DNA from: Candidatus Poribacteria bacterium
GTDB lineage: Bacteria; Poribacteria; WGA-4E; WGA-3G
DNA: 64,000 nt
NCBI GenBank assembly: GCA_958295945.1
Contig: OY282386.1
Span: 2,431,864 to 2,495,863, forward strand
Reading direction: 5' to 3'
Part shown: piece after piece, positions 1 to 64,000 of the stretch
How positions within the stretch are numbered: position 1 is the first letter of the stretch
Layout: the number at the start of each line of letters is the position of its first letter
Program-made: the position numbers and the translations under genes
Notes under the pieces: model-generated
Told to the model about the DNA's origin: nothing
Databases searched by the model: none
What the model saw: the letters and a program-made list of their open reading frames with translations, nothing else

Positions 1-1276
1 GGTCTTTCGCTTCGTCAAAGCATGCCATGTCAATGTTTTCCTTATCCTCCCGTGCAGCGAGGAGTGCAGCTTCGTTCGCCATATTCTTAAGGTCTGCGCC
101 TGAAAAGCCTGGTGTCGCTTTCGCTAAAATTTCTAAGTTGACATCCTCTGAAATTTTAAAAGGTTCTTTTGTGTGAACATCAAGAATGGCTTTTCTACCA
201 CGAACATCTGGTAAATCAACGATGATCTGTCGATCAAATCTACCGGGTCTCAATAATGCTGGATCCAAAACATCCGGACGGTTAGTCGCAGCGATCATTA
301 TCACTGTTTCTGATTCTTCAAATCCTTGCATTTGTACAAGGAGTGCGTTCAGGGTTTGTTCACGTTCATCGTGTCCTCCACCGATACCTGCTCCACGATG
401 CCTACCAACAGCGTCCAGTTCATCAATAAAAATAATACACGGTGCGTTCTTCTTGCCTGTTTCAAATAGGTCTCTGACCCTTGAAGCACCTACACCAACA
501 AACATCTCAACAAAATCGGAACCGCTGATACTGTAAAATGGAACTTCTGCTTCACCTGCGACTGCTTTAGCCAACATCGTTTTGCCAGTTCCAGGTGGTC
601 CTACTAACAAGACACCTTTAGGTATTGTTCCACCGAGACGTTCATATTTCTTTGGTGCTTTGAGAAAATGGATAACTTCTTCAAGGGCATCCTTTGCTTC
701 ATCAACACCAGCGACATCCTCAAAGGTTACCGGCTTTTCGTTTTCAGTGTGAAGTTTTGCCCGACTTTTCCCAAAGGAAAGGGCACGGTTGCCGCTGCCC
801 TGCATCTGACGGGATAGGAAAATCATCAAACCCAAGAAAATCAATAACGGGACAACTGTAGTGCCAAACACAAGTAACCAGTCAGGGAAATTTGATCTGG
901 GTTTGATATTATAACGGATCCCTTCATCTTTCAGTTTCTCCTGTAGTTTGTAATCTTCACTGGTGTCACGACTGGTTTTAAAAGTTCCATTCCACCTTTT
1001 ATGGGGATATATAGGGTTTTCAAGGGTCTGCTGTTCAAGAAGTCTATTCACTTTCTCCTTATGAAACTTACCTTCAACCCACTCGTCATCAAGAATAAGA
1101 TATCCTTCAAAAGGAATGCCTTGTTTATCTATGGATTCCTTAGAGATGTAGTCATGAAAATCGGATGTTGGCATCTCGTATACTTGGTCACCACGGTTGA
1201 TAATTTGGTAAATAGTAACAACAACAACCAATCCCAAGATAAACCACACGAACATGTTTTTTGTGTTCTTGTTCAC
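1..1276 (-). CDS. ftsH: ATP-dependent zinc metalloprotease FtsH, N-terminal two thirds (runs off the left edge)
   Basis: Membrane-anchored AAA+ protease that degrades misfolded membrane and regulatory proteins. The minus-strand reading frame is open from 1276 to the window edge (about 425 codons). It shows TM1 (residues 8-25), a short periplasmic part, TM2 (about 133-154), Walker A GPPGTGKT (about 226-233), Walker [12 protein letters not shown], and the second region of homology with [18 protein letters not shown]. The HEXXH protease site lies beyond the window. I chose the GTG at 1276 because GAGG lies about 9 nt upstream; an in-frame ATG at 1255 would remove part of TM1. A sigma-70-like promoter sits about 170 nt upstream. 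Identity is certain; only the start is debatable. Confidence 0.96.
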
Positions 1277-1449
1277 AACCAATCGCCTCGTTTTCTATAT
1301 CAAAGTTAATTGGACTTATTAGTATGCTGTAGACATCGGCATACATCAAGGATAGGTACTCAATTTGAGTACAATCAAGCCATTTTGTATCTTACTGTTT
1401 ACTCTGCGTCTGTTGATAGTGTAATATACGTCTAATTCTTTTTCAACAA

Positions 1450-1478
1450 ATTATAACACACTTTTTGCTAAATATCAA
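1450..1478 (-). promoter_or_regulatory. Sigma-70-type promoter of ftsH
   Basis: On the minus strand, TTGATA (1478-1473) and a perfect TATAAT (1455-1450) are separated by 17 bp. They point toward ftsH and would give a 5' leader of about 165 nt. Seen directly; activity is inferred. The rest of 1277-1740 shows no gene. Confidence 0.7.
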
Positions 1479-1740
1479 CTGAATTTGAAAGAATCCTGTC
1501 CAAATCAACGTATAGACCTATACTCATGACATTTTGTTCGTAATGATTTGGTTAAGAGTTACATGCAAAAAAACACCAAAGACATCAATAGTTCGTTAAG
1601 GACGTTATGTTCATTTTCTATGTCTTTCCTATGTGACTTAAAAGTCGGGTTTACAAAGTTCTGCAGTAACAGATAACAGAGAATCCGATGATGATTAGAC
1701 ACAGCAATCCGTTAAGGACAATACTCAAAATAAATTTCAT

Positions 1741-1802
1741 TTGACAGTAACAAAATTCCCATGATATACTAAAGTCAATCATGTCTAAAGGAGGCATCTT
1801 CT
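1741..1802 (+). promoter_or_regulatory. Promoter and ribosome binding site of the CBM9-like gene
   Basis: TTGACA (1741-1746), an 18-bp spacer, TATACT (1765-1770), then AAAGGAGG (1787-1794) placed 8 nt before the ATG at 1803. All elements are close to consensus and correctly ordered. Confidence 0.7.
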
Positions 1803-2507
1803 ATGCGTAAAAAGATTCTTTTGACTGGTATTCTGTTGATAACAGTATTCTCTTATGCTTTAGGGCATCTAAGAGATGAAAATCTTCAGAATTTTCAATA
1901 TAACGCGGAACTTGTTTCTGTTGCCCCTATCGTAGATGGGTATCTTGATGACCCAGTGTGGGATGATGTTTTGCCTGCAAAACTAAAACAAGACATTCTT
2001 ACCGGAAATGAGTGGTACGAATCCTACGATTTTACCGGCTCCTTTAAAGCGGTTTGGCGGAGTGGGTTCCTTTATGTCGCAATTAAAATACAAGATGATA
2101 AGTTTGAAAAATATCAATCAAAACTATTCAGAGAAGATCAACTGATCCTCTATATTGACCAATATCACGATCAACTTAAGGACGAACTATACCGTTATGA
2201 AATTCCAATCGGCACGGAGGAAGGAGTTCTGAAATCACCCCTAACATCAGTAGCTTGGGGAAATGATGGACAAACGTGTGAACTCAGTTTTCGACTTGGA
2301 GATATTGCCAGTAAAGACAATACAGCCGGTTTTAGTATCGCTTATGAAGATGTTGACAATGGTCAGCTGCAAAATACAATAGCCTGGGCACCAGAAGGTT
2401 ATACAGAGCAAGACAACATGCTGCCTGATCTTGTGTTCACGGCGAGTATCAATCCAAATGCCCAACAGAAATTTATCAGATGGGGACAAATTAAGAGACT
2501 CTACTAA
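1803..2507 (+). CDS. Secreted CBM9-like (DOMON-type) sugar-binding domain protein
   Basis: A 234-aa protein with a signal peptide (residues 1-21) and one domain resembling the carbohydrate-binding family 9-like fold. Recognisable are the entry motif APIVDGYLDDPVWDD (about 41-55), a strand with LYVAIKIQDDKF, the partner strand LILYIDQYHDQ, and a closing segment TIAWAPEG. Such domains bind sugars or haem-like ligands in exported proteins. There is no attached enzyme, so it may act as a free periplasmic or secreted binding module. A strong Shine-Dalgarno and promoter fix the start. The same domain type recurs inside the Omp85 chimera at 25252-27744. Confidence 0.8.
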   Translation: MRKKILLTGILLITVFSYALGHLRDENLQNFQYNAELVSVAPIVDGYLDDPVWDDVLPAKLKQDILTGNEWYESYDFTGSFKAVWRSGFLYVAIKIQDDKFEKYQSKLFREDQLILYIDQYHDQLKDELYRYEIPIGTEEGVLKSPLTSVAWGNDGQTCELSFRLGDIASKDNTAGFSIAYEDVDNGQLQNTIAWAPEGYTEQDNMLPDLVFTASINPNAQQKFIRWGQIKRLY

Positions 2508-2583
2508 TAACATATTGGGCAGTTCCTATAACAACACATCTTGTGAAATTGTTGGAATTGCCTTTTTACATTTTGAGGAAAAA

Positions 2584-2766
2584 GTGTATTATATCGGCAA
2601 ATCCTTAGAACTTATGGGAATAACATGTCTTGCTGCTGCACTGTTTTTAGGCATCTTCAACCCTTTTGGTTATAGTGAAGCTAAAGCAATGGGGGTTGAA
2701 ATGGGTTTTTTAGCACTCGGGGTTGTCGTATTCTTTGTTGGAAGACTTATAGAAAAGCAAGAATGA
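2584..2766 (+). CDS. Small two-helix membrane protein
   Basis: A 60-aa protein starting at a GTG preceded by GAGG with a 5-nt gap. A longer frame from ATG 2431 overlaps the CBM9-like gene and has no comparable start signal. Residues about 11-25 (MGITCLAAALFLGIF) and 39-54 (LALGVVVFFVGRL) form two hydrophobic helices, and the end is charged (IEKQE). It resembles the small two-TM proteins common next to housekeeping genes, but I cannot name a family. It lies 76 nt downstream of the CBM9-like gene on the same strand and may share its transcript. Confidence 0.6.
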   Translation: MYYIGKSLELMGITCLAAALFLGIFNPFGYSEAKAMGVEMGFLALGVVVFFVGRLIEKQE

Positions 2767-2870
2767 CATTATTGGCACTATCCCACCTCAAAACGCCATA
2801 ACTCAGTTAAGTCCTATCCGAATGAAATTCCATATTCAATAAAACTACAAATCCAAAATCCGTGTTATTC

Positions 2871-3965
2871 CTATTCATCATTTTGATGTGGGGAAGGTTT
2901 CGTTGGTTGGTCTGATTGGATATATCCGTAGACCGGAATAAGTATAGATTGGGGGGATGTCAATGTTTTTATGTGGATATTTTCACATAATAGTGTAGGT
3001 GATTTAGATGTATTCCAGGAAACTTCAAAATGTCTCTTGTCATCTGACGAATCTGCATCTACAGAGATTGAATTTGTAACCTCCGTTACATCTAAATAAT
3101 CTGGTGTCTGCAGGTCTAATTCTGGAATATGTGTTTGAGAGAACAGTGTGAATCTCAATAAAGGTGCTGTTCCCTTTCTTACAATTCCAAAGGAGAGACT
3201 CTCAGGTTTTACAACAACAGATTTAACTATTCTGGCGACTATTGGTAATGTCAAAGTTCTATCATTTGGAAAAGCAATTGTCAACGATGTTGAAAATAGT
3301 TCAGCAGCATTGTGTGGATAGGCTTTGTTAACATCTCTTTTTGGTAACCGCACTTGTATACTGATAATATAACATTCTGAATTTGGATCAAGTGTCAACT
3401 GCCACTCTAACAATTTATGTTCTGTAGGTAGTATACGGATATCTTCTTGTTTTAACGGAGCATTAACACACAGTTTAATATGTCTCTCATACATCGTTTC
3501 AGTGAGTATTTCTCCGAAATCACATTTTTCTGCACTCAATGTTGCAAATCTTTTCGCATCTGCAACAATTGTAAGATAGACTTGTGGAGTATTAGGACTG
3601 TCAGTAAAAAGGATCGCAGTTGCTGTGCTCGTATTTTCTGGTAGGAATTGTGGATCAAGTAGCACTTTGAATGATACCTCTGTATCGGATGGAATCACAT
3701 TTGGTCCTTCTATATTAGCATAACTACAACCCGTTTGAATTCTGGTTATATGTATAGGACTTTTTCCGATATTTCGGACTAATACCGTTCGTGATACTTG
3801 ACCTTCCCATTCTGGAACAGTACCAAAATCAAGTCGCTCCTGAGAAAGCACTAACTCCCCTGGATATTCACGGCGGTTGTTTATGAGAAATATAATTAAC
3901 CCTGAAATCAATAGAATGGGTATGATGATTGTTGTGAGAATGGAACGTCTTGTCATAATTATCAA
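2871..3965 (-). CDS. DUF1573-type Ig-like domain protein, membrane anchored
   Basis: A 364-aa protein with an N-terminal membrane segment (about 12-30) and then all-beta repeats. The first repeat carries the DUF1573 signature: DFGTVPEWEGQ followed by RNIGKSPIHITRIQTGCSYA, with the Cys typical of this family. Later DFGEI and SFGIV segments (about residues 152 and 264) mark two more related repeats. DUF1573 domains are thought to be ASH/MSP-like beta sandwiches on the outer face of the cytoplasmic membrane or in the periplasm. ATG 3965 and ATG 3956 are both possible starts; neither has a clear Shine-Dalgarno. It stands alone, divergent from the sulfotransferase. Confidence 0.75.
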   Translation of the reverse strand: MIIMTRRSILTTIIIPILLISGLIIFLINNRREYPGELVLSQERLDFGTVPEWEGQVSRTVLVRNIGKSPIHITRIQTGCSYANIEGPNVIPSDTEVSFKVLLDPQFLPENTSTATAILFTDSPNTPQVYLTIVADAKRFATLSAEKCDFGEILTETMYERHIKLCVNAPLKQEDIRILPTEHKLLEWQLTLDPNSECYIISIQVRLPKRDVNKAYPHNAAELFSTSLTIAFPNDRTLTLPIVARIVKSVVVKPESLSFGIVRKGTAPLLRFTLFSQTHIPELDLQTPDYLDVTEVTNSISVDADSSDDKRHFEVSWNTSKSPTLLCENIHIKTLTSPQSILIPVYGYIQSDQPTKPSPHQNDE

Positions 3966-4067
3966 TATATATTCGTAGTTTGCGAGATATTATGTTTCTC
4001 GCTCTGCTTCTTAATGGAACATATTAACAGTTGCCACCTATATTGGCAAGGAATATACTAAGTTTAC

Positions 4068-4388
4068 AGGGTTATTCAGTTTTAAGTGTTTTTCAAAATA
4101 GTGATGGACTGAAAGTTAATACCCAAGTCGGTAGGTGCGGTTTCCTAACCGCACTATAGGCATCAATTTAGTGTTAATTAGGCGTTTTCCCCGGTCCGGT
4201 AGGTTAGGTTTCCTAACCTACCGGCACTGGAAGGACGGTAAATTGATGCCTAGCGCGCTTATAAAGCGCGCCTACAGCGGGTTCTGGTTGCTAAATTGAT
4301 GCCTATAGTTAGGAAACCTAACCTACCGTCTTGGGGCATTTAGCATTTGTGATGAAAATACAAGGAAAACCGAAAACTAAATAGTCCT
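4068..4388. repeat. MITE-like element, family 2, copy A (fills the 3966-4411 gap)
   Basis: The ends are AGGGTTATTCAGTTTT at 4068 and its inverted, slightly diverged partner ending at 4388, so this is a terminal inverted-repeat element of about 320 bp. Inside are palindromes built on GGTAGGTGCGGTTTCCTAAC and its complement, a GCGCGC hairpin, and the phrase GGCATCAATTTA repeated. A shorter copy lies at 19436-19645 with the same ends and core. Just upstream, 4020-4041 matches a terminal repeat of family 3 (see 42211-42362). Confidence 0.75.
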
Positions 4389-4411
4389 GCTAAATATAGT
4401 AAGGAATTGAC

Positions 4412-5140
4412 ATGCAAACACAAAGAATCTGTCTTTGGTCTGGACCAAGAAACGTATCAACAGCATTGATGTATGCCTTCGGACAACGAAATGATACCGA
4501 AATAGTTGACGAACCTTTATATGCACACTACCTACGTGTAACAGGTGCGATGCATCCGGGACGTGAAAAGGTGATGGAATCTATGCAGAATGACGCAGCG
4601 GAAGTCATTCGTGATGTTATTCTTGGACCAAGCAAAAAACCTGTCCGCTTTATGAAACAGATGGCACACCACCTTGTTGATATTGACAGATCTTTTATGC
4701 TAAATACACAAAATATATTACTGATACGCGATCCAAAAGAGATGCTTCCTTCCTTAACAAAAGTAATAGGTATTCCACAACTGAAGGATACTGGCTATAA
4801 ATTACAAACTGAATTGTTGTCGGAATTGCGCGAAGTAGGACAATCTCCATCAATCTTGGACGCACGTGAATTGTTGCTTGCGCCAAAGGATGTACTCTCA
4901 ACACTGTGTAGTCGGTTAGGACTTTCGTTTGAAGAGTCAATGTTGTCGTGGTCACCGGGTGGACATGCATCTGACGGGGTGTGGGCACCATATTGGTATC
5001 ATAACGTACATCAGAGTGATGGTTTTGCCCCATATCAACCGAAAACTGAACCGTTTCCTGAAGAATTGAACAGTGTCTTATCTGAATGTTTGCCGTATTA
5101 TGAACTCTTAAGTGCAGATGCAATATGTGGAAATTCATGA
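4412..5140 (+). CDS. Sulfotransferase family protein
   Basis: A 242-aa cytoplasmic protein of the P-loop sulfotransferase type, which transfers sulfate from PAPS to an unidentified acceptor. The 5'-phosphosulfate loop appears as SGPRNVSTAL (residues 10-19). The 3'-phosphate binding strand is NILLIRDPKEMLPS (about 101-114), with the usual RDP triplet at 106-108. A C-terminal YWYHNVHQSDG segment is also typical of this subgroup. AAGGA stands 7 nt before the ATG. No sulfate-activation genes lie nearby. The subgroup is often described from its link to branched-chain aminotransferases, so the substrate is open. Confidence 0.85.
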   Translation: MQTQRICLWSGPRNVSTALMYAFGQRNDTEIVDEPLYAHYLRVTGAMHPGREKVMESMQNDAAEVIRDVILGPSKKPVRFMKQMAHHLVDIDRSFMLNTQNILLIRDPKEMLPSLTKVIGIPQLKDTGYKLQTELLSELREVGQSPSILDARELLLAPKDVLSTLCSRLGLSFEESMLSWSPGGHASDGVWAPYWYHNVHQSDGFAPYQPKTEPFPEELNSVLSECLPYYELLSADAICGNS

Positions 5141-5183
5141 AAAAACACGATTGATGAGCACATTATTAACATAAAGGAAAAAT

Positions 5184-7367
5184 ATGATGAGACAGAAAAC
5201 AAATGAAGAAGTACAGCAAATTGGAGAAAATCTTTTACAGAAGTCAGTTGTCCGTATTATGTGGGAAAAAACTGGCAAGAAAAAGGATGATGATAACATT
5301 ATACCTCGTGGAAGTGGATTCTTTGTCGGTCAGGACTTAGTTGCTACAAACGTTCATTGCATTGTGGATGGAAAATCTGTGTTCGCAGAACTTGTTAGCA
5401 AAAATACGAGATTTTCTGTTGATGGTGTTGTGGCGTATGATGTTGAAAATGATCTTGCAATATTAAAAGTCAATGGTAATGCTGAACCTATATCACTTGG
5501 AAACAGCGATAGTGTTCAAGTCGGAGATGTTGTTTGTGCTATAGGTTTCCCGGGTGGAAAAGAAGGAATCATTACTGAAGGCATTATTCATGAGATCAGA
5601 GAGAGCGACAAACGCTTACAAATCAATCAGTATTTAAAACCTGGATATAGCGGTGGACCGGTAATAAACAGAGTCGGTGAGGTAATTGGTGTTACAGCTA
5701 TGGTATCCATTGGACTTGCATCTTATGTCGGTGGAGGAACATCATTCAATAGTCAGGCAATTCCTGCAAATAAACTTCATGATATGCTTTCAGGAGGTGT
5801 AGAAACAGAACCACTGCAGAAATGGAACAACAATCCGCATATCCAAGGATATGCTAAAGGTATAGAAGGACTGACAAAACTGAGACAAGGAAAACACAAC
5901 GAGGCACTTGAATGCATAAATGCTGCACTTGAACTCAATGCAGATTTAGTGGAATTATACGCAAATAGAGCAGGACTAAAGGTTTTGACAGGTGAACCAG
6001 AAGATGCTATTAAGGACTGTAATACTGCAATAGAACTCAACCCAGCCTGTATAGAGGCATACCTCAACCGAGGTGGTGCTAACTTAATTTTAGAACAATA
6101 CGATGACGCAATTGCTGACTGTAATATTGCAATTAAACTAAATCCTAATATAGTTCAATCTTATATATGCAGAGCAAATGCAAAGTCCGAAATGGGCAAA
6201 CAGGAAGAAGCACTTGAAGACTTTGATACTGTGCTAAATTTCAATCCAGATTCCGAGGAAATCTATCTTTCCCGAGCAAGTTTGAGATATGAACATAAAG
6301 ATTATGCTGGAGCAATAGAAGATTTTGACAAGTTGATTTCTCTAAATCCTGATTTCGGCGCGTTTTTCCAAGTTTACGCAAGTCGGGGGCTTGCAAAATA
6401 CTATCACAAAGACTATGAAGGAGCAATTGAAGACTATGATATTGTCATAGAATCCAGTCCAAAAGATGCAGGGGCATTCTATAATCGGGGTATGGCAAAA
6501 TATAAAATAGGTAGTTCTCATGCAAACAAGAAGAAGAAAAAAGCATCGAGAAAATACTATCATGACGCAATTGATGACTTTAATCAGGCAATCAACATAG
6601 ATCCGAAAAATTCCTATTTCTATTATGATCGTGGGCTTACCAAACGACAACTCAGTGAATTCGAAGAATCGCTTAAAGACTTGGATACATCCATCAAACT
6701 TAACTCTAAACACTGTTGTTCATACTTCAATCGTGGACTTGTTAAACGAAATCTTGGATCATTGAAAATAAAAAAAGGGGATATATTCGGTGGTAGAAAA
6801 TTCATTCAAGAGGCAATTGATGACTATTCACAAGGCATAAAATTAAAACATAATCAATCTACCTCATATCACAACCGTGGATATGCAAATTATCATCTCG
6901 GCAAATCTTATGCTGATCAAAAAAGAATGAATAAGGCACGACTTCATTATCAAGATGCTATTGACGATTACACAGAAGCAATCAAACATCAACCAAAATA
7001 CTCGTTAGCGTATGAACATAGAACTTTGACGAACTATCTTTTGGGAAAGTGTGAAGAGGATAGTGGAAATTCAGATGAAGCTGCCAAACTTTTTCATGCT
7101 ACAATAGCCGACTGTGACGAGTATATTCGTCAGAGATCAGGTAAACTAAATGCCAACATTATCCACAAACGTGGTGCTGCAAATGCTGCCTTGGGTGAAT
7201 ATGAACAGGCGGTCAAAGATTTCAATCATGCGATTCAGACTAAACCAAAACACGCATTATCCTATTATGATCGTGGTAATGTAAAGCATGCACTTGGAGA
7301 ATATGAAGAAGCAAAAGCAGACATTGCAAGAGCAATAGAATTAGACCCTGATATTGATAAACATTGA
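5184..7367 (+). CDS. Trypsin-like serine protease (HtrA-type domain) fused to a long TPR array
   Basis: A 727-aa protein. Residues 15-205 are a DegP-like trypsin fold with the full triad visible: His58 in ATNVHCI, Asp90 in DVENDLAIL, and Ser156 in KPGYSGGPV. There is no PDZ domain. Residues about 217-724 are a run of roughly 13 tetratricopeptide units (A-X-Y-X-N-R-G and DAI-DF/DYN patterns), two or three carrying Lys-rich insertions. No signal peptide or TM segment is evident, so it looks cytoplasmic, unlike classical DegP. The TPRs probably select partners or substrates. ATG 5184 is followed by a second ATG; AAGGA precedes both. It starts 43 nt after the sulfotransferase. Confidence 0.9.
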   Translation: MMRQKTNEEVQQIGENLLQKSVVRIMWEKTGKKKDDDNIIPRGSGFFVGQDLVATNVHCIVDGKSVFAELVSKNTRFSVDGVVAYDVENDLAILKVNGNAEPISLGNSDSVQVGDVVCAIGFPGGKEGIITEGIIHEIRESDKRLQINQYLKPGYSGGPVINRVGEVIGVTAMVSIGLASYVGGGTSFNSQAIPANKLHDMLSGGVETEPLQKWNNNPHIQGYAKGIEGLTKLRQGKHNEALECINAALELNADLVELYANRAGLKVLTGEPEDAIKDCNTAIELNPACIEAYLNRGGANLILEQYDDAIADCNIAIKLNPNIVQSYICRANAKSEMGKQEEALEDFDTVLNFNPDSEEIYLSRASLRYEHKDYAGAIEDFDKLISLNPDFGAFFQVYASRGLAKYYHKDYEGAIEDYDIVIESSPKDAGAFYNRGMAKYKIGSSHANKKKKKASRKYYHDAIDDFNQAINIDPKNSYFYYDRGLTKRQLSEFEESLKDLDTSIKLNSKHCCSYFNRGLVKRNLGSLKIKKGDIFGGRKFIQEAIDDYSQGIKLKHNQSTSYHNRGYANYHLGKSYADQKRMNKARLHYQDAIDDYTEAIKHQPKYSLAYEHRTLTNYLLGKCEEDSGNSDEAAKLFHATIADCDEYIRQRSGKLNANIIHKRGAANAALGEYEQAVKDFNHAIQTKPKHALSYYDRGNVKHALGEYEEAKADIARAIELDPDIDKH

Positions 7368-7401
7368 TATGAATGTAATTATGGTGAAGTATGACAAACT
7401 T

Positions 7402-7519
7402 ATACCATTTCTATAAATCATTCTGACATTAACCGTTGTCCAGAAAGATCGCGATTCGGAGATCGCTCCTACCAGAAGAGGGTGGGACATAATGGCACAC
7501 AATCAATTAGAAATGGTAT
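7402..7519. mobile_element. MITE with IS630-type ends
   Basis: About 118 bp between ATACCATTTCTA at 7402 and its inverted copy ending at 7519, with TA dinucleotides outside. The right end, read inward, matches the left end of the IS630-family element at 34157 at about 28 of 31 positions. The interior has no ORF but carries a GATCGC hairpin. It is therefore likely to be mobilised by that transposase. Confidence 0.75.
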
Positions 7520-7656
7520 TATATCCTGCAAATCCTTGTATCCTGTCCATCTTGGTTCAGACGATAGAAATATAAACCCATAGCAAAATTAACGTTAGTG
7601 AAGATTATTGAACAAAAATCCGAAAACAAAGTAATTCTGCTACCCTTCAACATGAT

Positions 7657-7686
7657 TTGACAAACACATCTGAAATCTGTTAATAT
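7657..7686 (+). promoter_or_regulatory. Promoter of the DUF4252-Omp85 operon
   Basis: TTGACA (7657-7662), 18-bp spacer, TAATAT (7681-7686), about 110 nt before the ATG at 7798. The TGCAAC motif seen upstream of the three sigma genes is not present, so the operon looks sigma-70 driven. Nothing else is evident in 7520-7797. Confidence 0.6.
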
Positions 7687-7797
7687 AGTTAATACTTTAT
7701 CATCACATCAGTTTTCTTGCTCTAATAGAAATCCTCTCAAAACATAAATCATAAGAAACAGCTTGTCGGTAATAATATACACTAAGAACTTTTTAAA

Positions 7798-10122
7798 ATG
7801 AGATATTACATTTTCATGTTTTCTCTTTTGCTATGTGGTATTGTATCTACACATGCCCAAACCAGATTAGGAAAAATACCATTAGATTGCCCTGATGTTG
7901 CTCCACCAACTTTTGAGTTTAGCTTAACTCAGGAACTGATAGCACTTATGTCCTCTGCCGAAGTTTTTAACTCGGTTGAGCATATATATATCCACACCTA
8001 TGATAAGAATGATGAAGTTTTTGACAAACTGAGAACCTATTATGAAAACAAATTCTTGAAAAATAGTTGGGATGAATTTACAGAGGATGTAAACTACAGA
8101 ATGTATTATCTTGTTAATACTGATGATAAGGTTGTAGGTATCTTTGTTATCGTCAGAACCAAGGTGACAGTATATCTGCTCAATGTCGTTGGAGAAATAC
8201 CACAACAACAGGTTGGGACACTATTGGCAAATTTAAACCAATTGGGAATCTGGATACCAGAGTTAAGATCGCTTGGACAACAAATAGAAACAAAAAAACC
8301 GCAAACAGAGTCAATTGTATGGTCTGCTGACTCTGCTGATGATACAGATTTAATCTCTGATTCGACAACGATACTCCGAATTTTCAATGATTCCACTAAA
8401 TCGCTATCAAAGTTTGCAGGCACAATGCAAGAAACACGTCTTGGGGATTGGACTTACAATTCCCATCCAATTTCAAGAATAGAAATTAAATCACACACAA
8501 GAAGTCTAGGAGACTCTCAGAAACAGAGAATTGATGAAGTAAAGGATATTCTGTTTGGCGGGAATATACATCAAGATGGACCGGTAGACTTTGGCATTCT
8601 GCTGAACAGATTATTAAATTCAGATGCATCCGTTTATATACATGAAATCACCGTGGATACAGACGAAAAGCGGATTCAATTATTTTTGGAGGAGACTCAA
8701 GACGATGATCATATCAATCTCTCACAACAGTTCCGCACGGGAGAAGATGATCCTATACATGAAATACAACTATACGGTAATCTGGAATTTGATATGAAGA
8801 GACTCAAGTCAGTTCTTGATGAGGGTCCATCAGAAATTGACTATTTTATGAAAACTCTGCCTGAAGCATTAACTCTGCCTGAAACATTTCCAGAAATTGA
8901 TACTGCAACCATAGAAACAGTAGAATTTGGTCAACGTAGAATTGCAAAAATCACAGTCCTGCTGGAAAAACCAATTGTATTTAATCCCTATGCAAATGCT
9001 ATGCCAAGGGTTGGATTTAATCGTGTATCAGGATGGGAACTGGGTGCACGTGTTGAAACAGGATTTCGCTCGCAGCCAGCAAAGGATGTAATACCAATTG
9101 ACTATGATTGGAATAGAGAAGTGCCGCTCTCAAGAGACAATCCAAAATTATTCGCACAATTTGGTTATGGATTTGGAAATAAACAACGTTATTACTCAAT
9201 AGGTGCAAACCAAATCTGGGGAAAAAGAGAAAATTGGAGCATAGGATTAAGCGCACGCTACCAACGTACAATCTCTACTATATCATCGGACATTTATGCG
9301 GGTTATGTAGAAAGAGGATTGTTTTTCTTAAGATTAATTGGTGTACCAGATCACCAAGACTATTATCTAAAAAAAGGCACAGAGGTATCATTTCATTGGC
9401 AACCAACTTGGTCAAATCAAGTAAGGATTTCTCTTGCTTCAGAAAAACATGAAAACCTACATAAAACCACAGATTGGCATATCCTAAACTGGCGTTCTGC
9501 TTCAAAAGTGCGTGACAATCTTGATGTAACACCTGCAAACATCCGAAGTATCACTTTCAAATCTGACTTCAACAGTAGAAGAAACTACCTCGGATGGCAT
9601 AACACGTTTCTTATAGAACACTCTAATCCAGTTTTTGGTTCAGATTATGATTGGACACGTGCTCAAACACATATTCGTTATTCATACCCATTCGGACGAC
9701 ACCAAATTCGGAGCAGGTTTGTGTTAAGTTCGGTCTTTGGAAAAAAGACAGAGGATCAGGCAAGTAATATACTCTTGCCAATTCAACGGCAATTTATCAT
9801 CGGAGGAATTGGGACACTCAACGGATATCCAATCAACTCATTTGTAGGTGATGAAGGATATCTCTTCAATGTAGAACTTAATTTAGGTTTACCTGTTATC
9901 AATCAACTTGATTTTTTAAAGGATATCCATGCTGTGCTATTCGTTGATATTGGACAAGTTTGGAACGAATATAGCGAAAAATGGGATTTTGATCCAAAAG
10001 GCAGTGTTGGTATAGGATTACAGGTTTCCTCTGATGTGGATATTTTCAGATTTAATGTTGCACAAGCATTTGATTCAGATCAAGACATTCAATATAATCT
10101 AATGTTCTTTTATAGTTATTAG
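7798..10122 (+). CDS. DUF4252-POTRA-Omp85 outer-membrane protein (chimera 1)
   Basis: A 774-aa exported protein with a signal peptide (1-20). Residues about 25-165 are a DUF4252-like alpha/beta domain: IYIHTYDKNDE, WDEFTED, VGIFVIVR and LLNVVGEIPQQQVGTLL. A variable linker is followed by POTRA-like units, clearest at IHEIQLYGNLEFDMKRLKSVL to RIAKITVLLEKP (about 320-398). Residues 400-774 form an Omp85/surface-antigen barrel, with FVDIGQVW and a C-terminal aromatic tail (FFYSY). The loop-6 VRGF/Y motif reads TLNGYP: the conserved Arg is Asn. Omp85 barrels insert or transport proteins at the outer membrane. DUF4252 in front of such a barrel is unusual. First gene of a four-gene operon. Confidence 0.85.
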   Translation: MRYYIFMFSLLLCGIVSTHAQTRLGKIPLDCPDVAPPTFEFSLTQELIALMSSAEVFNSVEHIYIHTYDKNDEVFDKLRTYYENKFLKNSWDEFTEDVNYRMYYLVNTDDKVVGIFVIVRTKVTVYLLNVVGEIPQQQVGTLLANLNQLGIWIPELRSLGQQIETKKPQTESIVWSADSADDTDLISDSTTILRIFNDSTKSLSKFAGTMQETRLGDWTYNSHPISRIEIKSHTRSLGDSQKQRIDEVKDILFGGNIHQDGPVDFGILLNRLLNSDASVYIHEITVDTDEKRIQLFLEETQDDDHINLSQQFRTGEDDPIHEIQLYGNLEFDMKRLKSVLDEGPSEIDYFMKTLPEALTLPETFPEIDTATIETVEFGQRRIAKITVLLEKPIVFNPYANAMPRVGFNRVSGWELGARVETGFRSQPAKDVIPIDYDWNREVPLSRDNPKLFAQFGYGFGNKQRYYSIGANQIWGKRENWSIGLSARYQRTISTISSDIYAGYVERGLFFLRLIGVPDHQDYYLKKGTEVSFHWQPTWSNQVRISLASEKHENLHKTTDWHILNWRSASKVRDNLDVTPANIRSITFKSDFNSRRNYLGWHNTFLIEHSNPVFGSDYDWTRAQTHIRYSYPFGRHQIRSRFVLSSVFGKKTEDQASNILLPIQRQFIIGGIGTLNGYPINSFVGDEGYLFNVELNLGLPVINQLDFLKDIHAVLFVDIGQVWNEYSEKWDFDPKGSVGIGLQVSSDVDIFRFNVAQAFDSDQDIQYNLMFFYSY

Positions 10123-10176
10123 TAGTCTACATATAAATAGATGACGAGATACATCAAATAGAGAGGTAGCAAAAGC

Positions 10177-11274
10177 ATGAAAAGTAACAGAAATAAAATA
10201 TCACTATTGATCTCCTTATGTATTCATTTCATTTTGGTCCTATCTATATCACCATTTATCGTAAAACATCTCAATGAATTTGAAAATCCTCTATCACTTG
10301 AGTTCTTTAAGGTCGAATCACCTGAACGTATAAAACGACGAACAAAGCTTGAACATAAGTCTGTCAAACCAAAGATTAGAACAGATAGCGGATCACCATC
10401 TATTACTCGTGCAGCACCGAAATATGCCCCAGAAATGAATCCACCAAAAGCCCTAATCTACGATGACCTTGCACCGGAAATTGTGACATTTGCTGATATT
10501 CCACAAACGAGTTCAGCTACTTTACCCAATGCAAGTTTTGGAAAAGGGACAGATGCGGCGGGTCCAGTCGTAATTCCTGAATTTCGTGGAGCAGGAGGAA
10601 CACAACGCGGTGTAGGTCGGGGTGGATCAGGTTCAGGAAAAGGAGGCGGCATGGGGAAGAGATTAGCAGGAATCCCTAACACCGATGATCTGCCTTCAAT
10701 TGGATACACTGAAGGAGATATGGGACTTGGCATTTTTAACACCGATGTAATGCCTGGACACGGTTTAGTTGGTAAAGTCTACATATCTGAAACTGCTTTA
10801 CATCGCTTGCCAAATTTCAAGAGAATGACACCTGTTTATTCCTTTACCACCGCGAATTTAGATGTTTCGGCAAGACACTATACAGAAGGTTTTCCTACAC
10901 CCAAAAAACAGGAAGTACTTGAGAACTTTGCTATCCACTTCCACGGAAAACTTGCAGTGGATACTCCAGGTATATATAGGTTTGAAATGCTCTCTGATGA
11001 CGGTTCTAAGTTATACATCAACGAAAAATTGGTTGTAGATAATGATGGAACTCACGGTCCTTCCAGCAGGATATCCTCCATTAGACTGAATGCAGGATTT
11101 CATCCAGTTGAGATACACTATTTCCAAGGCCCGCGCTTCCAAATTGCACTACAATGGTTTTATAAACCACCTAACCGTCCGAGACAAATTGTACCAGCAG
11201 AAGTTATCTTCCACCCGGGTAAAACTGAGGTCCCAGACGCATTGAAATCATTAAGAGAAAAAATGAAAAAATAG
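10177..11274 (+). CDS. TonB-type membrane anchor with Gly-rich linker and C-terminal PA14 domain
   Basis: A 365-aa protein. Residues 8-27 are a single N-terminal TM helix with the TonB-like Ser-xxx-His pattern (S13, H17 in SLCIH). In TonB this pattern contacts ExbB/ExbD. A Lys/Pro-rich stretch and a Gly-rich linker (about 137-167) follow. The C-terminal part (about 192-350) is a PA14 beta-barrel: FAIHFHGKLAVDTPGIYRFEM, SDDGSKLYINEKLVVDN, and FQIALQWFY. PA14 usually binds glycans or acts as a surface module. No TonB C-terminal domain is present. It lies 54 nt after chimera 1 and 10 nt before chimera 2, which points to a shared envelope task. Confidence 0.8.
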   Translation: MKSNRNKISLLISLCIHFILVLSISPFIVKHLNEFENPLSLEFFKVESPERIKRRTKLEHKSVKPKIRTDSGSPSITRAAPKYAPEMNPPKALIYDDLAPEIVTFADIPQTSSATLPNASFGKGTDAAGPVVIPEFRGAGGTQRGVGRGGSGSGKGGGMGKRLAGIPNTDDLPSIGYTEGDMGLGIFNTDVMPGHGLVGKVYISETALHRLPNFKRMTPVYSFTTANLDVSARHYTEGFPTPKKQEVLENFAIHFHGKLAVDTPGIYRFEMLSDDGSKLYINEKLVVDNDGTHGPSSRISSIRLNAGFHPVEIHYFQGPRFQIALQWFYKPPNRPRQIVPAEVIFHPGKTEVPDALKSLREKMKK

Positions 11275-11284
11275 TCGTATTATC

Positions 11285-13612
11285 ATGGTGAACAAAATGA
11301 AATACAATATAAATATACTCTTTATGCTATTAATATGCACTGCTGTGAGTGCACAAATCAATAGTGGTAAAGTTGCATTCAAATGGAAAAATTCACCTTC
11401 ACCACAATTTGCATTTGACTTAGACGGTGCCACTATTACTGAAGTGATGGATAATCCAAATCCTGACATCACCTTAATATTTAGCTATGTGGATAATTTA
11501 TATTTAAGAAGTTATCATAGAAAAGGTCTTAATTATCAGCAAATGCTCAACTACTATAAGAATAGACTAATAGCACGAGGATGGAGTACATATCAGAGAA
11601 ATGAGAAATTGTATCTTTACACATTCAGACAAAATGAAGCTGTTGTTGGAATCCTCATTATTGTAAGTAGTGGAGACGAAGTGTATCTAATAAATATAAC
11701 TGGAACAATCCCACCTCAAAAAGTAGTAGACATCTTAAGAAACCTTAACCAACTCGGAATTGATATATCAGAATTAGAAGACTTCAGTCAGGTTCCCAAT
11801 TCTACTATCGCTCCGCCAACAACAGAGATATTGAAGAAAGAGAAAAGCTCTTCACTGGAAACATCTCTTGATCCACCGATTTCATCTTGGTATTACGAGG
11901 GATTACCGATTGATGATTTCATTATTCAGAACACACAGAGAAATGAGGAAACCAATATATTCAAGTTTCTTGAAAAAGGTTCAGGTGATCTGGAAAATGT
12001 GTTACCGATGATAATAAAATCGTTCCCTTCTAACCGTACTGTATCTGTTAAGATCACCGAGGAAAATGGGGTGAATATAGCAATTCTTACGATGAAGAAT
12101 CGTAAGCGTTCAAAATCAGTGTCAGTATTAAGATCAATCACGATCAATCGTAACGGAACGCATCGGCGAATAAAATCAACCACTTCCAATCTTGAAATTG
12201 ATGAGTTATTTCCACAAGGTGCAACACGTTTCAAAGCAGCAAATGCCCCAATTCATGAGTTAAGGATTATTGGAAATCAGAAAATATCAGAACAAGATAT
12301 TCGCAGACATCTAAATAACGGATCGGAGAATATAGAACAAGCCTTAAAGACTTTGTTCAAAGTAATGCCCTATTTTTCAGAAATAAAGCTGCGGGTTAAA
12401 GAAGAGAACTACAGTCGTGTTGCAACAATCACCTTTGAAGAGAAACCTTTGTCTTCGGATTTATATCTTGGGTTTCGACCTCCTCTATTTCTTGGGTTCA
12501 ACCGTGTTATCGACTGGGAATTCGGCACAGGATTTCAGATTGGGAAACCTACAGAAATTGGACCATTATGGCAGTGGAATGTGTCGCATTTATTAAACAC
12601 ACGCACATATAACTTATTTGGTAGAATTAGTACTACATTAGGAAATCCTAAATACCATTATCGATTCGGTGGTAGAGTAAACTGGGGTGAACCATATTCA
12701 TGGAAATTGGGACTGGCTGGACAAGTTCTCCGTCAAACCGATGTGGTAGCTCCTGAACTATTTTCTAACTATAGAGATGGATTCTTCACTTTACAACACA
12801 TATTAGGATATCCTGGCTTAGCAAATTACTATTTGAGAAAAGGATTTGAAGTCCAATTAGAATGGAGTCCAAGATTACCAGAACATACCTTCAACTTGTC
12901 AATGATCGCTGAATCACACGAAAGTCTTCAAAAAAGTACTGATTGGAATATGTCGCAATGGGTATCAAAACATATTGAAGCCAGAGAAAATCCTGCTATC
13001 ACATCAGGACGGATACACAGCCTTACCTTGAATTACAGTTTCAACACGCAGCAAGAACATCTTGGTTGGGATAGTACAATGTCTGTTGAACATAGTAACA
13101 CTGCTTTCGGTTCAGATTTTGATTTTACTCGCCTCCAAATGCATCTTCGATATGCTTTTCCTTTAGATAACAACCGCGTCAGAACTCGGTTACTATTCGG
13201 TTTCTCTGATAACCCATTACCCGAACAGAGACAGTTTGCAATTAGTGGTTTAGGTGGTTTGAGAGGATACCCTCTCTTTGAATCAGCAAATGAAACTTCC
13301 ACAACACCTGGGGTAAGTTCCTCAGAATATGCTTTTATGGGTGACGGTGGATTCTTGCTGAACATTGAATATCATCACCGTTTACAAAACTTGATTAATC
13401 GGGATTTTTTCAAGAATTTCTTTCTTGTCCTCTTTCTTGATGAAGGACAAGTATGGAATATGTCAGATTCATCGTTCTCCTTTGACCCCAAAGCAGATGT
13501 AGGTATCGGTTTACAGTTTCATGATGCAGGCTTTTTTAGGTTTAATATTGCTAAAACTCTGGATTCATGGCAAGGTTACCAAACATCTTTTGGATGGAGT
13601 TATAGTTTTTAG
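11285..13612 (+). CDS. DUF4252-POTRA-Omp85 outer-membrane protein (chimera 2)
   Basis: A 775-aa paralogue of chimera 1 with a signal peptide (about 1-23). The DUF4252-like domain (about 30-175) shows LYLRSYHRKG, RGWSTYQRNE, VVGILIIVSSGDEVYLINI and GTIPPQKVVDILRNL. A POTRA unit spans about 318-396 (IHELRIIGNQKISEQDIRRHL to RVATITFEEKP). The Omp85 barrel follows, with the intact loop-6 motif GLRGYPLFE, FLDEGQVW and terminal GWSYSF. ATG 11285 and ATG 11297 are both possible; neither has a good Shine-Dalgarno, so coupling to the gene 10 nt upstream is likely. The barrel is most similar in layout to chimera 1, including conserved EHSN and RYAFPL strands. Confidence 0.87.
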   Translation: MVNKMKYNINILFMLLICTAVSAQINSGKVAFKWKNSPSPQFAFDLDGATITEVMDNPNPDITLIFSYVDNLYLRSYHRKGLNYQQMLNYYKNRLIARGWSTYQRNEKLYLYTFRQNEAVVGILIIVSSGDEVYLINITGTIPPQKVVDILRNLNQLGIDISELEDFSQVPNSTIAPPTTEILKKEKSSSLETSLDPPISSWYYEGLPIDDFIIQNTQRNEETNIFKFLEKGSGDLENVLPMIIKSFPSNRTVSVKITEENGVNIAILTMKNRKRSKSVSVLRSITINRNGTHRRIKSTTSNLEIDELFPQGATRFKAANAPIHELRIIGNQKISEQDIRRHLNNGSENIEQALKTLFKVMPYFSEIKLRVKEENYSRVATITFEEKPLSSDLYLGFRPPLFLGFNRVIDWEFGTGFQIGKPTEIGPLWQWNVSHLLNTRTYNLFGRISTTLGNPKYHYRFGGRVNWGEPYSWKLGLAGQVLRQTDVVAPELFSNYRDGFFTLQHILGYPGLANYYLRKGFEVQLEWSPRLPEHTFNLSMIAESHESLQKSTDWNMSQWVSKHIEARENPAITSGRIHSLTLNYSFNTQQEHLGWDSTMSVEHSNTAFGSDFDFTRLQMHLRYAFPLDNNRVRTRLLFGFSDNPLPEQRQFAISGLGGLRGYPLFESANETSTTPGVSSSEYAFMGDGGFLLNIEYHHRLQNLINRDFFKNFFLVLFLDEGQVWNMSDSSFSFDPKADVGIGLQFHDAGFFRFNIAKTLDSWQGYQTSFGWSYSF

Positions 13613-14352
13613 TGATAAAAATGCGAAATACGATCGTTTTATCTATCCTCTTTACAATAGTCTTTCCGAATGTAATTGTAATTTCAGATGCTAATCCTGA
13701 ATACGATTTCACCTTCGTACGCCTAAAATACAGTGGTAGGCTCACACAGTTAAGTAATTGGGAAGTAGATTATCCTGCCTCTGATCGCAACTTTATCTAT
13801 CAACTTAGAAAGCAGACAAATCTTAGTGTAGCACCTGACAGCATTCATATCTCAGTCGGTTCAAAAGATCTGTTTGATTATCCTTTTGCTTATGTTCTTG
13901 AAGTAGGTAGCATGCGGCTAAGTAATACAGAAGCCGCAAATCTTCGTGAATATCTATTACGCGGTGGTTTTCTCTTTGTTGATGATTTTCACGGTGGGAT
14001 AGAGTGGAAATGGTTCTATAAAGAATTCAAAAAGATTTTTCCGAACCGTGAACCTGTTGAAATACCAGTTACACACGGAATTTTCCGCTGCTTCTACAAG
14101 ATTGAAAAACTGATTCAAATACCCGGTTTACGCGCACTATACAGTGGAAGAACGTATGAAAGGTATGACGGTCATCCAGCAAAATATCTTGGTGTGACTG
14201 ATGATAAAGGGAGACTTATGATGCTGATTTGCTTCAATTCTGATTTGGGTGATGCTTGGGAACACGCTGCAATGGCTTCATATCCTCGAGAATATTCAAA
14301 TATCGCACTGAAAATAGGCATCAATTCAGTCATATATACACTGACACATTAA
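13612..14352 (+). CDS. Exported DUF4159 protein
   Basis: About 246 aa with a signal peptide and one DUF4159 domain. The typical segments are FTFVRLKYSG, the strand YVLEVGSMRLSNTEAANLREYLLRGGFLFVDDFHG (residues about 100-135), and the end DLGDAWEHA. DUF4159 has a ThuA/glutamine-amidotransferase-like fold and is usually exported, with unknown activity. The GTG at 13612 overlaps the stop of chimera 2 by one base; an ATG at 13621 is the alternative. It closes the operon and meets holA tail to tail with a 4-nt overlap. Confidence 0.85.
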   Translation: MIKMRNTIVLSILFTIVFPNVIVISDANPEYDFTFVRLKYSGRLTQLSNWEVDYPASDRNFIYQLRKQTNLSVAPDSIHISVGSKDLFDYPFAYVLEVGSMRLSNTEAANLREYLLRGGFLFVDDFHGGIEWKWFYKEFKKIFPNREPVEIPVTHGIFRCFYKIEKLIQIPGLRALYSGRTYERYDGHPAKYLGVTDDKGRLMMLICFNSDLGDAWEHAAMASYPREYSNIALKIGINSVIYTLTH

Positions 14353-15788
14353 CTCAATCTCGGTTTGGAATCGTTGCAGATATCATAGACTAACTGTTCA
14401 AGCAGAAGTTCATCATTAGTATGTGTTGTTCTGGATTGGATTTGCATCTCCAAAGTTTTTTCCATTGCAGAGACCAATTCTTCCGTTGTGAATGCATGTA
14501 ACGTTTGAAATATCTTATATGCTGGATATGGATTGCGTTTTAAGATGTTATGTTCTGATGCGTTAGGTAGCAACTCGCCAAATTCCTCAGCCAACGGTTC
14601 AAATATCTTTGTAATAAAATCGTTGTAACGTAATTGCCTACTAATCGGTTTTAGTTCTTTTTGCTTCGCTATTAATTTCGCTTGTAAGGTCAATCGTAGA
14701 TGGCTAACGATAGCACCTGCAATCAGATTCGAGTTTACACCACTGGCTAATATTTCCCGCAGACTTTTCAATCCTTGTCGAGTTGAACGTTTACCAATAG
14801 CCTCGGTGAGATCGAAAATCCTATCGTAAGTAGACTGAGATACGATATTTCGGACATCAACTTCATCTATCTGTTGTTTTTCTCCAACAAAGTTGATAAT
14901 CTTGTTGATTGCTTCAGCAATCATGTGCCTGTCACCACCTGTTCGATTTCGTAATTGTTCAAAAGCACGCGGTGTTATTCTCTTGTTATATGTGGCAAAC
15001 TTCTCCACAACTTTCTTATAAAGTGGGTCCTTGTTGAGTGAACTTCCTTTTTCTAATGGATCATAAGAGACATACCTACCAACTTTCTGAATTGCTTTTG
15101 CAATACGATGATTACTGCTTACATCGTCCTTTTCCACGAAGATAAGTACACTCGTATCAGGTAGGTCTCCTTCAAGCCATTCTAATAATAGTTCGGTGTC
15201 TTCGTTTTTGCTTCTAACTTCTTGATGTTCACCAAGTTGACTGGCAAGTTGTGGTAATCGCTTGAAAAACGCTTGAATATCTTCAGGCACGTTGCTACCA
15301 AGCGTTTCACTAATCTCATCAATTGCACTGTCGTAATCCGTATTCCCATCAGCAATTTGTTGTGTGGAAATTCCGATAAGTTTTGCGACAGCATTCACAC
15401 ATTTTTGAACGTCCTCTGATTCGGACTTCATTGCTTCGCGAACTACAGTGAGCGGAGATGTGGTGCGTTTCTGCGACTTAAATGCAGAGAAATTTTCTAC
15501 CACAACAACACGCCAATCCGACATTGTCGGATATAACTCAACATTGCTAAGGATATCCCGCACCGAAACAGTGTTTCCATCTAAAATAGTTAAATTGAAA
15601 TCACGTGTGTCCGGTGATAACAGTTTATCCAGCATCTGTTTGAGTGTGCCTTCAATCAGAAACGTTTCCGTACCACAGAGCAGATATACTGGAAAAACTT
15701 TGTTGTCTCCAACTTCACGGAGAACATTTATCTTTTTTTCTGGATTCTGTTTCATGATGACTAACTGCCATTGTTGGGAATTGCTCAA
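14349..15788 (-). CDS. holA: DNA polymerase III subunit delta, enlarged
   Basis: The clamp-loader subunit that opens the beta clamp. The N-terminal signature is PVYLLCGTETFLIEGTLKQML (about 33-53), then DFNLTILDG and DWRVVVVENFSAF. After an insertion, TSVLIFVEKDDVSSNHRIAKAI, the helical lid region RTGGDRHMIAEAINKI and the C-terminal collar follow. At 479 aa it is about 130 residues longer than usual. Most of the excess is an acidic helical insert at about 110-205, between domain I strands. The frame opens with a TTG at 15788 overlapping the fmdB stop; ATG 15755 is the alternative. Confidence 0.9.
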   Translation of the reverse strand: MSNSQQWQLVIMKQNPEKKINVLREVGDNKVFPVYLLCGTETFLIEGTLKQMLDKLLSPDTRDFNLTILDGNTVSVRDILSNVELYPTMSDWRVVVVENFSAFKSQKRTTSPLTVVREAMKSESEDVQKCVNAVAKLIGISTQQIADGNTDYDSAIDEISETLGSNVPEDIQAFFKRLPQLASQLGEHQEVRSKNEDTELLLEWLEGDLPDTSVLIFVEKDDVSSNHRIAKAIQKVGRYVSYDPLEKGSSLNKDPLYKKVVEKFATYNKRITPRAFEQLRNRTGGDRHMIAEAINKIINFVGEKQQIDEVDVRNIVSQSTYDRIFDLTEAIGKRSTRQGLKSLREILASGVNSNLIAGAIVSHLRLTLQAKLIAKQKELKPISRQLRYNDFITKIFEPLAEEFGELLPNASEHNILKRNPYPAYKIFQTLHAFTTEELVSAMEKTLEMQIQSRTTHTNDELLLEQLVYDICNDSKPRLS

Positions 15789-15967
15789 GTAGCATTATCT
15801 TGAACGGTTACCTTTTGTGTGCCTTTAGTTGTGAATGATGAGAGACGTTTCTTTGTCTTTTGATTTCCACAATCAGGACATTTTGGGATTGCTTTGACAT
15901 CGTTAGTGCGTTGTAATACTTCAAAATTGGTTTCGCATGTTTTGCAGTGATATTCAAAAATTGGCAT
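15785..15967 (-). CDS. FmdB-family zinc ribbon protein
   Basis: A 60-aa protein of the FmdB/regulatory zinc-ribbon family. The start MPIFEYHCKTC carries C8 and C11, and CPDC gives C30 and C33, forming one zinc site. A basic tail follows (KTKKRLSSF). GGAAGG precedes the ATG. It overlaps the holA frame, so the two are probably co-translated. The exact role of the family is unsettled; it is often described as a possible transcription-linked small protein. Confidence 0.9.
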   Translation of the reverse strand: MPIFEYHCKTCETNFEVLQRTNDVKAIPKCPDCGNQKTKKRLSSFTTKGTQKVTVQDNAT

Positions 15968-15984
15968 AACTTACCTTCCAAGAA

Positions 15985-16845
15985 CTATTGTGAACCATTA
16001 CGGCAAGAATCTAAAACGTGGACAAAATCCTCTAAATGTTCTGTTACCGAAGCTTCCCGTATAAGTTCTTTAAAATCTTCTAAATTGTCAATTTCTTCAA
16101 GTGAAGAGGTTAAAGTTGCTGCTGTATTCATATTGAAACGGTTATTGAGTGTGTCCAATATCTGGTTGATAGCAAACTCCTTTGCTCCAATTTGTCTGCC
16201 TTGTTCAATGCCTTGTTCAATGCCACGTTCTATGATTAGTTGATATACAGTTGAATCTCTCACGATATCCTCCTTTAGTAATGTCAAAATATCTTGTCGT
16301 CCATGTGCTAAGCCGCTCATTACCCATAACTCAACAAGTAGATTATTACGCAGAGATGTATCTACTGATAACGACTGTGTTACTTCAACACAGTGTCTTG
16401 TCCATTCAATTGATGTCATATTATCTGGATGCTTCATCAAAGGTGTAAAGGGCATCAACCCTGGCTGTCGAGTTGCGAGTATTTCAGTTCCATCCACTTC
16501 GTTTAAGCGTATGACCTGATATTCAATGATAAAACGGTGATTTGGTACATCTTGGAAATATCCACCAGGATCCTTATGTCCTGCCGTTGACCGTAAATAT
16601 AGCACATACGAGTAAACGGGTATTCCATATTTCTCATAGCATCTCCCAATGTATCCAACATTTCGTCGTACCATATTTGGATTGAAACTATCATCAGTTT
16701 GAATTTCGCAGTGTATTAACACGGGTTCTCCATTGAGCAGAACTTTGATTAGAATATCCATGTGCCGTGCTTCAACTGTGGTTAGATTACTATCAACATG
16801 TTCAATAAACTCATACTCCTCGTTCCCCAGAAGAAATTGAACCAT
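15985..16845 (-). CDS. Rpn-family recombination-promoting nuclease / PD-(D/E)XK transposase-like protein
   Basis: At least 286 aa. The PD-(D/E)XK core shows RHMDILIKV and EPVLIHCEIQTDDSFNPNMVRRNVGYIGRCYEKYG; D30 and E47-x-Q49 are the likely catalytic residues. The C-terminal part has the coiled IERGIEQGIEQGRQIGAKE repeat typical of this group. The frame remains open upstream for 26 codons to 16923, and those codons read like protein (QLPHQQYDIVAKDPFYVFPE). They begin at ATA/ATT, 7 nt after a GGAG, and there is no ATG/GTG/TTG in frame there. The true start may therefore be a non-standard or mutated codon, giving about 312 aa. Confidence 0.8.
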   Translation of the reverse strand: MVQFLLGNEEYEFIEHVDSNLTTVEARHMDILIKVLLNGEPVLIHCEIQTDDSFNPNMVRRNVGYIGRCYEKYGIPVYSYVLYLRSTAGHKDPGGYFQDVPNHRFIIEYQVIRLNEVDGTEILATRQPGLMPFTPLMKHPDNMTSIEWTRHCVEVTQSLSVDTSLRNNLLVELWVMSGLAHGRQDILTLLKEDIVRDSTVYQLIIERGIEQGIEQGRQIGAKEFAINQILDTLNNRFNMNTAATLTSSLEEIDNLEDFKELIREASVTEHLEDFVHVLDSCRNGSQ

Positions 16846-16955
16846 ATTCTCTGGAAAGACGTAAAAGGGATCTTTCGCAACAATATCATATTGCTGATGT
16901 GGTAACTGTTTTTCGTTAATTATGTGTGTTCTCCATTTATACTAAGGTAATTTGG

Positions 16956-19346
16956 TTAAATAGGGCGAATTTTTACTTTTACTTTTGTGCCTTTGGGTGG
17001 AATGACATCTGTATTGACGCGATATGTGCTATCATCTGTCCCACCGGGTAAAGGGTTATTTAATAGTGAATCGGGATCGCGATAAACAGCGATTAAATTA
17101 TGATAAAGTTGAGAGGTAAGTTGGTTGTTTATCAGTCGTCCACCCGTGAAAATCCAATGTGTTTTCTGCATCGGTTGCCCAGTGATGGCATTCCATACCA
17201 ACTCACGCGCATTATGGGTAGTAACATCACCTCCCCTATTCCATTCAACCCATATCTGAACTTGGGAACCCTTCGGTTCGTGTGGATCCCCTTGTACTGC
17301 GAGATTCCTACCGGGTTCAAGATCAAGTGATCCAAGTGCGATAAATAAGTGTATTGGTTCCACATCAATGATTAGGATACTCTCATGAGATTTGCCACGT
17401 GTTCCACAGGCAAAGAATTCAATTATGGTGTCATCAGTTGCTATGTTAATTTCACCTGGTATAGTTATCTCTTTTGTATTCGTATTTAATACCACAGTGC
17501 CTAATTGATACAGGTCTTCTCCAATCTTTTTCGGTTTTCCCAATTTTGAATCTGTAGCAGAAGTTGATTTCGAATATGTTTGAACTGTTACGTAGGCTTT
17601 GTTATCGCTTTCATCAGCATCCTCAAGTTCTACAACGACTGAAATTGTCGTTTCACCTTCCTCTCTTGGCACCCAATCAATTGTGACATCTGTTTCATTC
17701 AGCGTAGATGACCATAATACCTCAGTTGATTTCACTTCAACGTCATTTTCATAGAATATAACTTGTAAAGTTTTATCAAGCGGTGTGCCGCTATTTCTGA
17801 GTGTAGCAGTTAATTTTACTGCTTCTCCAACCCGTGGTGATGGGGGTGAATAACGCAAACTATTTGGCACTATACCGATATTTGGTTCAGTGGGTCCAAC
17901 CGGTGCATGACTCAATGTCATCACAGCAAAACAGGTTGACAAAAAATCGCTCTCCGCACCATGCCATCGACCATCCGGTTGCTGTTCTGATATCATCATT
18001 GCTGAAATTTCATTATACCAGTCGTGACCAGCCAACGTATCTAACTTAGGTGGTATGTCGCAAAAACGTTGTAAAGAAAGCAGGTAATAGTATAACCAAG
18101 AATTTGAACCAGGATTTCGAGTAAGTGACCAATGCTTTCGAATCCACTCCATTCCTTTCTGAATTTGCATGTTTTCAATAGGCACACCACATGCCCGTAA
18201 TGCCCACAACCCAGTTGCTGTCATACTTCCGTAAACACCAATTGCCCAAGGTGAACCTTGATCAACTAAATTATAGAGCCATCCCCCTGTTTCTGTTTGA
18301 TTGCGTCGAATCCAATCTTCAGCACGTTTCCATGTATCCTGTGGAATATCAAGACCCCACTGTTTTGCGGCGTATAAAGCATAGATAACCATGTTCATGT
18401 GTGCGCCATCTGCAGTGTATCCGTAGCCCCATCCACCATCATCACGGTCATCGGCAAATTCATCGTTTTTAATTGGCAGTTGCTTTTCAACTAATTTGTT
18501 GACAGCAAATTGTGCTTTTCTTCTATACTCCATGTTCTCAGTTGCTACCAATACGGGTATAAGGACAGCATACTGATATACAGCAAGTGTATTCCAATCC
18601 TCATTTAGAATAAAATCAAGACCTCGTCGAACAGATGGATCAGAAGGTTTTTTACCAGCAGCGAGTAGTGCTTGTAAGGCTAAAGAGGTCTCTTGTATAC
18701 GGTCTTCTCCGAAATTCCATTCAGGACCCGGAACAAAATTTTCCGCAAGTCCCTTTAAACTGGCTTGACAGATGAAACATGATAGGACGATCTGATTCTC
18801 TGTGCCACATTGCAGACAAGTTCGACTTGTCTTGCCTTGACGTGATTTTATCCATGCAACACCTTGGTCAATAGCAGTTTGGATCTGTTCCGTTGATACA
18901 TCTGGGAACGTTCTTGCAGTTGCTACTATTGTTGCATGTGCTCTGTTATTGGTATAATCCGATTCTGCGATATGTTTTTCGCCTTTAGGGTTAACATCCG
19001 CATAGATATTGGTTATACCAAGTGGCGGTTGCCATTTTGCAGTAATACGTCCAGTATCACCCGGCATGAGTTCCAAGATTACACCAGGACTCAATATTTG
19101 TAGCGGTTGATTAGATGGGTCTCCTTCGTATAGGTCTACAACTAAATCTTCGTTCATCGTAGGAGCGACAGCACCAATATTCCTTACATCAACCCAGATG
19201 AGTATTTGCTCACCCTCAACAGGTGTAGGATTGGAAAAGGTTATACTCTTGGTATCAATTTGAAAATCGGGAAGCTGCGCATAAGTATTCCCAACAACAG
19301 AGATTAGAAGACAAAGCACAAATGGCGTAGTACATAATTTTCGCAT
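16956..19346 (-). CDS. Exported CARDB / alpha-toroid / CARDB / YdjY-domain protein
   Basis: A 796-aa protein with a signal peptide (1-23). Domain order: a CARDB adhesion domain (about 26-142); a helical alpha/alpha toroid of the prenyltransferase/squalene-oxidase type (about 150-480) with repeated Q-TGGW and DGGWGYG motifs; a second CARDB (about 488-592); and a C-terminal YdjY-like domain (about 600-796) with IEFFACGTRGKSHES and FIALGSLDLEPG. A four-Cys knuckle (C177, C180, C190, C193) sits at the start of the toroid. The toroid lacks the DxDD cyclase motif, so it is unlikely to be a terpene cyclase. It is probably a surface or periplasmic binding protein. AAGGTG precedes the ATG. Confidence 0.8.
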   Translation of the reverse strand: MRKLCTTPFVLCLLISVVGNTYAQLPDFQIDTKSITFSNPTPVEGEQILIWVDVRNIGAVAPTMNEDLVVDLYEGDPSNQPLQILSPGVILELMPGDTGRITAKWQPPLGITNIYADVNPKGEKHIAESDYTNNRAHATIVATARTFPDVSTEQIQTAIDQGVAWIKSRQGKTSRTCLQCGTENQIVLSCFICQASLKGLAENFVPGPEWNFGEDRIQETSLALQALLAAGKKPSDPSVRRGLDFILNEDWNTLAVYQYAVLIPVLVATENMEYRRKAQFAVNKLVEKQLPIKNDEFADDRDDGGWGYGYTADGAHMNMVIYALYAAKQWGLDIPQDTWKRAEDWIRRNQTETGGWLYNLVDQGSPWAIGVYGSMTATGLWALRACGVPIENMQIQKGMEWIRKHWSLTRNPGSNSWLYYYLLSLQRFCDIPPKLDTLAGHDWYNEISAMMISEQQPDGRWHGAESDFLSTCFAVMTLSHAPVGPTEPNIGIVPNSLRYSPPSPRVGEAVKLTATLRNSGTPLDKTLQVIFYENDVEVKSTEVLWSSTLNETDVTIDWVPREEGETTISVVVELEDADESDNKAYVTVQTYSKSTSATDSKLGKPKKIGEDLYQLGTVVLNTNTKEITIPGEINIATDDTIIEFFACGTRGKSHESILIIDVEPIHLFIALGSLDLEPGRNLAVQGDPHEPKGSQVQIWVEWNRGGDVTTHNARELVWNAITGQPMQKTHWIFTGGRLINNQLTSQLYHNLIAVYRDPDSLLNNPLPGGTDDSTYRVNTDVIPPKGTKVKVKIRPI

Positions 19347-19435
19347 GATACACCTTACAAGTATAATTTGACTTATATCAAATTTGTTTGAATAAGAAGA
19401 CTATTAATTAAGTCAAGGTAACAAGGCACTGAGAT

Positions 19436-19645
19436 AGGGTTATTTAGTTTTAACTATGTTCAGGATAGAGATTTACTGAATGTTAATATCCAAGGCGGTA
19501 GGTTCGGTTTCCTAACCGCACCATAGGCATCAATTTAACGTCCTTCCAGTGGCCGGTAGGTTCGGTTTCCTAACCGAACCTACAGCCTTGGGGCATTTAG
19601 CATTTGTGAAAAAAATACTAGAAAAACCGAAAACTAAATGACCCT
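19436..19645. repeat. MITE-like element, family 2, copy B
   Basis: The ends AGGGTTATTTAGTTTT (19436) and its inverted partner (ending 19645) match copy A at 4068-4388. The body has the same palindromes of the GGTAGGTTCGGTTTCCTAAC type and the same flanking phrase TTGGGGCATTTAGCATTTGT, but lacks the extra middle block of copy A. The remainder of the 19347-19831 gap holds a second, looser inverted repeat (CGAAGCACGGAGA near 19688 and GGTCTCCGTGCCTCGC near 19730) and no gene. Confidence 0.75.
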
Positions 19646-19831
19646 AGCACTGAAACCTCGTTCTCCAATGAACAGATAAGAGTTGCGAAGCACGGAGATT
19701 TATACCAAATTAACCCGATTTGTAGCGCGAGGTCTCCGTGCCTCGCAATGCTGATTTTATTAAAGAAATAATGATCACGCCAATCTGGTACTATACCAAG
19801 TTCTCATTCCAAGAAGCACTAAATCTTGTTT

Positions 19832-20791
19832 TTAATTGCCTTCCCAATATCCGATTGAGACTTTAGAGGGTTGCGGCACGGGAATTGCGAAACGTCTTTG
19901 ACCATTTGCTGTCCATTTGCTAACTTCACCCGAAAAAGTTGACCCGAGCATATCTGCGATCCAAATTTCATTTTCCGCTGGAGAATAACTTACAGCGACG
20001 ATTGCCATTCCTACTTCATAGGTTTGTTCTGTCGCACCAGTTGAAGAGATTTTCAGTAACAAATTATTGTTTGAAGCTACCCATACACTGCCATCTTTAG
20101 GGTTCACACTGGGTGAAACCGGTGCCTTAATGTCAGAAAGTTTTACCAACTCTTTACCATCAGGAGACAGACGGACAAGTGCATTATTTTGTGTGTCAGC
20201 GACCCAAACATTTCCTTGATAGTCAACTGACATCCCACCTTTTGGCTCATTCATCGGGGGTGCAGTTGCAACTTTATTTCCTTCAGCATCATATCGTGCG
20301 ATTGGTCCTTTTCCATCTGCGATCCAGCAGCTGCCATCCTTTGGAATTACGGCTACACTGAACCTACCTGCATCCAAATTCGCTGGTCCATCTGGCGGTA
20401 TGACTTCGGCAAGGATACTTTGTCCATCAGCTGAAACCTTTCTGACTCCATCAAGTCCAGCAATCCAGATGGCACCATCAGTAGGGTTAATAGATATCCC
20501 AGTAGGTGATTTAATTGCTGGCGTTTGTGTGAATGTGTCAGCTGCGGGATCATATCTAACCACAGTATTGGACGCAGAAACTGCAATCCAAACAATACCG
20601 TTAGTAGGGTTAACCTGAACATCACTTGCATTCGTCAAATTTTCTATTGCGGTGGGATCTCCTTCTCCATTTGCATGCAATCTATAAACAGTCATCCCAC
20701 TACTGACAATCCAACATTCACCATTATATTCACCATGCCCAAGTGAAACACACATCGTAAGCAGCATCACTACCCAAACCATTTTTTTCAT
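19832..20791 (-). CDS. Exported NHL/SMP-30-like beta-propeller protein
   Basis: A 319-aa protein with a signal peptide (1-20), followed by about six repeats of roughly 43 residues. Each carries a strand of the form G-x-x-W-I/V-A-D/S plus a G-I/V-S-I/V-NP-DG turn (examples: NGIVWIAVSASNTVVRYDP, DGSVWVASNNNLLLKIS). This is a six-bladed propeller of the NHL, virginiamycin B lyase-like or SMP-30-like type. No catalytic metal ligands can be assigned by eye, so a binding or sensor role is as likely as lyase activity. AAGGA precedes the ATG. It sits 485 nt upstream of the CARDB/toroid gene on the same strand. Confidence 0.8.
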   Translation of the reverse strand: MKKMVWVVMLLTMCVSLGHGEYNGECWIVSSGMTVYRLHANGEGDPTAIENLTNASDVQVNPTNGIVWIAVSASNTVVRYDPAADTFTQTPAIKSPTGISINPTDGAIWIAGLDGVRKVSADGQSILAEVIPPDGPANLDAGRFSVAVIPKDGSCWIADGKGPIARYDAEGNKVATAPPMNEPKGGMSVDYQGNVWVADTQNNALVRLSPDGKELVKLSDIKAPVSPSVNPKDGSVWVASNNNLLLKISSTGATEQTYEVGMAIVAVSYSPAENEIWIADMLGSTFSGEVSKWTANGQRRFAIPVPQPSKVSIGYWEGN

Positions 20792-21117
20792 TTTCTTTAT
20801 ATCCTTTTTCGCTTGTACATATTTTACAAAACAAATTCGTAGTAGAAGTTATAGACAAGATTTTAGCATTTTTCAAACATATTATCAAGGTGTTTTGTTT
20901 GCGAAATAGATGTCCGATTTTCTTAAGTTGTTAAATCATATAACAAGTATGTGCAAGAATGATACCAATTGGAATTATCGTCAATTTCTTCCCTAATCGC
21001 AATTTCGTTTTCAACTGCTAAGAGATTTGGTAAGAATTTGAACATCTCTGTTCACATATTGAACAGGTCGTGTATCTAACGTGAGGTTGATATATTAATT
21101 CAATTACCGTTGTAGAT

Positions 21118-21232
21118 TGAGTTGAGGCACGAAACCCAACCTTTAGTCCAATAATGAGCAAAAATGCTGGGTTTCGAACCGCGATCCAACCTACAGATAA
21201 GTTTTGAACGAATTATCAAACTCACGGTATTT
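21118..21232. repeat. Dispersed inverted repeat, family 5, copy 1 (gap 20792-21700)
   Basis: A hairpin built on GGCACGAAACCCAAC and TGGGTTTCG is followed about 25 nt later by TCAAACTCACGGTA. The same arrangement recurs at 30433-30540. The rest of 20792-21700 has no credible gene. It contains a 10-bp stem AAAACGTTAC / GTAACGTTTT (21408-21417 with 21434-21443, 16-nt loop) and a third GGTAACGTTTT at about 21530, of unknown meaning. Confidence 0.5.
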
Positions 21233-21700
21233 TTTGTGCTTTTCTTTTATCGTATAGTGTTAATATAAGCGTTCACCGATAGGTTAATATTTATTGCGAA
21301 ACAATAGATGTCAATTTAGTGAAATTCTTTTGAACATTTTGCATTGGCTAGGTTAGGAGACCTCTTCTGTCGTGGGAAGAAAGTCTCGGCTTATATTATA
21401 ATTCACCAAAACGTTACTAAAAGTGTTGCATTGGTAACGTTTTTATTTATAACGATAATTCCATACGGCTATTGGACTTGTAGGCACATTTTTCGATGTT
21501 TCGGATTTCGTAATTTTGAGATTTTGGTAACGTTTTGTGTCTTGTGTGTTTGACCGATTTTTTAGATAACGACTTGTGTTAGTTAGTTATTTTACTGTAA
21601 TACTAAACTTCACATATACAAATCTTTTGTATTTTTGTTGACTTTTTTCCATCCTTATGCTTCCATTTATAAATAAACTTTTCAAAAATGGAGCAGAAGG

Positions 21701-21869
21701 ATGGACTTACAGGATACAATAGAAAAATATGTCATGCAACTGAAAAATGTCCAACGCACCTTAAAGGGTGTTGCTAAAGTCTGTCCACAAATAATGGCAA
21801 CACTTTATGATGCGAACTTCCCTGGTGTTGAAGCATTTCGTCCGGGACCAAAAAGTCGTTGTCTTGATA
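21701..21869 (+). pseudogene. 5' fragment of an unknown gene, cut by the IS4-family element
   Basis: An ATG with GGAG 7 nt upstream opens a frame of 56 codons (MDLQDTIEKYVMQLKNVQRT and on) before the left inverted repeat of the IS begins at 21870. The frame runs a further 22 codons inside the IS and stops at 21937. The gene part has no recognisable family. No continuation was seen on the right side of the element, so either the locus was rearranged or this was never a complete gene. Confidence 0.4.
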
Positions 21870-21902
21870 CAATACCTTCGCCAAAAAAATTGTTGAATAA
21901 AT

Positions 21903-21966
21903 TGGGCAAATGTCCTAAAGTTATGCAAATATATTAATAAAATAACTTTGAAAGGACAATTGCCCA
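21903..21966 (+). promoter_or_regulatory. Hairpin masking the transposase ribosome binding site
   Basis: TGGGCAAATGTCCT (21903-21916) pairs with AGGACAATTGCCCA (21953-21966) at 13 of 14 positions, with a 36-nt loop. The 3' arm contains the Shine-Dalgarno AAAGGA region and reaches the A of the transposase ATG. Such structures in IS leaders block translation of read-through mRNA from outside promoters. The pairing is seen directly; the function is inferred. Confidence 0.6.
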
Positions 21967-23309
21967 TGCAAGTAATTATAGCACTTTTTGCAGTTTTTGC
22001 ACCACATATATCTGCAACGACAGGATGCCAATTATCATGTGTTGTCCTCGCAGTGCTTGCGATGACAGGACGGGTCACCATGTTAAATATCTCTCGTTGG
22101 ACATCAAAAGGCGGTAGCTACCGCACAATTCAACGCTTTTTCAACACGGTGCTGCCTTGGCCGACCCTCTTCTGGGTGTTTTTTCGCACACACCTGCTTG
22201 ATCGTGAAAGCGAATATATCATCGTAGGAGACGAAACAATCAAGCCCAAAACGGGTTCAAAGACTTTTGGTTTAGACCGTTTCTTTTCTTCAACACATGG
22301 CAAAGCGATCCCAAGTTTGTCATTCTTAGCCGTGTCCTTAGTGAGTGTCAATGAACGGCGTTCTTATCCAATGGCTATAGAACAAATCGTCCGAGATGAC
22401 ACATCATCAACTTCAGCTGCCAAACAAGATGCTACCCCAAAGGACCCCTTGAAACGCCCGCGTGGACACCCAAAAGGGAGCAAAAACCGAGATAAAACCG
22501 ATGTCGTGATTATCGGTGTTTTGAAACAACTTCAAATTATGATCAAAACGCTACTGTCAAAAGTCGGCGGTGCGATCCAACTCCGGTATTTAGTGCTTGA
22601 TGGATATTTTGGACATAATAACGGAGGACAAATGACAAGACAATGTGATCTCCATCTCATCTCAAAACTTCGCTCGGATGCCGCACTGTTTTGGCAACCG
22701 ACAGACGAAAAAGAAGGCCCCGGACGCCCACGGCTCTACGGGGAAAGGTTCAACCCACAACAGATTGATCCGAAATATCGCATCTCTATCCAAACCGATG
22801 GAAATATCAGAACCGACATCTATCAAGGACACCTGCGAAACCAAAAGTTCCCAGAACTTCTAAACGTCGTTTGCCTCCTCAAGACAAACTTGAAAACAAA
22901 AAAGCAATCACACATCCTATTGTTTAGTTCTGATTTAGCATTAGACGCAGAAAAGATGATTGACTATTATTCCCTTCGTTTCCAAATCGAGTTCAACTTC
23001 CGGGATGCGAAACAATATTGGGGATTGCAAGATGCTATGAATGTCAACAAAGAACCCGTGAACACTGCAGCAAATCTATCAATGTTTATGATCCATGTCA
23101 GTGCGAAACTCATGGAAAAGGACAGATGTCAGAATCCCGAATATAGTGTATTAGATCTCAAATCGCGCTACCGAGGGCTGAAATATGTGCATGAAACATT
23201 AAAAATGCTTCCGCAAAAACCTGAACCAATTGTTATTCAGCAAATCACTGAACATCTGGGTTCAATCGGTGCTATTCATCACACACAACCCAATCTTAAC
23301 CCAGGATAA
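21966..23309 (+). CDS. IS4-family DDE transposase
   Basis: 447 aa from ATG 21966, with AAAGGA 9 nt upstream; an upstream TTG at 21948 is a weaker start. The catalytic residues are visible: first Asp in IIVGDETIKP, second Asp in YLVLDGYFG, and Glu in the IS4 YREK signature Y-x2-R-x3-E-x6-K (YSLRFQIEFNFRDAK). A Lys/Arg-rich linker with RPRGHPKGSKNRDK lies between the first two acids. The full length and intact motifs suggest it is active. Confidence 0.9.
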   Translation: MQVIIALFAVFAPHISATTGCQLSCVVLAVLAMTGRVTMLNISRWTSKGGSYRTIQRFFNTVLPWPTLFWVFFRTHLLDRESEYIIVGDETIKPKTGSKTFGLDRFFSSTHGKAIPSLSFLAVSLVSVNERRSYPMAIEQIVRDDTSSTSAAKQDATPKDPLKRPRGHPKGSKNRDKTDVVIIGVLKQLQIMIKTLLSKVGGAIQLRYLVLDGYFGHNNGGQMTRQCDLHLISKLRSDAALFWQPTDEKEGPGRPRLYGERFNPQQIDPKYRISIQTDGNIRTDIYQGHLRNQKFPELLNVVCLLKTNLKTKKQSHILLFSSDLALDAEKMIDYYSLRFQIEFNFRDAKQYWGLQDAMNVNKEPVNTAANLSMFMIHVSAKLMEKDRCQNPEYSVLDLKSRYRGLKYVHETLKMLPQKPEPIVIQQITEHLGSIGAIHHTQPNLNPG

Positions 23310-23380
23310 TTGGCGAAGGTATTGACCGTAGTGTGTCCATAATTATGATTTTTACTATAATCCAAAAAAGACGAGAAAGG

Positions 23381-23409
23381 TGCAACCGATTTGCATCTCG
23401 ATTGTAGTA
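23381..23409 (+). promoter_or_regulatory. Likely autoregulated promoter of ECF sigma 1
   Basis: TGCAAC (23381-23386), 17-bp spacer, GTAGTA (23404-23409), with the inverted repeat TGCAA/TTGCA inside (23381-23395). The same layout precedes ECF sigma 2 (28179-28207) and the ECF-TPR gene (31831-31859). ECF sigma factors commonly drive their own promoter. Upstream, 23325-23357 is the remnant of a family-1 MITE. Confidence 0.6.
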
Positions 23410-23438
23410 CCATTAACCTCAAGTGCGGAGGTGATGAC

Positions 23439-23972
23439 ATGACTGAAGACGAATTCCTTGAACTGGTTCGCAAACATCAAGATGGAATCTATCGGCATGC
23501 ACTCTATCTACTCAAAAACACTGAAGACGCAAAAGATATGACACAAGAAACCTTTATCAAAGCATGGCAACATCGGAAAAAATTAAGACAAAAAACTGTT
23601 CACGCATGGTTGCTGAAATGCACACGAAATCTCTGTTTTAACCTAATAAAACGCAGAAAGTTTCAGGTCCATTTATCAGAAGAAGATGATGACGGTGATA
23701 CGTTTGGCATGCTACTAAAGACACAAGAAAACAAGTCAAGTCCATCCCCGGAGGAAATTACGATCATGCATGAAACCAAGCAGTTAGTACATCGCGCAAT
23801 TGGAGAACTGCCGACTTCTATGAGGTCCATAGTCATAATGCGTGAATTAGAGGAGATGAGTTACAAAGAGATCGCAGCGATAGTAAAACAACCTGAAAAC
23901 AGTGTGAAATCAACCGTATTTCGTGCTCGTAAAAGATTACGTGAGATATTGAGCGGCCTCATGGAGACATAA
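23439..23972 (+). CDS. ECF RNA polymerase sigma factor 1
   Basis: 177 aa from ATG 23439, with GGAGGT 6 nt upstream; the longer frame from 23391 overlaps the promoter. Sigma region 2 shows HALYLLKNTEDAKDMTQETFIKAW (about 20-43), and region 4 shows YKEIAAIVKQPENSVKSTVFRARKRLREIL (about 143-172). It is followed after 3 nt by a zinc anti-sigma factor, then by two DUF4252 proteins, which it probably controls. It is close in sequence to ECF sigma 2 at 28237-28773 (same DAKDMxQETFIKAW and PENSVKS segments). Confidence 0.92.
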   Translation: MTEDEFLELVRKHQDGIYRHALYLLKNTEDAKDMTQETFIKAWQHRKKLRQKTVHAWLLKCTRNLCFNLIKRRKFQVHLSEEDDDGDTFGMLLKTQENKSSPSPEEITIMHETKQLVHRAIGELPTSMRSIVIMRELEEMSYKEIAAIVKQPENSVKSTVFRARKRLREILSGLMET

Positions 23973-23975
23973 CCG

Positions 23976-24647
23976 ATGACACAAAAAGCATCACACGGCA
24001 GAACATGTAAAGACTTCCAAACACTATTGGAAGAATATATCACAGGTGAATTGGATGACCAGACAGAATCTGCTATTACATCGCATCTCACCACATGTGA
24101 CAAATGTCAACACGAACTGCATTTAGCACAAACGATTGATACGGTTTTAGATGACTTGCCAAAGCCTACATCACCTCCTGAAATTCTAAGCGAGGTCTCA
24201 GCTTATGTTCGCGCAAATCCTAAAAGCGAAAGTTGGTTACATAGATTCTTTCAATTTTCTAACGTTTTGGAATACTTACGTTCACCATTACTGCGTGTAA
24301 GTGCAATGGTTGCTCTTATCTGCCTTATGTTATTCGGTGTTCACCAATATCAAAGGTATGTTGAAGTAGAACAAGCAAAAAGCGACTTCCAATATGCAAT
24401 GAGTAAGATGCAATCTGCAGTTCGTAAAACAAGCCTTGCAGTAAACGATAGTTTTACATCACTCAACGTTGACGATGCACCACGTCGCGCGCTAAAACCG
24501 ACAAAGGATATCTCACCTGCAATACAACAGAGTCTGGGTGTTCTCAACATCTTAACTGGTTCAGAAAATCACCAAGAGTCAAATACAATTAAGTCAAATA
24601 ATCCTATACAACAGAACAATCAAAATCCAGGAGGAAATACACAATGA
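23976..24647 (+). CDS. Zinc-binding anti-sigma factor (zf-HC2 type)
   Basis: A 223-aa single-pass membrane protein. The N-terminal anti-sigma domain has C11 and the H37-xxx-C41-xx-C44 motif (HLTTCDKC). A TM helix lies at about 107-124, and the periplasmic part (about 125-223) is helical, then Asn/Gln-rich. It should bind ECF sigma 1 in the cytoplasm and release it on an envelope signal. Its stop overlaps the next ATG (ATGA), and an AGGAGG inside its last codons serves the DUF4252 gene, so output is tightly coupled. Confidence 0.9.
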   Translation: MTQKASHGRTCKDFQTLLEEYITGELDDQTESAITSHLTTCDKCQHELHLAQTIDTVLDDLPKPTSPPEILSEVSAYVRANPKSESWLHRFFQFSNVLEYLRSPLLRVSAMVALICLMLFGVHQYQRYVEVEQAKSDFQYAMSKMQSAVRKTSLAVNDSFTSLNVDDAPRRALKPTKDISPAIQQSLGVLNILTGSENHQESNTIKSNNPIQQNNQNPGGNTQ

Positions 24648-25186
24648 AACGATTTACCCTTGTTGTCCTATTAGTCGCTTTATGCTTTCTTGGCAACGGT
24701 ATAGCAGAAACCGAGGCAATTCGTGGCAAAATAGATATGAACATGTCTGATGCCGCAACCCCAACGATTGAAGTTAACTTAGACCAATCCTTTTTCAATC
24801 TCTTTATCAAATTCACAGTAAACCAACCAGCTTTGTCAGAGTATGCGGAGATGATAGAAGGTGTTTTCATTCGCAGTTATGATAATGAGTCCGGTGACTT
24901 AACTAAAATGAAAAGTCGTTACCAAGAAATTCTCAAAACGGAGGACTGGGAGCACATTGTTAAGGTCAAGGACGAACTCCGCGTCTGCCTACTTTACGCT
25001 GAGACACTAGGTGTTGTCAACGGCATTTTCGTATCCTTTACTGATAAACAGAATACTACTTTCGTGAATGTATGTGGTGAGATTGATTTTCAAAAACTTG
25101 GCATACTGTTTGGAAAAATTTTGGAATCCAATCCCGAGTTCTTAAAGGACATCAAGATTGATGGAAAGTTTGGAATCAAAAAGTGA
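24644..25186 (+). CDS. Stand-alone exported DUF4252 protein
   Basis: 180 aa with a signal peptide (1-21) and one DUF4252-like domain: VFIRSYDNE, EDWEHIVKVKDELRVCLLY, VVNGIFVSFTD and FVNVCGEIDFQKLGIL. It is the single-domain version of the module at the N-terminus of the three Omp85 chimeras. DUF4252 genes are known beside sigma/anti-sigma pairs in other phyla, mostly Bacteroidetes, which fits. It may be a periplasmic signal or ligand-binding protein feeding the anti-sigma factor. It is translationally coupled to the anti-sigma gene. Confidence 0.88.
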   Translation: MKRFTLVVLLVALCFLGNGIAETEAIRGKIDMNMSDAATPTIEVNLDQSFFNLFIKFTVNQPALSEYAEMIEGVFIRSYDNESGDLTKMKSRYQEILKTEDWEHIVKVKDELRVCLLYAETLGVVNGIFVSFTDKQNTTFVNVCGEIDFQKLGILFGKILESNPEFLKDIKIDGKFGIKK

Positions 25187-25251
25187 ACAAGATGCATTCC
25201 ACACACATAATAATCTTGTTCAATAAGATATTATAGAAGGAGAATAATACC

Positions 25252-27744
25252 ATGAAACTGCAAAAAACCCTAACACTGTTATTTACGGTGTTCTGTTTAG
25301 CATTATGGATTGTGCCTATCCATCAAGTAATAGCACAAGAAAAACAGCCAAAACAACAGACAAAAAAAGGACTCATCCCGTTTGACTATCTGGATGAAAT
25401 GGAAGCACATGTTGAAGTTAATCTAACGGACAGACTTATTAATTTAGTGACTAAATCTGTCAGATCCAAACCAGAGGTAGCAGGACTAATTGGGATGATT
25501 GACGGCATCTATCTTCGCACCTACAATGAATATGGTGAATCCGAATTAGGAATGATTAAGTATTACCAGAATATACTGAAGGAAGATAAGTGGGAAGTCC
25601 TCGTAAGAGTCAAGGAAGAGCACAAAACCAAAGACAAAGATGGTATGGTTGAAATCAGATTGTTGTTTGATGAAGATGTGGCTTACGGGATCTTTGTAAT
25701 TATCGCATCTCATGATCCTGATGAGGTAACCCTTATAAACATTGTCGGTGAAATCGCTCCAGATAAGATTACGCAACTGCTTGGCAACTTAAGCAAGTTC
25801 GGTATGGCAGATATTGATCTTGAAGACACTCTGAAGTCAGGTGTTGAACCAAAGGCAAAAAGAGGAACCGTTCAAAAAGAAATTCTTGCTGTCAAAGCCG
25901 AAAAACCACCAAAAATTGATGGTAAACTTGATGATAATTGCTGGAAAACCGCCCCCCAAGCAGATGGGTTCACACACATAGAAACAGAAAAGTCTGTCAA
26001 AGACCAAACAATAGTCAAGCTGCTTTATACCGACAAAGCGATCTACGTTGCTTGGCACATCTACGATGCTGAACCAGAAAAAATCAAAAGACACCGAACT
26101 AAAGATCATTTACGATTTGTGAACGAGGACATGGTCTGCTTCAGCATTGACCCATTTCAAACCCATAAACCAACACACAGGACTCTGTTTATGGTAAATC
26201 CGCTAGGGAAGAAATATGTGCAATTTGCATCAGATCCAAAGAGATCTCTAGTTGTAAACCAGATGAAGGCAGACCAATTTAATGTCGCTGCGAATACCGT
26301 TGATGATGGATGGGTCGTAGAGATGGAAATTCCTTGGAAGGTGTTAGACTATCCAGATACTTCCGAACCGATTCAGATGGGGATTAACTTCAACAGAAGG
26401 CAGCAGCGGACAGGTGAGAATTCTTGGTGGTCAAATATAGGAGTTGAAAAACAATACAAAAACGATGGTAATTGGATTCGGGTTATACCACCTCAAAAGG
26501 CTTCCCGCTTGCAGGGAAGGTTAGAGGTAATTGAGAAAGGTAAATACAATGCATCAGGCGTTTTCACTCGTGGTAAAGACGGTTCTCCTACAAACAGGGA
26601 TTTCTTTCGTATTACGAATTCCAGTGGGTTAAATCCTATTGATGGTCTAAGGCTCGGTGGTGGATTTGAACTCGGAACACGGTGGAATCCTGATCCATAC
26701 TTTTTTGACAGGTCCGGTGAAACAATCCACCGAAATATAGAAGCAAGTAATACACCAATCGGTATAGGCACTGGATTATCACCACAACCCTTCGTATATG
26801 GCACAATGAGTTATGCACTTCGGACAGAAACCCCCAATTACCGCCTTGGTGGTGGCATTAAATTCGGTAAGGAGTCAAGTCTTACTTATGGCTTCCAAAT
26901 TCATAGATTAACATCTGCCAGAGACAGAGATCTCTTGTTGGCTGGTAGCGAACAGTTTTTGAGAGCGTTCTTTGATGCTGATTTTCAAGACTATTATACA
27001 AGACAAGGTGGCGTGATGGGATTGCAATGGCAGCATGCATCGTTAAAGCATACGCTTGGTCTATCACTGCTATTGGAAGAACATGAAAGTATATGGGAAG
27101 ACAGCACCTCATACTTCAGAATTGGAACATCAAGATACCACTTAGGCACAGATTTAAGACCTAATTCTCCTATATATGATGGCAGAATGCATAGCATCAC
27201 CTTAAAATACGATTTTGATACTCGCGAAAACATTGGCGTAAGATACGACTTGGGTAACCAAAGGAATACAAGTGAGTGGTATAACACTTTTCTTGTTGAG
27301 CATTCAAACTCTGCAATGGGTTCTACGTTTGATTTCACTCGCTTTGTGGTACACCTTCGCAACTATCACCCAATTGGAAATGATCGTATTGATACGCGTT
27401 TAAAGGTTGGACTTGCATCTACTTCGTATACGTTACCTTACCAACGTCAATTTGTGCTTGGTGGCACAGGAACCTTACGTGGATACTCTCTTTATGAATT
27501 TGTGGGTAACTACGGATTCTTATTCAATATGGAGTATGTGCATACCTTAGCACACGGAATTTATGTCGTGCCTTTTGTTGATGTAGGACAAGCATGGATG
27601 GATTTGGATGAAATCAAAGACATTTACCCGAAGGTTAACCTCGGTGTCGGTTTCCAGCTCGGTATTTTCAGATTGAATTTCGCAAGGGCACTTGAGAGGA
27701 ATAGAGAATATCAAGCCAATTTCAAATGGTCTCGCACGTTTTAA
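25252..27744 (+). CDS. DUF4252-CBM9-Omp85 outer-membrane protein (chimera 3)
   Basis: An 830-aa exported protein with a signal peptide (about 1-28). A DUF4252-like domain (about 50-195) contains IYLRTYNEYGE, DKWEVLVRVKEE and INIVGEIAPDKITQLLGNL. A CBM9-like domain (about 214-410) opens with PPKIDGKLDDNCWKTAPQADG and has NEDMVCFSIDPF. Instead of a clear POTRA, the CBM9 unit leads straight into an Omp85 barrel (about 450-830) with TLRGYSLYEF, FVDVGQAW and terminal FKWSRTF. AAGGAG precedes the ATG. It is the last gene of the ECF1 operon and ends before a MITE and a terminator. Confidence 0.88.
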   Translation: MKLQKTLTLLFTVFCLALWIVPIHQVIAQEKQPKQQTKKGLIPFDYLDEMEAHVEVNLTDRLINLVTKSVRSKPEVAGLIGMIDGIYLRTYNEYGESELGMIKYYQNILKEDKWEVLVRVKEEHKTKDKDGMVEIRLLFDEDVAYGIFVIIASHDPDEVTLINIVGEIAPDKITQLLGNLSKFGMADIDLEDTLKSGVEPKAKRGTVQKEILAVKAEKPPKIDGKLDDNCWKTAPQADGFTHIETEKSVKDQTIVKLLYTDKAIYVAWHIYDAEPEKIKRHRTKDHLRFVNEDMVCFSIDPFQTHKPTHRTLFMVNPLGKKYVQFASDPKRSLVVNQMKADQFNVAANTVDDGWVVEMEIPWKVLDYPDTSEPIQMGINFNRRQQRTGENSWWSNIGVEKQYKNDGNWIRVIPPQKASRLQGRLEVIEKGKYNASGVFTRGKDGSPTNRDFFRITNSSGLNPIDGLRLGGGFELGTRWNPDPYFFDRSGETIHRNIEASNTPIGIGTGLSPQPFVYGTMSYALRTETPNYRLGGGIKFGKESSLTYGFQIHRLTSARDRDLLLAGSEQFLRAFFDADFQDYYTRQGGVMGLQWQHASLKHTLGLSLLLEEHESIWEDSTSYFRIGTSRYHLGTDLRPNSPIYDGRMHSITLKYDFDTRENIGVRYDLGNQRNTSEWYNTFLVEHSNSAMGSTFDFTRFVVHLRNYHPIGNDRIDTRLKVGLASTSYTLPYQRQFVLGGTGTLRGYSLYEFVGNYGFLFNMEYVHTLAHGIYVVPFVDVGQAWMDLDEIKDIYPKVNLGVGFQLGIFRLNFARALERNREYQANFKWSRTF

Positions 27745-27954
27745 TCTCATTGAAACGGAACGCGAATTGATTTTCCCCAATAAAGATCTACCTGAAAGTG
27801 CTACCGTATCGTTAGATGTCCCTAAAGGTGCAGCATTCAAACTGCTAATTTCTACCGAATTAAAGTTGTTGAGGAGTCCTCTTTCAACCGATACGAAATC
27901 CCTTAGAATATCACAGACATTTTACGGATCTTCACAGATCCTAACTACTATATA

Positions 27955-28090
27955 TAGTGAAATGTAAAAACACGTACACACTCCGCGGTAGATGCGATTT
28001 CCTAACCACATCTATGAGACAGAACAAACACCGGTTCGGTTAGGAAACCGAACCTACCGTAGTGTGCAAATAATTCTGGTTTTTACAATA
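27955..28090. mobile_element. MITE-like element, family 1 (TA target)
   Basis: About 136 bp beginning TAGTGAAATGTAAAAAC and ending with the inverted TTTTTACAATA, flanked on each side by TA. The interior holds GGTTCGGTTAGGAAACCGAACC-type palindromes. Relatives lie at 60338-60436 (inserted in higB), 39876-40056, and as an end fragment at 23325-23357. Bases 27745-27954 show nothing I can assign; a 91-codon frame there overlaps the barrel gene and is not convincing. Confidence 0.7.
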
Positions 28091-28126
28091 TAACCCTATC
28101 CTAAGAAAGATAGGGTTATATTTTTT
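28088..28126 (+). terminator. Rho-independent terminator after the ECF1 operon
   Basis: A perfect 13-bp stem, ATATAACCCTATC (28088-28100) with GATAGGGTTATAT (28109-28121), 8-nt loop, followed by a T run. Its left arm overlaps the end of the MITE. Confidence 0.85.
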
Positions 28127-28178
28127 CAATATGACTTCATAATATGAAATAATATAAATTTCACTAAAATGAAAAAGA

Positions 28179-28207
28179 TGCAACAATTTTGCATCTCGTT
28201 TGTAGTA
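28179..28207 (+). promoter_or_regulatory. Likely autoregulated promoter of ECF sigma 2
   Basis: TGCAAC (28179-28184), 17-bp spacer, GTAGTA (28202-28207). The inverted repeat ATGCAA/TTGCAT lies within. Spacing and -10-like box are identical to those before ECF sigma 1. Confidence 0.6.
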
Positions 28208-28236
28208 GCGTTAACTCAAATCGCACGGAGTTACAA

Positions 28237-28773
28237 ATGACAGAAGACAAATTCCTTGAACTCATCCGAAAACATCAAGATAAAGTATATCGTCATGCTT
28301 TTTATCTACTCAAAAACAGTGAAGATGCAAAAGACATGGCACAAGAAACCTTTATTAAAGCATGGGAACATCGCACAACATTAAGAATGGAAACAGCCCA
28401 CTCATGGATGCTGAAATGTGTCCAAAATCTCTGTTTCAACCAACTCAAACGTCGTAAGTTTCAGATGCATTTAGATGAGGAAGAGGGTGAAACACTTGAG
28501 ATGCTACTGCATTCTTATTCCTACCAGACAAATCCAACCCCGGATGAAATTGCTATCAAACTGGAACTTAAGCAGTTAGTGCGACAAGCAGTTGAAGAAT
28601 TACCACCTGCCATGCGATCAACAATCATCATGCGAGAATTTGAGGAAATGAGTTACAAGCAAATCGCAGAGGAATTGAAACGTCCTGAAAACAGTGTTAA
28701 ATCAATGTTATTCCGTGCTCGTGAACAATTGCGCGAGATATTAAATCGATTAATGGAGGAGACAGAAGAATGA
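28237..28773 (+). CDS. ECF RNA polymerase sigma factor 2
   Basis: 178 aa from ATG 28237 with CGGAG upstream; the frame from 28189 would cross the promoter. Region 2 is HAFYLLKNSEDAKDMAQETFIKAW and region 4 is YKQIAEELKRPENSVKSMLFRAREQLREIL. It is a close paralogue of ECF sigma 1. No anti-sigma gene follows: its stop overlaps the ATG of a DUF5694 gene (ATGA). Regulation must come from elsewhere, from the DUF5694 proteins, or from transcription alone. Confidence 0.92.
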   Translation: MTEDKFLELIRKHQDKVYRHAFYLLKNSEDAKDMAQETFIKAWEHRTTLRMETAHSWMLKCVQNLCFNQLKRRKFQMHLDEEEGETLEMLLHSYSYQTNPTPDEIAIKLELKQLVRQAVEELPPAMRSTIIMREFEEMSYKQIAEELKRPENSVKSMLFRAREQLREILNRLMEETEE

Positions 28774-29576
28774 AACCGACAATCATGATACTCGGCAGCG
28801 GACATTTAGCAAATCCCGGTAAGGACGCATTCAATATAAGAATGGATGATGTGCTTGCCCCTAAACGGCAAAGTGAAATCAAACTATTGGTATCACAACT
28901 CAAAGAATTTCGCCCTACCAAAGTTGCACTTCAAGCAGATCAAAGGTTTGCACCTGAAATTAATGTTAACTATCAAGATTATGTTGATGGCACGTATGAT
29001 CTCAAACGTTGGGAACATGATCAGATAGGCTATCGTTTGGCAAAGGAGATGGAACATCCAAAAGTATATTGTGTAGATTTTTCTCCTGAGCATGACCCAT
29101 TCTTCCCAAAAGACATTGACTCAAATTTGATAGATATAGACAAATTCGCCATGGAAAATAACCAAGAACACCTTCTTCCTAAAATGGAGGATTTTGATAT
29201 TCCCGAAGGAAAAACGCACCACGAAGAGGATGGAAGAGTCTGGATTGAACCTAAGAAGTATGAATCAATCATAGACATGTATATACGGTATAATCAACCT
29301 GAAGGAAGGCGCGCTGATCATCAGTCATACTTGCGGATGTCCCAAGTCGGCATAGGAAATCAATACCCTGGAGTGAATTGGGTTGGGAATCACTGGTATC
29401 CACGAAATCTTAAAGTCTTTGTCAACCTGACGCGCATCACAGAATCAGCTGAGGATAGGATACTTGTGATAATCGGTGCTGGACTTGTCTTTCTACTTCA
29501 GCAGTTTCTTGAGGACTCAGGAGATTATATCATTGAAAGTCCCTTAAAATATATAAAATCGGAGGATATAAGTTGA
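28770..29576 (+). CDS. DUF5694 protein A (degenerate C-terminal site)
   Basis: 268 aa, cytoplasmic by sequence. The N-terminal motif MILGSGHLANPG (His12) and DDVLAPKRQSEI are hallmarks of DUF5694, a family I place near the TraB/EreA-type hydrolase folds on motif logic only. Paralogue B has a C-terminal GGGHVYLVQHF; here it reads GAGLVFLLQQF, so both His residues are lost. It may therefore be a non-catalytic partner. Translationally coupled to ECF sigma 2 upstream and to paralogue B downstream. Confidence 0.8.
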   Translation: MKPTIMILGSGHLANPGKDAFNIRMDDVLAPKRQSEIKLLVSQLKEFRPTKVALQADQRFAPEINVNYQDYVDGTYDLKRWEHDQIGYRLAKEMEHPKVYCVDFSPEHDPFFPKDIDSNLIDIDKFAMENNQEHLLPKMEDFDIPEGKTHHEEDGRVWIEPKKYESIIDMYIRYNQPEGRRADHQSYLRMSQVGIGNQYPGVNWVGNHWYPRNLKVFVNLTRITESAEDRILVIIGAGLVFLLQQFLEDSGDYIIESPLKYIKSEDIS

Positions 29577-30388
29577 TGCAAGATAAAACAAAACCAACAA
29601 TCATGATACTTGGGAGCGGACACTTTGCTAATCCTGGATTGGATGCATACAATTATAGAATGGATGATGTGCTTGCACCTAAACGGCAAAGTGAGATAGA
29701 ACAACTGGTTGAGGCACTCAAACCGTTTCGTCCTACGAAAGTTGCACTTGAAATAGACGATAGATTTGACGCTGAAGCACAAGAGAACTATCAAGGCTAT
29801 CTTAACGGCACTTACGAACTTGAACGGGGTGAAGGTGACCAACTCGGTTTTCGGTTAGCAAAACAGATGGGACACTCAAAGATTTTCTGTGTTGATTATT
29901 TTCCAAAACAAGACCCGTTTTTTCCAGAAGATTTTGACTCCAATTTGTTGGATATTGACAAGTTCGCAAATGAACATAATCAAGAACACCTTTTATCCAG
30001 TGTAGAGGACTTTTATTCTGGTGAGGATGTAGAATTTAATGAACAGGAAGACGGTAGAGTCTGGATAGAACCAAAGAAATATGAACCACTTATTGACATG
30101 TTCATACGCGGCAATCAACCGGAAGGTAGAAGTGCTGAACATCGGCTATATTTGCAGATGGCACAGATTGGATTAGGAGAACAATACCCTGGTGCGAATT
30201 GGGTTGGACATCAATGGTATACACGCAATCTCAAAATCTTTGTCAACCTGACACGGATCACCGAGTCTAATAATGATAGAATTCTGTTGATTATTGGTGG
30301 AGGACATGTCTATCTTGTCCAGCATTTTCTTGAGGCATCGGGTAAATACATTGTTGAAAGTCCACTAAAATATTTAGAACCGAAATAA
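29576..30388 (+). CDS. DUF5694 protein B (intact motifs)
   Basis: 270 aa from ATG 29576 (TGATG overlap with gene A; GGAGG 10 nt upstream). MILGSGHFANPG (His16), DDVLAPKRQSEIEQL, FRPTKVALE, and a C-terminal GGGHVYLVQHFLEASGKYI with two His residues. It is clearly homologous to gene A over the full length, so the pair arose by tandem duplication. The activity of DUF5694 is not established; a metal-dependent hydrolase is a guess from the conserved GxxH patterns. Confidence 0.82.
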   Translation: MQDKTKPTIMILGSGHFANPGLDAYNYRMDDVLAPKRQSEIEQLVEALKPFRPTKVALEIDDRFDAEAQENYQGYLNGTYELERGEGDQLGFRLAKQMGHSKIFCVDYFPKQDPFFPEDFDSNLLDIDKFANEHNQEHLLSSVEDFYSGEDVEFNEQEDGRVWIEPKKYEPLIDMFIRGNQPEGRSAEHRLYLQMAQIGLGEQYPGANWVGHQWYTRNLKIFVNLTRITESNNDRILLIIGGGHVYLVQHFLEASGKYIVESPLKYLEPK

Positions 30389-30432
30389 GTTATTCAGTGT
30401 GAGATCGGCATAAGCGAAATGATGTAAATTTT

Positions 30433-30540
30433 AGGTTGGTTTGAGGAGCGGAACACAACATGTAACCCGCTCTCAAAGAAAACATTGGGTTTCGTTCCTC
30501 AATCCACTCTTCAACAAATATACCGAATTCACGTTAATTA
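30433..30540. repeat. Dispersed inverted repeat, family 5, copy 2
   Basis: GGTTTGAGGAGCGGAA and ATTGGGTTTCGTTCCTCAAT form a hairpin, followed by GAATTCACGTTAATTAA. Same layout as 21118-21232. Confidence 0.5.
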
Positions 30541-30636
30541 ACTATAGTTTGGACAGTTTTTTATAGACTTGAATGATAGTCTGGACAAGGAGAATCACAG
30601 TCATCCTACCTATTTCTTCAATGATACATACACCTG

Positions 30637-30891
30637 TCGCCCCGCTGGGGCTATAAATCGTTTGTTCATGATGTGCTATACACATTTCGCCCCGCTGGGG
30701 CTGCTCATTTTGATATTCTAACACTTTTTGTCAAGTAATTATCCTATTGAAAACTTACATAGATACATACACCTGTCGCCCCGCTGGGGCTATAAATCGT
30801 TTGTTCACGATGTGCTATACACATTTCGCCCCGCTGGGGCTATAAATCGTTTGTTCACGATGTGCTATACACACTTCGCCCCGCTGGGGCT
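30637..30891. repeat. Five hairpin units with 50-bp period (2 + 3)
   Basis: TCGCCCCGCTGGGGCT starts at 30637, 30687, 30776, 30826 and 30876. Within each group the period is exactly 50 bp, with the spacer TATAAATCGTTTGTTCA(C/T)GATGTGC largely conserved. The core GCCCCGCTGGGGC is a perfect short hairpin. The two groups begin with the same phrase GATACATACACCTG. The whole array lies directly upstream of the FtsZ-like gene. It is not CRISPR: the conserved unit includes the spacer. Confidence 0.85.
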
Positions 30892-30934
30892 TCTCATTTG
30901 AAAATGCTTGAGGTCGAACCTTGAAGGTGTAGCT

Positions 30935-31576
30935 ATGATTTCAAATATAGAAGAAACCAAGAATAGCCACGACAAGTTCAAAGTTATCGGAGTCGGTTGT
31001 GCGGGAGGTAATGCTGTCAAGCGAATGACAAAAACAGGTATGACTGACATTGAATACTACGTTGTTAATACTGATCAACAAGCACTTGAAAAATGCAACT
31101 TTGCAAAACCGGTACAAATCGGTGTTAATACCACACAAGGTGTTGGTTGTCTTGGATATCCGATAAAAGGCAGATTAGCTGCTGAGGAGAACTATGACAA
31201 ACTCCAGCAAATTGTGAAAGATGCAGATATTGTTTTTGTCATAGCAGGTATGGGTGGTGGGACAGGAACAGGTGCATCACCTGTGATTGCATCTCTTGCT
31301 CAGAAGCAAGGAGTTTTTACTGTTGCTATTGTCACTTTACCCTTTAATTTTGAGAGTGAACAGTGTGTTGAAAATGCAGAACTGGGATTACAGAAACTTC
31401 AAGAAAATGCAGATTCAGTTATTGTCGTACCTAACCAACGGATTCTTGACACGGTTGAAAGCACATGGACATTTTCTGAGGTGTTCGCACTCAGCGATGA
31501 AATGCTGCTCAGATGTGTTGACAGTATCCGTACCTTTCATTCCAGCATTACGCATAAAGATATAGTGCTCCAATAA
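30935..31576 (+). CDS. FtsZ/tubulin-like GTPase domain protein without C-terminal domain
   Basis: 213 aa from ATG 30935 (AAGGTG upstream). The nucleotide-binding half of FtsZ is clear: FKVIGVGCAGGNAVKRM (15-31), NTDQQAL (45-51), and the tubulin signature GGGTGTG (107-113) within IAGMGGGTGTGASPVIA. It ends about where FtsZ would enter helix H7 and the T7 loop; FtsZ is normally 350-450 aa. The catalytic NxDxxD of T7, which acts on the neighbouring subunit, and the C-terminal tail are absent. No continuation is visible in other frames. It could bind GTP and cap or poison FtsZ filaments, or be a decaying paralogue. Confidence 0.8.
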   Translation: MISNIEETKNSHDKFKVIGVGCAGGNAVKRMTKTGMTDIEYYVVNTDQQALEKCNFAKPVQIGVNTTQGVGCLGYPIKGRLAAEENYDKLQQIVKDADIVFVIAGMGGGTGTGASPVIASLAQKQGVFTVAIVTLPFNFESEQCVENAELGLQKLQENADSVIVVPNQRILDTVESTWTFSEVFALSDEMLLRCVDSIRTFHSSITHKDIVLQ

Positions 31577-31651
31577 TCATTCAAAATACTTTTCCTAATA
31601 CTTTCAGGAACGTGAGTTTGACAAATCAGTTTTCTGTATTCCAATAGAGTT

Positions 31652-31740
31652 AAGGGTGCGGCACGCGGAGCGTGCCTACTGCTTTTTAGGGAGACCACAC
31701 CTACCGTGTTAAGAGTGCGGCACGCGGAGCGTGCCTGCTA
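31652..31740. repeat. Two copies of a GC-rich palindrome
   Basis: GTGCGGCACGCGGAGCGTGCCT occurs near 31656 and 31715, separated by a stretch with the family word CACACCTACCG. Just upstream, 31612-31623 (ACGTGAGTTTGA) equals the left end of the IS982-family element at 40241, as a solo end. The rest of 31577-31830 is featureless. Confidence 0.6.
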
Positions 31741-31830
31741 CTTTTAATGAATATCGGACAATGGTGATTTATGAACCGTCCTCATATTATTCTTACCATA
31801 ATTCCATATTTTTCTAATTTTTGCATTTTA

Positions 31831-31859
31831 TGCAACCCTACGACTTCTTCCACCTATCT
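31831..31859 (+). promoter_or_regulatory. ECF-type promoter of the ECF-TPR gene
   Basis: TGCAAC (31831-31836), 17-bp spacer, CTATCT (31854-31859). The inverted repeat TTGCAT/ATGCAA (31821-31836) is present but displaced upstream compared with the other two sigma promoters. Confidence 0.5.
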
Positions 31860-31897
31860 TAACATTATGAAAGACAAAATGTTTTTGGAGCTGAAGT

Positions 31898-33589
31898 ATG
31901 AAAAACGATGACGCACAATTGATTCAACGCACGTTAGCAGGCGACCAGTCTGCTTTCAACGCACTTGTGCAAAGATACCAAAAGCCAGTTCACGCTTATG
32001 TATGGCGGAGAATCGGTGACTACCATATTGCAGAAGAAATCACGCAAGATATATTCCTCAGAGTTTATCAGAAACTCCATACCTTGAAAAATCAGGATAG
32101 TTTTGTAGGATGGCTTTATGTGATAGCAGCTCGCAAATGTTACGCTTGGTTGGAAAAAAAGCGAATCCCCATGAAATCATTAGATACAATGCCAGCAGAG
32201 GAATTGGAGGAATTGGCTTATACACAGCACCACGAAAATCAGCAAAAAGAAATTGCAAGTGAACGGCAACGCGAAGTTGTCAAACACCTCCTTCAGAAGT
32301 TACCAGCAAGTGAGCGAACCACTATAGGACTACACTATATTGATGAGATGACATGTGAAGACATTAGTCAATATATGGGAGTGTCAACGAACACGGTCAA
32401 GAGTCGGCTCCACCGTGCCAGAAAACGACTGCTGAAAGAGGAACATGTAATTCACGAGATTTGGAGTGGTAGCAAAGGAGCTATTATGTCTGTTAAATTG
32501 GAAGACATTCGCAGCAAATTCAATAAGTATATGGAAAAGGTGGAATCTTATCCCATTACTCAGAATGATATCCTTTCAGGTGAAGAAATCCTTAAAGAGG
32601 CTTATGACGAAGTAGAAGAAGCACTCAAAGGTGAAATCACAAAAGAGTTGGTACATTTTGCTGTGGATGATATATACGCACACTATGGAAAAATTGGAAT
32701 GGAAAGTCGGGTCGCGCTACTCCGAAAATATAAAGACAAAGCACCAAGTGATGATGAACGTTTCTGGGCACATCAGAACTTAGTGAATAGTCTTTCTTGT
32801 TTGGAGAAAAACCGAGAGACTACTGAAGAGCATACACGGCTTTACCGTTGGACATGCCAGCACATGTCAGATAAGCATGTGTTAGAGGTAATGTCTAACT
32901 TAAATGCAGCCAATTGTTGGAAGGATGATGGACGCATAGATGAATGGATTCAACTCTATGGTGAGGCATCTGAACGTCTTGATAATTCTAAAGTCAGTGA
33001 CTACTCACGCTGTGATTTCCTCCAAGTCGGAGCAGAAGTCCTACGAAACAATGAACGGTTTGATGAAGCACTTCTTGGCTTAGATAAGTTAGAACATGCT
33101 AACAAAGATCAGGATTGGGAACATTATTTCCGATTCTGGTTGGCTATCAGAACGAATAAAGTCTTGATTTACAGTAAACAGGAAGACTGGGAGCTTTTTG
33201 AGTCAGTGTTTTCGGACCTCAGTAAGTTTATCGAATTGGAAGTCGAAAAACATGAAGCAGGTTATCCTGTCAAGACAGGTGATCTTCTCTGGGCTGCTCA
33301 TGACTTCGGGTGCTGCCTCGTCTGGTCAAAGAAGTATGAGGAGGCAAAACGTTTCCTAAAGACCTCTCTTGATCTGCAAAATAAGAACGATTGGGCATAT
33401 TTCATGCTCGCTGTCGCAATCTGGGTAACTGAGAAAGATCAAGAGAAGACTCTGCACAATTTGAAACTGGCTTCAAACTACATCGGAAATTATTGGAATG
33501 AAGCAAGGTACTATCCTGCCTTTCTTGAAAGCTCTGAATTTTCGGATGTTTGGGATGATCCAGAATTTCTGAAAGTTTTTGGACATTAG
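31898..33589 (+). CDS. ECF sigma factor with long C-terminal TPR-like extension
   Basis: A 563-aa protein. Residues 1-185 are an ECF sigma: region 2 FNALVQRYQKPVHAYVWRRIGDYHIAEEITQDIFLRVY, then region 4 CEDISQYMGVSTNTVKSRLHRARKRL. A further 375 residues are all helical with TPR-like spacing (NLVNSLSCLEKNRETTEEHTRLY, ERFDEALLGLDKLEHA, YEEAKRFLKTSLDLQ). No anti-sigma gene is adjacent, so the tail probably supplies regulation by protein-protein contact. GGAG precedes the ATG. C-terminally extended ECF factors are known in several phyla. Its targets are unknown. Confidence 0.88.
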   Translation: MKNDDAQLIQRTLAGDQSAFNALVQRYQKPVHAYVWRRIGDYHIAEEITQDIFLRVYQKLHTLKNQDSFVGWLYVIAARKCYAWLEKKRIPMKSLDTMPAEELEELAYTQHHENQQKEIASERQREVVKHLLQKLPASERTTIGLHYIDEMTCEDISQYMGVSTNTVKSRLHRARKRLLKEEHVIHEIWSGSKGAIMSVKLEDIRSKFNKYMEKVESYPITQNDILSGEEILKEAYDEVEEALKGEITKELVHFAVDDIYAHYGKIGMESRVALLRKYKDKAPSDDERFWAHQNLVNSLSCLEKNRETTEEHTRLYRWTCQHMSDKHVLEVMSNLNAANCWKDDGRIDEWIQLYGEASERLDNSKVSDYSRCDFLQVGAEVLRNNERFDEALLGLDKLEHANKDQDWEHYFRFWLAIRTNKVLIYSKQEDWELFESVFSDLSKFIELEVEKHEAGYPVKTGDLLWAAHDFGCCLVWSKKYEEAKRFLKTSLDLQNKNDWAYFMLAVAIWVTEKDQEKTLHNLKLASNYIGNYWNEARYYPAFLESSEFSDVWDDPEFLKVFGH

Positions 33590-33604
33590 TAAGTCAGGAG
33601 CCTT

Positions 33605-34140
33605 AGTGGTGCGGTGTTCTTACCGCACCATAGGTGTTAATTTAAGAAGATCAATCCATTTTATTAGTGTCCTCAGTCCTGTAGGGACGCTATGTTTATA
33701 GAATCAGTGCAATGAATCTCTTGAGTTCCGTAGGAACGGAATGTGGCTAATACAAACAAAGTATAAACATTTCGTTCCTACGGAACTAAAGAAGGATCGA
33801 GATAACGTCTTTCTATAAACATAGCGTGCCTACGGGACTAAAGACATCAATATCAGTCAACTATAAATCACTAAATTTACACATAAGGTGCGGTACCGTT
33901 ACCGCACCTTATGTGTAAATTTAAGGAAAATTACGCTCAAACGACTCAGTATACGAAGGCGCGCTTTGTAAGCGCGCTGGATGGTAGTGGCATAACTGAC
34001 TAACTGACAGGCATGTTTGTTGGTTCAAAAATTACTGTGCATTTCACAGATATGGCAAGCGCGCTTACAAAGCGCGCCTACAGCGGGTTGTGTTTGCTAA
34101 ATTGACGCCTATAGTGCGGTACCGTTACCGCACCATCTAT
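33605..34140. repeat. Repeat-filled intergenic region with a nested giant inverted repeat
   Basis: Palindromes GTGCGGTGTTCTTACCGCAC (33608), GGTGCGGTACCGTTACCGCACC (33888, and again near 34115) and GCGCGCTTTGTAAGCGCGC (33960, and inverted near 34058). At 33674-33838, two different inverted repeats are nested. The outer arms have AGTCC(T/C)GTAGG(G/C)ACGCTATG and the inner arms AGTTCCGTAGGAACG(G/A)AATG, so the strand can fold into one hairpin of about 165 nt. No coding potential seen. Confidence 0.75.
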
Positions 34141-34172
34141 TCTGTAGTCAAGGTTATACCATTTCTAATTGA

Positions 34173-34847
34173 TTATATGACATTATCGGTTTTTACAAAA
34201 AATGAAAATCCTGTTATTTTTGCTATCGTTGTTGTGGAATAAGCGTGAATTATCTCCGTAATCTTTTTCTGCATCGCTTCAATGGTATCGTCCGCTTGAC
34301 AAAACAACTTTGCCTTAAGATCTTGCCATAGCCTTTCAATCGGGTTCAACTCCGGACTATAGGGTGGTAGAAATAACAAGATGACATTGTCAGGTATCTC
34401 TAATTTCTTTGCCTGATGAAAACGACCATTATCAAGCACCATGACATTTAGGCTTTCTGAAAACTGTGTTGAAAACTGATTTATGAAGATTTGAAAACAA
34501 TCGGCGTTCAGATGCGGGAACTCAAGAAAAAAATGATCGCCATTTTGAGGGTCTACCGCACCATAAAGGGACATTGAGGTAAAACTATATTCTATTTCCG
34601 CAACAGGTTTGATGCCTGATAAGGTAATACGCCTATTAGCAACAGGCAAAAGACCATACCTCGTCTCATCTTGACTGAAAAGACGGATGTTTGAATAGTC
34701 AGATTGTTTCTCATCAATGGCATCAGCAACTTCTTGTTGGAAGTTTTCTCTAAACGCTTTACTCTCTTCAGCGTTTTTTTTTATGACTTTTGCGTGGAAC
34801 TTTGAGTTTCGCTTTCCATTTACCATGAACAAGCGCGTAAACAGCAC
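34173..34847 (-). CDS. IS630 transposase, DDE catalytic frame (second frame)
   Basis: The catalytic half: FSQDETRYG (first Asp), NVMVLDNGRFH (second Asp) and PYSPELNPIERLWQDLK (Glu). The frame is +1 relative to the upstream frame. The junction is the A9 run at 34774-34782 (minus strand), where the first frame stops shortly after and this one reads KKNAEESKAF. Expression as one protein would need transcriptional slippage or ribosomal frameshifting. Residues before the A run in this frame are probably not used. Confidence 0.85.
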   Translation of the reverse strand: MLFTRLFMVNGKRNSKFHAKVIKKNAEESKAFRENFQQEVADAIDEKQSDYSNIRLFSQDETRYGLLPVANRRITLSGIKPVAEIEYSFTSMSLYGAVDPQNGDHFFLEFPHLNADCFQIFINQFSTQFSESLNVMVLDNGRFHQAKKLEIPDNVILLFLPPYSPELNPIERLWQDLKAKLFCQADDTIEAMQKKITEIIHAYSTTTIAKITGFSFFVKTDNVI

Positions 34848-35223
34848 TATATTTCATGTTGACACCAAAGGTATCGGCAATATATTGCTGGATTTCTTTG
34901 TAGCTTCTGAAGCCTTCAGGTTTCTGCAACTCAGTGCGAAGACTTGTTTGTTGTTCTTCAGTGAGAGCTGGCACACACCCCGGAGGATACCGACGCTCTA
35001 AGAGTTTCTCAAGACCACCTGCTTCGTAACACGACAACCAGTTTCCTATAGTCGTGCGATGCAAACCTAACAACTCGGCTACTTGTTTTCGGTTTTTGGC
35101 TTGTCCGCTTTGTCCAAGATATAGCATGGAAAGTCTTTGCTTTTCATGCGCCTCTGTAACTTTTCGCAGCAGCAATTTGAGTTCTTCAACACTCTCATGA
35201 ATCTTGGGTACTGTTCTATTCAT
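34768..35223 (-). CDS. IS630 transposase, N-terminal DNA-binding frame
   Basis: 151 aa from ATG 35223 (AGGA upstream); a GTG at 35253 is weaker. It has a helix-turn-helix of the IS630/Tc1 type (NRKQVAELLGLHRTTIGNWLSCYEAGG) and a second helical domain (RSYKEIQQYIADTFGVNMKYSAVYALVH). It ends with SHKKKR in the A9 tract. Together with the second frame it makes a full-length IS630 transposase. Confidence 0.85.
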   Translation of the reverse strand: MNRTVPKIHESVEELKLLLRKVTEAHEKQRLSMLYLGQSGQAKNRKQVAELLGLHRTTIGNWLSCYEAGGLEKLLERRYPPGCVPALTEEQQTSLRTELQKPEGFRSYKEIQQYIADTFGVNMKYSAVYALVHGKWKAKLKVPRKSHKKKR

Positions 35224-35283
35224 TATGTCCTTCCTGACTGATAAAAGTTTCACAATAGAGTCTAAATTATTTATGACGTATTG

Positions 35284-35988
35284 TCAATTAAAAATGGTAT
35301 TAGATGTAATTCCCTGCACACCAACATCTTGTAACTCCCGCATCCGATCAACATCATCCACTGTCCAAGTCCACAGAGAGATACCACGTCGTCTGACTTC
35401 GTAAGCGAATTCCTCCGTAATCAGTAGGTGATTGACATTTAATAGGCTACATCCGATAGAACAAAGTTTATGACACAATTGGATTGGATCAGTTTTTCCA
35501 TTGTTACTCCCGATAAGCCACCCCGTCGGGATTCGCGGTTCTATGGCACGAACGGTGTTCAGGTCGGATATATTGAATGAGATGATTACAACACTTTCAA
35601 GTAGACTCATCTCAGCAATCGTTTTGACAACTGACCCAGTGATAGACGAGTCCTTGATTTCCAATACTGCAATTGATTTACCGGCGATACATGCTAATGC
35701 TTCTTCAAGCGTTGGAATTGTTTCTCCTTTGAACTGTGGATGAAACCAAGAACCCGCGTCAGCTTGTTTGATTTTCTCTAAGCTTGTTTGGTTTATCGGA
35801 CCACACAGGTTCGTTGTTCTATCTAAGGAGGGATCGTGTATCACAACGATTTCACCGTCAACAGTGCCGTGCAGGTCAAGTTCAACAGCATCCACACCGA
35901 TTTCAATCGCTTTGTTGAAAGCAGCAAGCGTATTTTCTGGTGCGATTCCCGAAGCACCGCGGTGTGCAATCCGAATCCACGAACCCAT
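35284..35988 (-). CDS. Glycerophosphodiester phosphodiesterase, C-terminus replaced by IS630
   Basis: A 234-aa TIM-barrel enzyme that hydrolyses glycerophosphodiesters to glycerol-3-phosphate and an alcohol. Motifs: IAHRGASGIAPENTLAAF (catalytic His9, Arg10), VELDLHGTVDGEIVVIHDPSLDRTT (metal-binding Glu and Asp, second His), and IAVLEIKD. The last native residues are GVQGITSN; TIFN and the TGA (35284-35286) come from the IS end. Only the final strand region is changed, so activity may survive. Removing the IS and one TA would restore an in-frame continuation NLDYRID. GGAG precedes the ATG. Last gene of a minus-strand cluster. Confidence 0.9.
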   Translation of the reverse strand: MGSWIRIAHRGASGIAPENTLAAFNKAIEIGVDAVELDLHGTVDGEIVVIHDPSLDRTTNLCGPINQTSLEKIKQADAGSWFHPQFKGETIPTLEEALACIAGKSIAVLEIKDSSITGSVVKTIAEMSLLESVVIISFNISDLNTVRAIEPRIPTGWLIGSNNGKTDPIQLCHKLCSIGCSLLNVNHLLITEEFAYEVRRRGISLWTWTVDDVDRMRELQDVGVQGITSNTIFN

Positions 35989-35994
35989 ATTTGC

Positions 35995-37431
35995 TTATTC
36001 TCCGTTTTCTCCAATTTTATGCTGTTTCATCTTCTTTATGAGTGTGGTTCTGCTGATACCCAGTAATTCTGCTGTCTTACTCTGATTGTGTGAGCATTCT
36101 GTGAGTGCAAGTTCAATGAGGGTCTGATCTAACATGGAAAGTACTTCATCGTAGAGCTGCGTGCTGCCTTCCGCAATCCTAGCTTTCGCTATATGTTGTA
36201 AGACAGGTTTTAATGATGTTTCCATGTATGATGCCTCAGAGGAGACTTCATCTTGTCCAGAATGAATTTCGGATGGTAGATCATCCGGTAGGATTACATC
36301 TGAACGTGATAACGCAGCAGCACTTCGGATGCAGTTTTCTAACTCACGAACATTACCAGGCCATGCGTAATTTTGTAATAATGTCATACCTTCTTCAGAA
36401 ATACCACGTACCTGTTTACCGAGTTCTTCCTGCACAAGTTGCAAGAAATGGTTTATAAGCAAAGGTATATCTTCTTTCCGTTCCCTCAATGGTGGTAAAT
36501 GAAGTGCTATTCGTTTGAAACGGTAGTATAGGTCAGCGCGAAAATCACCGAGTTTTACCATTTGGCTGAGTTCCTGATTAGTAGCAGCAATGACACGCAC
36601 ATTAACATTTAAAGTTTGTGTGCCACCTAACCTTTCAAACTCATGTGTCTGCAATGTGCGGAGTAACTTCACCTGCAAAGCAGGACTCATGTTTGCGACT
36701 TCATCAATAAATAGTGTGCCACCATTCGCCAATTCAAAACGTCCGGGTTTCCCTTCAGCTTTTGCTCCCGTGAATGCTCCTGCTTCATAACCAAACAACT
36801 CACTTTCAAGCAACTCATCAGGAAGTGCACCACAATCGACAGGGATGAAAGGCATATCTTTGCGTTCACTACCTGCGTGAATTGCACGTGCGACGAGGTC
36901 TTTGCCAGTCCCTGTTTCACCTTCAATGAGAACTGTGGTAGTATTACTCGCCAACACACCGATGAGTTTGTATATCTCGCGCATCTGCTCGCTTTTTCCA
37001 ACGAGTCGATGTCCACGCTGTTCAGTTGGAGAATCAGATTCTGTATCAATCGGTAAAGTGCTACGGACAGACTGTGTTCGGAAAGCACGTTCAAGAACAC
37101 TCTTGACTACCTCTAAATCAATCGGTTTTGGCACAAAATCAAAAGCGTGTAGCCGCATCGCCTCAATTGTCGTTTCAACATCATCATAAGCAGTGATGAT
37201 TACGACAATCACTGATGGATGGTGTGTCTTAATTTCTGCCAACGCCTCTAAACCGCTCATGCCGGGAAGATTGACATCCAACAAAACGACATCCGGTTTG
37301 TCAGCAGCAACCCGTTGCAGTCCTTCCTCAGCGTTGTTCGCTATGCTGGAATTGTATCCCTCACCTTCAAGGAACTGCTGAAACGCCCAACAGATTTTCT
37401 CATCGTCGTCAATCACCAAGACATTTTTCAT
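35995..37431 (-). CDS. Sigma-54-dependent response regulator, NtrC family
   Basis: 478 aa from ATG 37431; an upstream GTG (37467) overlaps the LLM gene. Receiver domain 1-120 with phosphoacceptor Asp52 (VVLLDVNLPGMSG). AAA+ domain about 140-375 with Walker A GETGTGKD, the sigma-54 contact motif GAFTGA, Walker B GGTLFIDEV and the Arg finger region FRADLYYRFKRI. C-terminal Fis-type helix-turn-helix QSKTAELLGISRTTLIKKM. It activates sigma-54 promoters after phosphorylation. No histidine kinase lies in the window. It is unusual inside a cluster of metabolic oxidoreductases. Confidence 0.95.
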   Translation of the reverse strand: MKNVLVIDDDEKICWAFQQFLEGEGYNSSIANNAEEGLQRVAADKPDVVLLDVNLPGMSGLEALAEIKTHHPSVIVVIITAYDDVETTIEAMRLHAFDFVPKPIDLEVVKSVLERAFRTQSVRSTLPIDTESDSPTEQRGHRLVGKSEQMREIYKLIGVLASNTTTVLIEGETGTGKDLVARAIHAGSERKDMPFIPVDCGALPDELLESELFGYEAGAFTGAKAEGKPGRFELANGGTLFIDEVANMSPALQVKLLRTLQTHEFERLGGTQTLNVNVRVIAATNQELSQMVKLGDFRADLYYRFKRIALHLPPLRERKEDIPLLINHFLQLVQEELGKQVRGISEEGMTLLQNYAWPGNVRELENCIRSAAALSRSDVILPDDLPSEIHSGQDEVSSEASYMETSLKPVLQHIAKARIAEGSTQLYDEVLSMLDQTLIELALTECSHNQSKTAELLGISRTTLIKKMKQHKIGENGE

Positions 37432-37444
37432 GATATTCTGTCCG

Positions 37445-38728
37445 TTACTTCTCTTTCCGAGGACCACCTTCTATTGAAAGTAGGAACTTTTTACCATCAT
37501 CACTCATCTCAGGATCACCTACATCCGCTGCTTTTTCCTCAAGTTTCTTCTTTAGAACAGGATAGGAATCTACTATCGGTATCTGATTGAGAGATGTCAG
37601 TTCAGGTTTACGTGCTTCTGCTGTCATCATTGCGTCAGCGAGTCTTTCATTTTTCTCTTCTGTATGTTTGGCATCACGTGCCTTGAAATCATGCAACACC
37701 TTGTCAGCAAAGAGTTGTAAGGATTCGCATATATCTTCGTGTTGGTTCATACCTGCCTGCTGAATAAAAACGACTTGATCAACACCTGCGTTCTCCATGA
37801 CTTCCAAATGTTCACGGACTTGGTCAGGTGTGCCGATGCCTGCGCGTGCTTCAGCAGGATCCTGCTGTGATTGCTTGAATTTACTCCAAATATCTGTTTT
37901 ACTCGGAATCTGTGAACCGTTGTAATAGTAGTGTGCAAGCGCAAACCTGAAGAATCGCAATCCTTCCAAACCACGTGCAAGTGCAGTCTCCTCGTTTTCA
38001 TGACAGGAGAAACCGGATACCATCGCAATATTCGGGTTCGCTCTTTGCGTAAGTGGCGTGCATTCCTTTTCAAAGATTTCGTAGTACTCCTCAACCCAGA
38101 ATTTTGCTTCATTTGCATCAACGAAGGCAAAGGTCAGCGCGCCTAACCCATATTTTGCAGCAAAACGGAGACTATCACGACTGGAACAGGCGACCCATGG
38201 CGGTGGATGAGGTGTTTGTAGCGGTTTTGGAACGACATTGCGAACTGGCATAGAAAAGTATTTACCGTCATATCCAGCATAAGGGGATTGTGTCATCATT
38301 TTCGCTGTTTCGCGTGTACATTCTTCCCACATCTCTCGTTTACACTTCGGGTCAACTCTGAATCCACCGAGTTCCATGTGTGATGCGGATTCTCCTGTTC
38401 CCCATTCCACGCGTCCATTTGATACCAGGTCCAACGTTGAAATCCGTTCAGCGACGCGCGCAGGATGGTTATACGCAGGTGGCATCAGGACAATACCGTG
38501 ACCAAGTCGTATCTGTTTTGTGCGTTGGCTGCACGCGGCAAGGAATACTTCTGGTGCTGAAGAATGGGAATATTCCTCAAGAAAATGATGTTCTACCTCC
38601 CATATATAGTCAAATCCAAGTTTATCAGCTAATTCTACCTGTTCTAACGCATCTTGAAAAAGTTTGTGTTCTGCTCCGTCGTGCCATGGTCGTGGGATTT
38701 GGTGTTCATAAAACAACCCGAATTTCAT
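37445..38728 (-). CDS. LLM-class flavin-dependent oxidoreductase
   Basis: A 427-aa luciferase-like monooxygenase fold that uses F420 or FMN. MKFGLFYEHQIPRPW start, LADKLGFDYIWEVEHHFLEEYSHSSAPEVFLAA, then RIRLGHGIVLMPPAYNHPARVAERISTLDLVSNGRVEWGTG, all characteristic. The last 70 residues are a charged, helical extension (EEKNERLADAMMTAEARKPEL) not usual for the family. The substrate cannot be read from sequence. It lies between the aldo/keto reductase and the response regulator, with 48- and 13-nt gaps. Confidence 0.9.
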   Translation of the reverse strand: MKFGLFYEHQIPRPWHDGAEHKLFQDALEQVELADKLGFDYIWEVEHHFLEEYSHSSAPEVFLAACSQRTKQIRLGHGIVLMPPAYNHPARVAERISTLDLVSNGRVEWGTGESASHMELGGFRVDPKCKREMWEECTRETAKMMTQSPYAGYDGKYFSMPVRNVVPKPLQTPHPPPWVACSSRDSLRFAAKYGLGALTFAFVDANEAKFWVEEYYEIFEKECTPLTQRANPNIAMVSGFSCHENEETALARGLEGLRFFRFALAHYYYNGSQIPSKTDIWSKFKQSQQDPAEARAGIGTPDQVREHLEVMENAGVDQVVFIQQAGMNQHEDICESLQLFADKVLHDFKARDAKHTEEKNERLADAMMTAEARKPELTSLNQIPIVDSYPVLKKKLEEKAADVGDPEMSDDGKKFLLSIEGGPRKEK

Positions 38729-38775
38729 GCTTTTGTGTTGATTCCTTTCTCAGAGTCTATTCAATAATAACAAGA

Positions 38776-39540
38776 CTAACCAAATGATTGCATCTCTTCA
38801 TCAGTTAACTGCCAATCAAAGATGGCTAAATTTTCACGCAGATGTGGTTCAGAACTGGATTTTGGAATTGTTATTATACCTTTCTGAACAAGCCATCTTA
38901 ACGCCACCTGTGCTGCAGTTTTCCCATGTCTCTTTCCAATTGCAGTTAGTTCTGTATCTTCCGCCAAATTGCCCACAGCAAGTGGTCTGTGCGCGGTGAT
39001 AGGGATGTTCAGTGTTTGACAATGTGCACGCAATTCTTCTTTGTTATTACGCACATGGTATTCCACCTGATTCGTACATATCGGGAGTTGAGAAACATCA
39101 CACGCTTTATTTACTTGTTCAATACTGAAATTGCTGATTCCGATGCTTTTCACTTTACCCGCATCGTATATCTCTTTGAAGGCAGCAAAGGTTTCTTCAA
39201 ACGGCACAGTATCGCTTGGCCAATGGATTAACAGCAGATCCACATAATCCAGTTGAAGATCATTTATACAAACATCAAACTGGCTTAGCACTTCATCGTG
39301 CTTCAGATGTGTGTGCCAAATTTTGGATGTTATAAATAGATCTTCCCGTTCAGCATTTATATCGCGCAAGGCATTCCCTATCTGCCTTTGGTTCTGATAC
39401 ATCCATGCGGTGTCAATATGGGTATACCCTAACTCAATCGCAACTCTTATGATCCGCTCACATTGGCTGCCTTTTAGCTGCCATGTGCCTAAGCCTAAGA
39501 TCGGTATTTCGTGTCCAGATGCCAGTTTTACATTTTCCAT
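38776..39540 (-). CDS. Aldo/keto reductase
   Basis: A 254-aa NADPH-dependent TIM-barrel reductase. The catalytic tetrad is complete: Asp43, Tyr48, Lys73, His106 (HIDTAWMYQN, ITSKIW, LLIHWPSD). The cofactor-binding end IPKSSSEPHLRENL is present. The protein stops at DEEMQSFG, about 15-20 residues earlier than typical members, so the C-terminal loop is short. GGGAG precedes the ATG. First gene of the minus-strand cluster with the LLM oxidoreductase, response regulator and GDPD. Confidence 0.92.
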   Translation of the reverse strand: MENVKLASGHEIPILGLGTWQLKGSQCERIIRVAIELGYTHIDTAWMYQNQRQIGNALRDINAEREDLFITSKIWHTHLKHDEVLSQFDVCINDLQLDYVDLLLIHWPSDTVPFEETFAAFKEIYDAGKVKSIGISNFSIEQVNKACDVSQLPICTNQVEYHVRNNKEELRAHCQTLNIPITAHRPLAVGNLAEDTELTAIGKRHGKTAAQVALRWLVQKGIITIPKSSSEPHLRENLAIFDWQLTDEEMQSFG

Positions 39541-39623
39541 AATTCACTCCCGGTTCCAAGCACTCCATTTTATCACCATTATAGTCATTTCTGGAAAAAA
39601 GTCAAGTGAAATGTGGTAAGAAG

Positions 39624-39771
39624 GTGTGTAAAGTTTTTGGCAAAATATCCCAGTCACCATTGTAGTGCCAATCAACGGTATGAATGCCATCACTCCTCGC
39701 AACAACTGCGGGGCACGGAGACCCCGCACTACAATGGATGGTGAGAAGTTAGTGACAAAATCTTTACACAC
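39624..39771. mobile_element. MITE-like element, family 4
   Basis: GTGTGTAAAGTTTTTGGC at 39624 and the inverted GTGTGTAAAGATTTTGTC ending at 39771 form terminal repeats. A second inverted pair lies inside (CACCATTGTAGTGC and GCACTACAATGGATGGTG) around a hairpin GCGGGG...CCCCGC. About 148 bp, no ORF. The ends recall IS256-type termini, from memory only. Confidence 0.55.
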
Positions 39772-39849
39772 ACATATCCATTTTTTTTTCATTGACATTT
39801 TTTATTAATAGTTGTAACATATTACATGTTGTGTAACAACTAAAGGTAT

Positions 39850-40101
39850 TGTTATAACTAAAGTTGCAACTTATATAGTGAATGCTCTTGTAGGAGGGTT
39901 TCTAACCCCGATTTATACCTTAATATGTACAGAATCAGTAATAATGTCCTTGTTTTTACTCTAAGAATAGTTCTTATTTGAAAAAATATTATAGGTAGTA
40001 AGTTAGGTTATCATAATCTAACTTGCCATCTAACAGATTATGAGAACTCCTCACTATATGAATCAGTGTTTTTTACTTATTAGCAACTTAGGTTATTATA
40101 A
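39850..40101. mobile_element. Nested MITEs: family 1 inside family 3
   Basis: The outer pair is TATAACTAAAGTTGCAACTTA (about 39851) and TTAGCAACTTAGGTTATTAT (about 40080), a diverged family-3 inverted repeat. Inside, 39876-40056 starts TAGTGAATGCTC and ends with an inverted GAACTCCTCACTA, flanked by TA, which fits family 1. The interior includes AGTTAGGTTATCATAATCTAACT-type palindromes. Bases 39541-40240 contain no gene; 40102-40224 is simply AT-rich. Confidence 0.55.
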
Positions 40102-40224
40102 TATTGAATAATGTGTTATTTTGGAACATAGATTATTAAAAATTGGTATGGTAAAATGGTGCAGTTTATTAAAACTCACTTACACTTAACGCGAAACTCA
40201 CGTAAAAGTGAGATTCATTTCTTT

Positions 40225-40240
40225 AGGAGATTTAACAGTA
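40225..40240 (+). promoter_or_regulatory. Stranded Shine-Dalgarno of the discoidin-like gene
   Basis: AGGAGA (40225-40230) followed by TTTAACAGTA. In the healed sequence this would sit 9 nt before the ATG now found at 41258. The IS982-family element separates them. Confidence 0.75.
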
Positions 40241-41250
40241 ACGTGAGTTTGAAAATAGTTTAGGAGTTAAAAAGCATAGGCAAATTATTGATTTCCTGAA
40301 GTTTTCGCAGGTTCACCGAGGGTTTGTTCTCTGAAAGTTGATAAGCAATCAGGGCAGAAACCACGTTCACTTGAAAGTTGACGAAACTTCTATGTCGGCT
40401 GTGTTCCAACTGCGTCTGTGTTTTCAGTTCCTTGATCACAGATTCAATAATCATACGTTTTCTCAGCCACACCTCATCGGAAGCAGACAACGGTTCGGGT
40501 TTCATATTCTTGCGGACTTTATAGATCAAGTTGATGCCTTGCTGTTGAAGCGTCTCCCGCATGTCTTTAGAGATATACCCCTTATCTCCGTAGAGGGAAC
40601 CATGCAGTCCCACCACTAAGTCGGGTAAGGGTTTTCGGTCATCTGTGTTGCCCGGTGTGAGTTGAATACCTAAAAGTTCGCCTTTCTCATTGATGATCAG
40701 GTGAAGTTTAAAGCCAAAGAACCAACCCATAGAGGTTTTTGAACGCCCCGCATATTCAGCAAAGACGCGATGTGCTGAAATCCGCTTGTTATCACACACG
40801 CGCAGACGCGTGGCATCCACAAAAGAGGTGCCACTACATTCTCCTTTGTGCACATCAAGAAAAATCACCAAGAGTTGCAGCACCTCTTTTTTGAGCTGCA
40901 CGAACCGAGAATAACTGACAAGATTTGGAAACTCAGCACACCAATAGACGCAGACATGTTTTTCATAAAAATGTTTGAACGTCCGATACCCACTTTGATG
41001 GAAGGCAATGATTATGGTCATGACCTCACTGTCGTGCAGACTGCGCGGACGCCCGCGTGTTTCAATCGGTTTATCGTCCTGAAGTGAACGTGATGCCAGA
41101 AATGCCTCAAAAGCTAAAAAAAAGTCGTCAATTTTGCAAAAAAGTGTTAAAATACGCATGAGAGAACTCCTTTATCTTATTATAATGACTTCATTATACC
41201 AAAAGGGTTCTCTTTAAACAAATTACTTGAATTATTTATCAAACTTACGT
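40241..41250 (-). mobile_element. IS982-family insertion sequence with 8-bp target duplication
   Basis: Terminal inverted repeats ACGTGAGTTTGA (40241) and ACGTAAGTTTGA (inverted, ending 41250). They are flanked by direct repeats TAACAGTA at 40233-40240 and 41251-41258. Length 1010 bp, one intact transposase. The clean duplication shows a recent insertion. Confidence 0.9.
40260..41159 (-). CDS. IS982-family transposase
   Basis: 299 aa, full length for the family. DDE residues in SFVDATRLRVCDN, LYGDKGYIS, and RMIIESVIKELKTQTQLEHSRHRS. The N-terminal RGRPRSLHDSEVMTIIIAFHQSGYRTFKHFY is typical. AAAGGAG precedes the ATG. No frameshift, so probably active. Confidence 0.92.
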   Translation of the reverse strand: MRILTLFCKIDDFFLAFEAFLASRSLQDDKPIETRGRPRSLHDSEVMTIIIAFHQSGYRTFKHFYEKHVCVYWCAEFPNLVSYSRFVQLKKEVLQLLVIFLDVHKGECSGTSFVDATRLRVCDNKRISAHRVFAEYAGRSKTSMGWFFGFKLHLIINEKGELLGIQLTPGNTDDRKPLPDLVVGLHGSLYGDKGYISKDMRETLQQQGINLIYKVRKNMKPEPLSASDEVWLRKRMIIESVIKELKTQTQLEHSRHRSFVNFQVNVVSALIAYQLSENKPSVNLRKLQEINNLPMLFNS

Positions 41251-41257
41251 TAACAGT

Positions 41258-41956
41258 ATGAAAAATATGTTGGTATTATCAGGAATTGTGTTGATGATAG
41301 CCTGTTCTGTTATCAGCACGAGCGACATGGCACAGGCAGAGGAAATCTTGGGAACAGGAACAGATTCACTGATTGGAGGAGACCTAACCGACCCAGAAGA
41401 CGATGGTGCACCTGATGCAGATGAAGGATACAACGCTATTTTCTCAGCCAATGAAGAACCCGGTTTCGGTGGTGGGGAATTTTCGTTTAACGTTTTCGAT
41501 AACCTGCTTGGCGGCGGCAATGCCAAATGGTGCTGCGGACGTGGCGGCGGCATTCCTGAAGAAGGTCTACACGTGACAGCTGAGTTTGAGCAGGAGTATA
41601 TATTGACACACTTCACCGTATCTTCAGCGAACGATGCTGCTGGACGGGATCCTACAAAGTGGGAGATCCAAGGATCGAACGATGGCGAAGAGTTTACGAC
41701 CATCTTTTCACACGATGGCGATAGTTTTTGGAATGAGCGACTGCAAGTTGTCCGTTTTGATGAAGGAGAAGATTTTGATGTTCAAAAAGTCGGCTATCGG
41801 TTTTTTCGACATGTAACTTTCAACACCGCATTGGCACCAGGTGGGGCGTACTTTCAGCTTGGCGAGATTGAGTACTTCGGTGTGGCTGGCACAACCGACG
41901 TAGACCCGAAATCGAAACTCGCAACCACATGGGGCAGCATCAAGAACATCCGATAA
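41258..41956 (+). CDS. Secreted discoidin/F5-8C-like domain protein, cut from its ribosome binding site
   Basis: 232 aa with a signal peptide (1-27). An acidic segment follows, then a galactose-binding-like (discoidin, CBM32-type) domain (about 60-212): HFTVSSANDAAGRDPTKWEIQGSNDGEEFTTIF and YRFFRHVTFN. A short C-terminal tail reads SKLATTWGSIK. I recall related tails on other exported proteins of this lineage, possibly a sorting or retention tag. The ATG uses the last base of the IS982 target duplication. The original AGGAG lies 1 kb upstream, so the gene is probably not expressed or only poorly. Confidence 0.8.
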   Translation: MKNMLVLSGIVLMIACSVISTSDMAQAEEILGTGTDSLIGGDLTDPEDDGAPDADEGYNAIFSANEEPGFGGGEFSFNVFDNLLGGGNAKWCCGRGGGIPEEGLHVTAEFEQEYILTHFTVSSANDAAGRDPTKWEIQGSNDGEEFTTIFSHDGDSFWNERLQVVRFDEGEDFDVQKVGYRFFRHVTFNTALAPGGAYFQLGEIEYFGVAGTTDVDPKSKLATTWGSIKNIR

Positions 41957-41978
41957 GCACAAATATTGGACATTTCCT

Positions 41979-42021
41979 AAATCGGCTTGAAGCAAGTAAT
42001 AACTTGGTTTGAGCCGATTTT
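41979..42021 (+). terminator. Terminator of the discoidin-like gene
   Basis: AAATCGGCT (41979-41987) pairs with AGCCGATTT (42012-42020); the pairing extends partly into the loop, and T residues follow. It starts 22 nt after the stop codon. Confidence 0.65.
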
Positions 42022-42210
42022 CATATCCGATTAAAACCGTATGGACTATAGTGCGAGGACCTTTTCTATTATAAACAACGAAAATCTTCATGCTCATATT
42101 GATTATGAACTTATAACAGTGGTTCATCTTGGCGTAAATGCTAGCAACAAAGCGATGTCAACAACGAATGCAACATTCGTGAGCCGTGCCGCTGTGGGTA
42201 ACCTACTCTA

Positions 42211-42362
42211 ATATAACTTAAGTTGCTACCTACACACTATTACTCATCAATTACTTTATTGAACGAAGAAACAAAGGATTTCTGCATATTTTGGTGTCGC
42301 TTCATAACAATCGTGGTTGGAAACCACTCCAACAAATGATAGGTGGCAACTTAGGTTAATAT
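42211..42362. mobile_element. MITE-like element, family 3
   Basis: ATATAACTTAAGTTGCTACCTA (42211-42232) and, inverted, ATATTAACCTAAGTTGCCACCTA (from 42362 inward) enclose about 150 bp without an ORF. Related ends occur at 4020-4041 and 39850/40101. It abuts the enolase-superfamily fragment. Bases 42022-42210 show nothing. Confidence 0.7.
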
Positions 42363-42373
42363 AGCAAGCTGTA

Positions 42374-42595
42374 GTGCCTAATTTCCTTATCCAAGAGCAG
42401 ATTGATGCCGGTTTAGGGGATGGGTTGTTCACTGAAGATTGGAAGGTCAAGGATGGACACATTGAATTGCCGACAAAACCGGGACTCGGGTTTGAGATTG
42501 ATGAAAAGGAAGCAGAACAAATCCTTGATACCTATCCTGAAGAACTCGGTGGTGAATACTACTATGACACAGACAGCAGTGTAGCGGATTGGTAA
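42374..42595 (+). pseudogene. C-terminal fragment of a mandelate racemase/muconate lactonizing enzyme-type dehydratase
   Basis: 73 codons reading NFLIQEQIDAGLGDGLFTED, WKVKDGHIELPTKPGLGFEIDEKEA, the typical end of enolase-superfamily sugar-acid dehydratases. The first roughly 300 residues, including all catalytic residues, are missing. The upstream side is a family-3 MITE, so the rest was deleted or displaced. The GTG at 42374 is not a real start. It ends at a natural stop after VADW. Confidence 0.75.
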
Positions 42596-42639
42596 AACAG
42601 CAGCCAACTTTTGAGTATGATGTTCTACCCAACGACTTG

Positions 42640-43239
42640 TTACGGTTCTTGTAAACGTTGGAATAAACCAAAGAAGATCTTCTGATAATAGGTGAGTCCT
42701 GCATAGAAACGCTTGTTTTCTTGATTTTCACCTATTTTTTCGTAGAATGTCCGGTCAATGTATCCTGTAATCAATTGCCACCCTTGTGTATTTGAGTTAT
42801 TGCTGTCCCGATAAGCATTTGTATAGACAACCGATTCTTCACCAAACCAAACCATGCCACCGTCTTGAAGGGTTCTTGTAGGTTCACCGAGTGTTTTGAG
42901 CAATTCTTGACGAAACACGTTATCAGGCTCGTTTATCGCTTGCGGTTCAAGCGTCATATATCCTGCCGTTTTGAGACGATATGTTCCAAGTTCTTTACTG
43001 AAGCAATACACGAGCAGAAGTGGAACACCTTTGTATTGAATTTCGTAAACTAACGCTCCATTTGCCCTTGTGTGGATTGTTTTGTCCCTTTCTTTAAACT
43101 TAATCATTTCTACTGTGTTTCCCCACCATGCTTGTCTGAAGTGCGGTTGTGCATTCAGTGAGTTTTGCAAAGCAGGTATGCAACTTGAGATTAAACTGCA
43201 TAAAACAATAATGAAGATGATTTCAATTGTTTTTCTCAT
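42640..43239 (-). CDS. Putative lipoprotein of unknown function
   Basis: 199 aa from ATG 43239. The lipobox LISSC lies about 15-20 residues in (MRKTIEIIFIIVLCSLISSC), so it is probably exported and lipid-anchored. The mature part has WWGNTVEMIKFKE, a strand GALVYEIQYKGVPLLLVYCF and a C-terminal TYYQKIFFGLF. This pattern recalls small periplasmic proteins that score gene-adjacent sugar metabolism, but I know no family. No operon partner; PhyH begins on the same strand 85 nt upstream of it. Confidence 0.6.
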   Translation of the reverse strand: MRKTIEIIFIIVLCSLISSCIPALQNSLNAQPHFRQAWWGNTVEMIKFKERDKTIHTRANGALVYEIQYKGVPLLLVYCFSKELGTYRLKTAGYMTLEPQAINEPDNVFRQELLKTLGEPTRTLQDGGMVWFGEESVVYTNAYRDSNNSNTQGWQLITGYIDRTFYEKIGENQENKRFYAGLTYYQKIFFGLFQRLQEP

Positions 43240-43323
43240 AAGACATGTCTTCACTACTGCAAACAATAACACACCTTGCTTGTAAATTTAACAACTGCAA
43301 AATAGCGTCTACAAGAAAAATTC

Positions 43324-44070
43324 CTAAACCACCGATTTCCGGTGTGCAACATAAGGAGGTTCAAGCATCAACTTTTGATCTTCTTCTGTCATCAACTCGC
43401 GAAGAGTATCGTCATATCTACCCTGTCCCCATGAAGCATGTCCTGGAGAATACTTGAACAGAATGGAACGACGTTCATGCGTAGCAGTCCAAGGCAAAGT
43501 CCCGTGCGTTAACGCTTCCGTGAAGATGACAGCATCCCCTGCTTTCTGATGAACGGGTGCCATACATGTTTTGTTTTCCACTACGGGTCGGAACTGCTGT
43601 GGACAGGGATAGTTGCTTTTATGGCTACCCGGGATACAGCAGAATCCTCCGTGTCCAGGAAGCATATCTGTCAATGCCCATGAAACAACGGTTAATCCGT
43701 TATACATCCGATCATTTCTGAATACATAGTACTGTGATGGATCATAAGGAGTTCCACCACCATGTAGCGTCCCACCGGGGTTGCCATCTATCATCAAGAT
43801 GCCGTAGACATGATCAAGTCGGAATTTTGGACCGACAATCTCCGCTAAACACGGCATGATGCGCGGGTGGTTGAGTAGATTTCGAAACGCATCATCTTCC
43901 CAACTCAGAAATCCACCGAATCGTTGGGAATGGATGTTATTATCCGCAGGATCAGGGTAGTCCTGTGCGTCAATCAAGGCGTTTAATTCAGATAGTTCAT
44001 CTTCACCTAAAACACCTTCTATATTGACATATCCCCACAGGTCAAACAGGTATTTTTCTTCAGCGTTCAT
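43324..44070 (-). CDS. Phytanoyl-CoA dioxygenase (PhyH) family protein
   Basis: 248 aa from ATG 44070 (GGAGATG upstream). Fe(II)/2-oxoglutarate dioxygenase of the PhyH type. N-terminal FDLWGYVNIEGVLGEDELSELNALID, then LDHVYGILMIDGNPGGTLHGGG (likely first metal ligand region), SWALTDMLPGHGGFCCIPGSHKS, GDAVIFTEALTHGTLPW (distal His), and RRSILFKYSPGH (2-oxoglutarate Arg). The substrate is unknown; expanded PhyH families are typical of Poribacteria-like genomes. It follows the NIPSNAP gene by 19 nt, so they are co-transcribed. Confidence 0.9.
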   Translation of the reverse strand: MNAEEKYLFDLWGYVNIEGVLGEDELSELNALIDAQDYPDPADNNIHSQRFGGFLSWEDDAFRNLLNHPRIMPCLAEIVGPKFRLDHVYGILMIDGNPGGTLHGGGTPYDPSQYYVFRNDRMYNGLTVVSWALTDMLPGHGGFCCIPGSHKSNYPCPQQFRPVVENKTCMAPVHQKAGDAVIFTEALTHGTLPWTATHERRSILFKYSPGHASWGQGRYDDTLRELMTEEDQKLMLEPPYVAHRKSVV

Positions 44071-44089
44071 ACAGACATCTCCGTTGCTG

Positions 44090-44413
44090 TTATTGATGCG
44101 GTGAGCGTGAGGTCGGTTCAAGTCGTGTTACAACGATTTTCGATCTGTCAATCAGTTCACCGACTCGCGCTGATATTTCGTTCACCCATCGGTCATCTTC
44201 GTAAACTGCTGCGTAGAGCTGTTCGCGTTGTTCTTCGCTTTCAAACCGTCGGATCCAGACATAAAGGTCATCCTCTTCTTCACCGATGAAACTCCCGATA
44301 ACAACCATCCCTTTGGATATCTGGAATGGGATGACGGTTTCTTCCATGTATTTCACCCAGTTGTCACGTTTTCCGGGTTGTGTTCTATATTGACGTAATT
44401 CAAAAAATGCCAT
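44090..44413 (-). CDS. NIPSNAP-family protein
   Basis: 107 aa from ATG 44413 (AAGGAG upstream); the longer frame to 44503 lacks a start signal. It opens with FFELRQYRTQPGKRDNWVKYMEE and has MVVIGSFIGEEEDDLYVWIRRFES, a dimeric ferredoxin-like alpha/beta barrel of the NIPSNAP type. Role unknown; often next to PhyH or oxidoreductase genes, as here. Confidence 0.88.
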   Translation of the reverse strand: MAFFELRQYRTQPGKRDNWVKYMEETVIPFQISKGMVVIGSFIGEEEDDLYVWIRRFESEEQREQLYAAVYEDDRWVNEISARVGELIDRSKIVVTRLEPTSRSPHQ

Positions 44414-44563
44414 ATAAATCTCCTTGTTAATTCTCTTGAATTGTCCCATTTTTATGGAAGACGATAAACTCAGTATTCTGATTTCTGCTGACTTCTCGTC
44501 CATACTGCACTGCTTTTCCTTTAGTAGAGAAATGCCTTAGTGATTTTGTTGCACCTCCCCGTT

Positions 44564-44710
44564 TCACATTCCATCCCCTTTATCATTTGGAATGACATAA
44601 TGTGTGTTTTTAGACAGTCCGTAAACAACAGCTTCCACTGCGTGTTGTATCTGGCTTTTTGTAAGGTTCCCTTGTTTAGGTGGGTCTTTGATGATTCTTC
44701 TTCTTGCCAT
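44564..44710 (-). CDS. 48-aa basic small protein, partner of the gene upstream
   Basis: Starts at ATG 44710 with GGAGGTGAT directly upstream; the stop of the preceding gene lies inside that signal. Sequence features: a basic start (MARRRIIKDPP), then an amphipathic helix TKSQIQHAVEAVVYGLSK. No family recognised. The tight coupling implies joint function with the 217-codon gene. Confidence 0.6.
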   Translation of the reverse strand: MARRRIIKDPPKQGNLTKSQIQHAVEAVVYGLSKNTHYVIPNDKGDGM

Positions 44711-44711
44711 T

Positions 44712-45365
44712 CTAATCACCTCCTCCATAAAGATGTTGAGATAGACGATTCTCTTTAGTCCGAAGCCATTCCACAACCATCCAAGTGTAATCATTGTAAA
44801 TCAGATTATTAGCATCTAACCCCCAGAATTGAGCCATTATAGGTAAACCTTCTATAAAATCTTTGTAGCGTTGCCATATAATGCTTCCATCTGGAATCAT
44901 TTCGCGTTTAGACGCTGTGCGAAGCCAATTTCGAACAACTCTCACAGTTTGTTCAGGTGTGTTGTTATGTGTCTGTATATCTTGTCCAGCAATATCCGAG
45001 ATGAACTCTTGATACCTATATGGTTTTCTATCCAGTATGAGACATGTCTTTCTTTTTTGTTCCTCTCCACCAAACTTTTTTGCTCCGAGGAACACACCCA
45101 ATTCAAAGGGCATATTAAATCAAGGAAAACCTGAGACATTGTCTATTTCCGTTCTTGATATGTCGTGAATTCCATATCTGCAGTCTGAAATAATGTTGTA
45201 TATTTTATCTATCCGGACTTGACTTGCATCTTCTTCTTCAAGCGCACACCGCACAATGAAACCACAATCATATACTGTGAAAACTATAGCATCTAATAAC
45301 GGTTTGTAATCAATATCAAATGGACAATTTATAAAAACATTGTCATTATAATGGGATGGTATCAT
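44712..45365 (-). pseudogene. TIR-like/Rossmann-type protein gene with an in-frame TGA
   Basis: One frame of 217 codons interrupted only by TGA at 45122-45120 (codon 82). Before it: NDNVFINCPFDIDYKPLLDAIVF, VRCALEEEDASQVRIDKI, YGIHDISRTEI. After it: FNMPFELGVFLGAKKFG, KTCLILDRKPYRYQEFISDIAGQDI. Homologues I recall read PRFNMPxELG at the break, so CGA (Arg) became TGA. The fold looks like a nucleotide-binding TIR-related domain, which is tentative. An internal ATG at 45113 could start the second part. It may be a null allele. Confidence 0.65.
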
Positions 45366-45489
45366 GAATATTTACACTACATTGTTTGACACAGTTACTC
45401 TAAGGGGTTTCACTTAACTATTAGTCTACCACTTTTCGGACTATTAACGCAATGGCTTGTATTTGGTAGTTCTTTAAATTCTATTTACA

Positions 45490-48400
45490 CTACAACCTAT
45501 CATAACCATAACCATTTCCAGTTATCTCAAAGAGTGCAGATGCAGCAAGGAAATGGATATCCGCGTCTGAGGATTCTAAGACAGTCTCCAGAATCTGTGT
45601 TGAGCTGCCGTTTTTTGCGTCACCGAGTGCTCTGATAATGTCAAGACGGAAGGCACGTTCTGTTTGTTCAGCATGCAATTCGGTCAACTTTGCCACAAGA
45701 GCAGAGACCCCTTGATCGTCCGCAATTTTACCAAGGGCACGTGCAGCATCCCTACGGATTTCAATATGATTGTCATTGTTATTCATGATTTCAATGAGAG
45801 GCGTAGTTGTGGTAGCATCCGCGAGTTCACCTAATGCTTGTGTTGCCAATCTTCGGACATCTTTATTGTCCTCATTTTCTCCGTTTGCCACAAGAACAAG
45901 ATCCTGCAGCAAAGCAATTGTGCCTGTTTCTCCAATTTTCCGTGCTGTATCTTTCCGAGTATCCACAACCGTATCGGAAAGTGCTTCTCGCATCTGATCT
46001 ACATCCAGGGACCGAGCGCGTGCCAATGCGACGGACGCGGCATTTCTGATGGGATTACCTTCCCATTTGTCATCTGAACGTTCCTGCATCTTTTCAGCGA
46101 TGAATTCAGGTAGGTTTAACTTTTTCGCTGATCTAACGATAACTTCCCAACTCCAATTCCTTTTACGATCATTAAGTGCCAAATTACGTCTGTTTCCAGC
46201 ATCTTCAAGGGCAACGATAAATTCAGTGTCGTCAACGATACGATTAGCAAGTGCGTTTGCTGCTTCTGCACCCGCAATTGCTCCGAGTGCTATTGCAGCT
46301 TTGATACGAGGGGAGGCGTTTGCCAATACTGCTGTGCTGGCATCTAAAGGAACCCGTTTGTCCGCTAAGATTGTAACAAGACGTGGTATAGCTGCTGTAC
46401 TTTTTAATTTGCTGAGTGCTGTGATTGCATTGTTGGAGATATTACCGATTCGGATATCAATTGCCCGGATAAGGAGGTCTTCCGAAGCAGTATCACCGAT
46501 GTTGCCGAGAGCGGTGACAGCAGCAGCACGAATAACATCTATCTCTAACTGGTTTTCAACCATTTCACTTAGTTTTGGAACCGCCTTTGAATTTTTTATG
46601 CCTCCCAATGCTGCGACTGCTTGTAACCGAACAGCACTGTTCTCATCATTTAGCGCATCACGTAGGACAGGTGCTGAACGTTCATCACGAAGGGCATTCA
46701 ACGAAGCAGCTGCAGCAGCACGAATAGATACCGACTCTTCCTGATTTTCAAGGATTTCAATCAAAGGTTCCACTGTCTTTCGGTCTTTAAAACCACCAAG
46801 CCGAGTTACTGCTTCTTTTCTTATCACATAACTCTGATTTTCCAATTCAGCAAGCATTGTGTCTAATGCAGAAGCATGATGAATAACACCAAGCATATAC
46901 ACGATTGCCCAATGAGTCCATTCGTCGTCAACGGATTTGAGTGCATCAAGCAGGAGATTAGTCGTTGTTTCATTTCCATTTGTAATAAGTGCACCGATTA
47001 CCTCGTTTTGAACAGATTGAACTTCATGACCATCTTCAAAACTACCGCGTCCTTTTTTAACGATGTCAACAAGTGCTTTATCAACGAGTGTAGGACTTAT
47101 TTCACGAAGTGCTCTTGTGGCTTCAAGACGCGCGGTTTCATACTTATCGTTCTTGATAATATCAAGTAGCGGATCAGCACTTTTTGTTGATTTGATTGTA
47201 CCTAATGCGATAGCTGCTTCTTGCCGCACGACTCCCTGTTTGTCCTTCTTTAGGGCAGTAATCAACGCATCTACAGCACTATCACCACCGACTCTGCCGA
47301 GTGCCCATGCAGCACTACGTCGCACAGTTGCGCGTTGGTCATCTGCTAATGCATTCACAAGCGGTTCTACAACAGTCTCACCTTTGAAAATACCGAGGGC
47401 ACGTGCAACCTCACTCCGCACAAGACTCGGAATAGGTTTAAGTTCACCCCATATACGATAATAGGGGCGCGGATAATCACCTGTCCATTCAATATTCAGA
47501 GAATCAAGGTGTGTCCTAAGGGTATCAAGTGTTTTATATTTCCGTTTCATGTGACGCTGGAAATCTGATATGTCATCAAATTCCATGGATAGCACCCAAA
47601 ATAGAATGGGAAGCGTGTCTGTATCCTTTATACGACTGAGCACCTTAACAGCGTTTGCGCGGATAACAGCACTTGTTTCGTCACTTAGCATCAGCAATAG
47701 CATCGGTTGGGTGGCATCTGGAGGTTTCAACTGCCATAAAGCATTAATCGCCGCAGACCGGACTGTTTCTCGACGCAATCTATCCATTGAAATCGCAATC
47801 AACTTACGTGTTGTTTCTTCAGAGGAGACATTAATCTTTCCAAGTGCTTCTGCTGCTTGGGTAACTGTCGTATCATCCAGTTGAAGTGCATTGGCAAGTG
47901 CAGTTACAGCAGCGTTGTTGGGACCCCGCGCATACATATTGCCAAGACCTTTCGCTGCAATAGCCTTAATCTCTTTATTCATATCACCCGTTAAGATGTC
48001 AATAAACAGAGGTATTGCCCGACGATCACCAATCGTACTCAGAGCGTTTGCCGACTCCAGTTGCACACGGTATTCAGCAGTTTGGAGTGCGTCTATGAGT
48101 GATGGTACTGCTAATCCTCGCATTGAAGTTAGTGAGGCGAGGGCTGCACCTTTCAGATCTTCGTCTGCGAGCAGTTGAATTATGGGCAGTACCGCTGATT
48201 CTGCTCTAAGTCTTCCCAAAGTATCAATCGCAGCGGATTGTGCGCGTAAACGATATTTTTTCATCCACGCATCATCAATATAAGCACTGGCGATATAACG
48301 GTATTGATCGGAATAACCGTCATCTAAATCGGGAATAATGTTATGGGCACGTGTGTCAAGTACTGCTAAGAGTGGGATAATGGCGGGTTGACCAATTCTG

Positions 48401-49344
48401 TTCAAGGCATCTATGGCGGTATTTTGCACGTAACTATTGGAATCTGCTAAGAGTTTGATGAGATCGTCAACTGCTGCTTCCGCTTGGAGTTTGCCGAGAA
48501 GTTTCGCCGCGTGCATTCGCACTTGTGCATTGTTATTCCTTGTTGCCAATTGAAGTATAGGTGCTATTTCGGCATTCGGTTGGAACTTGGGTTTGCAGAG
48601 TTCACCAACTGCAACGATAGCACTATAGGAAACTTCAGGGGTTTCATCCGTTTTGGTGAGGATTGATTTGTATGTTGGTATGAGTTCACTGTTTTGTAGT
48701 GAACCTAATTCGCGTATTGCTGCTTTTCTAATCTGTGGACCTTGGTGTTGGGTGGCGTTTGTTAATAGCGTAACAAAGTCTGAATTTGTTTCTGTTTGAC
48801 TTCGTAGTTGTCCCAACAGTTGTCTAACCGATTGGAGAACTGCGGGTTGATAGCATTTCTGTGACTCTAAGATGCCAGTTACAACTACTGCATTCGCTTT
48901 CTTTGCCAAATCCGAGAGCAGATCAGGACGTTTTTCAACTGCCATTGCAAGTGTAATTGCCAACAATCCAGATATAGAATTCCGAGATCGGATAAGTCGT
49001 TCCTGTTGGTCAAGTTCATCTGAATCTGGATCTTCCAAAATTGATATTGCCGCAATACCAGTATTCAATGTTTCAAGATGTGTCAATGCTTGAGCGATGG
49101 CTTGATGCCAACCATTTGTATCAGTGTTGTCTCGCAACTGAAGCAAACGGTCAAGATGAACTGCTTCCTGAATCTTAGAATCGTTGGCGCGCGATTTTTG
49201 AACTGCAGATTCTGCTGTTGTAAAATCTCCTTGAACGATTGCTTTACGTGCTGAGAGAATTGATTTATCTTCTTTTTCACCGCAGCCGCTAAAGAGTGCG
49301 ACACAAAAAATGAGGTGGATACAAATAATAGTGAATTGTTTCAT
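45490..49344 (-). CDS. Giant HEAT-repeat lipoprotein
   Basis: 1284 aa from ATG 49344. The signal peptide ends in a lipobox (LFSGC). After about 190 residues the protein is an array of roughly 30 HEAT/PBS-lyase-type repeats of about 31 residues (examples: EAAVDDLIKLLADSNSYVQNTAIDALNRIG; DPLLDIIKNDKYETARLEATRALREI). Such arrays form superhelical scaffolds; a lipid anchor puts this one on the envelope. It follows glyQS by 31 nt on the same strand, an unexpected neighbour. No catalytic domain is visible. Confidence 0.9.
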   Translation of the reverse strand: MKQFTIICIHLIFCVALFSGCGEKEDKSILSARKAIVQGDFTTAESAVQKSRANDSKIQEAVHLDRLLQLRDNTDTNGWHQAIAQALTHLETLNTGIAAISILEDPDSDELDQQERLIRSRNSISGLLAITLAMAVEKRPDLLSDLAKKANAVVVTGILESQKCYQPAVLQSVRQLLGQLRSQTETNSDFVTLLTNATQHQGPQIRKAAIRELGSLQNSELIPTYKSILTKTDETPEVSYSAIVAVGELCKPKFQPNAEIAPILQLATRNNNAQVRMHAAKLLGKLQAEAAVDDLIKLLADSNSYVQNTAIDALNRIGQPAIIPLLAVLDTRAHNIIPDLDDGYSDQYRYIASAYIDDAWMKKYRLRAQSAAIDTLGRLRAESAVLPIIQLLADEDLKGAALASLTSMRGLAVPSLIDALQTAEYRVQLESANALSTIGDRRAIPLFIDILTGDMNKEIKAIAAKGLGNMYARGPNNAAVTALANALQLDDTTVTQAAEALGKINVSSEETTRKLIAISMDRLRRETVRSAAINALWQLKPPDATQPMLLLMLSDETSAVIRANAVKVLSRIKDTDTLPILFWVLSMEFDDISDFQRHMKRKYKTLDTLRTHLDSLNIEWTGDYPRPYYRIWGELKPIPSLVRSEVARALGIFKGETVVEPLVNALADDQRATVRRSAAWALGRVGGDSAVDALITALKKDKQGVVRQEAAIALGTIKSTKSADPLLDIIKNDKYETARLEATRALREISPTLVDKALVDIVKKGRGSFEDGHEVQSVQNEVIGALITNGNETTTNLLLDALKSVDDEWTHWAIVYMLGVIHHASALDTMLAELENQSYVIRKEAVTRLGGFKDRKTVEPLIEILENQEESVSIRAAAAASLNALRDERSAPVLRDALNDENSAVRLQAVAALGGIKNSKAVPKLSEMVENQLEIDVIRAAAVTALGNIGDTASEDLLIRAIDIRIGNISNNAITALSKLKSTAAIPRLVTILADKRVPLDASTAVLANASPRIKAAIALGAIAGAEAANALANRIVDDTEFIVALEDAGNRRNLALNDRKRNWSWEVIVRSAKKLNLPEFIAEKMQERSDDKWEGNPIRNAASVALARARSLDVDQMREALSDTVVDTRKDTARKIGETGTIALLQDLVLVANGENEDNKDVRRLATQALGELADATTTTPLIEIMNNNDNHIEIRRDAARALGKIADDQGVSALVAKLTELHAEQTERAFRLDIIRALGDAKNGSSTQILETVLESSDADIHFLAASALFEITGNGYGYDRL

Positions 49345-49375
49345 CGTGTATTTTCTCAATAACATAAAAGAGTGT

Positions 49376-52300
49376 CTACTCCCCGGCAATTACCAACTTC
49401 GTCAGGTCGGCTACGGCATAGATATGTTTCGCTATACGATTTAGCAATGCTAATCTATTTGTACGAAGGTCAGCATCTTCTGCCATAACAAGAACATCGT
49501 CAAAAAACTTGTCAATTGTAAGTTGCAACGCTGCTAACTGATTCAAGAGTTCTGAATATTCTCTCAACTGGATACTTTTCTCAAAATTAGGTTCTGCTTC
49601 GGTGATATGAGCGTTTAACTCTTTTTCAGCATTGTCTTTTAGCAACCCAGTATCCACAGTTTCCGGTGCATTTTCAGGCAAAATCCTAAGCACACGATTG
49701 AGTGCATTATATATGTCTTCAAAATTGGATGTCAAGCGAAATTCAGCAAGTGTACCTGCACGTTTGAGAATATCTGTAATATTAACATCACCGACTGCTA
49801 ATACTGCATCAGCAAGGTCAGGGGTATATTTCTGTGTTTGTAAGATAACGCGTAGACGTTCTTTGATGAAATTCAGAACACTTGCTTTTGTGTCGTCAAC
49901 TAAATCCATATCATATAGTGAGATAGCTTTTTCTACTACTCGGTCTAATGAAAGCGGAAGCTCTCGATCTTGTAGAATACGTATTGTGCCGAGGGCATGC
50001 CGTCGTAAAGAATACGGGTCTTGCGAACCAGTTGGTCGTTCTTCTATGCCGAAGTATCCTACCATGGTATCAATTTTGTCAGCAATAGCAAGTATCGCAC
50101 CGACCTCGGTTTCAGGCAGGGGAGTCGCCCCGAAAGGTTGGTAATGCTCAGCGATAGCGTCAGCGACCTCTGTAGTTTCACCAGAGTTTTGAGCGTAGTA
50201 CCGTCCCGTAATCCCCTGTAGTGATGGGAATTCTATGACCATTTGTGTTGTCAAATCCGCCTTACAAAGCAACGCAGCCCGTTCCACATGATGGGTGGTT
50301 GTTTCCGATAACTTCAATTCTGTGGTAATAAACTTCACCAATGCTTTCATGCGATTTGCTTTATCCAAAAGCGATCCGAGTTTAGCGTGAAAGACAACCG
50401 CACCTAAACGTTCAACTTTATCAGCGAGTGTTGTTTTTTGATCAGCACTATAAAAGAATTCTGCATCGTTGAGTCGTGCATGTAGCACACGTTCATTACC
50501 GTGCCGAACACCATCAATATTGCCATCTGTTCCATTGGAAATAGTGATGAATTTTGGTGCAAGTTCAGTCTCACTTTTCCACATCGGGAAATAACGTTGA
50601 TGCTTTTTCATAGCGGTAATCAGCACTTCAGGCGGTAATTCCAAATGAGACTCACTGAAATTGCCGACAATAGGTTGAGGATTTTCTACGAGATAGTTTA
50701 CCGTATCCAACAATTCTTCATCTATCTTAACCAAACATTCTTCGGCCTCAAAAACATTCCGCACCTGTTTTTCTATGGTGTCACGTCGTTGCTTTTGACA
50801 TGCGATAACATCAACTTCCTGCAATTTCTGGATATAGTTGTCCACGTCTGCGGTTGACAAAGTGATTGGGTCGGGATGCAAAGATCGGTGTCCATAGGTA
50901 ATACGTCCGGCATGTGCTGCACCGTAAGTACAGTCGACGACTATATCTCCGAGGAGTGCTACAAGCCAACGGATTGGACGTGCAAAACGAGCAAATGCGT
51001 GTGGTTCTGCTGATTCTGTTTCCCACCGCATCGTTTTTGGAAAGCGAAGTGCTTCAACCCATTCGGGTAGGAGTGTTTCCAATAGTTCCAGTGTAGACAA
51101 TCCTTCTTCAAGTTTGGAGACAGTAATGTATTCGCCACGTTCAGTTTCAACAATGCGGATATCGGAGAGTTCAACACCTTGTGATTTGGCAAAACCGATG
51201 GCTGCCTTCGTCGGTTCCCCATTTTCATCGTAAGCAATGCTTTTAGGTGGTCCAACGATTTCTGTTTCCTCACTTTCCTGCAGCGTTTTGATGTCTTTGA
51301 TAGTAAGTGTTATCCGTCTCGGTGTGCTGAAGGTCTGAATATTGCCAAACGGAATTCTATGTGCTGTGAGGGAATCGACCGCTATTTTGCTGAGTTGGTC
51401 AAGGGCAGGTGGCACATAACTCGTGGGTATCTCCTCCGTGCCGATTTCAAAGAGAAGGTCTGCGGTTTCCGATAGGTTAGATACCTCACCTGAAGTTGCT
51501 ACGGTGCTGTTAGAAACCGCACCTACCGTGGTAAGGGCAGCCGCTGTGTCAAATCGACCCATCAGTGGGTGTCCCATCTCTTCGCGTTGTGTGACGTAGG
51601 CGCGTGCGATACGTTGTGCCAACCTACGCACACGTTCAATATAACTCACTCGTTCCGTGACGCTAATAACGCCGCGAGCATCCAGCATGTTGAAGGTATG
51701 GGAACATTTCAAAACATGGTCGGTTGCGGGAAGAACTAAACCTGCATCTAAACACGCGTGCGTTTCTTTTTCATAGGTGCTAAATTGTTCAAACAGCATG
51801 TCAACGTTGGCGTGTTCAAAGTTGTAGGTTGAGTATTCCACTTCGCTCTGATGGTGGACATCACCATAGTTCAGGTGTTCATTCCAACGAATATCAAAAA
51901 ATGTATCAACATCCTGTAGGTAAAGTGCGATCCGTTCAAGTCCGTAGGTAATCTCAGCACAAATCGGGGCAAGGTCTATGCTACCCATCTGTTGGAAATA
52001 GGTGAACTGTGTGACTTCTGCACCGTTCCACCACACTTCCCAACCGAGTCCTGATGCACCGAGTGTCGGTGATTCCCAATCGTCTTCTACAAAGCGGATG
52101 TCGTTTTTACGGGGTGAAATGCCGAGGTGATATAGACTTTCAAGATAGAGTGGCAGCACATTTTCGGGTGCTGGTTTTAGTATGACTTGATATTGGTAAT
52201 ATGCACCGAGACGGAAGGGGTTTTCTGCGTATCTGCCATCGGTGGGTCGCCTAACTGGTTCTACATACGCTACATTCCACGGTTCTGGTCCGAGGCATCG

Positions 52301-52420
52301 TAAAAAGGTGGCGGGGTTAAATGTCCCTGCGCCGACTTCTATATCGCATGGTTGTTGAATTATACATCCTTGTTCTGCCCAAAATTTCTCTAATGCTAAT
52401 ATTATTTCTTGTAAGGTCAT
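49376..52420 (-). CDS. glyQS: Glycyl-tRNA synthetase, fused alpha and beta subunits
   Basis: 1014 aa. Residues 1-290 are the class II alpha subunit: [69 protein letters not shown]. Residues 320-1014 are the beta subunit: [41 protein letters not shown], and the anticodon-binding C-terminus. Most bacteria keep glyQ and glyS separate; fusion is known in chlamydiae and plant organelles. The linker (about 297-308) is encoded by a copy of the dispersed palindromic repeat. ATG 52420 has only a distant CGGAG. Confidence 0.95.
51497..51532 (-). repeat. Palindromic repeat forming coding sequence inside glyQS
   Basis: On the coding strand, ACGGTAGGTGCGGTTTCTAA followed by CAGCACCGTAG matches the intergenic word CGGTAGGTGCGGTTTCCTAA plus its complement. 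It is one base shorter in the loop and stays in frame, giving [12 protein letters not shown] between the two subunit domains. Confidence 0.75.
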
Positions 52421-52518
52421 ATTTGTTTGTTGTTGTCTGCTCCGTTTCTGTTGGTTGAATATGCTTTGAGTTAAGTCGGTAATATTAGTGCATTGATTGA
52501 AGAAACGTCTTTGTTACT

Positions 52519-52917
52519 TTAATATGTGTGAAGTTCAATAGTTCCTGTTGAGAATGAAATGTTCAAATTAAAATGTGACAAGAAATCTAAGCCTAATACA
52601 CCATCAATAGTTGAGCCAAAAGGTAAGTCGTGACATACGACATCAATGTTTTCAATAGATTCCCCAATTGCAGTTAATTTACGTGCGGTTATGATTTTAG
52701 CTGGGACAATACCGCTACCTGTGGTAAGAAGTATTACTTGTTTCGGATTTGAAAGATCGTATCCCAAATCTGAAGCTATTCTTGTTGGAATTGAGGTGTT
52801 TGATGATCCTGTGTCTAAAGCAACAATCAAATTTCGGAAGTTATTTGCATTGATGTCGCCAACTGTGAGCCGGAGGACAATCAACTCACCTGTCGGATTG
52901 AAGGATACGTATCCCAT
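52519..52917 (-). CDS. Retropepsin-like aspartyl protease
   Basis: 132 aa. The catalytic motif is LDTGSSNTSIP (Asp35-Thr-Gly); the second half gives DGVLGLDFLSHFNLNIS, the hydrophobic-Gly flap-and-end pattern of clan AA proteases, which dimerise. The ATG overlaps the stop of the small partner (TAATG). A second, frameshifted copy of the pair lies at 54636-55260. Substrate unknown. Confidence 0.85.
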   Translation of the reverse strand: MGYVSFNPTGELIVLRLTVGDINANNFRNLIVALDTGSSNTSIPTRIASDLGYDLSNPKQVILLTTGSGIVPAKIITARKLTAIGESIENIDVVCHDLPFGSTIDGVLGLDFLSHFNLNISFSTGTIELHTY

Positions 52918-53144
52918 TACAATAGATACCTCATCCCTTCCGGTAGTTCACCTGTCCAGTGTATAGCTGCGCTACCTTCATAATTACCGGAAACTTCATG
53001 AATATCGTCTCTTGATTTGCTATGCGCAAAGACAACCCCTGACAACAGTTCGGTATTTTCGCTGATTTCACAGTCAACGATAAACAACCATTGATCAGGA
53101 TATTTTTCAGTCATCTCTTCAAGAGTCATACGTTCGTTAGACAT
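52917..53144 (-). CDS. Small partner of the retropepsin, copy 1
   Basis: 75 aa, acidic: MTLEEMTEKYPDQWLFIVDC, then ELLSGVVFAHSKSRDDIHE. It always precedes the protease here with overlapping stop and start, in both copies. Similar YP-x-x-W-hydrophobic proteins with retropepsins occur in cyanobacteria by my recollection. It could be an inhibitor, chaperone or substrate of the protease. Confidence 0.75.
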   Translation of the reverse strand: MSNERMTLEEMTEKYPDQWLFIVDCEISENTELLSGVVFAHSKSRDDIHEVSGNYEGSAAIHWTGELPEGMRYLL

Positions 53145-53215
53145 TTATGCATCTCCTCTACAAGTGATATGGGACAGTTTATAGAATTATATCTTTTTCG
53201 TTGTATATTGTCAAA

Positions 53216-54616
53216 TCATTTCAGTAACGACCAATCAGGCTCATCTTCAGGATTACTAAGCGGACCGTGTGCATTACGAATAATGCGTCGTTGCGCGTCA
53301 TACCAATCCGTATAACTCGTTGCAGCTTGGAGTTTATCGTTTCGCGCATCCATAAGATTTAAGAGCGTCCTTTCCATTTCATCTGCCAACGATTTGGCAT
53401 CAGGATCGTCAATCAGGTTGTTCATCTGCAACGGGTCTGCTTCAATGTCATACAACATCCGTTTACCGTCTAACCAACGTGCGTAACTATGGGATTTTGT
53501 GCGAACACCACGCCACTCGTCACCATCAACGAGATAATCGTAGGTATTACCGAAGTTCATTGTCAAAACAGCATCCTGCTCAAAAGCATCCGTTTCACCA
53601 TGCCAAGATGCTGACAGGTCATAACCTTCCACTGTCCGTGGTGGTTGAATTCCACATAAACCGCATAGAGATGGGAACAGATCAACAGGAGATGTAAGTG
53701 TGTCGCACGTGCGGTTGCCTTCAAAAACACCGGGAAGCCGCATTATCAACGGCACCTTGATGGATTCCTCGTAAGGTTTCTTCTTTGCCCAAAAGTTGAT
53801 GCCTTGCGCGCCACCTTGCGTGCCATGATCAGACCCAAAAACAAGTAACGTATTTTCCACACGTCCCGTTCTTTCAAGGTATGCCATCAGTTCACCGAGC
53901 ATATCATCAACTGCTAACGTCATAGCGAGGTAGTGGCGGTAAATCTTTAAGGATTGTTCTCGCTGTTTATCTGGTACGTTTTCAGGTAGGTGAAGTTCTT
54001 CAGGGAGTCGGTCATAGTATTTCTGTGGTGCATAATCATAAGGTGTATTATGTGCTTGATGTGGAGAGATAAACAGACAAAATGGCGTCCCATCGTCAAC
54101 ATCATCCATAAACTGAAAGGCATATCGGTTCAGCGCGTCAGTTTCATATCCTTCCCATCTTTCATTCCGCCAATTGTCAAGATTTACCGTGCCGTTGAAA
54201 TAATCGGTATGAAAGTTATAGCCGCGCCAGTGTTGGAATCCGAGTCGGTCACGTCCTTCTGGGACATAATCGCGTCCACCGATTTCTGGGAATGAACCTG
54301 TGTGCAAATGCCATTTACCGACCCATGCGGTGCGATAACCGTTTCGACTGAATACATCACCGAGTCCGATCTCATCGTGCCGGGTATTGACGAAGTTGAT
54401 GAGATGACCGGTTGTCTGCGGGTGTCGTCCGGTGAGTAGCATGGAGCGGTAAGGTGTGCAAACAGGTGCAGTGGCGATTGCGTTGGAGAACACTGTGCCT
54501 TCCTGCGCGAGTCGGTCAATGTGAGGAGTATCAATCTGAGTTTCGCCATATACTGGCAATGAGCAAGCACGGATTTGGTCAGAAAGGAGATAAACAATGT
54601 TGGGGGAGTTTGTCAT
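53216..54616 (-). CDS. Sulfatase
   Basis: 466 aa from ATG 54616; the longer frame from 54688 extends into the retropepsin remnant. Alkaline-phosphatase-fold sulfatase hydrolysing sulfate esters. The formylglycine motif is C53-T-P-Y-R57 in PVCTPYRSMLLTGRHP, so a maturase is needed. Metal and active-site segments: IVYLLSDQ, VGKWHLHTG, and VFGSDHGTQGG. No signal peptide is apparent, suggesting a cytoplasmic enzyme. It is bracketed by two copies of the retropepsin module. Confidence 0.92.
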   Translation of the reverse strand: MTNSPNIVYLLSDQIRACSLPVYGETQIDTPHIDRLAQEGTVFSNAIATAPVCTPYRSMLLTGRHPQTTGHLINFVNTRHDEIGLGDVFSRNGYRTAWVGKWHLHTGSFPEIGGRDYVPEGRDRLGFQHWRGYNFHTDYFNGTVNLDNWRNERWEGYETDALNRYAFQFMDDVDDGTPFCLFISPHQAHNTPYDYAPQKYYDRLPEELHLPENVPDKQREQSLKIYRHYLAMTLAVDDMLGELMAYLERTGRVENTLLVFGSDHGTQGGAQGINFWAKKKPYEESIKVPLIMRLPGVFEGNRTCDTLTSPVDLFPSLCGLCGIQPPRTVEGYDLSASWHGETDAFEQDAVLTMNFGNTYDYLVDGDEWRGVRTKSHSYARWLDGKRMLYDIEADPLQMNNLIDDPDAKSLADEMERTLLNLMDARNDKLQAATSYTDWYDAQRRIIRNAHGPLSNPEDEPDWSLLK

Positions 54617-54635
54617 GTTTGATTTCTTGTGGAAA

Positions 54636-55033
54636 TTATTTTGGGTAAATTTCAATAGTTCCTGTTGAAAACAAGATACTAATATCAAAATGTTGTAGAA
54701 AATTCAAACCTAATAATCCCTCAACTATTGAGTTTTCAGGCAGATCATGACATAATACATCAATATCTTCTACAGATTCACCAATAGCGGTTAAATTGCG
54801 TACAGTTATTATTTTTGCCGTTATTATACCATTACTTGTGAGTATATCTACCTCTTGCTTAGGATTTGACAGATCGTAACCTAATCTGTAGCAACTTGTG
54901 ATGGAATAGATGTTATAGAAGCACCTGTATCCAAACCAACGGATAAGGTTTGGAAGGCATCCATATTTATTCCACCAACTTCAAGACTAAGGACTATTAA
55001 ACTTCGTGTCCCATCAAATGAAATTCTTGCCAC
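54636..55033 (-). pseudogene. Frameshifted retropepsin-like protease, copy 2
   Basis: Starts at GTG 55033 (overlapping TAG of the partner). The reading matches copy 1 (SLIVLSLEVGGINMDAFQTL, LDTGASITSIPSQVATD), then stops at TAG. One missing T near 54890 explains this. After restoring it the frame runs LGYDLSNPKQEVDIL, HDLPENSIVEGLLGLNFLQ, TGTIEIYPK to a stop at 54636-54638. The catalytic DTG is intact, but the product would end 12 residues later. Confidence 0.8.
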
Positions 55034-55260
55034 TACAATAGGTATCCTACACCATCTGGCGTTTTACGTGTAGAATGGACAGCAACTCGTCCTGTGTAGT
55101 TCATTGAAACATCACGTATCTCCTTACGAGACTTACTATGTGCTACGAGTCTGCCTGTTAATAACTCGGTGTTTTCACTGAGTTCATAATCAACGATAAG
55201 CAGCCATTCATCAGGATATTGCTTTTCCATTTCTTCAATGGTTAGGTGTTCATTGATCAT
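55033..55260 (-). CDS. Small partner of the retropepsin, copy 2
   Basis: 75 aa, clearly homologous to the protein at 52917-53144 (TIEEMEKQYPDEWLLIVDYE, ELLTGRLVAHSKSRKEI). Intact although its protease neighbour is frameshifted, so it may serve copy 1 or be next to decay. Confidence 0.75.
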   Translation of the reverse strand: MINEHLTIEEMEKQYPDEWLLIVDYELSENTELLTGRLVAHSKSRKEIRDVSMNYTGRVAVHSTRKTPDGVGYLL

Positions 55261-55330
55261 TGACCATCTCTCCTCTTAGGTATTCGTTAGATCGTATGTA
55301 TCTTCTTGCCAAACCGTTTTTGTTATTAAA

Positions 55331-55543
55331 TTATACCATATTTCCAATGTTAGTCTCAAATTTTCGAAGTTTTGGTATAACGGTGGGATGTGGGTCCTCA
55401 AAAAATAGTTCTATAGCTTCTCTAAGGTTGTCGATTGCTCCATCTTCACTTTTACCTTGACTCGCAACATCTACCTCCAAACATTGTGCGACCAACCACC
55501 GACCCTCTTGAGAAATACATGCTGTAAAGGTATGGGTTTTCAT
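55331..55543 (-). CDS. Orphan HicB-like antitoxin
   Basis: 70 aa with the HicB RNase-H-like core: TFTACISQEGRWLVAQCLEVDVASQGKSEDGAIDNLREAIELFFED. It lacks the C-terminal DNA-binding domain of longer HicB proteins. AGGAG precedes the ATG. No HicA toxin lies on either side (only 36 nt upstream before the PorV gene), so it is an orphan. Confidence 0.8.
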   Translation of the reverse strand: MKTHTFTACISQEGRWLVAQCLEVDVASQGKSEDGAIDNLREAIELFFEDPHPTVIPKLRKFETNIGNMV

Positions 55544-55579
55544 TCTAATTCTCCTATTTTATGGTACATGTAGTGAAGT

Positions 55580-56725
55580 CTAAAACTTCAGCCCCACACT
55601 AACACGGTGCGCGTCATTCAGGTATCCAAAATCAGCGAATGCATAATCTAACGATAGCATAGTGTTACCAAACTCTAAATGTATACCTAAACCAAGAGTC
55701 AACCCTTCCTCGTCATCACTGTGGTCAGGACCTAAACGGAATTTATAGCCTGCCCGAAGTGCTGCCATCTTTCTATACCAGTATTCCACGCCAAGATTCA
55801 GACGTTCACTGTTGTCATTCGGATGGTTACCATCAAGTGCTATGGTGAGAAGGTTGCTTTCATTATCAATCAAGTCGTAAGCCACACCGAGCCGAAAATT
55901 TGAAGGCAACGGAAATTCAACGGTATCCAACTCCGCCTTTACCGCAGGATTCGTGGTATCTGGATGCGGTGGATATTCTGCAAGTTGTTCATTTCCAGCC
56001 ACTTCGGTACCTGTTTTAAGATCATGACCACTAAAACGCATCTCAGGTCCAAAGTTTGAGAAAGACATCCCGATTCGGAGACTACGCCAACCTGTATGGT
56101 ATAGGGTGCCAACATCTAAAGCAACGCCTCTTGCACTTTCCCGATGAATCTGCTGATGGATATATTTGGCATTGATACCAACAGAGAGATTAACACCAGA
56201 TTCTTTTTGATAGAGTTGTTTGGAATACGCTACCGAGACCGCAGTATCCCACGCGGAGTACCAAAGTCCTGTGCCATCAGGGAAGTCAAGATTAGTGATT
56301 TCCGTATCGGGAACGTTAAGAAACGTGACGCTTGCTCCTAACGTTCCGACCTTCTCTATTGGTACAGCAAATGCAAGATAGTTGTATCGCACGTCCGCAA
56401 GCCAAATCGTGTGTGTATCTGAAAAACTTGTCTTTTCAAGTTGACTCAAACCCGCTGGATTCCAATAGATGGTTGTAACATCGTTTGCAATTGCCCCGAA
56501 CGCACCACCTAAACTATCCACACGAGCCCCAGGTCCAATCTTGAGAAATTGTGCCCCTGCAGTTCCAACATTCGTTGTCGCATAACTGGGAACTATCAGT
56601 GAAAATATGAGAGTCACCACGAGAATAAACGTGAATAATGAAGTATGGTAGCACTGCGTATCTGCTTTCCGTTCCTTTGCTAACCTATCATTCTGTCCAT
56701 CTTGAAAAAAAGTAACATTGTGCAT
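55580..56725 (-). CDS. PorV/PorQ-family outer-membrane barrel protein
   Basis: 381 aa. A long basic N-region, hydrophobic signal (about 29-49), then NVGTAGAQFLKIGPGARVDSLGGAFGAIANDVTTIYWNPAGLSQL, the hallmark start of PorV/PorQ and UPF0164 proteins. The rest is a FadL-like barrel ending YAFADFGYLNDAHRVSVGLKF. In type IX secretion PorV hands cargo to the surface. AGGAG precedes the ATG. It lies 24 nt after the large secreted protein at 56750, which carries a likely type IX-like C-terminal domain. Confidence 0.9.
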   Translation of the reverse strand: MHNVTFFQDGQNDRLAKERKADTQCYHTSLFTFILVVTLIFSLIVPSYATTNVGTAGAQFLKIGPGARVDSLGGAFGAIANDVTTIYWNPAGLSQLEKTSFSDTHTIWLADVRYNYLAFAVPIEKVGTLGASVTFLNVPDTEITNLDFPDGTGLWYSAWDTAVSVAYSKQLYQKESGVNLSVGINAKYIHQQIHRESARGVALDVGTLYHTGWRSLRIGMSFSNFGPEMRFSGHDLKTGTEVAGNEQLAEYPPHPDTTNPAVKAELDTVEFPLPSNFRLGVAYDLIDNESNLLTIALDGNHPNDNSERLNLGVEYWYRKMAALRAGYKFRLGPDHSDDEEGLTLGLGIHLEFGNTMLSLDYAFADFGYLNDAHRVSVGLKF

Positions 56726-56749
56726 GTGTTTCTCCTAAATCGTGTTCCT

Positions 56750-59700
56750 TTATCGGATGATTGCAAATCGTCCAACCTTATTTCCGATGACTTCATCATT
56801 TTCATCTTGTGCTTCAACATGAAAGATATAAACACCACTGGCAAGAGCTTGGTTATAGCGGTTGAGTAGATCAAATTCCGCCGTTCCACCTTTGTCCCCT
56901 TGTGCTAACCGTTCATCAGGACTGAATGCATCGGTGCTTTCGTGTTTGATTTCACGCACCAATTCCCCTGCTAACGTATAGATTCGGATAGTACATTGTG
57001 GTGGAAGTCGCATGAAAAAGATTTTATCCGATCCTTCAACGTTTTCCGCTTTGTTCGTGACAAAGTATGGGTTTGGCACGACACGAATACGATCAAGATC
57101 TTCTTTGATATTATCTGCTTCAAGCGATTCTTTTTCTGTGGTGAGTAGCTGCTCATCTCCGTCCTGTGGTGCACTAATACCACCCATTTCAATAGTAAAT
57201 ACATCACCAGCAGAAAGTTCACCATTCGGATCAGAGATATAGACATAAGCACCGCGGAGGAATATTCTAATGAATTCTGGTGTGTCCTCTGGAACGTATT
57301 CATCACCCCAACCGGCTCCCGATAGTATTGCATACCCATCAGCACGTTGGTCATTGAAGGCTATTTCTTCACCCGTGTCTTCGTCAACGACTCTGATATG
57401 TGTATCGTCCACAAATGTGATTGAATACGTATGTGGACGATAATATGTTATCCAGAAGATGTTTGGTCCGGTGGTAGTGCTTCCTCCGGTCGCCTCATTT
57501 TGAATATCCACTGTCCACCCTGGAACAGCACCTTCGGTCAGTTTAACGTCAATAATAGAGTTTGCTGTTGGACTATCGTAGGATACGTCGACTCCTATCA
57601 GTTTCAGAATGATACCATCAAACATCGGTGTACGGGTTTCAACAGCCTCTCGGTGGTCTGGATCGTACCAATCAAATGTTTGCTTTTCAACGACCGTTTG
57701 ATTTGTTGTTGTGTTGACAATCTCATAGGCAGGAGGTTGGTAGCCAGGACCTGTGATGTATGCCGCCGCTCCAGTCTGTTCAGCACCATGCCAAACAATC
57801 TTATATTGATGTCCAGTAACTTTGTCTGGTGCTATCACCATCGGTTCAACAGAAACAGTTACATCCCCGTTTGGCACCAATTCAGCGGTAGGTTCTTTAT
57901 ACCCCGCAGGATGTGCGCGTGGAACAACATGAACCATCGTTTCAATTTGGCTGCTTTCCATTGCTGGCAGTGCCTTCTTAGGGTTACCTGTATCGTAAGA
58001 GGTGACCGCATAAGTATATTGTATGCCATTGGTTAAGCCAGCGTCCGTATAGAAATTCTTGATACCCGAATCTTCACCGAGTGCCTGGGATGTAGTCGAA
58101 ACGACTTGGAAAATATCCCCAGCCACGGGCGGTCCTTCAGGTCCATCCGTAATTGTAACATATAATCCACCGAAATAAATCTGTTCACCAGAGCGGTATG
58201 TTCCATCAGGGTGTGGTTCACCTGAATCAGGATTCTTGATGACAACATAACCACCACCATTTGATGGAAATTCGGGATTATATGCCATCACTTCCCAAAG
58301 TGTTGTGTTTATTATCTCAAATTCTGTGCTGGAATTGAATTTGATAGCATAGGTTGCATTCTTGAAGAAATCTGCGAAAAAGGGTTCATCTCCCATGTTT
58401 TCAATGGTAGCATCTGACTGCTTGCCGACGTGTGCGACAGTAAAGTAATTACCTGTAGCACTCGGCTGGTCAAACTCCATCAACAATTCCCAATCTTCCA
58501 CAGGTTTGCCGGTGTTTTCATCATAAGCAGTATCACGTCTATAAACCCGATATCCTTCAAATATTTTCTCTGAATCAGTGGGGTCTACATATTCTTCAAT
58601 ATTCTTTTCAACTTCGTTATCCACCCATAGACCAGCACTTTCCCATACGAGAGAGACCTGTCCATCTGCAGGATAAGCCGTTACCATCGGTGAGGGTGGT
58701 GGAGCTGGTGCAATGTAATCATCGTCATATAACTTCTGTGCCCAATCCGATGCGACCTGCAGACCGGCAAGTCCTTCACCAATAGCCACTGCTACAATGA
58801 CGTTAAATGTCTGACCAGGGGCAAGCGTTTGAATTGGACCGTAGGATTGGATAAATCGTTGGTCGTCATAGTTTGCGGGAAGTGGTTCAACCCCGGGAGT
58901 ACTGATAAGCGCATACATCTCCGCATCGGTTGTTGGATCTGTGTCAATAGTAATCCGCTTGTGTGCAGTAAAAGGTATTTTATCTGTCTCATCTTCTGAA
59001 TTCTCACCTAAGTACGCATCAAGTACCCGTAAACCGATGTATCCCGGGGCAGAGGCGTTAGAAAACCCGTAAGAGAGATAACGGTTGGGATGCTCACCTG
59101 GATTGAGACTGTCCGGTGTTTGGTCTAAAGCAACGAAGTCATCTCCTGAGTAACTTGCTGTTCCTGTCTCGTTACTTGAGACATCAACATCATAACGAAA
59201 CGCCATGAAAACATCTTCAAGTGTGTCGCTACCTACATTCTTGATATTATATTCAAGTATAAAGAAGTCATAAAGCGGGGCATAACTCCATTGAAACCCG
59301 TTAACTTCAAGCTCTAAACCGAGTATCAATCCTTTATTTGCTTCAGGATTAGTATCAGTGCATTTGAAGCGAATAGATTGGTTTGTCGGTGTGCCTTTTG
59401 TCGTTACACCGGGTTTGCGAATATACACCTCATCTCTTGTTCCATATATTGTCGGGTCAAATTCTTCATCAGTTATATGGTCAATAGGCCAAATTTCACT
59501 CTGTCTGCCATCTGACTCGGCGACACCGACTTCACCATTCCTTTTCGCACCGATCCAGATGTCCCCTTCAAAGATGTAGGAATCGTTTGTACCTGCTGGC
59601 CACCACCCTGATGGGTTAGCAGTAGGGTTCCTTGGATACCCAACGACTGTTGTGTTGAAAATAGCAGAGGACAAATTCCCTACGTCCAATGCTTTCCAAT

Positions 59701-59773
59701 CTTCACCTGCATTCACCGAAAATGCGGTAAATGCTAATACCGTAAATAATAGACTATATCGCAGTATCTTCAT
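56750..59773 (-). CDS. Large secreted protein with C-terminal FlgD/T9SS-type domain
   Basis: 1007 aa from ATG 59773 (GGAGGT upstream). Signal peptide (about 1-22). The body contains a beta-rich N-terminal domain with SYIFEGDIWIGAKR and SDTLEDVFMAFRYDVD, Fn3-like segments (SLVWESAGLWVDNEVEKNIEEY, IQYTYAVTSYDTGNPKKA), and a C-terminal domain RIRVVPNPYF, CTIRIYTLAGELVREI, ASGVYIFHVEA, GRFAIIR. The end is the Por-secretion-like / FlgD-Ig fold that often marks type IX cargo. It precedes the PorV gene in one operon, so it is probably that protein's client. Confidence 0.82.
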   Translation of the reverse strand: MKILRYSLLFTVLAFTAFSVNAGEDWKALDVGNLSSAIFNTTVVGYPRNPTANPSGWWPAGTNDSYIFEGDIWIGAKRNGEVGVAESDGRQSEIWPIDHITDEEFDPTIYGTRDEVYIRKPGVTTKGTPTNQSIRFKCTDTNPEANKGLILGLELEVNGFQWSYAPLYDFFILEYNIKNVGSDTLEDVFMAFRYDVDVSSNETGTASYSGDDFVALDQTPDSLNPGEHPNRYLSYGFSNASAPGYIGLRVLDAYLGENSEDETDKIPFTAHKRITIDTDPTTDAEMYALISTPGVEPLPANYDDQRFIQSYGPIQTLAPGQTFNVIVAVAIGEGLAGLQVASDWAQKLYDDDYIAPAPPPSPMVTAYPADGQVSLVWESAGLWVDNEVEKNIEEYVDPTDSEKIFEGYRVYRRDTAYDENTGKPVEDWELLMEFDQPSATGNYFTVAHVGKQSDATIENMGDEPFFADFFKNATYAIKFNSSTEFEIINTTLWEVMAYNPEFPSNGGGYVVIKNPDSGEPHPDGTYRSGEQIYFGGLYVTITDGPEGPPVAGDIFQVVSTTSQALGEDSGIKNFYTDAGLTNGIQYTYAVTSYDTGNPKKALPAMESSQIETMVHVVPRAHPAGYKEPTAELVPNGDVTVSVEPMVIAPDKVTGHQYKIVWHGAEQTGAAAYITGPGYQPPAYEIVNTTTNQTVVEKQTFDWYDPDHREAVETRTPMFDGIILKLIGVDVSYDSPTANSIIDVKLTEGAVPGWTVDIQNEATGGSTTTGPNIFWITYYRPHTYSITFVDDTHIRVVDEDTGEEIAFNDQRADGYAILSGAGWGDEYVPEDTPEFIRIFLRGAYVYISDPNGELSAGDVFTIEMGGISAPQDGDEQLLTTEKESLEADNIKEDLDRIRVVPNPYFVTNKAENVEGSDKIFFMRLPPQCTIRIYTLAGELVREIKHESTDAFSPDERLAQGDKGGTAEFDLLNRYNQALASGVYIFHVEAQDENDEVIGNKVGRFAIIR

Positions 59774-59838
59774 ATAAACTGACCTCCATGTTACAGTGCC
59801 TGACGACAAATTACCTAAACAGAAATGTTATAGAGAAT

Positions 59839-60213
59839 TTATGAAGCAGCTTGTAACGAATATGGTTGAATTAGAATATCCGCTGGTATTCCAAGACCTT
59901 TGTGTAATCTACGAATCATGTCCAAAGACAATGTAAGTTGTCGATTCAAGATGTCTGAAACATAGGAGCGGGAACCAAGATAGGGAACAAGGTCCTGTTC
60001 AGAAAGACCTTGACTCTCCATGTAATGAAGAATAGCATCAATTAGGTCTGTTTGTGGTATAGGATGATGTTCTTCTTCATAAGCCTCTACAAGTGTGACA
60101 AGTACATCAAGCATATCACCTTCTGGTGAACCATAACCCGCGTCCCAAAGTAGATCTATACTTTTTAAAGCAGCTTCGTAGTCTGCTTCTGTTTTAATCG
60201 GTTTAATTTTCAT
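59839..60213 (-). CDS. higA: HigA-type antitoxin
   Basis: 124 aa: KIKPIKTEADYEAALKSIDLLWDAGYGSPEGDMLDVLVTLVEAYEEEHHPI followed by a Xre-type helix-turn-helix (GLSEQDLVPYLGSRSYVSDILNRQLTLSLDMIRRLHKGLG). It neutralises HigB mRNA interferase and represses the operon. The toxin gene upstream is dead, so higA is now an orphan and could only act as a repressor or against other HigB toxins. It starts 9 nt after the higB stop. Confidence 0.9.
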   Translation of the reverse strand: MKIKPIKTEADYEAALKSIDLLWDAGYGSPEGDMLDVLVTLVEAYEEEHHPIPQTDLIDAILHYMESQGLSEQDLVPYLGSRSYVSDILNRQLTLSLDMIRRLHKGLGIPADILIQPYSLQAAS

Positions 60214-60222
60214 GTCAATCCC

Positions 60223-60617
60223 TCAGACCGTAGTAGAGTCAATCTTATTATATTCTTCATGTGTCCCGATAAATCGGATATAGACAATACTATATTGATA
60301 TCTTATTGTTACTACTAATCGGTAGATATTTCCCTTATAGTGAATTATAAGTATAAGTTGACACTTTCGCCCCACGGTAGGCGAGGTTTCCTAACCTCGC
60401 CGATGCAGAGTGTTCAAGTAATTTCAAAATCTACTATAATGTTGAATACTACACGGTTATTTGCAAGAAAACTTGCATTTCAATAAGCGTTCTTTACATC
60501 TGAAGGTGTTTTCCATTCTGCCCGTTTCACATAATTGTACCATGCTTGGAGCGGACTCTCAGCATCTGGATGTTTGGATCAATATTCCTTCAGTGCACGA
60601 CGTGATATAATCCTCAT
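60223..60617 (-). pseudogene. higB: Inactivated HigB toxin gene (two nonsense codons, one MITE)
   Basis: Reading from ATG 60617: MRIISRRALKEY, TGA (60581-60579), SKHPDAESPLQAWYNYVK, RAEWKTPSDVKNAY, TGA (60482-60480), NASFLANNRVVFNI, then a 99-bp MITE, then KGNIYRLVVTIRYQYSIVYI, RFIGTHEEYNKIDSTTV, stop. The pieces join in frame to a normal HigB (FNI-KGN-YRLV). The stops fit TGG to TGA and CGA to TGA transitions. Loss of toxin with retained antitoxin is the safe order of decay. Confidence 0.88.
60338..60436. mobile_element. MITE-like element, family 1, inserted in higB
   Basis: Exactly delimited by the interrupted gene: 99 bp starting TAGTGAATT and ending, inverted, TAGTAGATT, with TA duplicated at 60336-60337 and 60437-60438. 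The interior hairpin is CGGTAGGCGAGGTTTCCTAA plus its complement. TA target use points to mobilisation by an IS630/Tc1-type transposase. Confidence 0.88.
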
Positions 60618-60664
60618 ACCTGTATTATACCATTAAAGTGCGATTTTCACTTTAGCAAGAAATA

Positions 60665-62605
60665 TCATTCTGCTTCTGTGATTTCAAAAATCCGATACCT
60701 CTGTTTATTGCCATTACCAACGTCTATTTCTTCTTCAATATACAGTGGATAACTGTATTCTCTATTTGTGACAGAGAATAGGTATGGAATAGCACCTGCC
60801 TGTCGTGCCTCCTTTGCTTTCGTTTCAAGAATTTTTTGTTCAGCTTCGTTTGTGATTTTCAGTGGATAAGTCGATCTGTCAGCATAATACATCAAATCAA
60901 AATGTGCACCTGTTCGCTGTTCATCAAGGAAAAAACAGATATTTTGAGGCATTTCCTGTTGAATACGTTCCCCACTTTGGACATATAATGGAATCTGTGC
61001 ATTACGTTCAGTAACATTGTAGGCTGCCTGTACATATCTCCCTGCATAAAACAGTGCAAGCACAAGTGCAACAACGCGCACCCCCATCCATAACCATCTT
61101 TGCCACTCTTTTTGACGTGATAATATATAGACACCAAAGAAAATGGCAAGTAGCAACCCAAATGCAATAAGTTGCTCAACAATGACGAAATGTTTATGTA
61201 CGAAAGGTGCAAAACCTTTGATGCTATCAAATTGAAGAAAACCTATTCCCTTTCCACTTACTGCTAAAGATAACCACTTTCTGCTATGAACAAGCGTGCC
61301 TCCAATCGATATAACACCGATAGACAGCATTGACGCACCCCATATTGCTGTCCAAAGCAAGCCTTGTCGTTCTGTTATACCGCGTGGCGGAAAAAATTCA
61401 TTTGCATTATGTTCCGTCCATCGGTATTGATATGCCCTACTGATGATAGCTGCCAAACACATCACCAATGCTGGCACGGAAATCATTGTCGCAGATGGGG
61501 TTTTTGTCTGTGCAAGTGTGTGTGGCAAAATTACACCGATACCCCAGGCCAACAGGAACAGCTCCGGCAATCGCCAATGTCTGAGCATCACCACAAGCAA
61601 GCATAACACAACTGCAAATAGTGCAGCATAGATGAATGGATAGAACAGTGGCATATATTCAAACAGTGGTCGGTCCCATGATGCTGCCCAACCTTCAACA
61701 TTCGTATTGAGATGGTCAAGAACGCGTTTATGTTCCCATATAAATTCCTTCGGATATTTTATTAGGCAATAGATTGTCCAAGGTGCGACAGTCCCAATAG
61801 CAGCAAAGAGTTGTATGACGACATCACTGAGTCGAATCTTCACATTTTCTTCATCTGGTACAGCATCACTCACTTCTTCTTGCGTCTCTAACGGTATCGT
61901 TTGAATTCTTTTCGCTTTGTATTTGCGTATTATCCGTTTGAACAACGCAACAAACCAAACAACAGCAACAAGACCGAATGTAATTAGTGCCAGATAACTT
62001 TTTGAGAGATACGCGATTCCCATCGCCACCCCAGATAAAATATAGTTCCTCCTTTTGCCACTGCGTATGCCACGAAGCAAAAACCAACATGATACTTGCA
62101 CCCATAGGAGCAAAGCAATATCTATGTGATCCGAATAACGATAACCGTGAACTGAAGCAAAGAGAAACGGATTAAACGCCTGAAGGAACGCTGCGATAAG
62201 TCCTGCACGTTTATCAAAAAGATCGGAAGCGATCCGGAATGTCAACCAAGCTGAAAGCACAAGGCTGATAGCAGATGGTAAACGCAATGCAAAAGCGTTG
62301 ATCCCGAAAATAAAGTGTGATAGACATATTTGCCACATAGCCACTGGCGGTTTGTGTAGCCAAATGTGGTTGTTCCCCCAACTTTTGTAATCATATTCAA
62401 GCCACGGTTGATCGTAAAGCGTAAATTTTAACGGATGTTTCGTCAAATTCCGAGCAACTATCGCATGAAAACCTTCATCCCAAAAGTGGATCTTGCTATG
62501 TCCAAGGTTCCGTAATACTAATACAAAAGATGCAATCAGAATACATAAGAGTATTATTTTTATATGTATATTTTTGCTATTTATAAATGTGTTCTCAAAA
62601 ATCAT
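60665..62605 (-). CDS. GT39-type (ArnT/PMT-like) integral membrane glycosyltransferase
   Basis: 646 aa, about 12 TM helices. The first periplasmic loop carries the catalytic FWDEG motif (Asp43-Glu44) and HKPPV (about 84-88), as in PMT/ArnT enzymes that move sugars from polyprenyl phosphate. Loops contain RLPSAISLVLSAWLTFRIA and a soluble C-terminal domain (about 560-646) with ICFFLDEQRTGAHFDLMYYA. Acceptor unknown: lipid A, glycan or protein are possible. No neighbouring donor genes. Confidence 0.85.
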   Translation of the reverse strand: MIFENTFINSKNIHIKIILLCILIASFVLVLRNLGHSKIHFWDEGFHAIVARNLTKHPLKFTLYDQPWLEYDYKSWGNNHIWLHKPPVAMWQICLSHFIFGINAFALRLPSAISLVLSAWLTFRIASDLFDKRAGLIAAFLQAFNPFLFASVHGYRYSDHIDIALLLWVQVSCWFLLRGIRSGKRRNYILSGVAMGIAYLSKSYLALITFGLVAVVWFVALFKRIIRKYKAKRIQTIPLETQEEVSDAVPDEENVKIRLSDVVIQLFAAIGTVAPWTIYCLIKYPKEFIWEHKRVLDHLNTNVEGWAASWDRPLFEYMPLFYPFIYAALFAVVLCLLVVMLRHWRLPELFLLAWGIGVILPHTLAQTKTPSATMISVPALVMCLAAIISRAYQYRWTEHNANEFFPPRGITERQGLLWTAIWGASMLSIGVISIGGTLVHSRKWLSLAVSGKGIGFLQFDSIKGFAPFVHKHFVIVEQLIAFGLLLAIFFGVYILSRQKEWQRWLWMGVRVVALVLALFYAGRYVQAAYNVTERNAQIPLYVQSGERIQQEMPQNICFFLDEQRTGAHFDLMYYADRSTYPLKITNEAEQKILETKAKEARQAGAIPYLFSVTNREYSYPLYIEEEIDVGNGNKQRYRIFEITEAE

Positions 62606-62710
62606 CTGTCCTGTTCAATAGACCTGACCTACAGCTGTTTGTTTATATCTATTTTATGAAATACGAGTTCTATATTTTTCAGTGTTCTGTCGTAAGACTA
62701 ACGTGTTATA

Positions 62711-63334
62711 TTATACCTTATCACCAACGTAGTGAAATAAATACAACATCCCAATTCCACCGATGACCATGAACACTCCCATAATCAAATAAAAGATAAA
62801 GGTGATAAGTTTGATTGGTCCGGATGAAAGACTGAAATGGTTATTCATTTCCACGGCTATTTTTGAAAGCACAGAACGGTGTTCACGCTGTTTAATCTTG
62901 ATCATTCCTGACCCCAACCAAGACTGAATAGCAACTTGTAAATCCGCATCTATAGATGTTAACCGAATGGAAGACAAAGATTCTTCGTAAGGTAACTGAA
63001 GCTTTTCAAGAGCAGCAAGGAGTGCTTCACGGAATGTCGTATCGGTTATGCCGTAGGCAGCATACCCTTTCAGAGCGAAAAACATCATGACAAGAACAAC
63101 AGAAAATATGGCAGGATTTAACCAATCCATCAAACCCATGTCATATCGAAAAAAGAATGGCATTATTATGCATGGTACAAAACCAACTAACATGACTAAT
63201 AGCAACCATCTATTTGATAGTAAGAACGGTATTCTGGTTAAAATTCCACGTAACCCTAAAATCAAGAAAAATGCCGCCATAACTCCAAACATAATCGGTA
63301 GCATAATTGAAAACATTTGGAAATTAAAGTCCAT
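62711..63334 (-). CDS. Membrane protein of unknown function
   Basis: 207 aa from ATG 63334 (AAGGAG upstream). Four to five TM helices: MLPIMFGVMAAFFLILGLRGIL, WLLLVMLVGFVPCIIMPFFF, PAIFSVVLVMMFFALKGYAAYG, and LITFIFYLIMGVFMVIGGIGMLYL. A soluble insert (about 105-165: FREALLAALEKLQLPYEESLSS) lies between the third and fourth. No family recognised. Confidence 0.7.
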   Translation of the reverse strand: MDFNFQMFSIMLPIMFGVMAAFFLILGLRGILTRIPFLLSNRWLLLVMLVGFVPCIIMPFFFRYDMGLMDWLNPAIFSVVLVMMFFALKGYAAYGITDTTFREALLAALEKLQLPYEESLSSIRLTSIDADLQVAIQSWLGSGMIKIKQREHRSVLSKIAVEMNNHFSLSSGPIKLITFIFYLIMGVFMVIGGIGMLYLFHYVGDKV

Positions 63335-63408
63335 CTTTTTACTCCTTAAACGACTGTGGTAAGCGCGGTTTTTAACCACACATTATTCCAAAATTGCTTG
63401 TATCAAAC

Positions 63409-64000
63409 TTATACCCAGCCATCTTCAATCATTAGGGTTAATGGTGATTCCATCTCTTCCATTGGGAACTGAACCCGTTGCCTTTTCCGTGATGACTCAT
63501 AAATTGCCATGAGTAGTTCAAGGGTCGCATATCCGCATTGACCACTTGAACGATGTTCGCGATCTTCCTCAATGGCCATAATCATGTCTCGCACAGGCGT
63601 AATTTCTGATGGTAGTTCTGGTGTTATCCATGCCCCACTTGTCTCTTCGTTTCGGTAACGGATGCCCGGACCACCAGGAGCTGCAAGTTCTATTTCACCT
63701 TCTGTACCATAGCAATAAATATGGTGGTAACCGGGTGCTGTGTCGTTTCCTGATTCAATGATACCTCGCACGTTGTCTTCAAACTTGAAGTAACCGACTG
63801 CAAAGTCTTCGGAGTGCAAATCGTATTTTGTCGGTGTGCCAATACGTTCAATTTGCCCAATCACCCAACTGACAGGAGTGTCTCCGTGAAGATACAACAT
63901 CAGATCAACGGTATGTGTAGCATTGTCCTTCAGATCACCACCACCGCAGATGCCGTGAATTCGGAAGATGTCACCGATAGCACCGTCAGTAATCATCTGT
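63409..64000 (-). CDS. Gfo/Idh/MocA-family oxidoreductase, C-terminal part (runs off the right edge)
   Basis: The frame is open to the window edge. IGDIFRIHGICGGGDLKDNATHTVDLMLYLHGDTPVSWVIGQIE is the characteristic alpha/beta domain of NAD(P)-dependent sugar dehydrogenases of this family. The Rossmann domain lies outside. HTVDLM provides the active-site His region. The Cys-Gly-Gly-Gly variant here is common in the Poribacteria-like subfamily. The substrate is probably an unusual sugar or inositol derivative. Confidence 0.9.
   Translation of the reverse strand, partial: QMITDGAIGDIFRIHGICGGGDLKDNATHTVDLMLYLHGDTPVSWVIGQIERIGTPTKYDLHSEDFAVGYFKFEDNVRGIIESGNDTAPGYHHIYCYGTEGEIELAAPGGPGIRYRNEETSGAWITPELPSEITPVRDMIMAIEEDREHRSSGQCGYATLELLMAIYESSRKRQRVQFPMEEMESPLTLMIEDGWV

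Follow-up and report, generated by a model that had tools for sequence, protein, structure and literature searches.

What does DUF4252, a small exported domain of unknown function usually encoded next to stress-response sigma factors, do at the N-terminus of an outer-membrane barrel? The question is raised by a 64,000-nucleotide stretch of DNA, hereafter the window, from a Candidatus Poribacteria genome that consists of a single contig of 5.3 Mb. Poribacteria are sponge-dwelling bacteria. An initial annotation of the window, made from the sequence alone, had described two paralogues in one operon and a third gene farther downstream, each joining a DUF4252-like domain to an Omp85 barrel, together with a stand-alone form of the domain.

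DUF4252 is joined to an Omp85 barrel in three proteins

All of the open reading frames concerned are present:

7798-10122, + strand: protein A, 774 aa; signal peptide, DUF4252 (~21-171), two POTRA-like domains (by homology to B) and an Omp85 barrel with NGY at the L6 tip
11285-13612, + strand: protein B, 775 aa; signal peptide, DUF4252 (~25-165), POTRA-like domain (202-272), hairpin (279-300) and POTRA-like domain (317-386)
11285-13612, + strand: barrel of protein B, 16-strand Omp85 (residues 389-775), with R660-G-Y at L6 and D719 on the barrel wall
24644-25186, + strand: stand-alone exported DUF4252 protein, directly after the anti-sigma gene
25252-27744, + strand: protein C, 830 aa; DUF4252 (49-176), CBM9-like domain (222-384) and Omp85 barrel (~440-830) with RGY at L6

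The Pfam Omp85 family (PF01103) matched A, B and C with E-values of 2.5e-14, 5.8e-11 and 2.2e-9, respectively, all above the gathering score that we applied as the threshold, which disposes of the objection that the barrels might have no Omp85 match; the family was also found in 49 of the 55 A/B members. Pfam DUF4252 (PF14060) was above its cut-off in the stand-alone protein (E 1e-12) and in C (3e-8), stayed under it in B (1.2e-3) and gave no match in A in the same scan. A phylum profile, built solely from 18 stand-alone poribacterial DUF4252 proteins, matched the N-termini of A (9.1e-25), B (2.8e-22) and C (5.2e-47) as well as all 88 A/B orthologues, and none of 600 shuffled sequences scored below 0.01. 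That the N-termini are ordinary POTRA domains is ruled out by this assignment together with the two separate POTRA-like domains that follow in A and B. Pfam POTRA itself was detected at E 0.01 or better in six of the 55 members. DUF5686 was considered as the parent family of A and B and dropped, its matches being weak and confined to 5/55 members. As read from their sequences, A, B and C are exported proteins with a DUF4252 periplasmic arm and an Omp85 barrel.

The DUF4252-POTRA-Omp85 order named in the initial annotation holds for A and B. In C, a CBM9-like domain (E 9e-9) takes the place of the POTRAs, only ~55 residues separate the CBM9 match from the barrel and the domain scan detected no POTRA; the architecture of C therefore differs from that of A and B.

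The proposed structure prediction was carried out for B. The AlphaFold2 model (55 sequences; mean pLDDT 75) places DUF4252, a POTRA-like domain (~202-272), a beta hairpin, a second POTRA-like domain (~317-386) and ~16 barrel strands in this order, with both POTRA-like domains predicted as beta-alpha-alpha-beta-beta, and with a relative placement of the domains that is unreliable at a pTM of 0.53. The top chains in a Foldseek search with this model were TamA and then BamA (E ~1e-17 to 1e-16). VIA-align gave Z-scores of ~18-21 for the B barrel against SAM50, TamA and BamA, and several of these alignments include the POTRAs, with residues 207-775 of B aligned to TamA/BamA. The model of the stand-alone DUF4252 protein (pLDDT 76, pTM 0.76) listed no firm relative in fold searches: its best match, DcrB (E 6e-3; Z 6.7 over 96 residues), is under the trust level of the tool, the Eag chaperones SciW and EagT6 are likewise weak (Z 6.7-5.4 together with DcrB), and Eag chaperones, PA94, PsbP and Mog1 stand lower in the list. 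A DcrB/Mog1/PsbP-like fold for DUF4252 can therefore be taken as a lead only.

The two barrels of the operon differ at the lid lock

In Omp85 proteins, the (V/I)RG(Y/F) motif of loop L6 is salt-bridged to (F/G)xDxG on the barrel and so forms a lid lock (PMC4490367). In B, Arg or Lys occupies the L6 position and Asp the barrel position in 35 of 35 aligned rows each. In A, the barrel Asp is retained, and Asn stands at the L6 Arg position in all 20 aligned rows and in 34 of 34 when more loci are considered, a set that overlaps the 20. The initial annotation had reported RGY and DxGQxW-type motifs for all three proteins; this is correct for B and for C (RGY at L6 and DVGQAW), which both carry the lid-lock motifs, and incorrect for A with its NGY.

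In family f3, the first gene has Asn at L6 and the second has Ser. A single clade of the A copies of families f1 and f3 was rejected (AU test, p 9e-5), so the Asn either arose convergently or was kept via gene conversion. The replacement in A, set against Arg/Lys in B, leads us to infer that labour may be divided between the two barrels.

The barrels are encoded with a TonB/TolA-type protein

The span covered by the initial annotation (7798-13612) also contains a PA14 gene (10177-11274), which proved informative:

7657-7686, + strand: sigma-70-like promoter upstream of A, TTGACA-N18-TAATAT with TG before the -10 element; weak, with scan matches at chance level
10177-11274, + strand: PA14 protein, TonB/TolA-type and predicted to sit in the inner membrane; TM helix 11-29 with S13-x3-H17, linker and PA14 domain 242-327
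13612-14352, + strand: exported DUF4159 protein (E 7.9e-52), last gene of the operon

The order A-PA14-B-DUF4159 is conserved across the family, with PA14 or DUF4159 sometimes present in extra copies, and since it is syntenic in many genomes the fusions are not assembly accidents. Directly upstream of A, here and in a few close genomes (L066, L067), lies a gene (5184-7367) for a protein with an HtrA-like protease domain and many TPR repeats and without an obvious signal peptide.

Ser13 and His17 of the PA14 protein are invariant in 42/42 orthologues that cover the N-terminal helix, and they are the sole fully invariant positions among the first 24 residues. The corresponding Ser-x3-His pair of TonB and TolA contacts ExbB and TolQ (PMC12215075). 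The Leu and second Ser of the full SHLS motif, which are described as less conserved for Ton (PMC12215075), are not conserved in the PA14 protein, where position 24 is mostly I/V/L and position 28 mostly L/F. A TonB C-terminal domain was not found in this protein; the PA14 head stands there instead. We know of no case in which a PA14 head interacts with POTRA or DUF4252. Heads are exchangeable: one relative (L116) joins the same N-terminal helix to a DUF4159 head, and another (L075) encodes a protein with a TonB-type helix and DUF4159 3′ of a DUF4252-Omp85 gene in an ECF operon, so the helix and the Omp85 neighbour are what is kept.

ExbD genes were found in 30/30 relatives and in the source genome. 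The PA14 protein is not the only candidate partner of ExbBD in that genome: TonB_C was detected in three other genes, one of them with Ser-x3-His and one with Ala at the Ser position, and 14 plug-domain matches indicate that ordinary TonB-dependent receptors exist.

DUF4252 and the barrels are linked to ECF sigma factors

The stand-alone DUF4252 gene and the gene of protein C lie in an ECF sigma factor operon, and a second ECF sigma gene follows:

23381-23408, + strand: ECF-type promoter 1, TGCAAC-N16-TGTAGT, before the sigma 1 gene
23439-23972, + strand: ECF sigma factor 1; the likely true ATG at 23439 follows GGAGGT, and an upstream TTG start (23391) overlaps with promoter 1
23976-24647, + strand: anti-sigma factor; zf-HC2 by profile, one TM helix and a periplasmic tail as read from the sequence
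28179-28206, + strand: ECF-type promoter 2, an exact copy of TGCAAC-N16-TGTAGT, before the sigma 2 gene
28237-28773, + strand: ECF sigma factor 2; start set as for sigma 1 by analogy; not followed by an anti-sigma gene
28770-29576 and 29573-30388, + strand: two DUF5694 genes, the first by domain scan, the second by sequence similarity

A transposase-like ORF (21948-23309) immediately precedes the sigma 1 operon. DUF5694, here next to sigma 2, is fused to DUF4252 in genus g4 (L089), another pair that occurs both separately and fused. At C1:4904678-4904705 of the source genome (L184), the same promoter also precedes a third ECF sigma gene, which is nearly identical to sigma 1, has no DUF4252 genes downstream in the stretch read and is probably a recent copy.

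Upstream of the ECF sigma genes linked to DUF4252 lies TGCAAC-N16-TGTAGT or a close variant of it; the two exact copies in the window stand before sigma 1 and sigma 2. An alignment-based contig scan yielded 40 A/B loci, all from Candidatus Poribacteria (a single-protein scan yielded none), and these 579 kb contain 11 exact copies at spacing 16 and zero copies at spacings 12-15 and 17-21, compared with a mean of 0.09 and a maximum of 4 for permuted hexamer pairs. One copy precedes the A gene (L135) and ten precede the PA14 gene, all in other poribacterial loci; at one of them (L122) the PA14 start was called too early, and the site precedes the likely true start. The 11 copies include seven distinct spacer sequences and, as several loci share a spacer, do not represent 11 independent events. 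Beyond the 11/40 loci with exact copies, a few further A/B loci carry the motif with one or two mismatches. Genome-wide, exact hexamer pairs at variable spacing number 8 versus 4 in the control and thus stay close to the control level; the motif carries information in context and at its spacing of 16, not alone. In the source genome, it is absent ahead of A, PA14 and B, and as the promoter of the A gene of the window it was rejected, the best match there having four mismatches.

Gene neighbours in relatives point in the same direction. In one deep lineage (L093), an Omp85 gene of 360 residues lies 17 bases before genes for sigma factor, anti-sigma factor and DUF4252; in another (L077), an Omp85 gene and a DUF4252-TPR gene follow an anti-sigma-like fragment; and in L075, sigma factor, anti-sigma factor, DUF4252 genes, DUF4252-Omp85 and the TonB-helix/DUF4159 protein are encoded in a single run. 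DUF4252 and Omp85 are thus separate neighbours in some genomes and fused in others, a classical sign of shared function. The link between DUF4252 and sigma factors has been strengthened by these arrangements at or near ECF operons and by the ECF-type promoter at 11 other loci, and DUF4252 is the recurrent exported component of operons with an ECF sigma factor and a zf-HC2 anti-sigma factor.

Further fusion partners of DUF4252 in relatives are DUF5694, CBM9, DUF4097, PDZ and TPR-PDZ. PDZ is joined to DUF4252 adjoining ECF sigma genes in three of them (L094 7960-9312, L096 137-1855, L097 1045-2733), proteins that recall PDZ-based envelope-stress sensing.

The barrels form a clade apart from BamA and TamA

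A, B and C, unfused relatives and DUF4097-CBM9-POTRA-Omp85 proteins form a barrel clade (support 100/99) apart from the BamA, TamA, BamA-like and WD40 types of the source genome, and the DUF4252-fused barrels group together within the tree at only 81/91. The source genome encodes eight Omp85 proteins in all, including BamA, a TamA-like protein with TamB and other types. The BamA gene lies elsewhere, has five POTRA matches and is preceded by lipoprotein-export-like genes and followed by Skp/LpxD-like ones; the TamB gene adjoins another Omp85 gene, not A, B or C. The BamA equivalog model TIGR03303 gave A 53 bits against a cut-off of 297 and did not list B, and the TamA model NF047950 reached at most 33 bits against 625. 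We therefore rejected A and B as the essential BamA or TamA and, given BamA and TamA/TamB elsewhere in the genome, regard A, B and C as accessory.

Large relatives extend the range of architectures. L156 7409-11101 (-) of the source genome and L083 6640-10266 (-) encode Omp85 proteins of 1,209-1,231 aa with a DUF4097 toastrack, a CBM9-like domain and POTRA, whose barrels belong to the clade of A, B and C. The 979 aa protein of L155 4974-7910 (source genome) joins Peptidase_MA, a WD40-like propeller and an Omp85 barrel, two kinds of module in one architecture.

Discussion

These observations suggest a stress-controlled, perhaps motor-driven outer-membrane machine. Envelope stress would free the ECF sigma factor, which would raise the expression of stand-alone DUF4252 proteins and DUF4252-Omp85 barrels. 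These barrels would serve to assemble or translocate some of the outer-membrane or surface proteins, and their DUF4252 arm would bind clients or a partner from the regulon, as additional POTRAs might otherwise do. B, whose lid lock of L6 Arg and barrel Asp is intact, would act as the working barrel, with A and its L6 Asn as a modified partner. The TonB/TolA-type protein would link ExbB/ExbD of the inner membrane with the arms of the Omp85 proteins, reaching the latter through its PA14 head, and might supply force. The activity of the barrels, the role of DUF4252, the transfer of force and the pairing of A with B are what we infer here, and the parts are not equally probable. We consider it slightly more probable than not that A, B and C make up an accessory Omp85 system that belongs to an ECF regulon and acts in protein assembly or translocation. 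Weighing against it, the ECF motif is missing ahead of A, PA14 and B in the source genome, where a sigma-70-like site is seen instead, and exact copies occur in 11 of the 40 A/B loci only. Coupling to ExbB/ExbD through the TonB-type protein is a tentative proposal, and a heteromer of A and B a slightly more tentative one. Feedback of DUF4252 on the anti-sigma factor is doubtful, and equally doubtful is the complete trans-envelope machine, in which a DUF4252-linked ECF sigma switch, a proton-gradient drive via the TonB-type protein and a PA14/DUF4159 head engaging the DUF4252-POTRA-Omp85 pair would all act together.

Other readings of the same genes have to be weighed against this proposal. A and B could be translocases that resemble those of two-partner secretion or act in surface display and serve a dedicated client, for example of the PA14 or DUF4159 type, with DUF4252 being just a client-binding chaperone that has no tie to signalling. 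Weak ShlB/FhaC matches of A, C and 20/55 A/B members fit this reading, as does the weak likeness of the DUF4252 model to DcrB and to Eag chaperones, which hold transmembrane helices. However, that likeness is below the reliable level of the tool, the best-listed solved barrels for B are SAM50, TamA and BamA and not FhaC, the PA14 protein with its conserved TonB-type membrane helix is no obvious client, and the association of DUF4252 with ECF genes is difficult to account for without regulation, so we consider such dedicated translocases unlikely. The opposite emphasis would make DUF4252 a true sensor arm that tells the anti-sigma factor of barrel occupancy or of a periplasmic ligand, with A, B or C as outer-membrane signal receivers, comparable to FecA-FecR or DegS-RseA. 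The stand-alone DUF4252 gene is immediately 3′ of the anti-sigma gene, other periplasmic modules including PDZ and DUF4097 are fused to DUF4252 beside ECF genes, and the gene of C sits within the ECF operon; but proteins of an ECF operon may equally be outputs, and A and B are encoded ~10 kb from the sigma genes with different promoters in the source genome, which leaves the sensor arm an improbable explanation as well.

The least probable of these readings, to which we give little credence, is that barrels of the A/B/C subfamily handle lipid, glycan or polysaccharide and not protein, with the CBM9-like and PA14 domains binding surface glycans. It draws on the CBM9-like domain in C and in the DUF4097-CBM9-POTRA-Omp85 relatives and on the PA14 head of the tether. 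Against it, A and B match protein-handling Omp85s in their POTRA-like domains and signature motifs, and CBM9-like and PA14 folds have protein-binding or structural roles, too.

Under the preferred reading of an accessory system under ECF control, the fused and separate states give DUF4252 a functional context and connect the domain with outer-membrane assembly or with surface proteins. The prevailing view is that Omp85 proteins need no external energy source for their work (PMC9355242). With two of them encoded next to a TonB-type helix, the operon allows a direct test of whether any Omp85 protein is coupled to the proton gradient. In the open-access literature joining TonB, Omp85, ExbB, POTRA and proton motive force, the only match concerned Myxococcus porins.

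Compared with TamA and BamA, A and B share the POTRA-like arm and the 16-strand Omp85 barrel, and the L6 RG[YF] and barrel DxG motifs recur, but they carry an N-terminal DUF4252 and share their operon with a TonB-type PA14 protein and not with TamB; unlike BamA and TamA of the source genome, the A, B and C barrels fall in the separate clade, and A lacks the L6 Arg. The stand-alone DUF4252 proteins of Bacteroidota ECF operons (PG_0216, PG_0987) have the same domain beside sigma-70-family genes, and no Omp85 fusion appears in the annotations seen for them; sigma and DUF4252 genes of P. gingivalis are listed together as up-regulated in expression data (PMC10101095). The stand-alone protein of the window matches the GFO_1090 model weakly (21 bits versus a cut-off of 150). 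The PA14 protein resembles TonB and TolA in its inner-membrane helix with Ser-x3-His and in the presence of ExbD in the genome, and differs from them in its PA14 head (DUF4159 in relatives), the missing TonB C-terminal domain and its being encoded with Omp85 proteins. An Omp85 barrel with an alternative N-terminal domain is what A, B and C have in common with the patatin, WD40, metallo and noNterm subfamilies of Heinz and Lithgow (PMC4104836), and among the ten Omp85/TpsB subfamilies defined there by N-terminal domain, the main text names no DUF or carbohydrate-binding architectures. The titles and abstracts of open-access papers that mention DUF4252 do not deal with Omp85. The statement of the initial annotation that no description of the fusion is known thus agrees with the main text of that classification and with the open-access literature searched, the genomes surveyed being poribacterial. 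On this basis, DUF4252-Omp85 adds a new architecture to the Omp85 superfamily and does not found a superfamily of its own.
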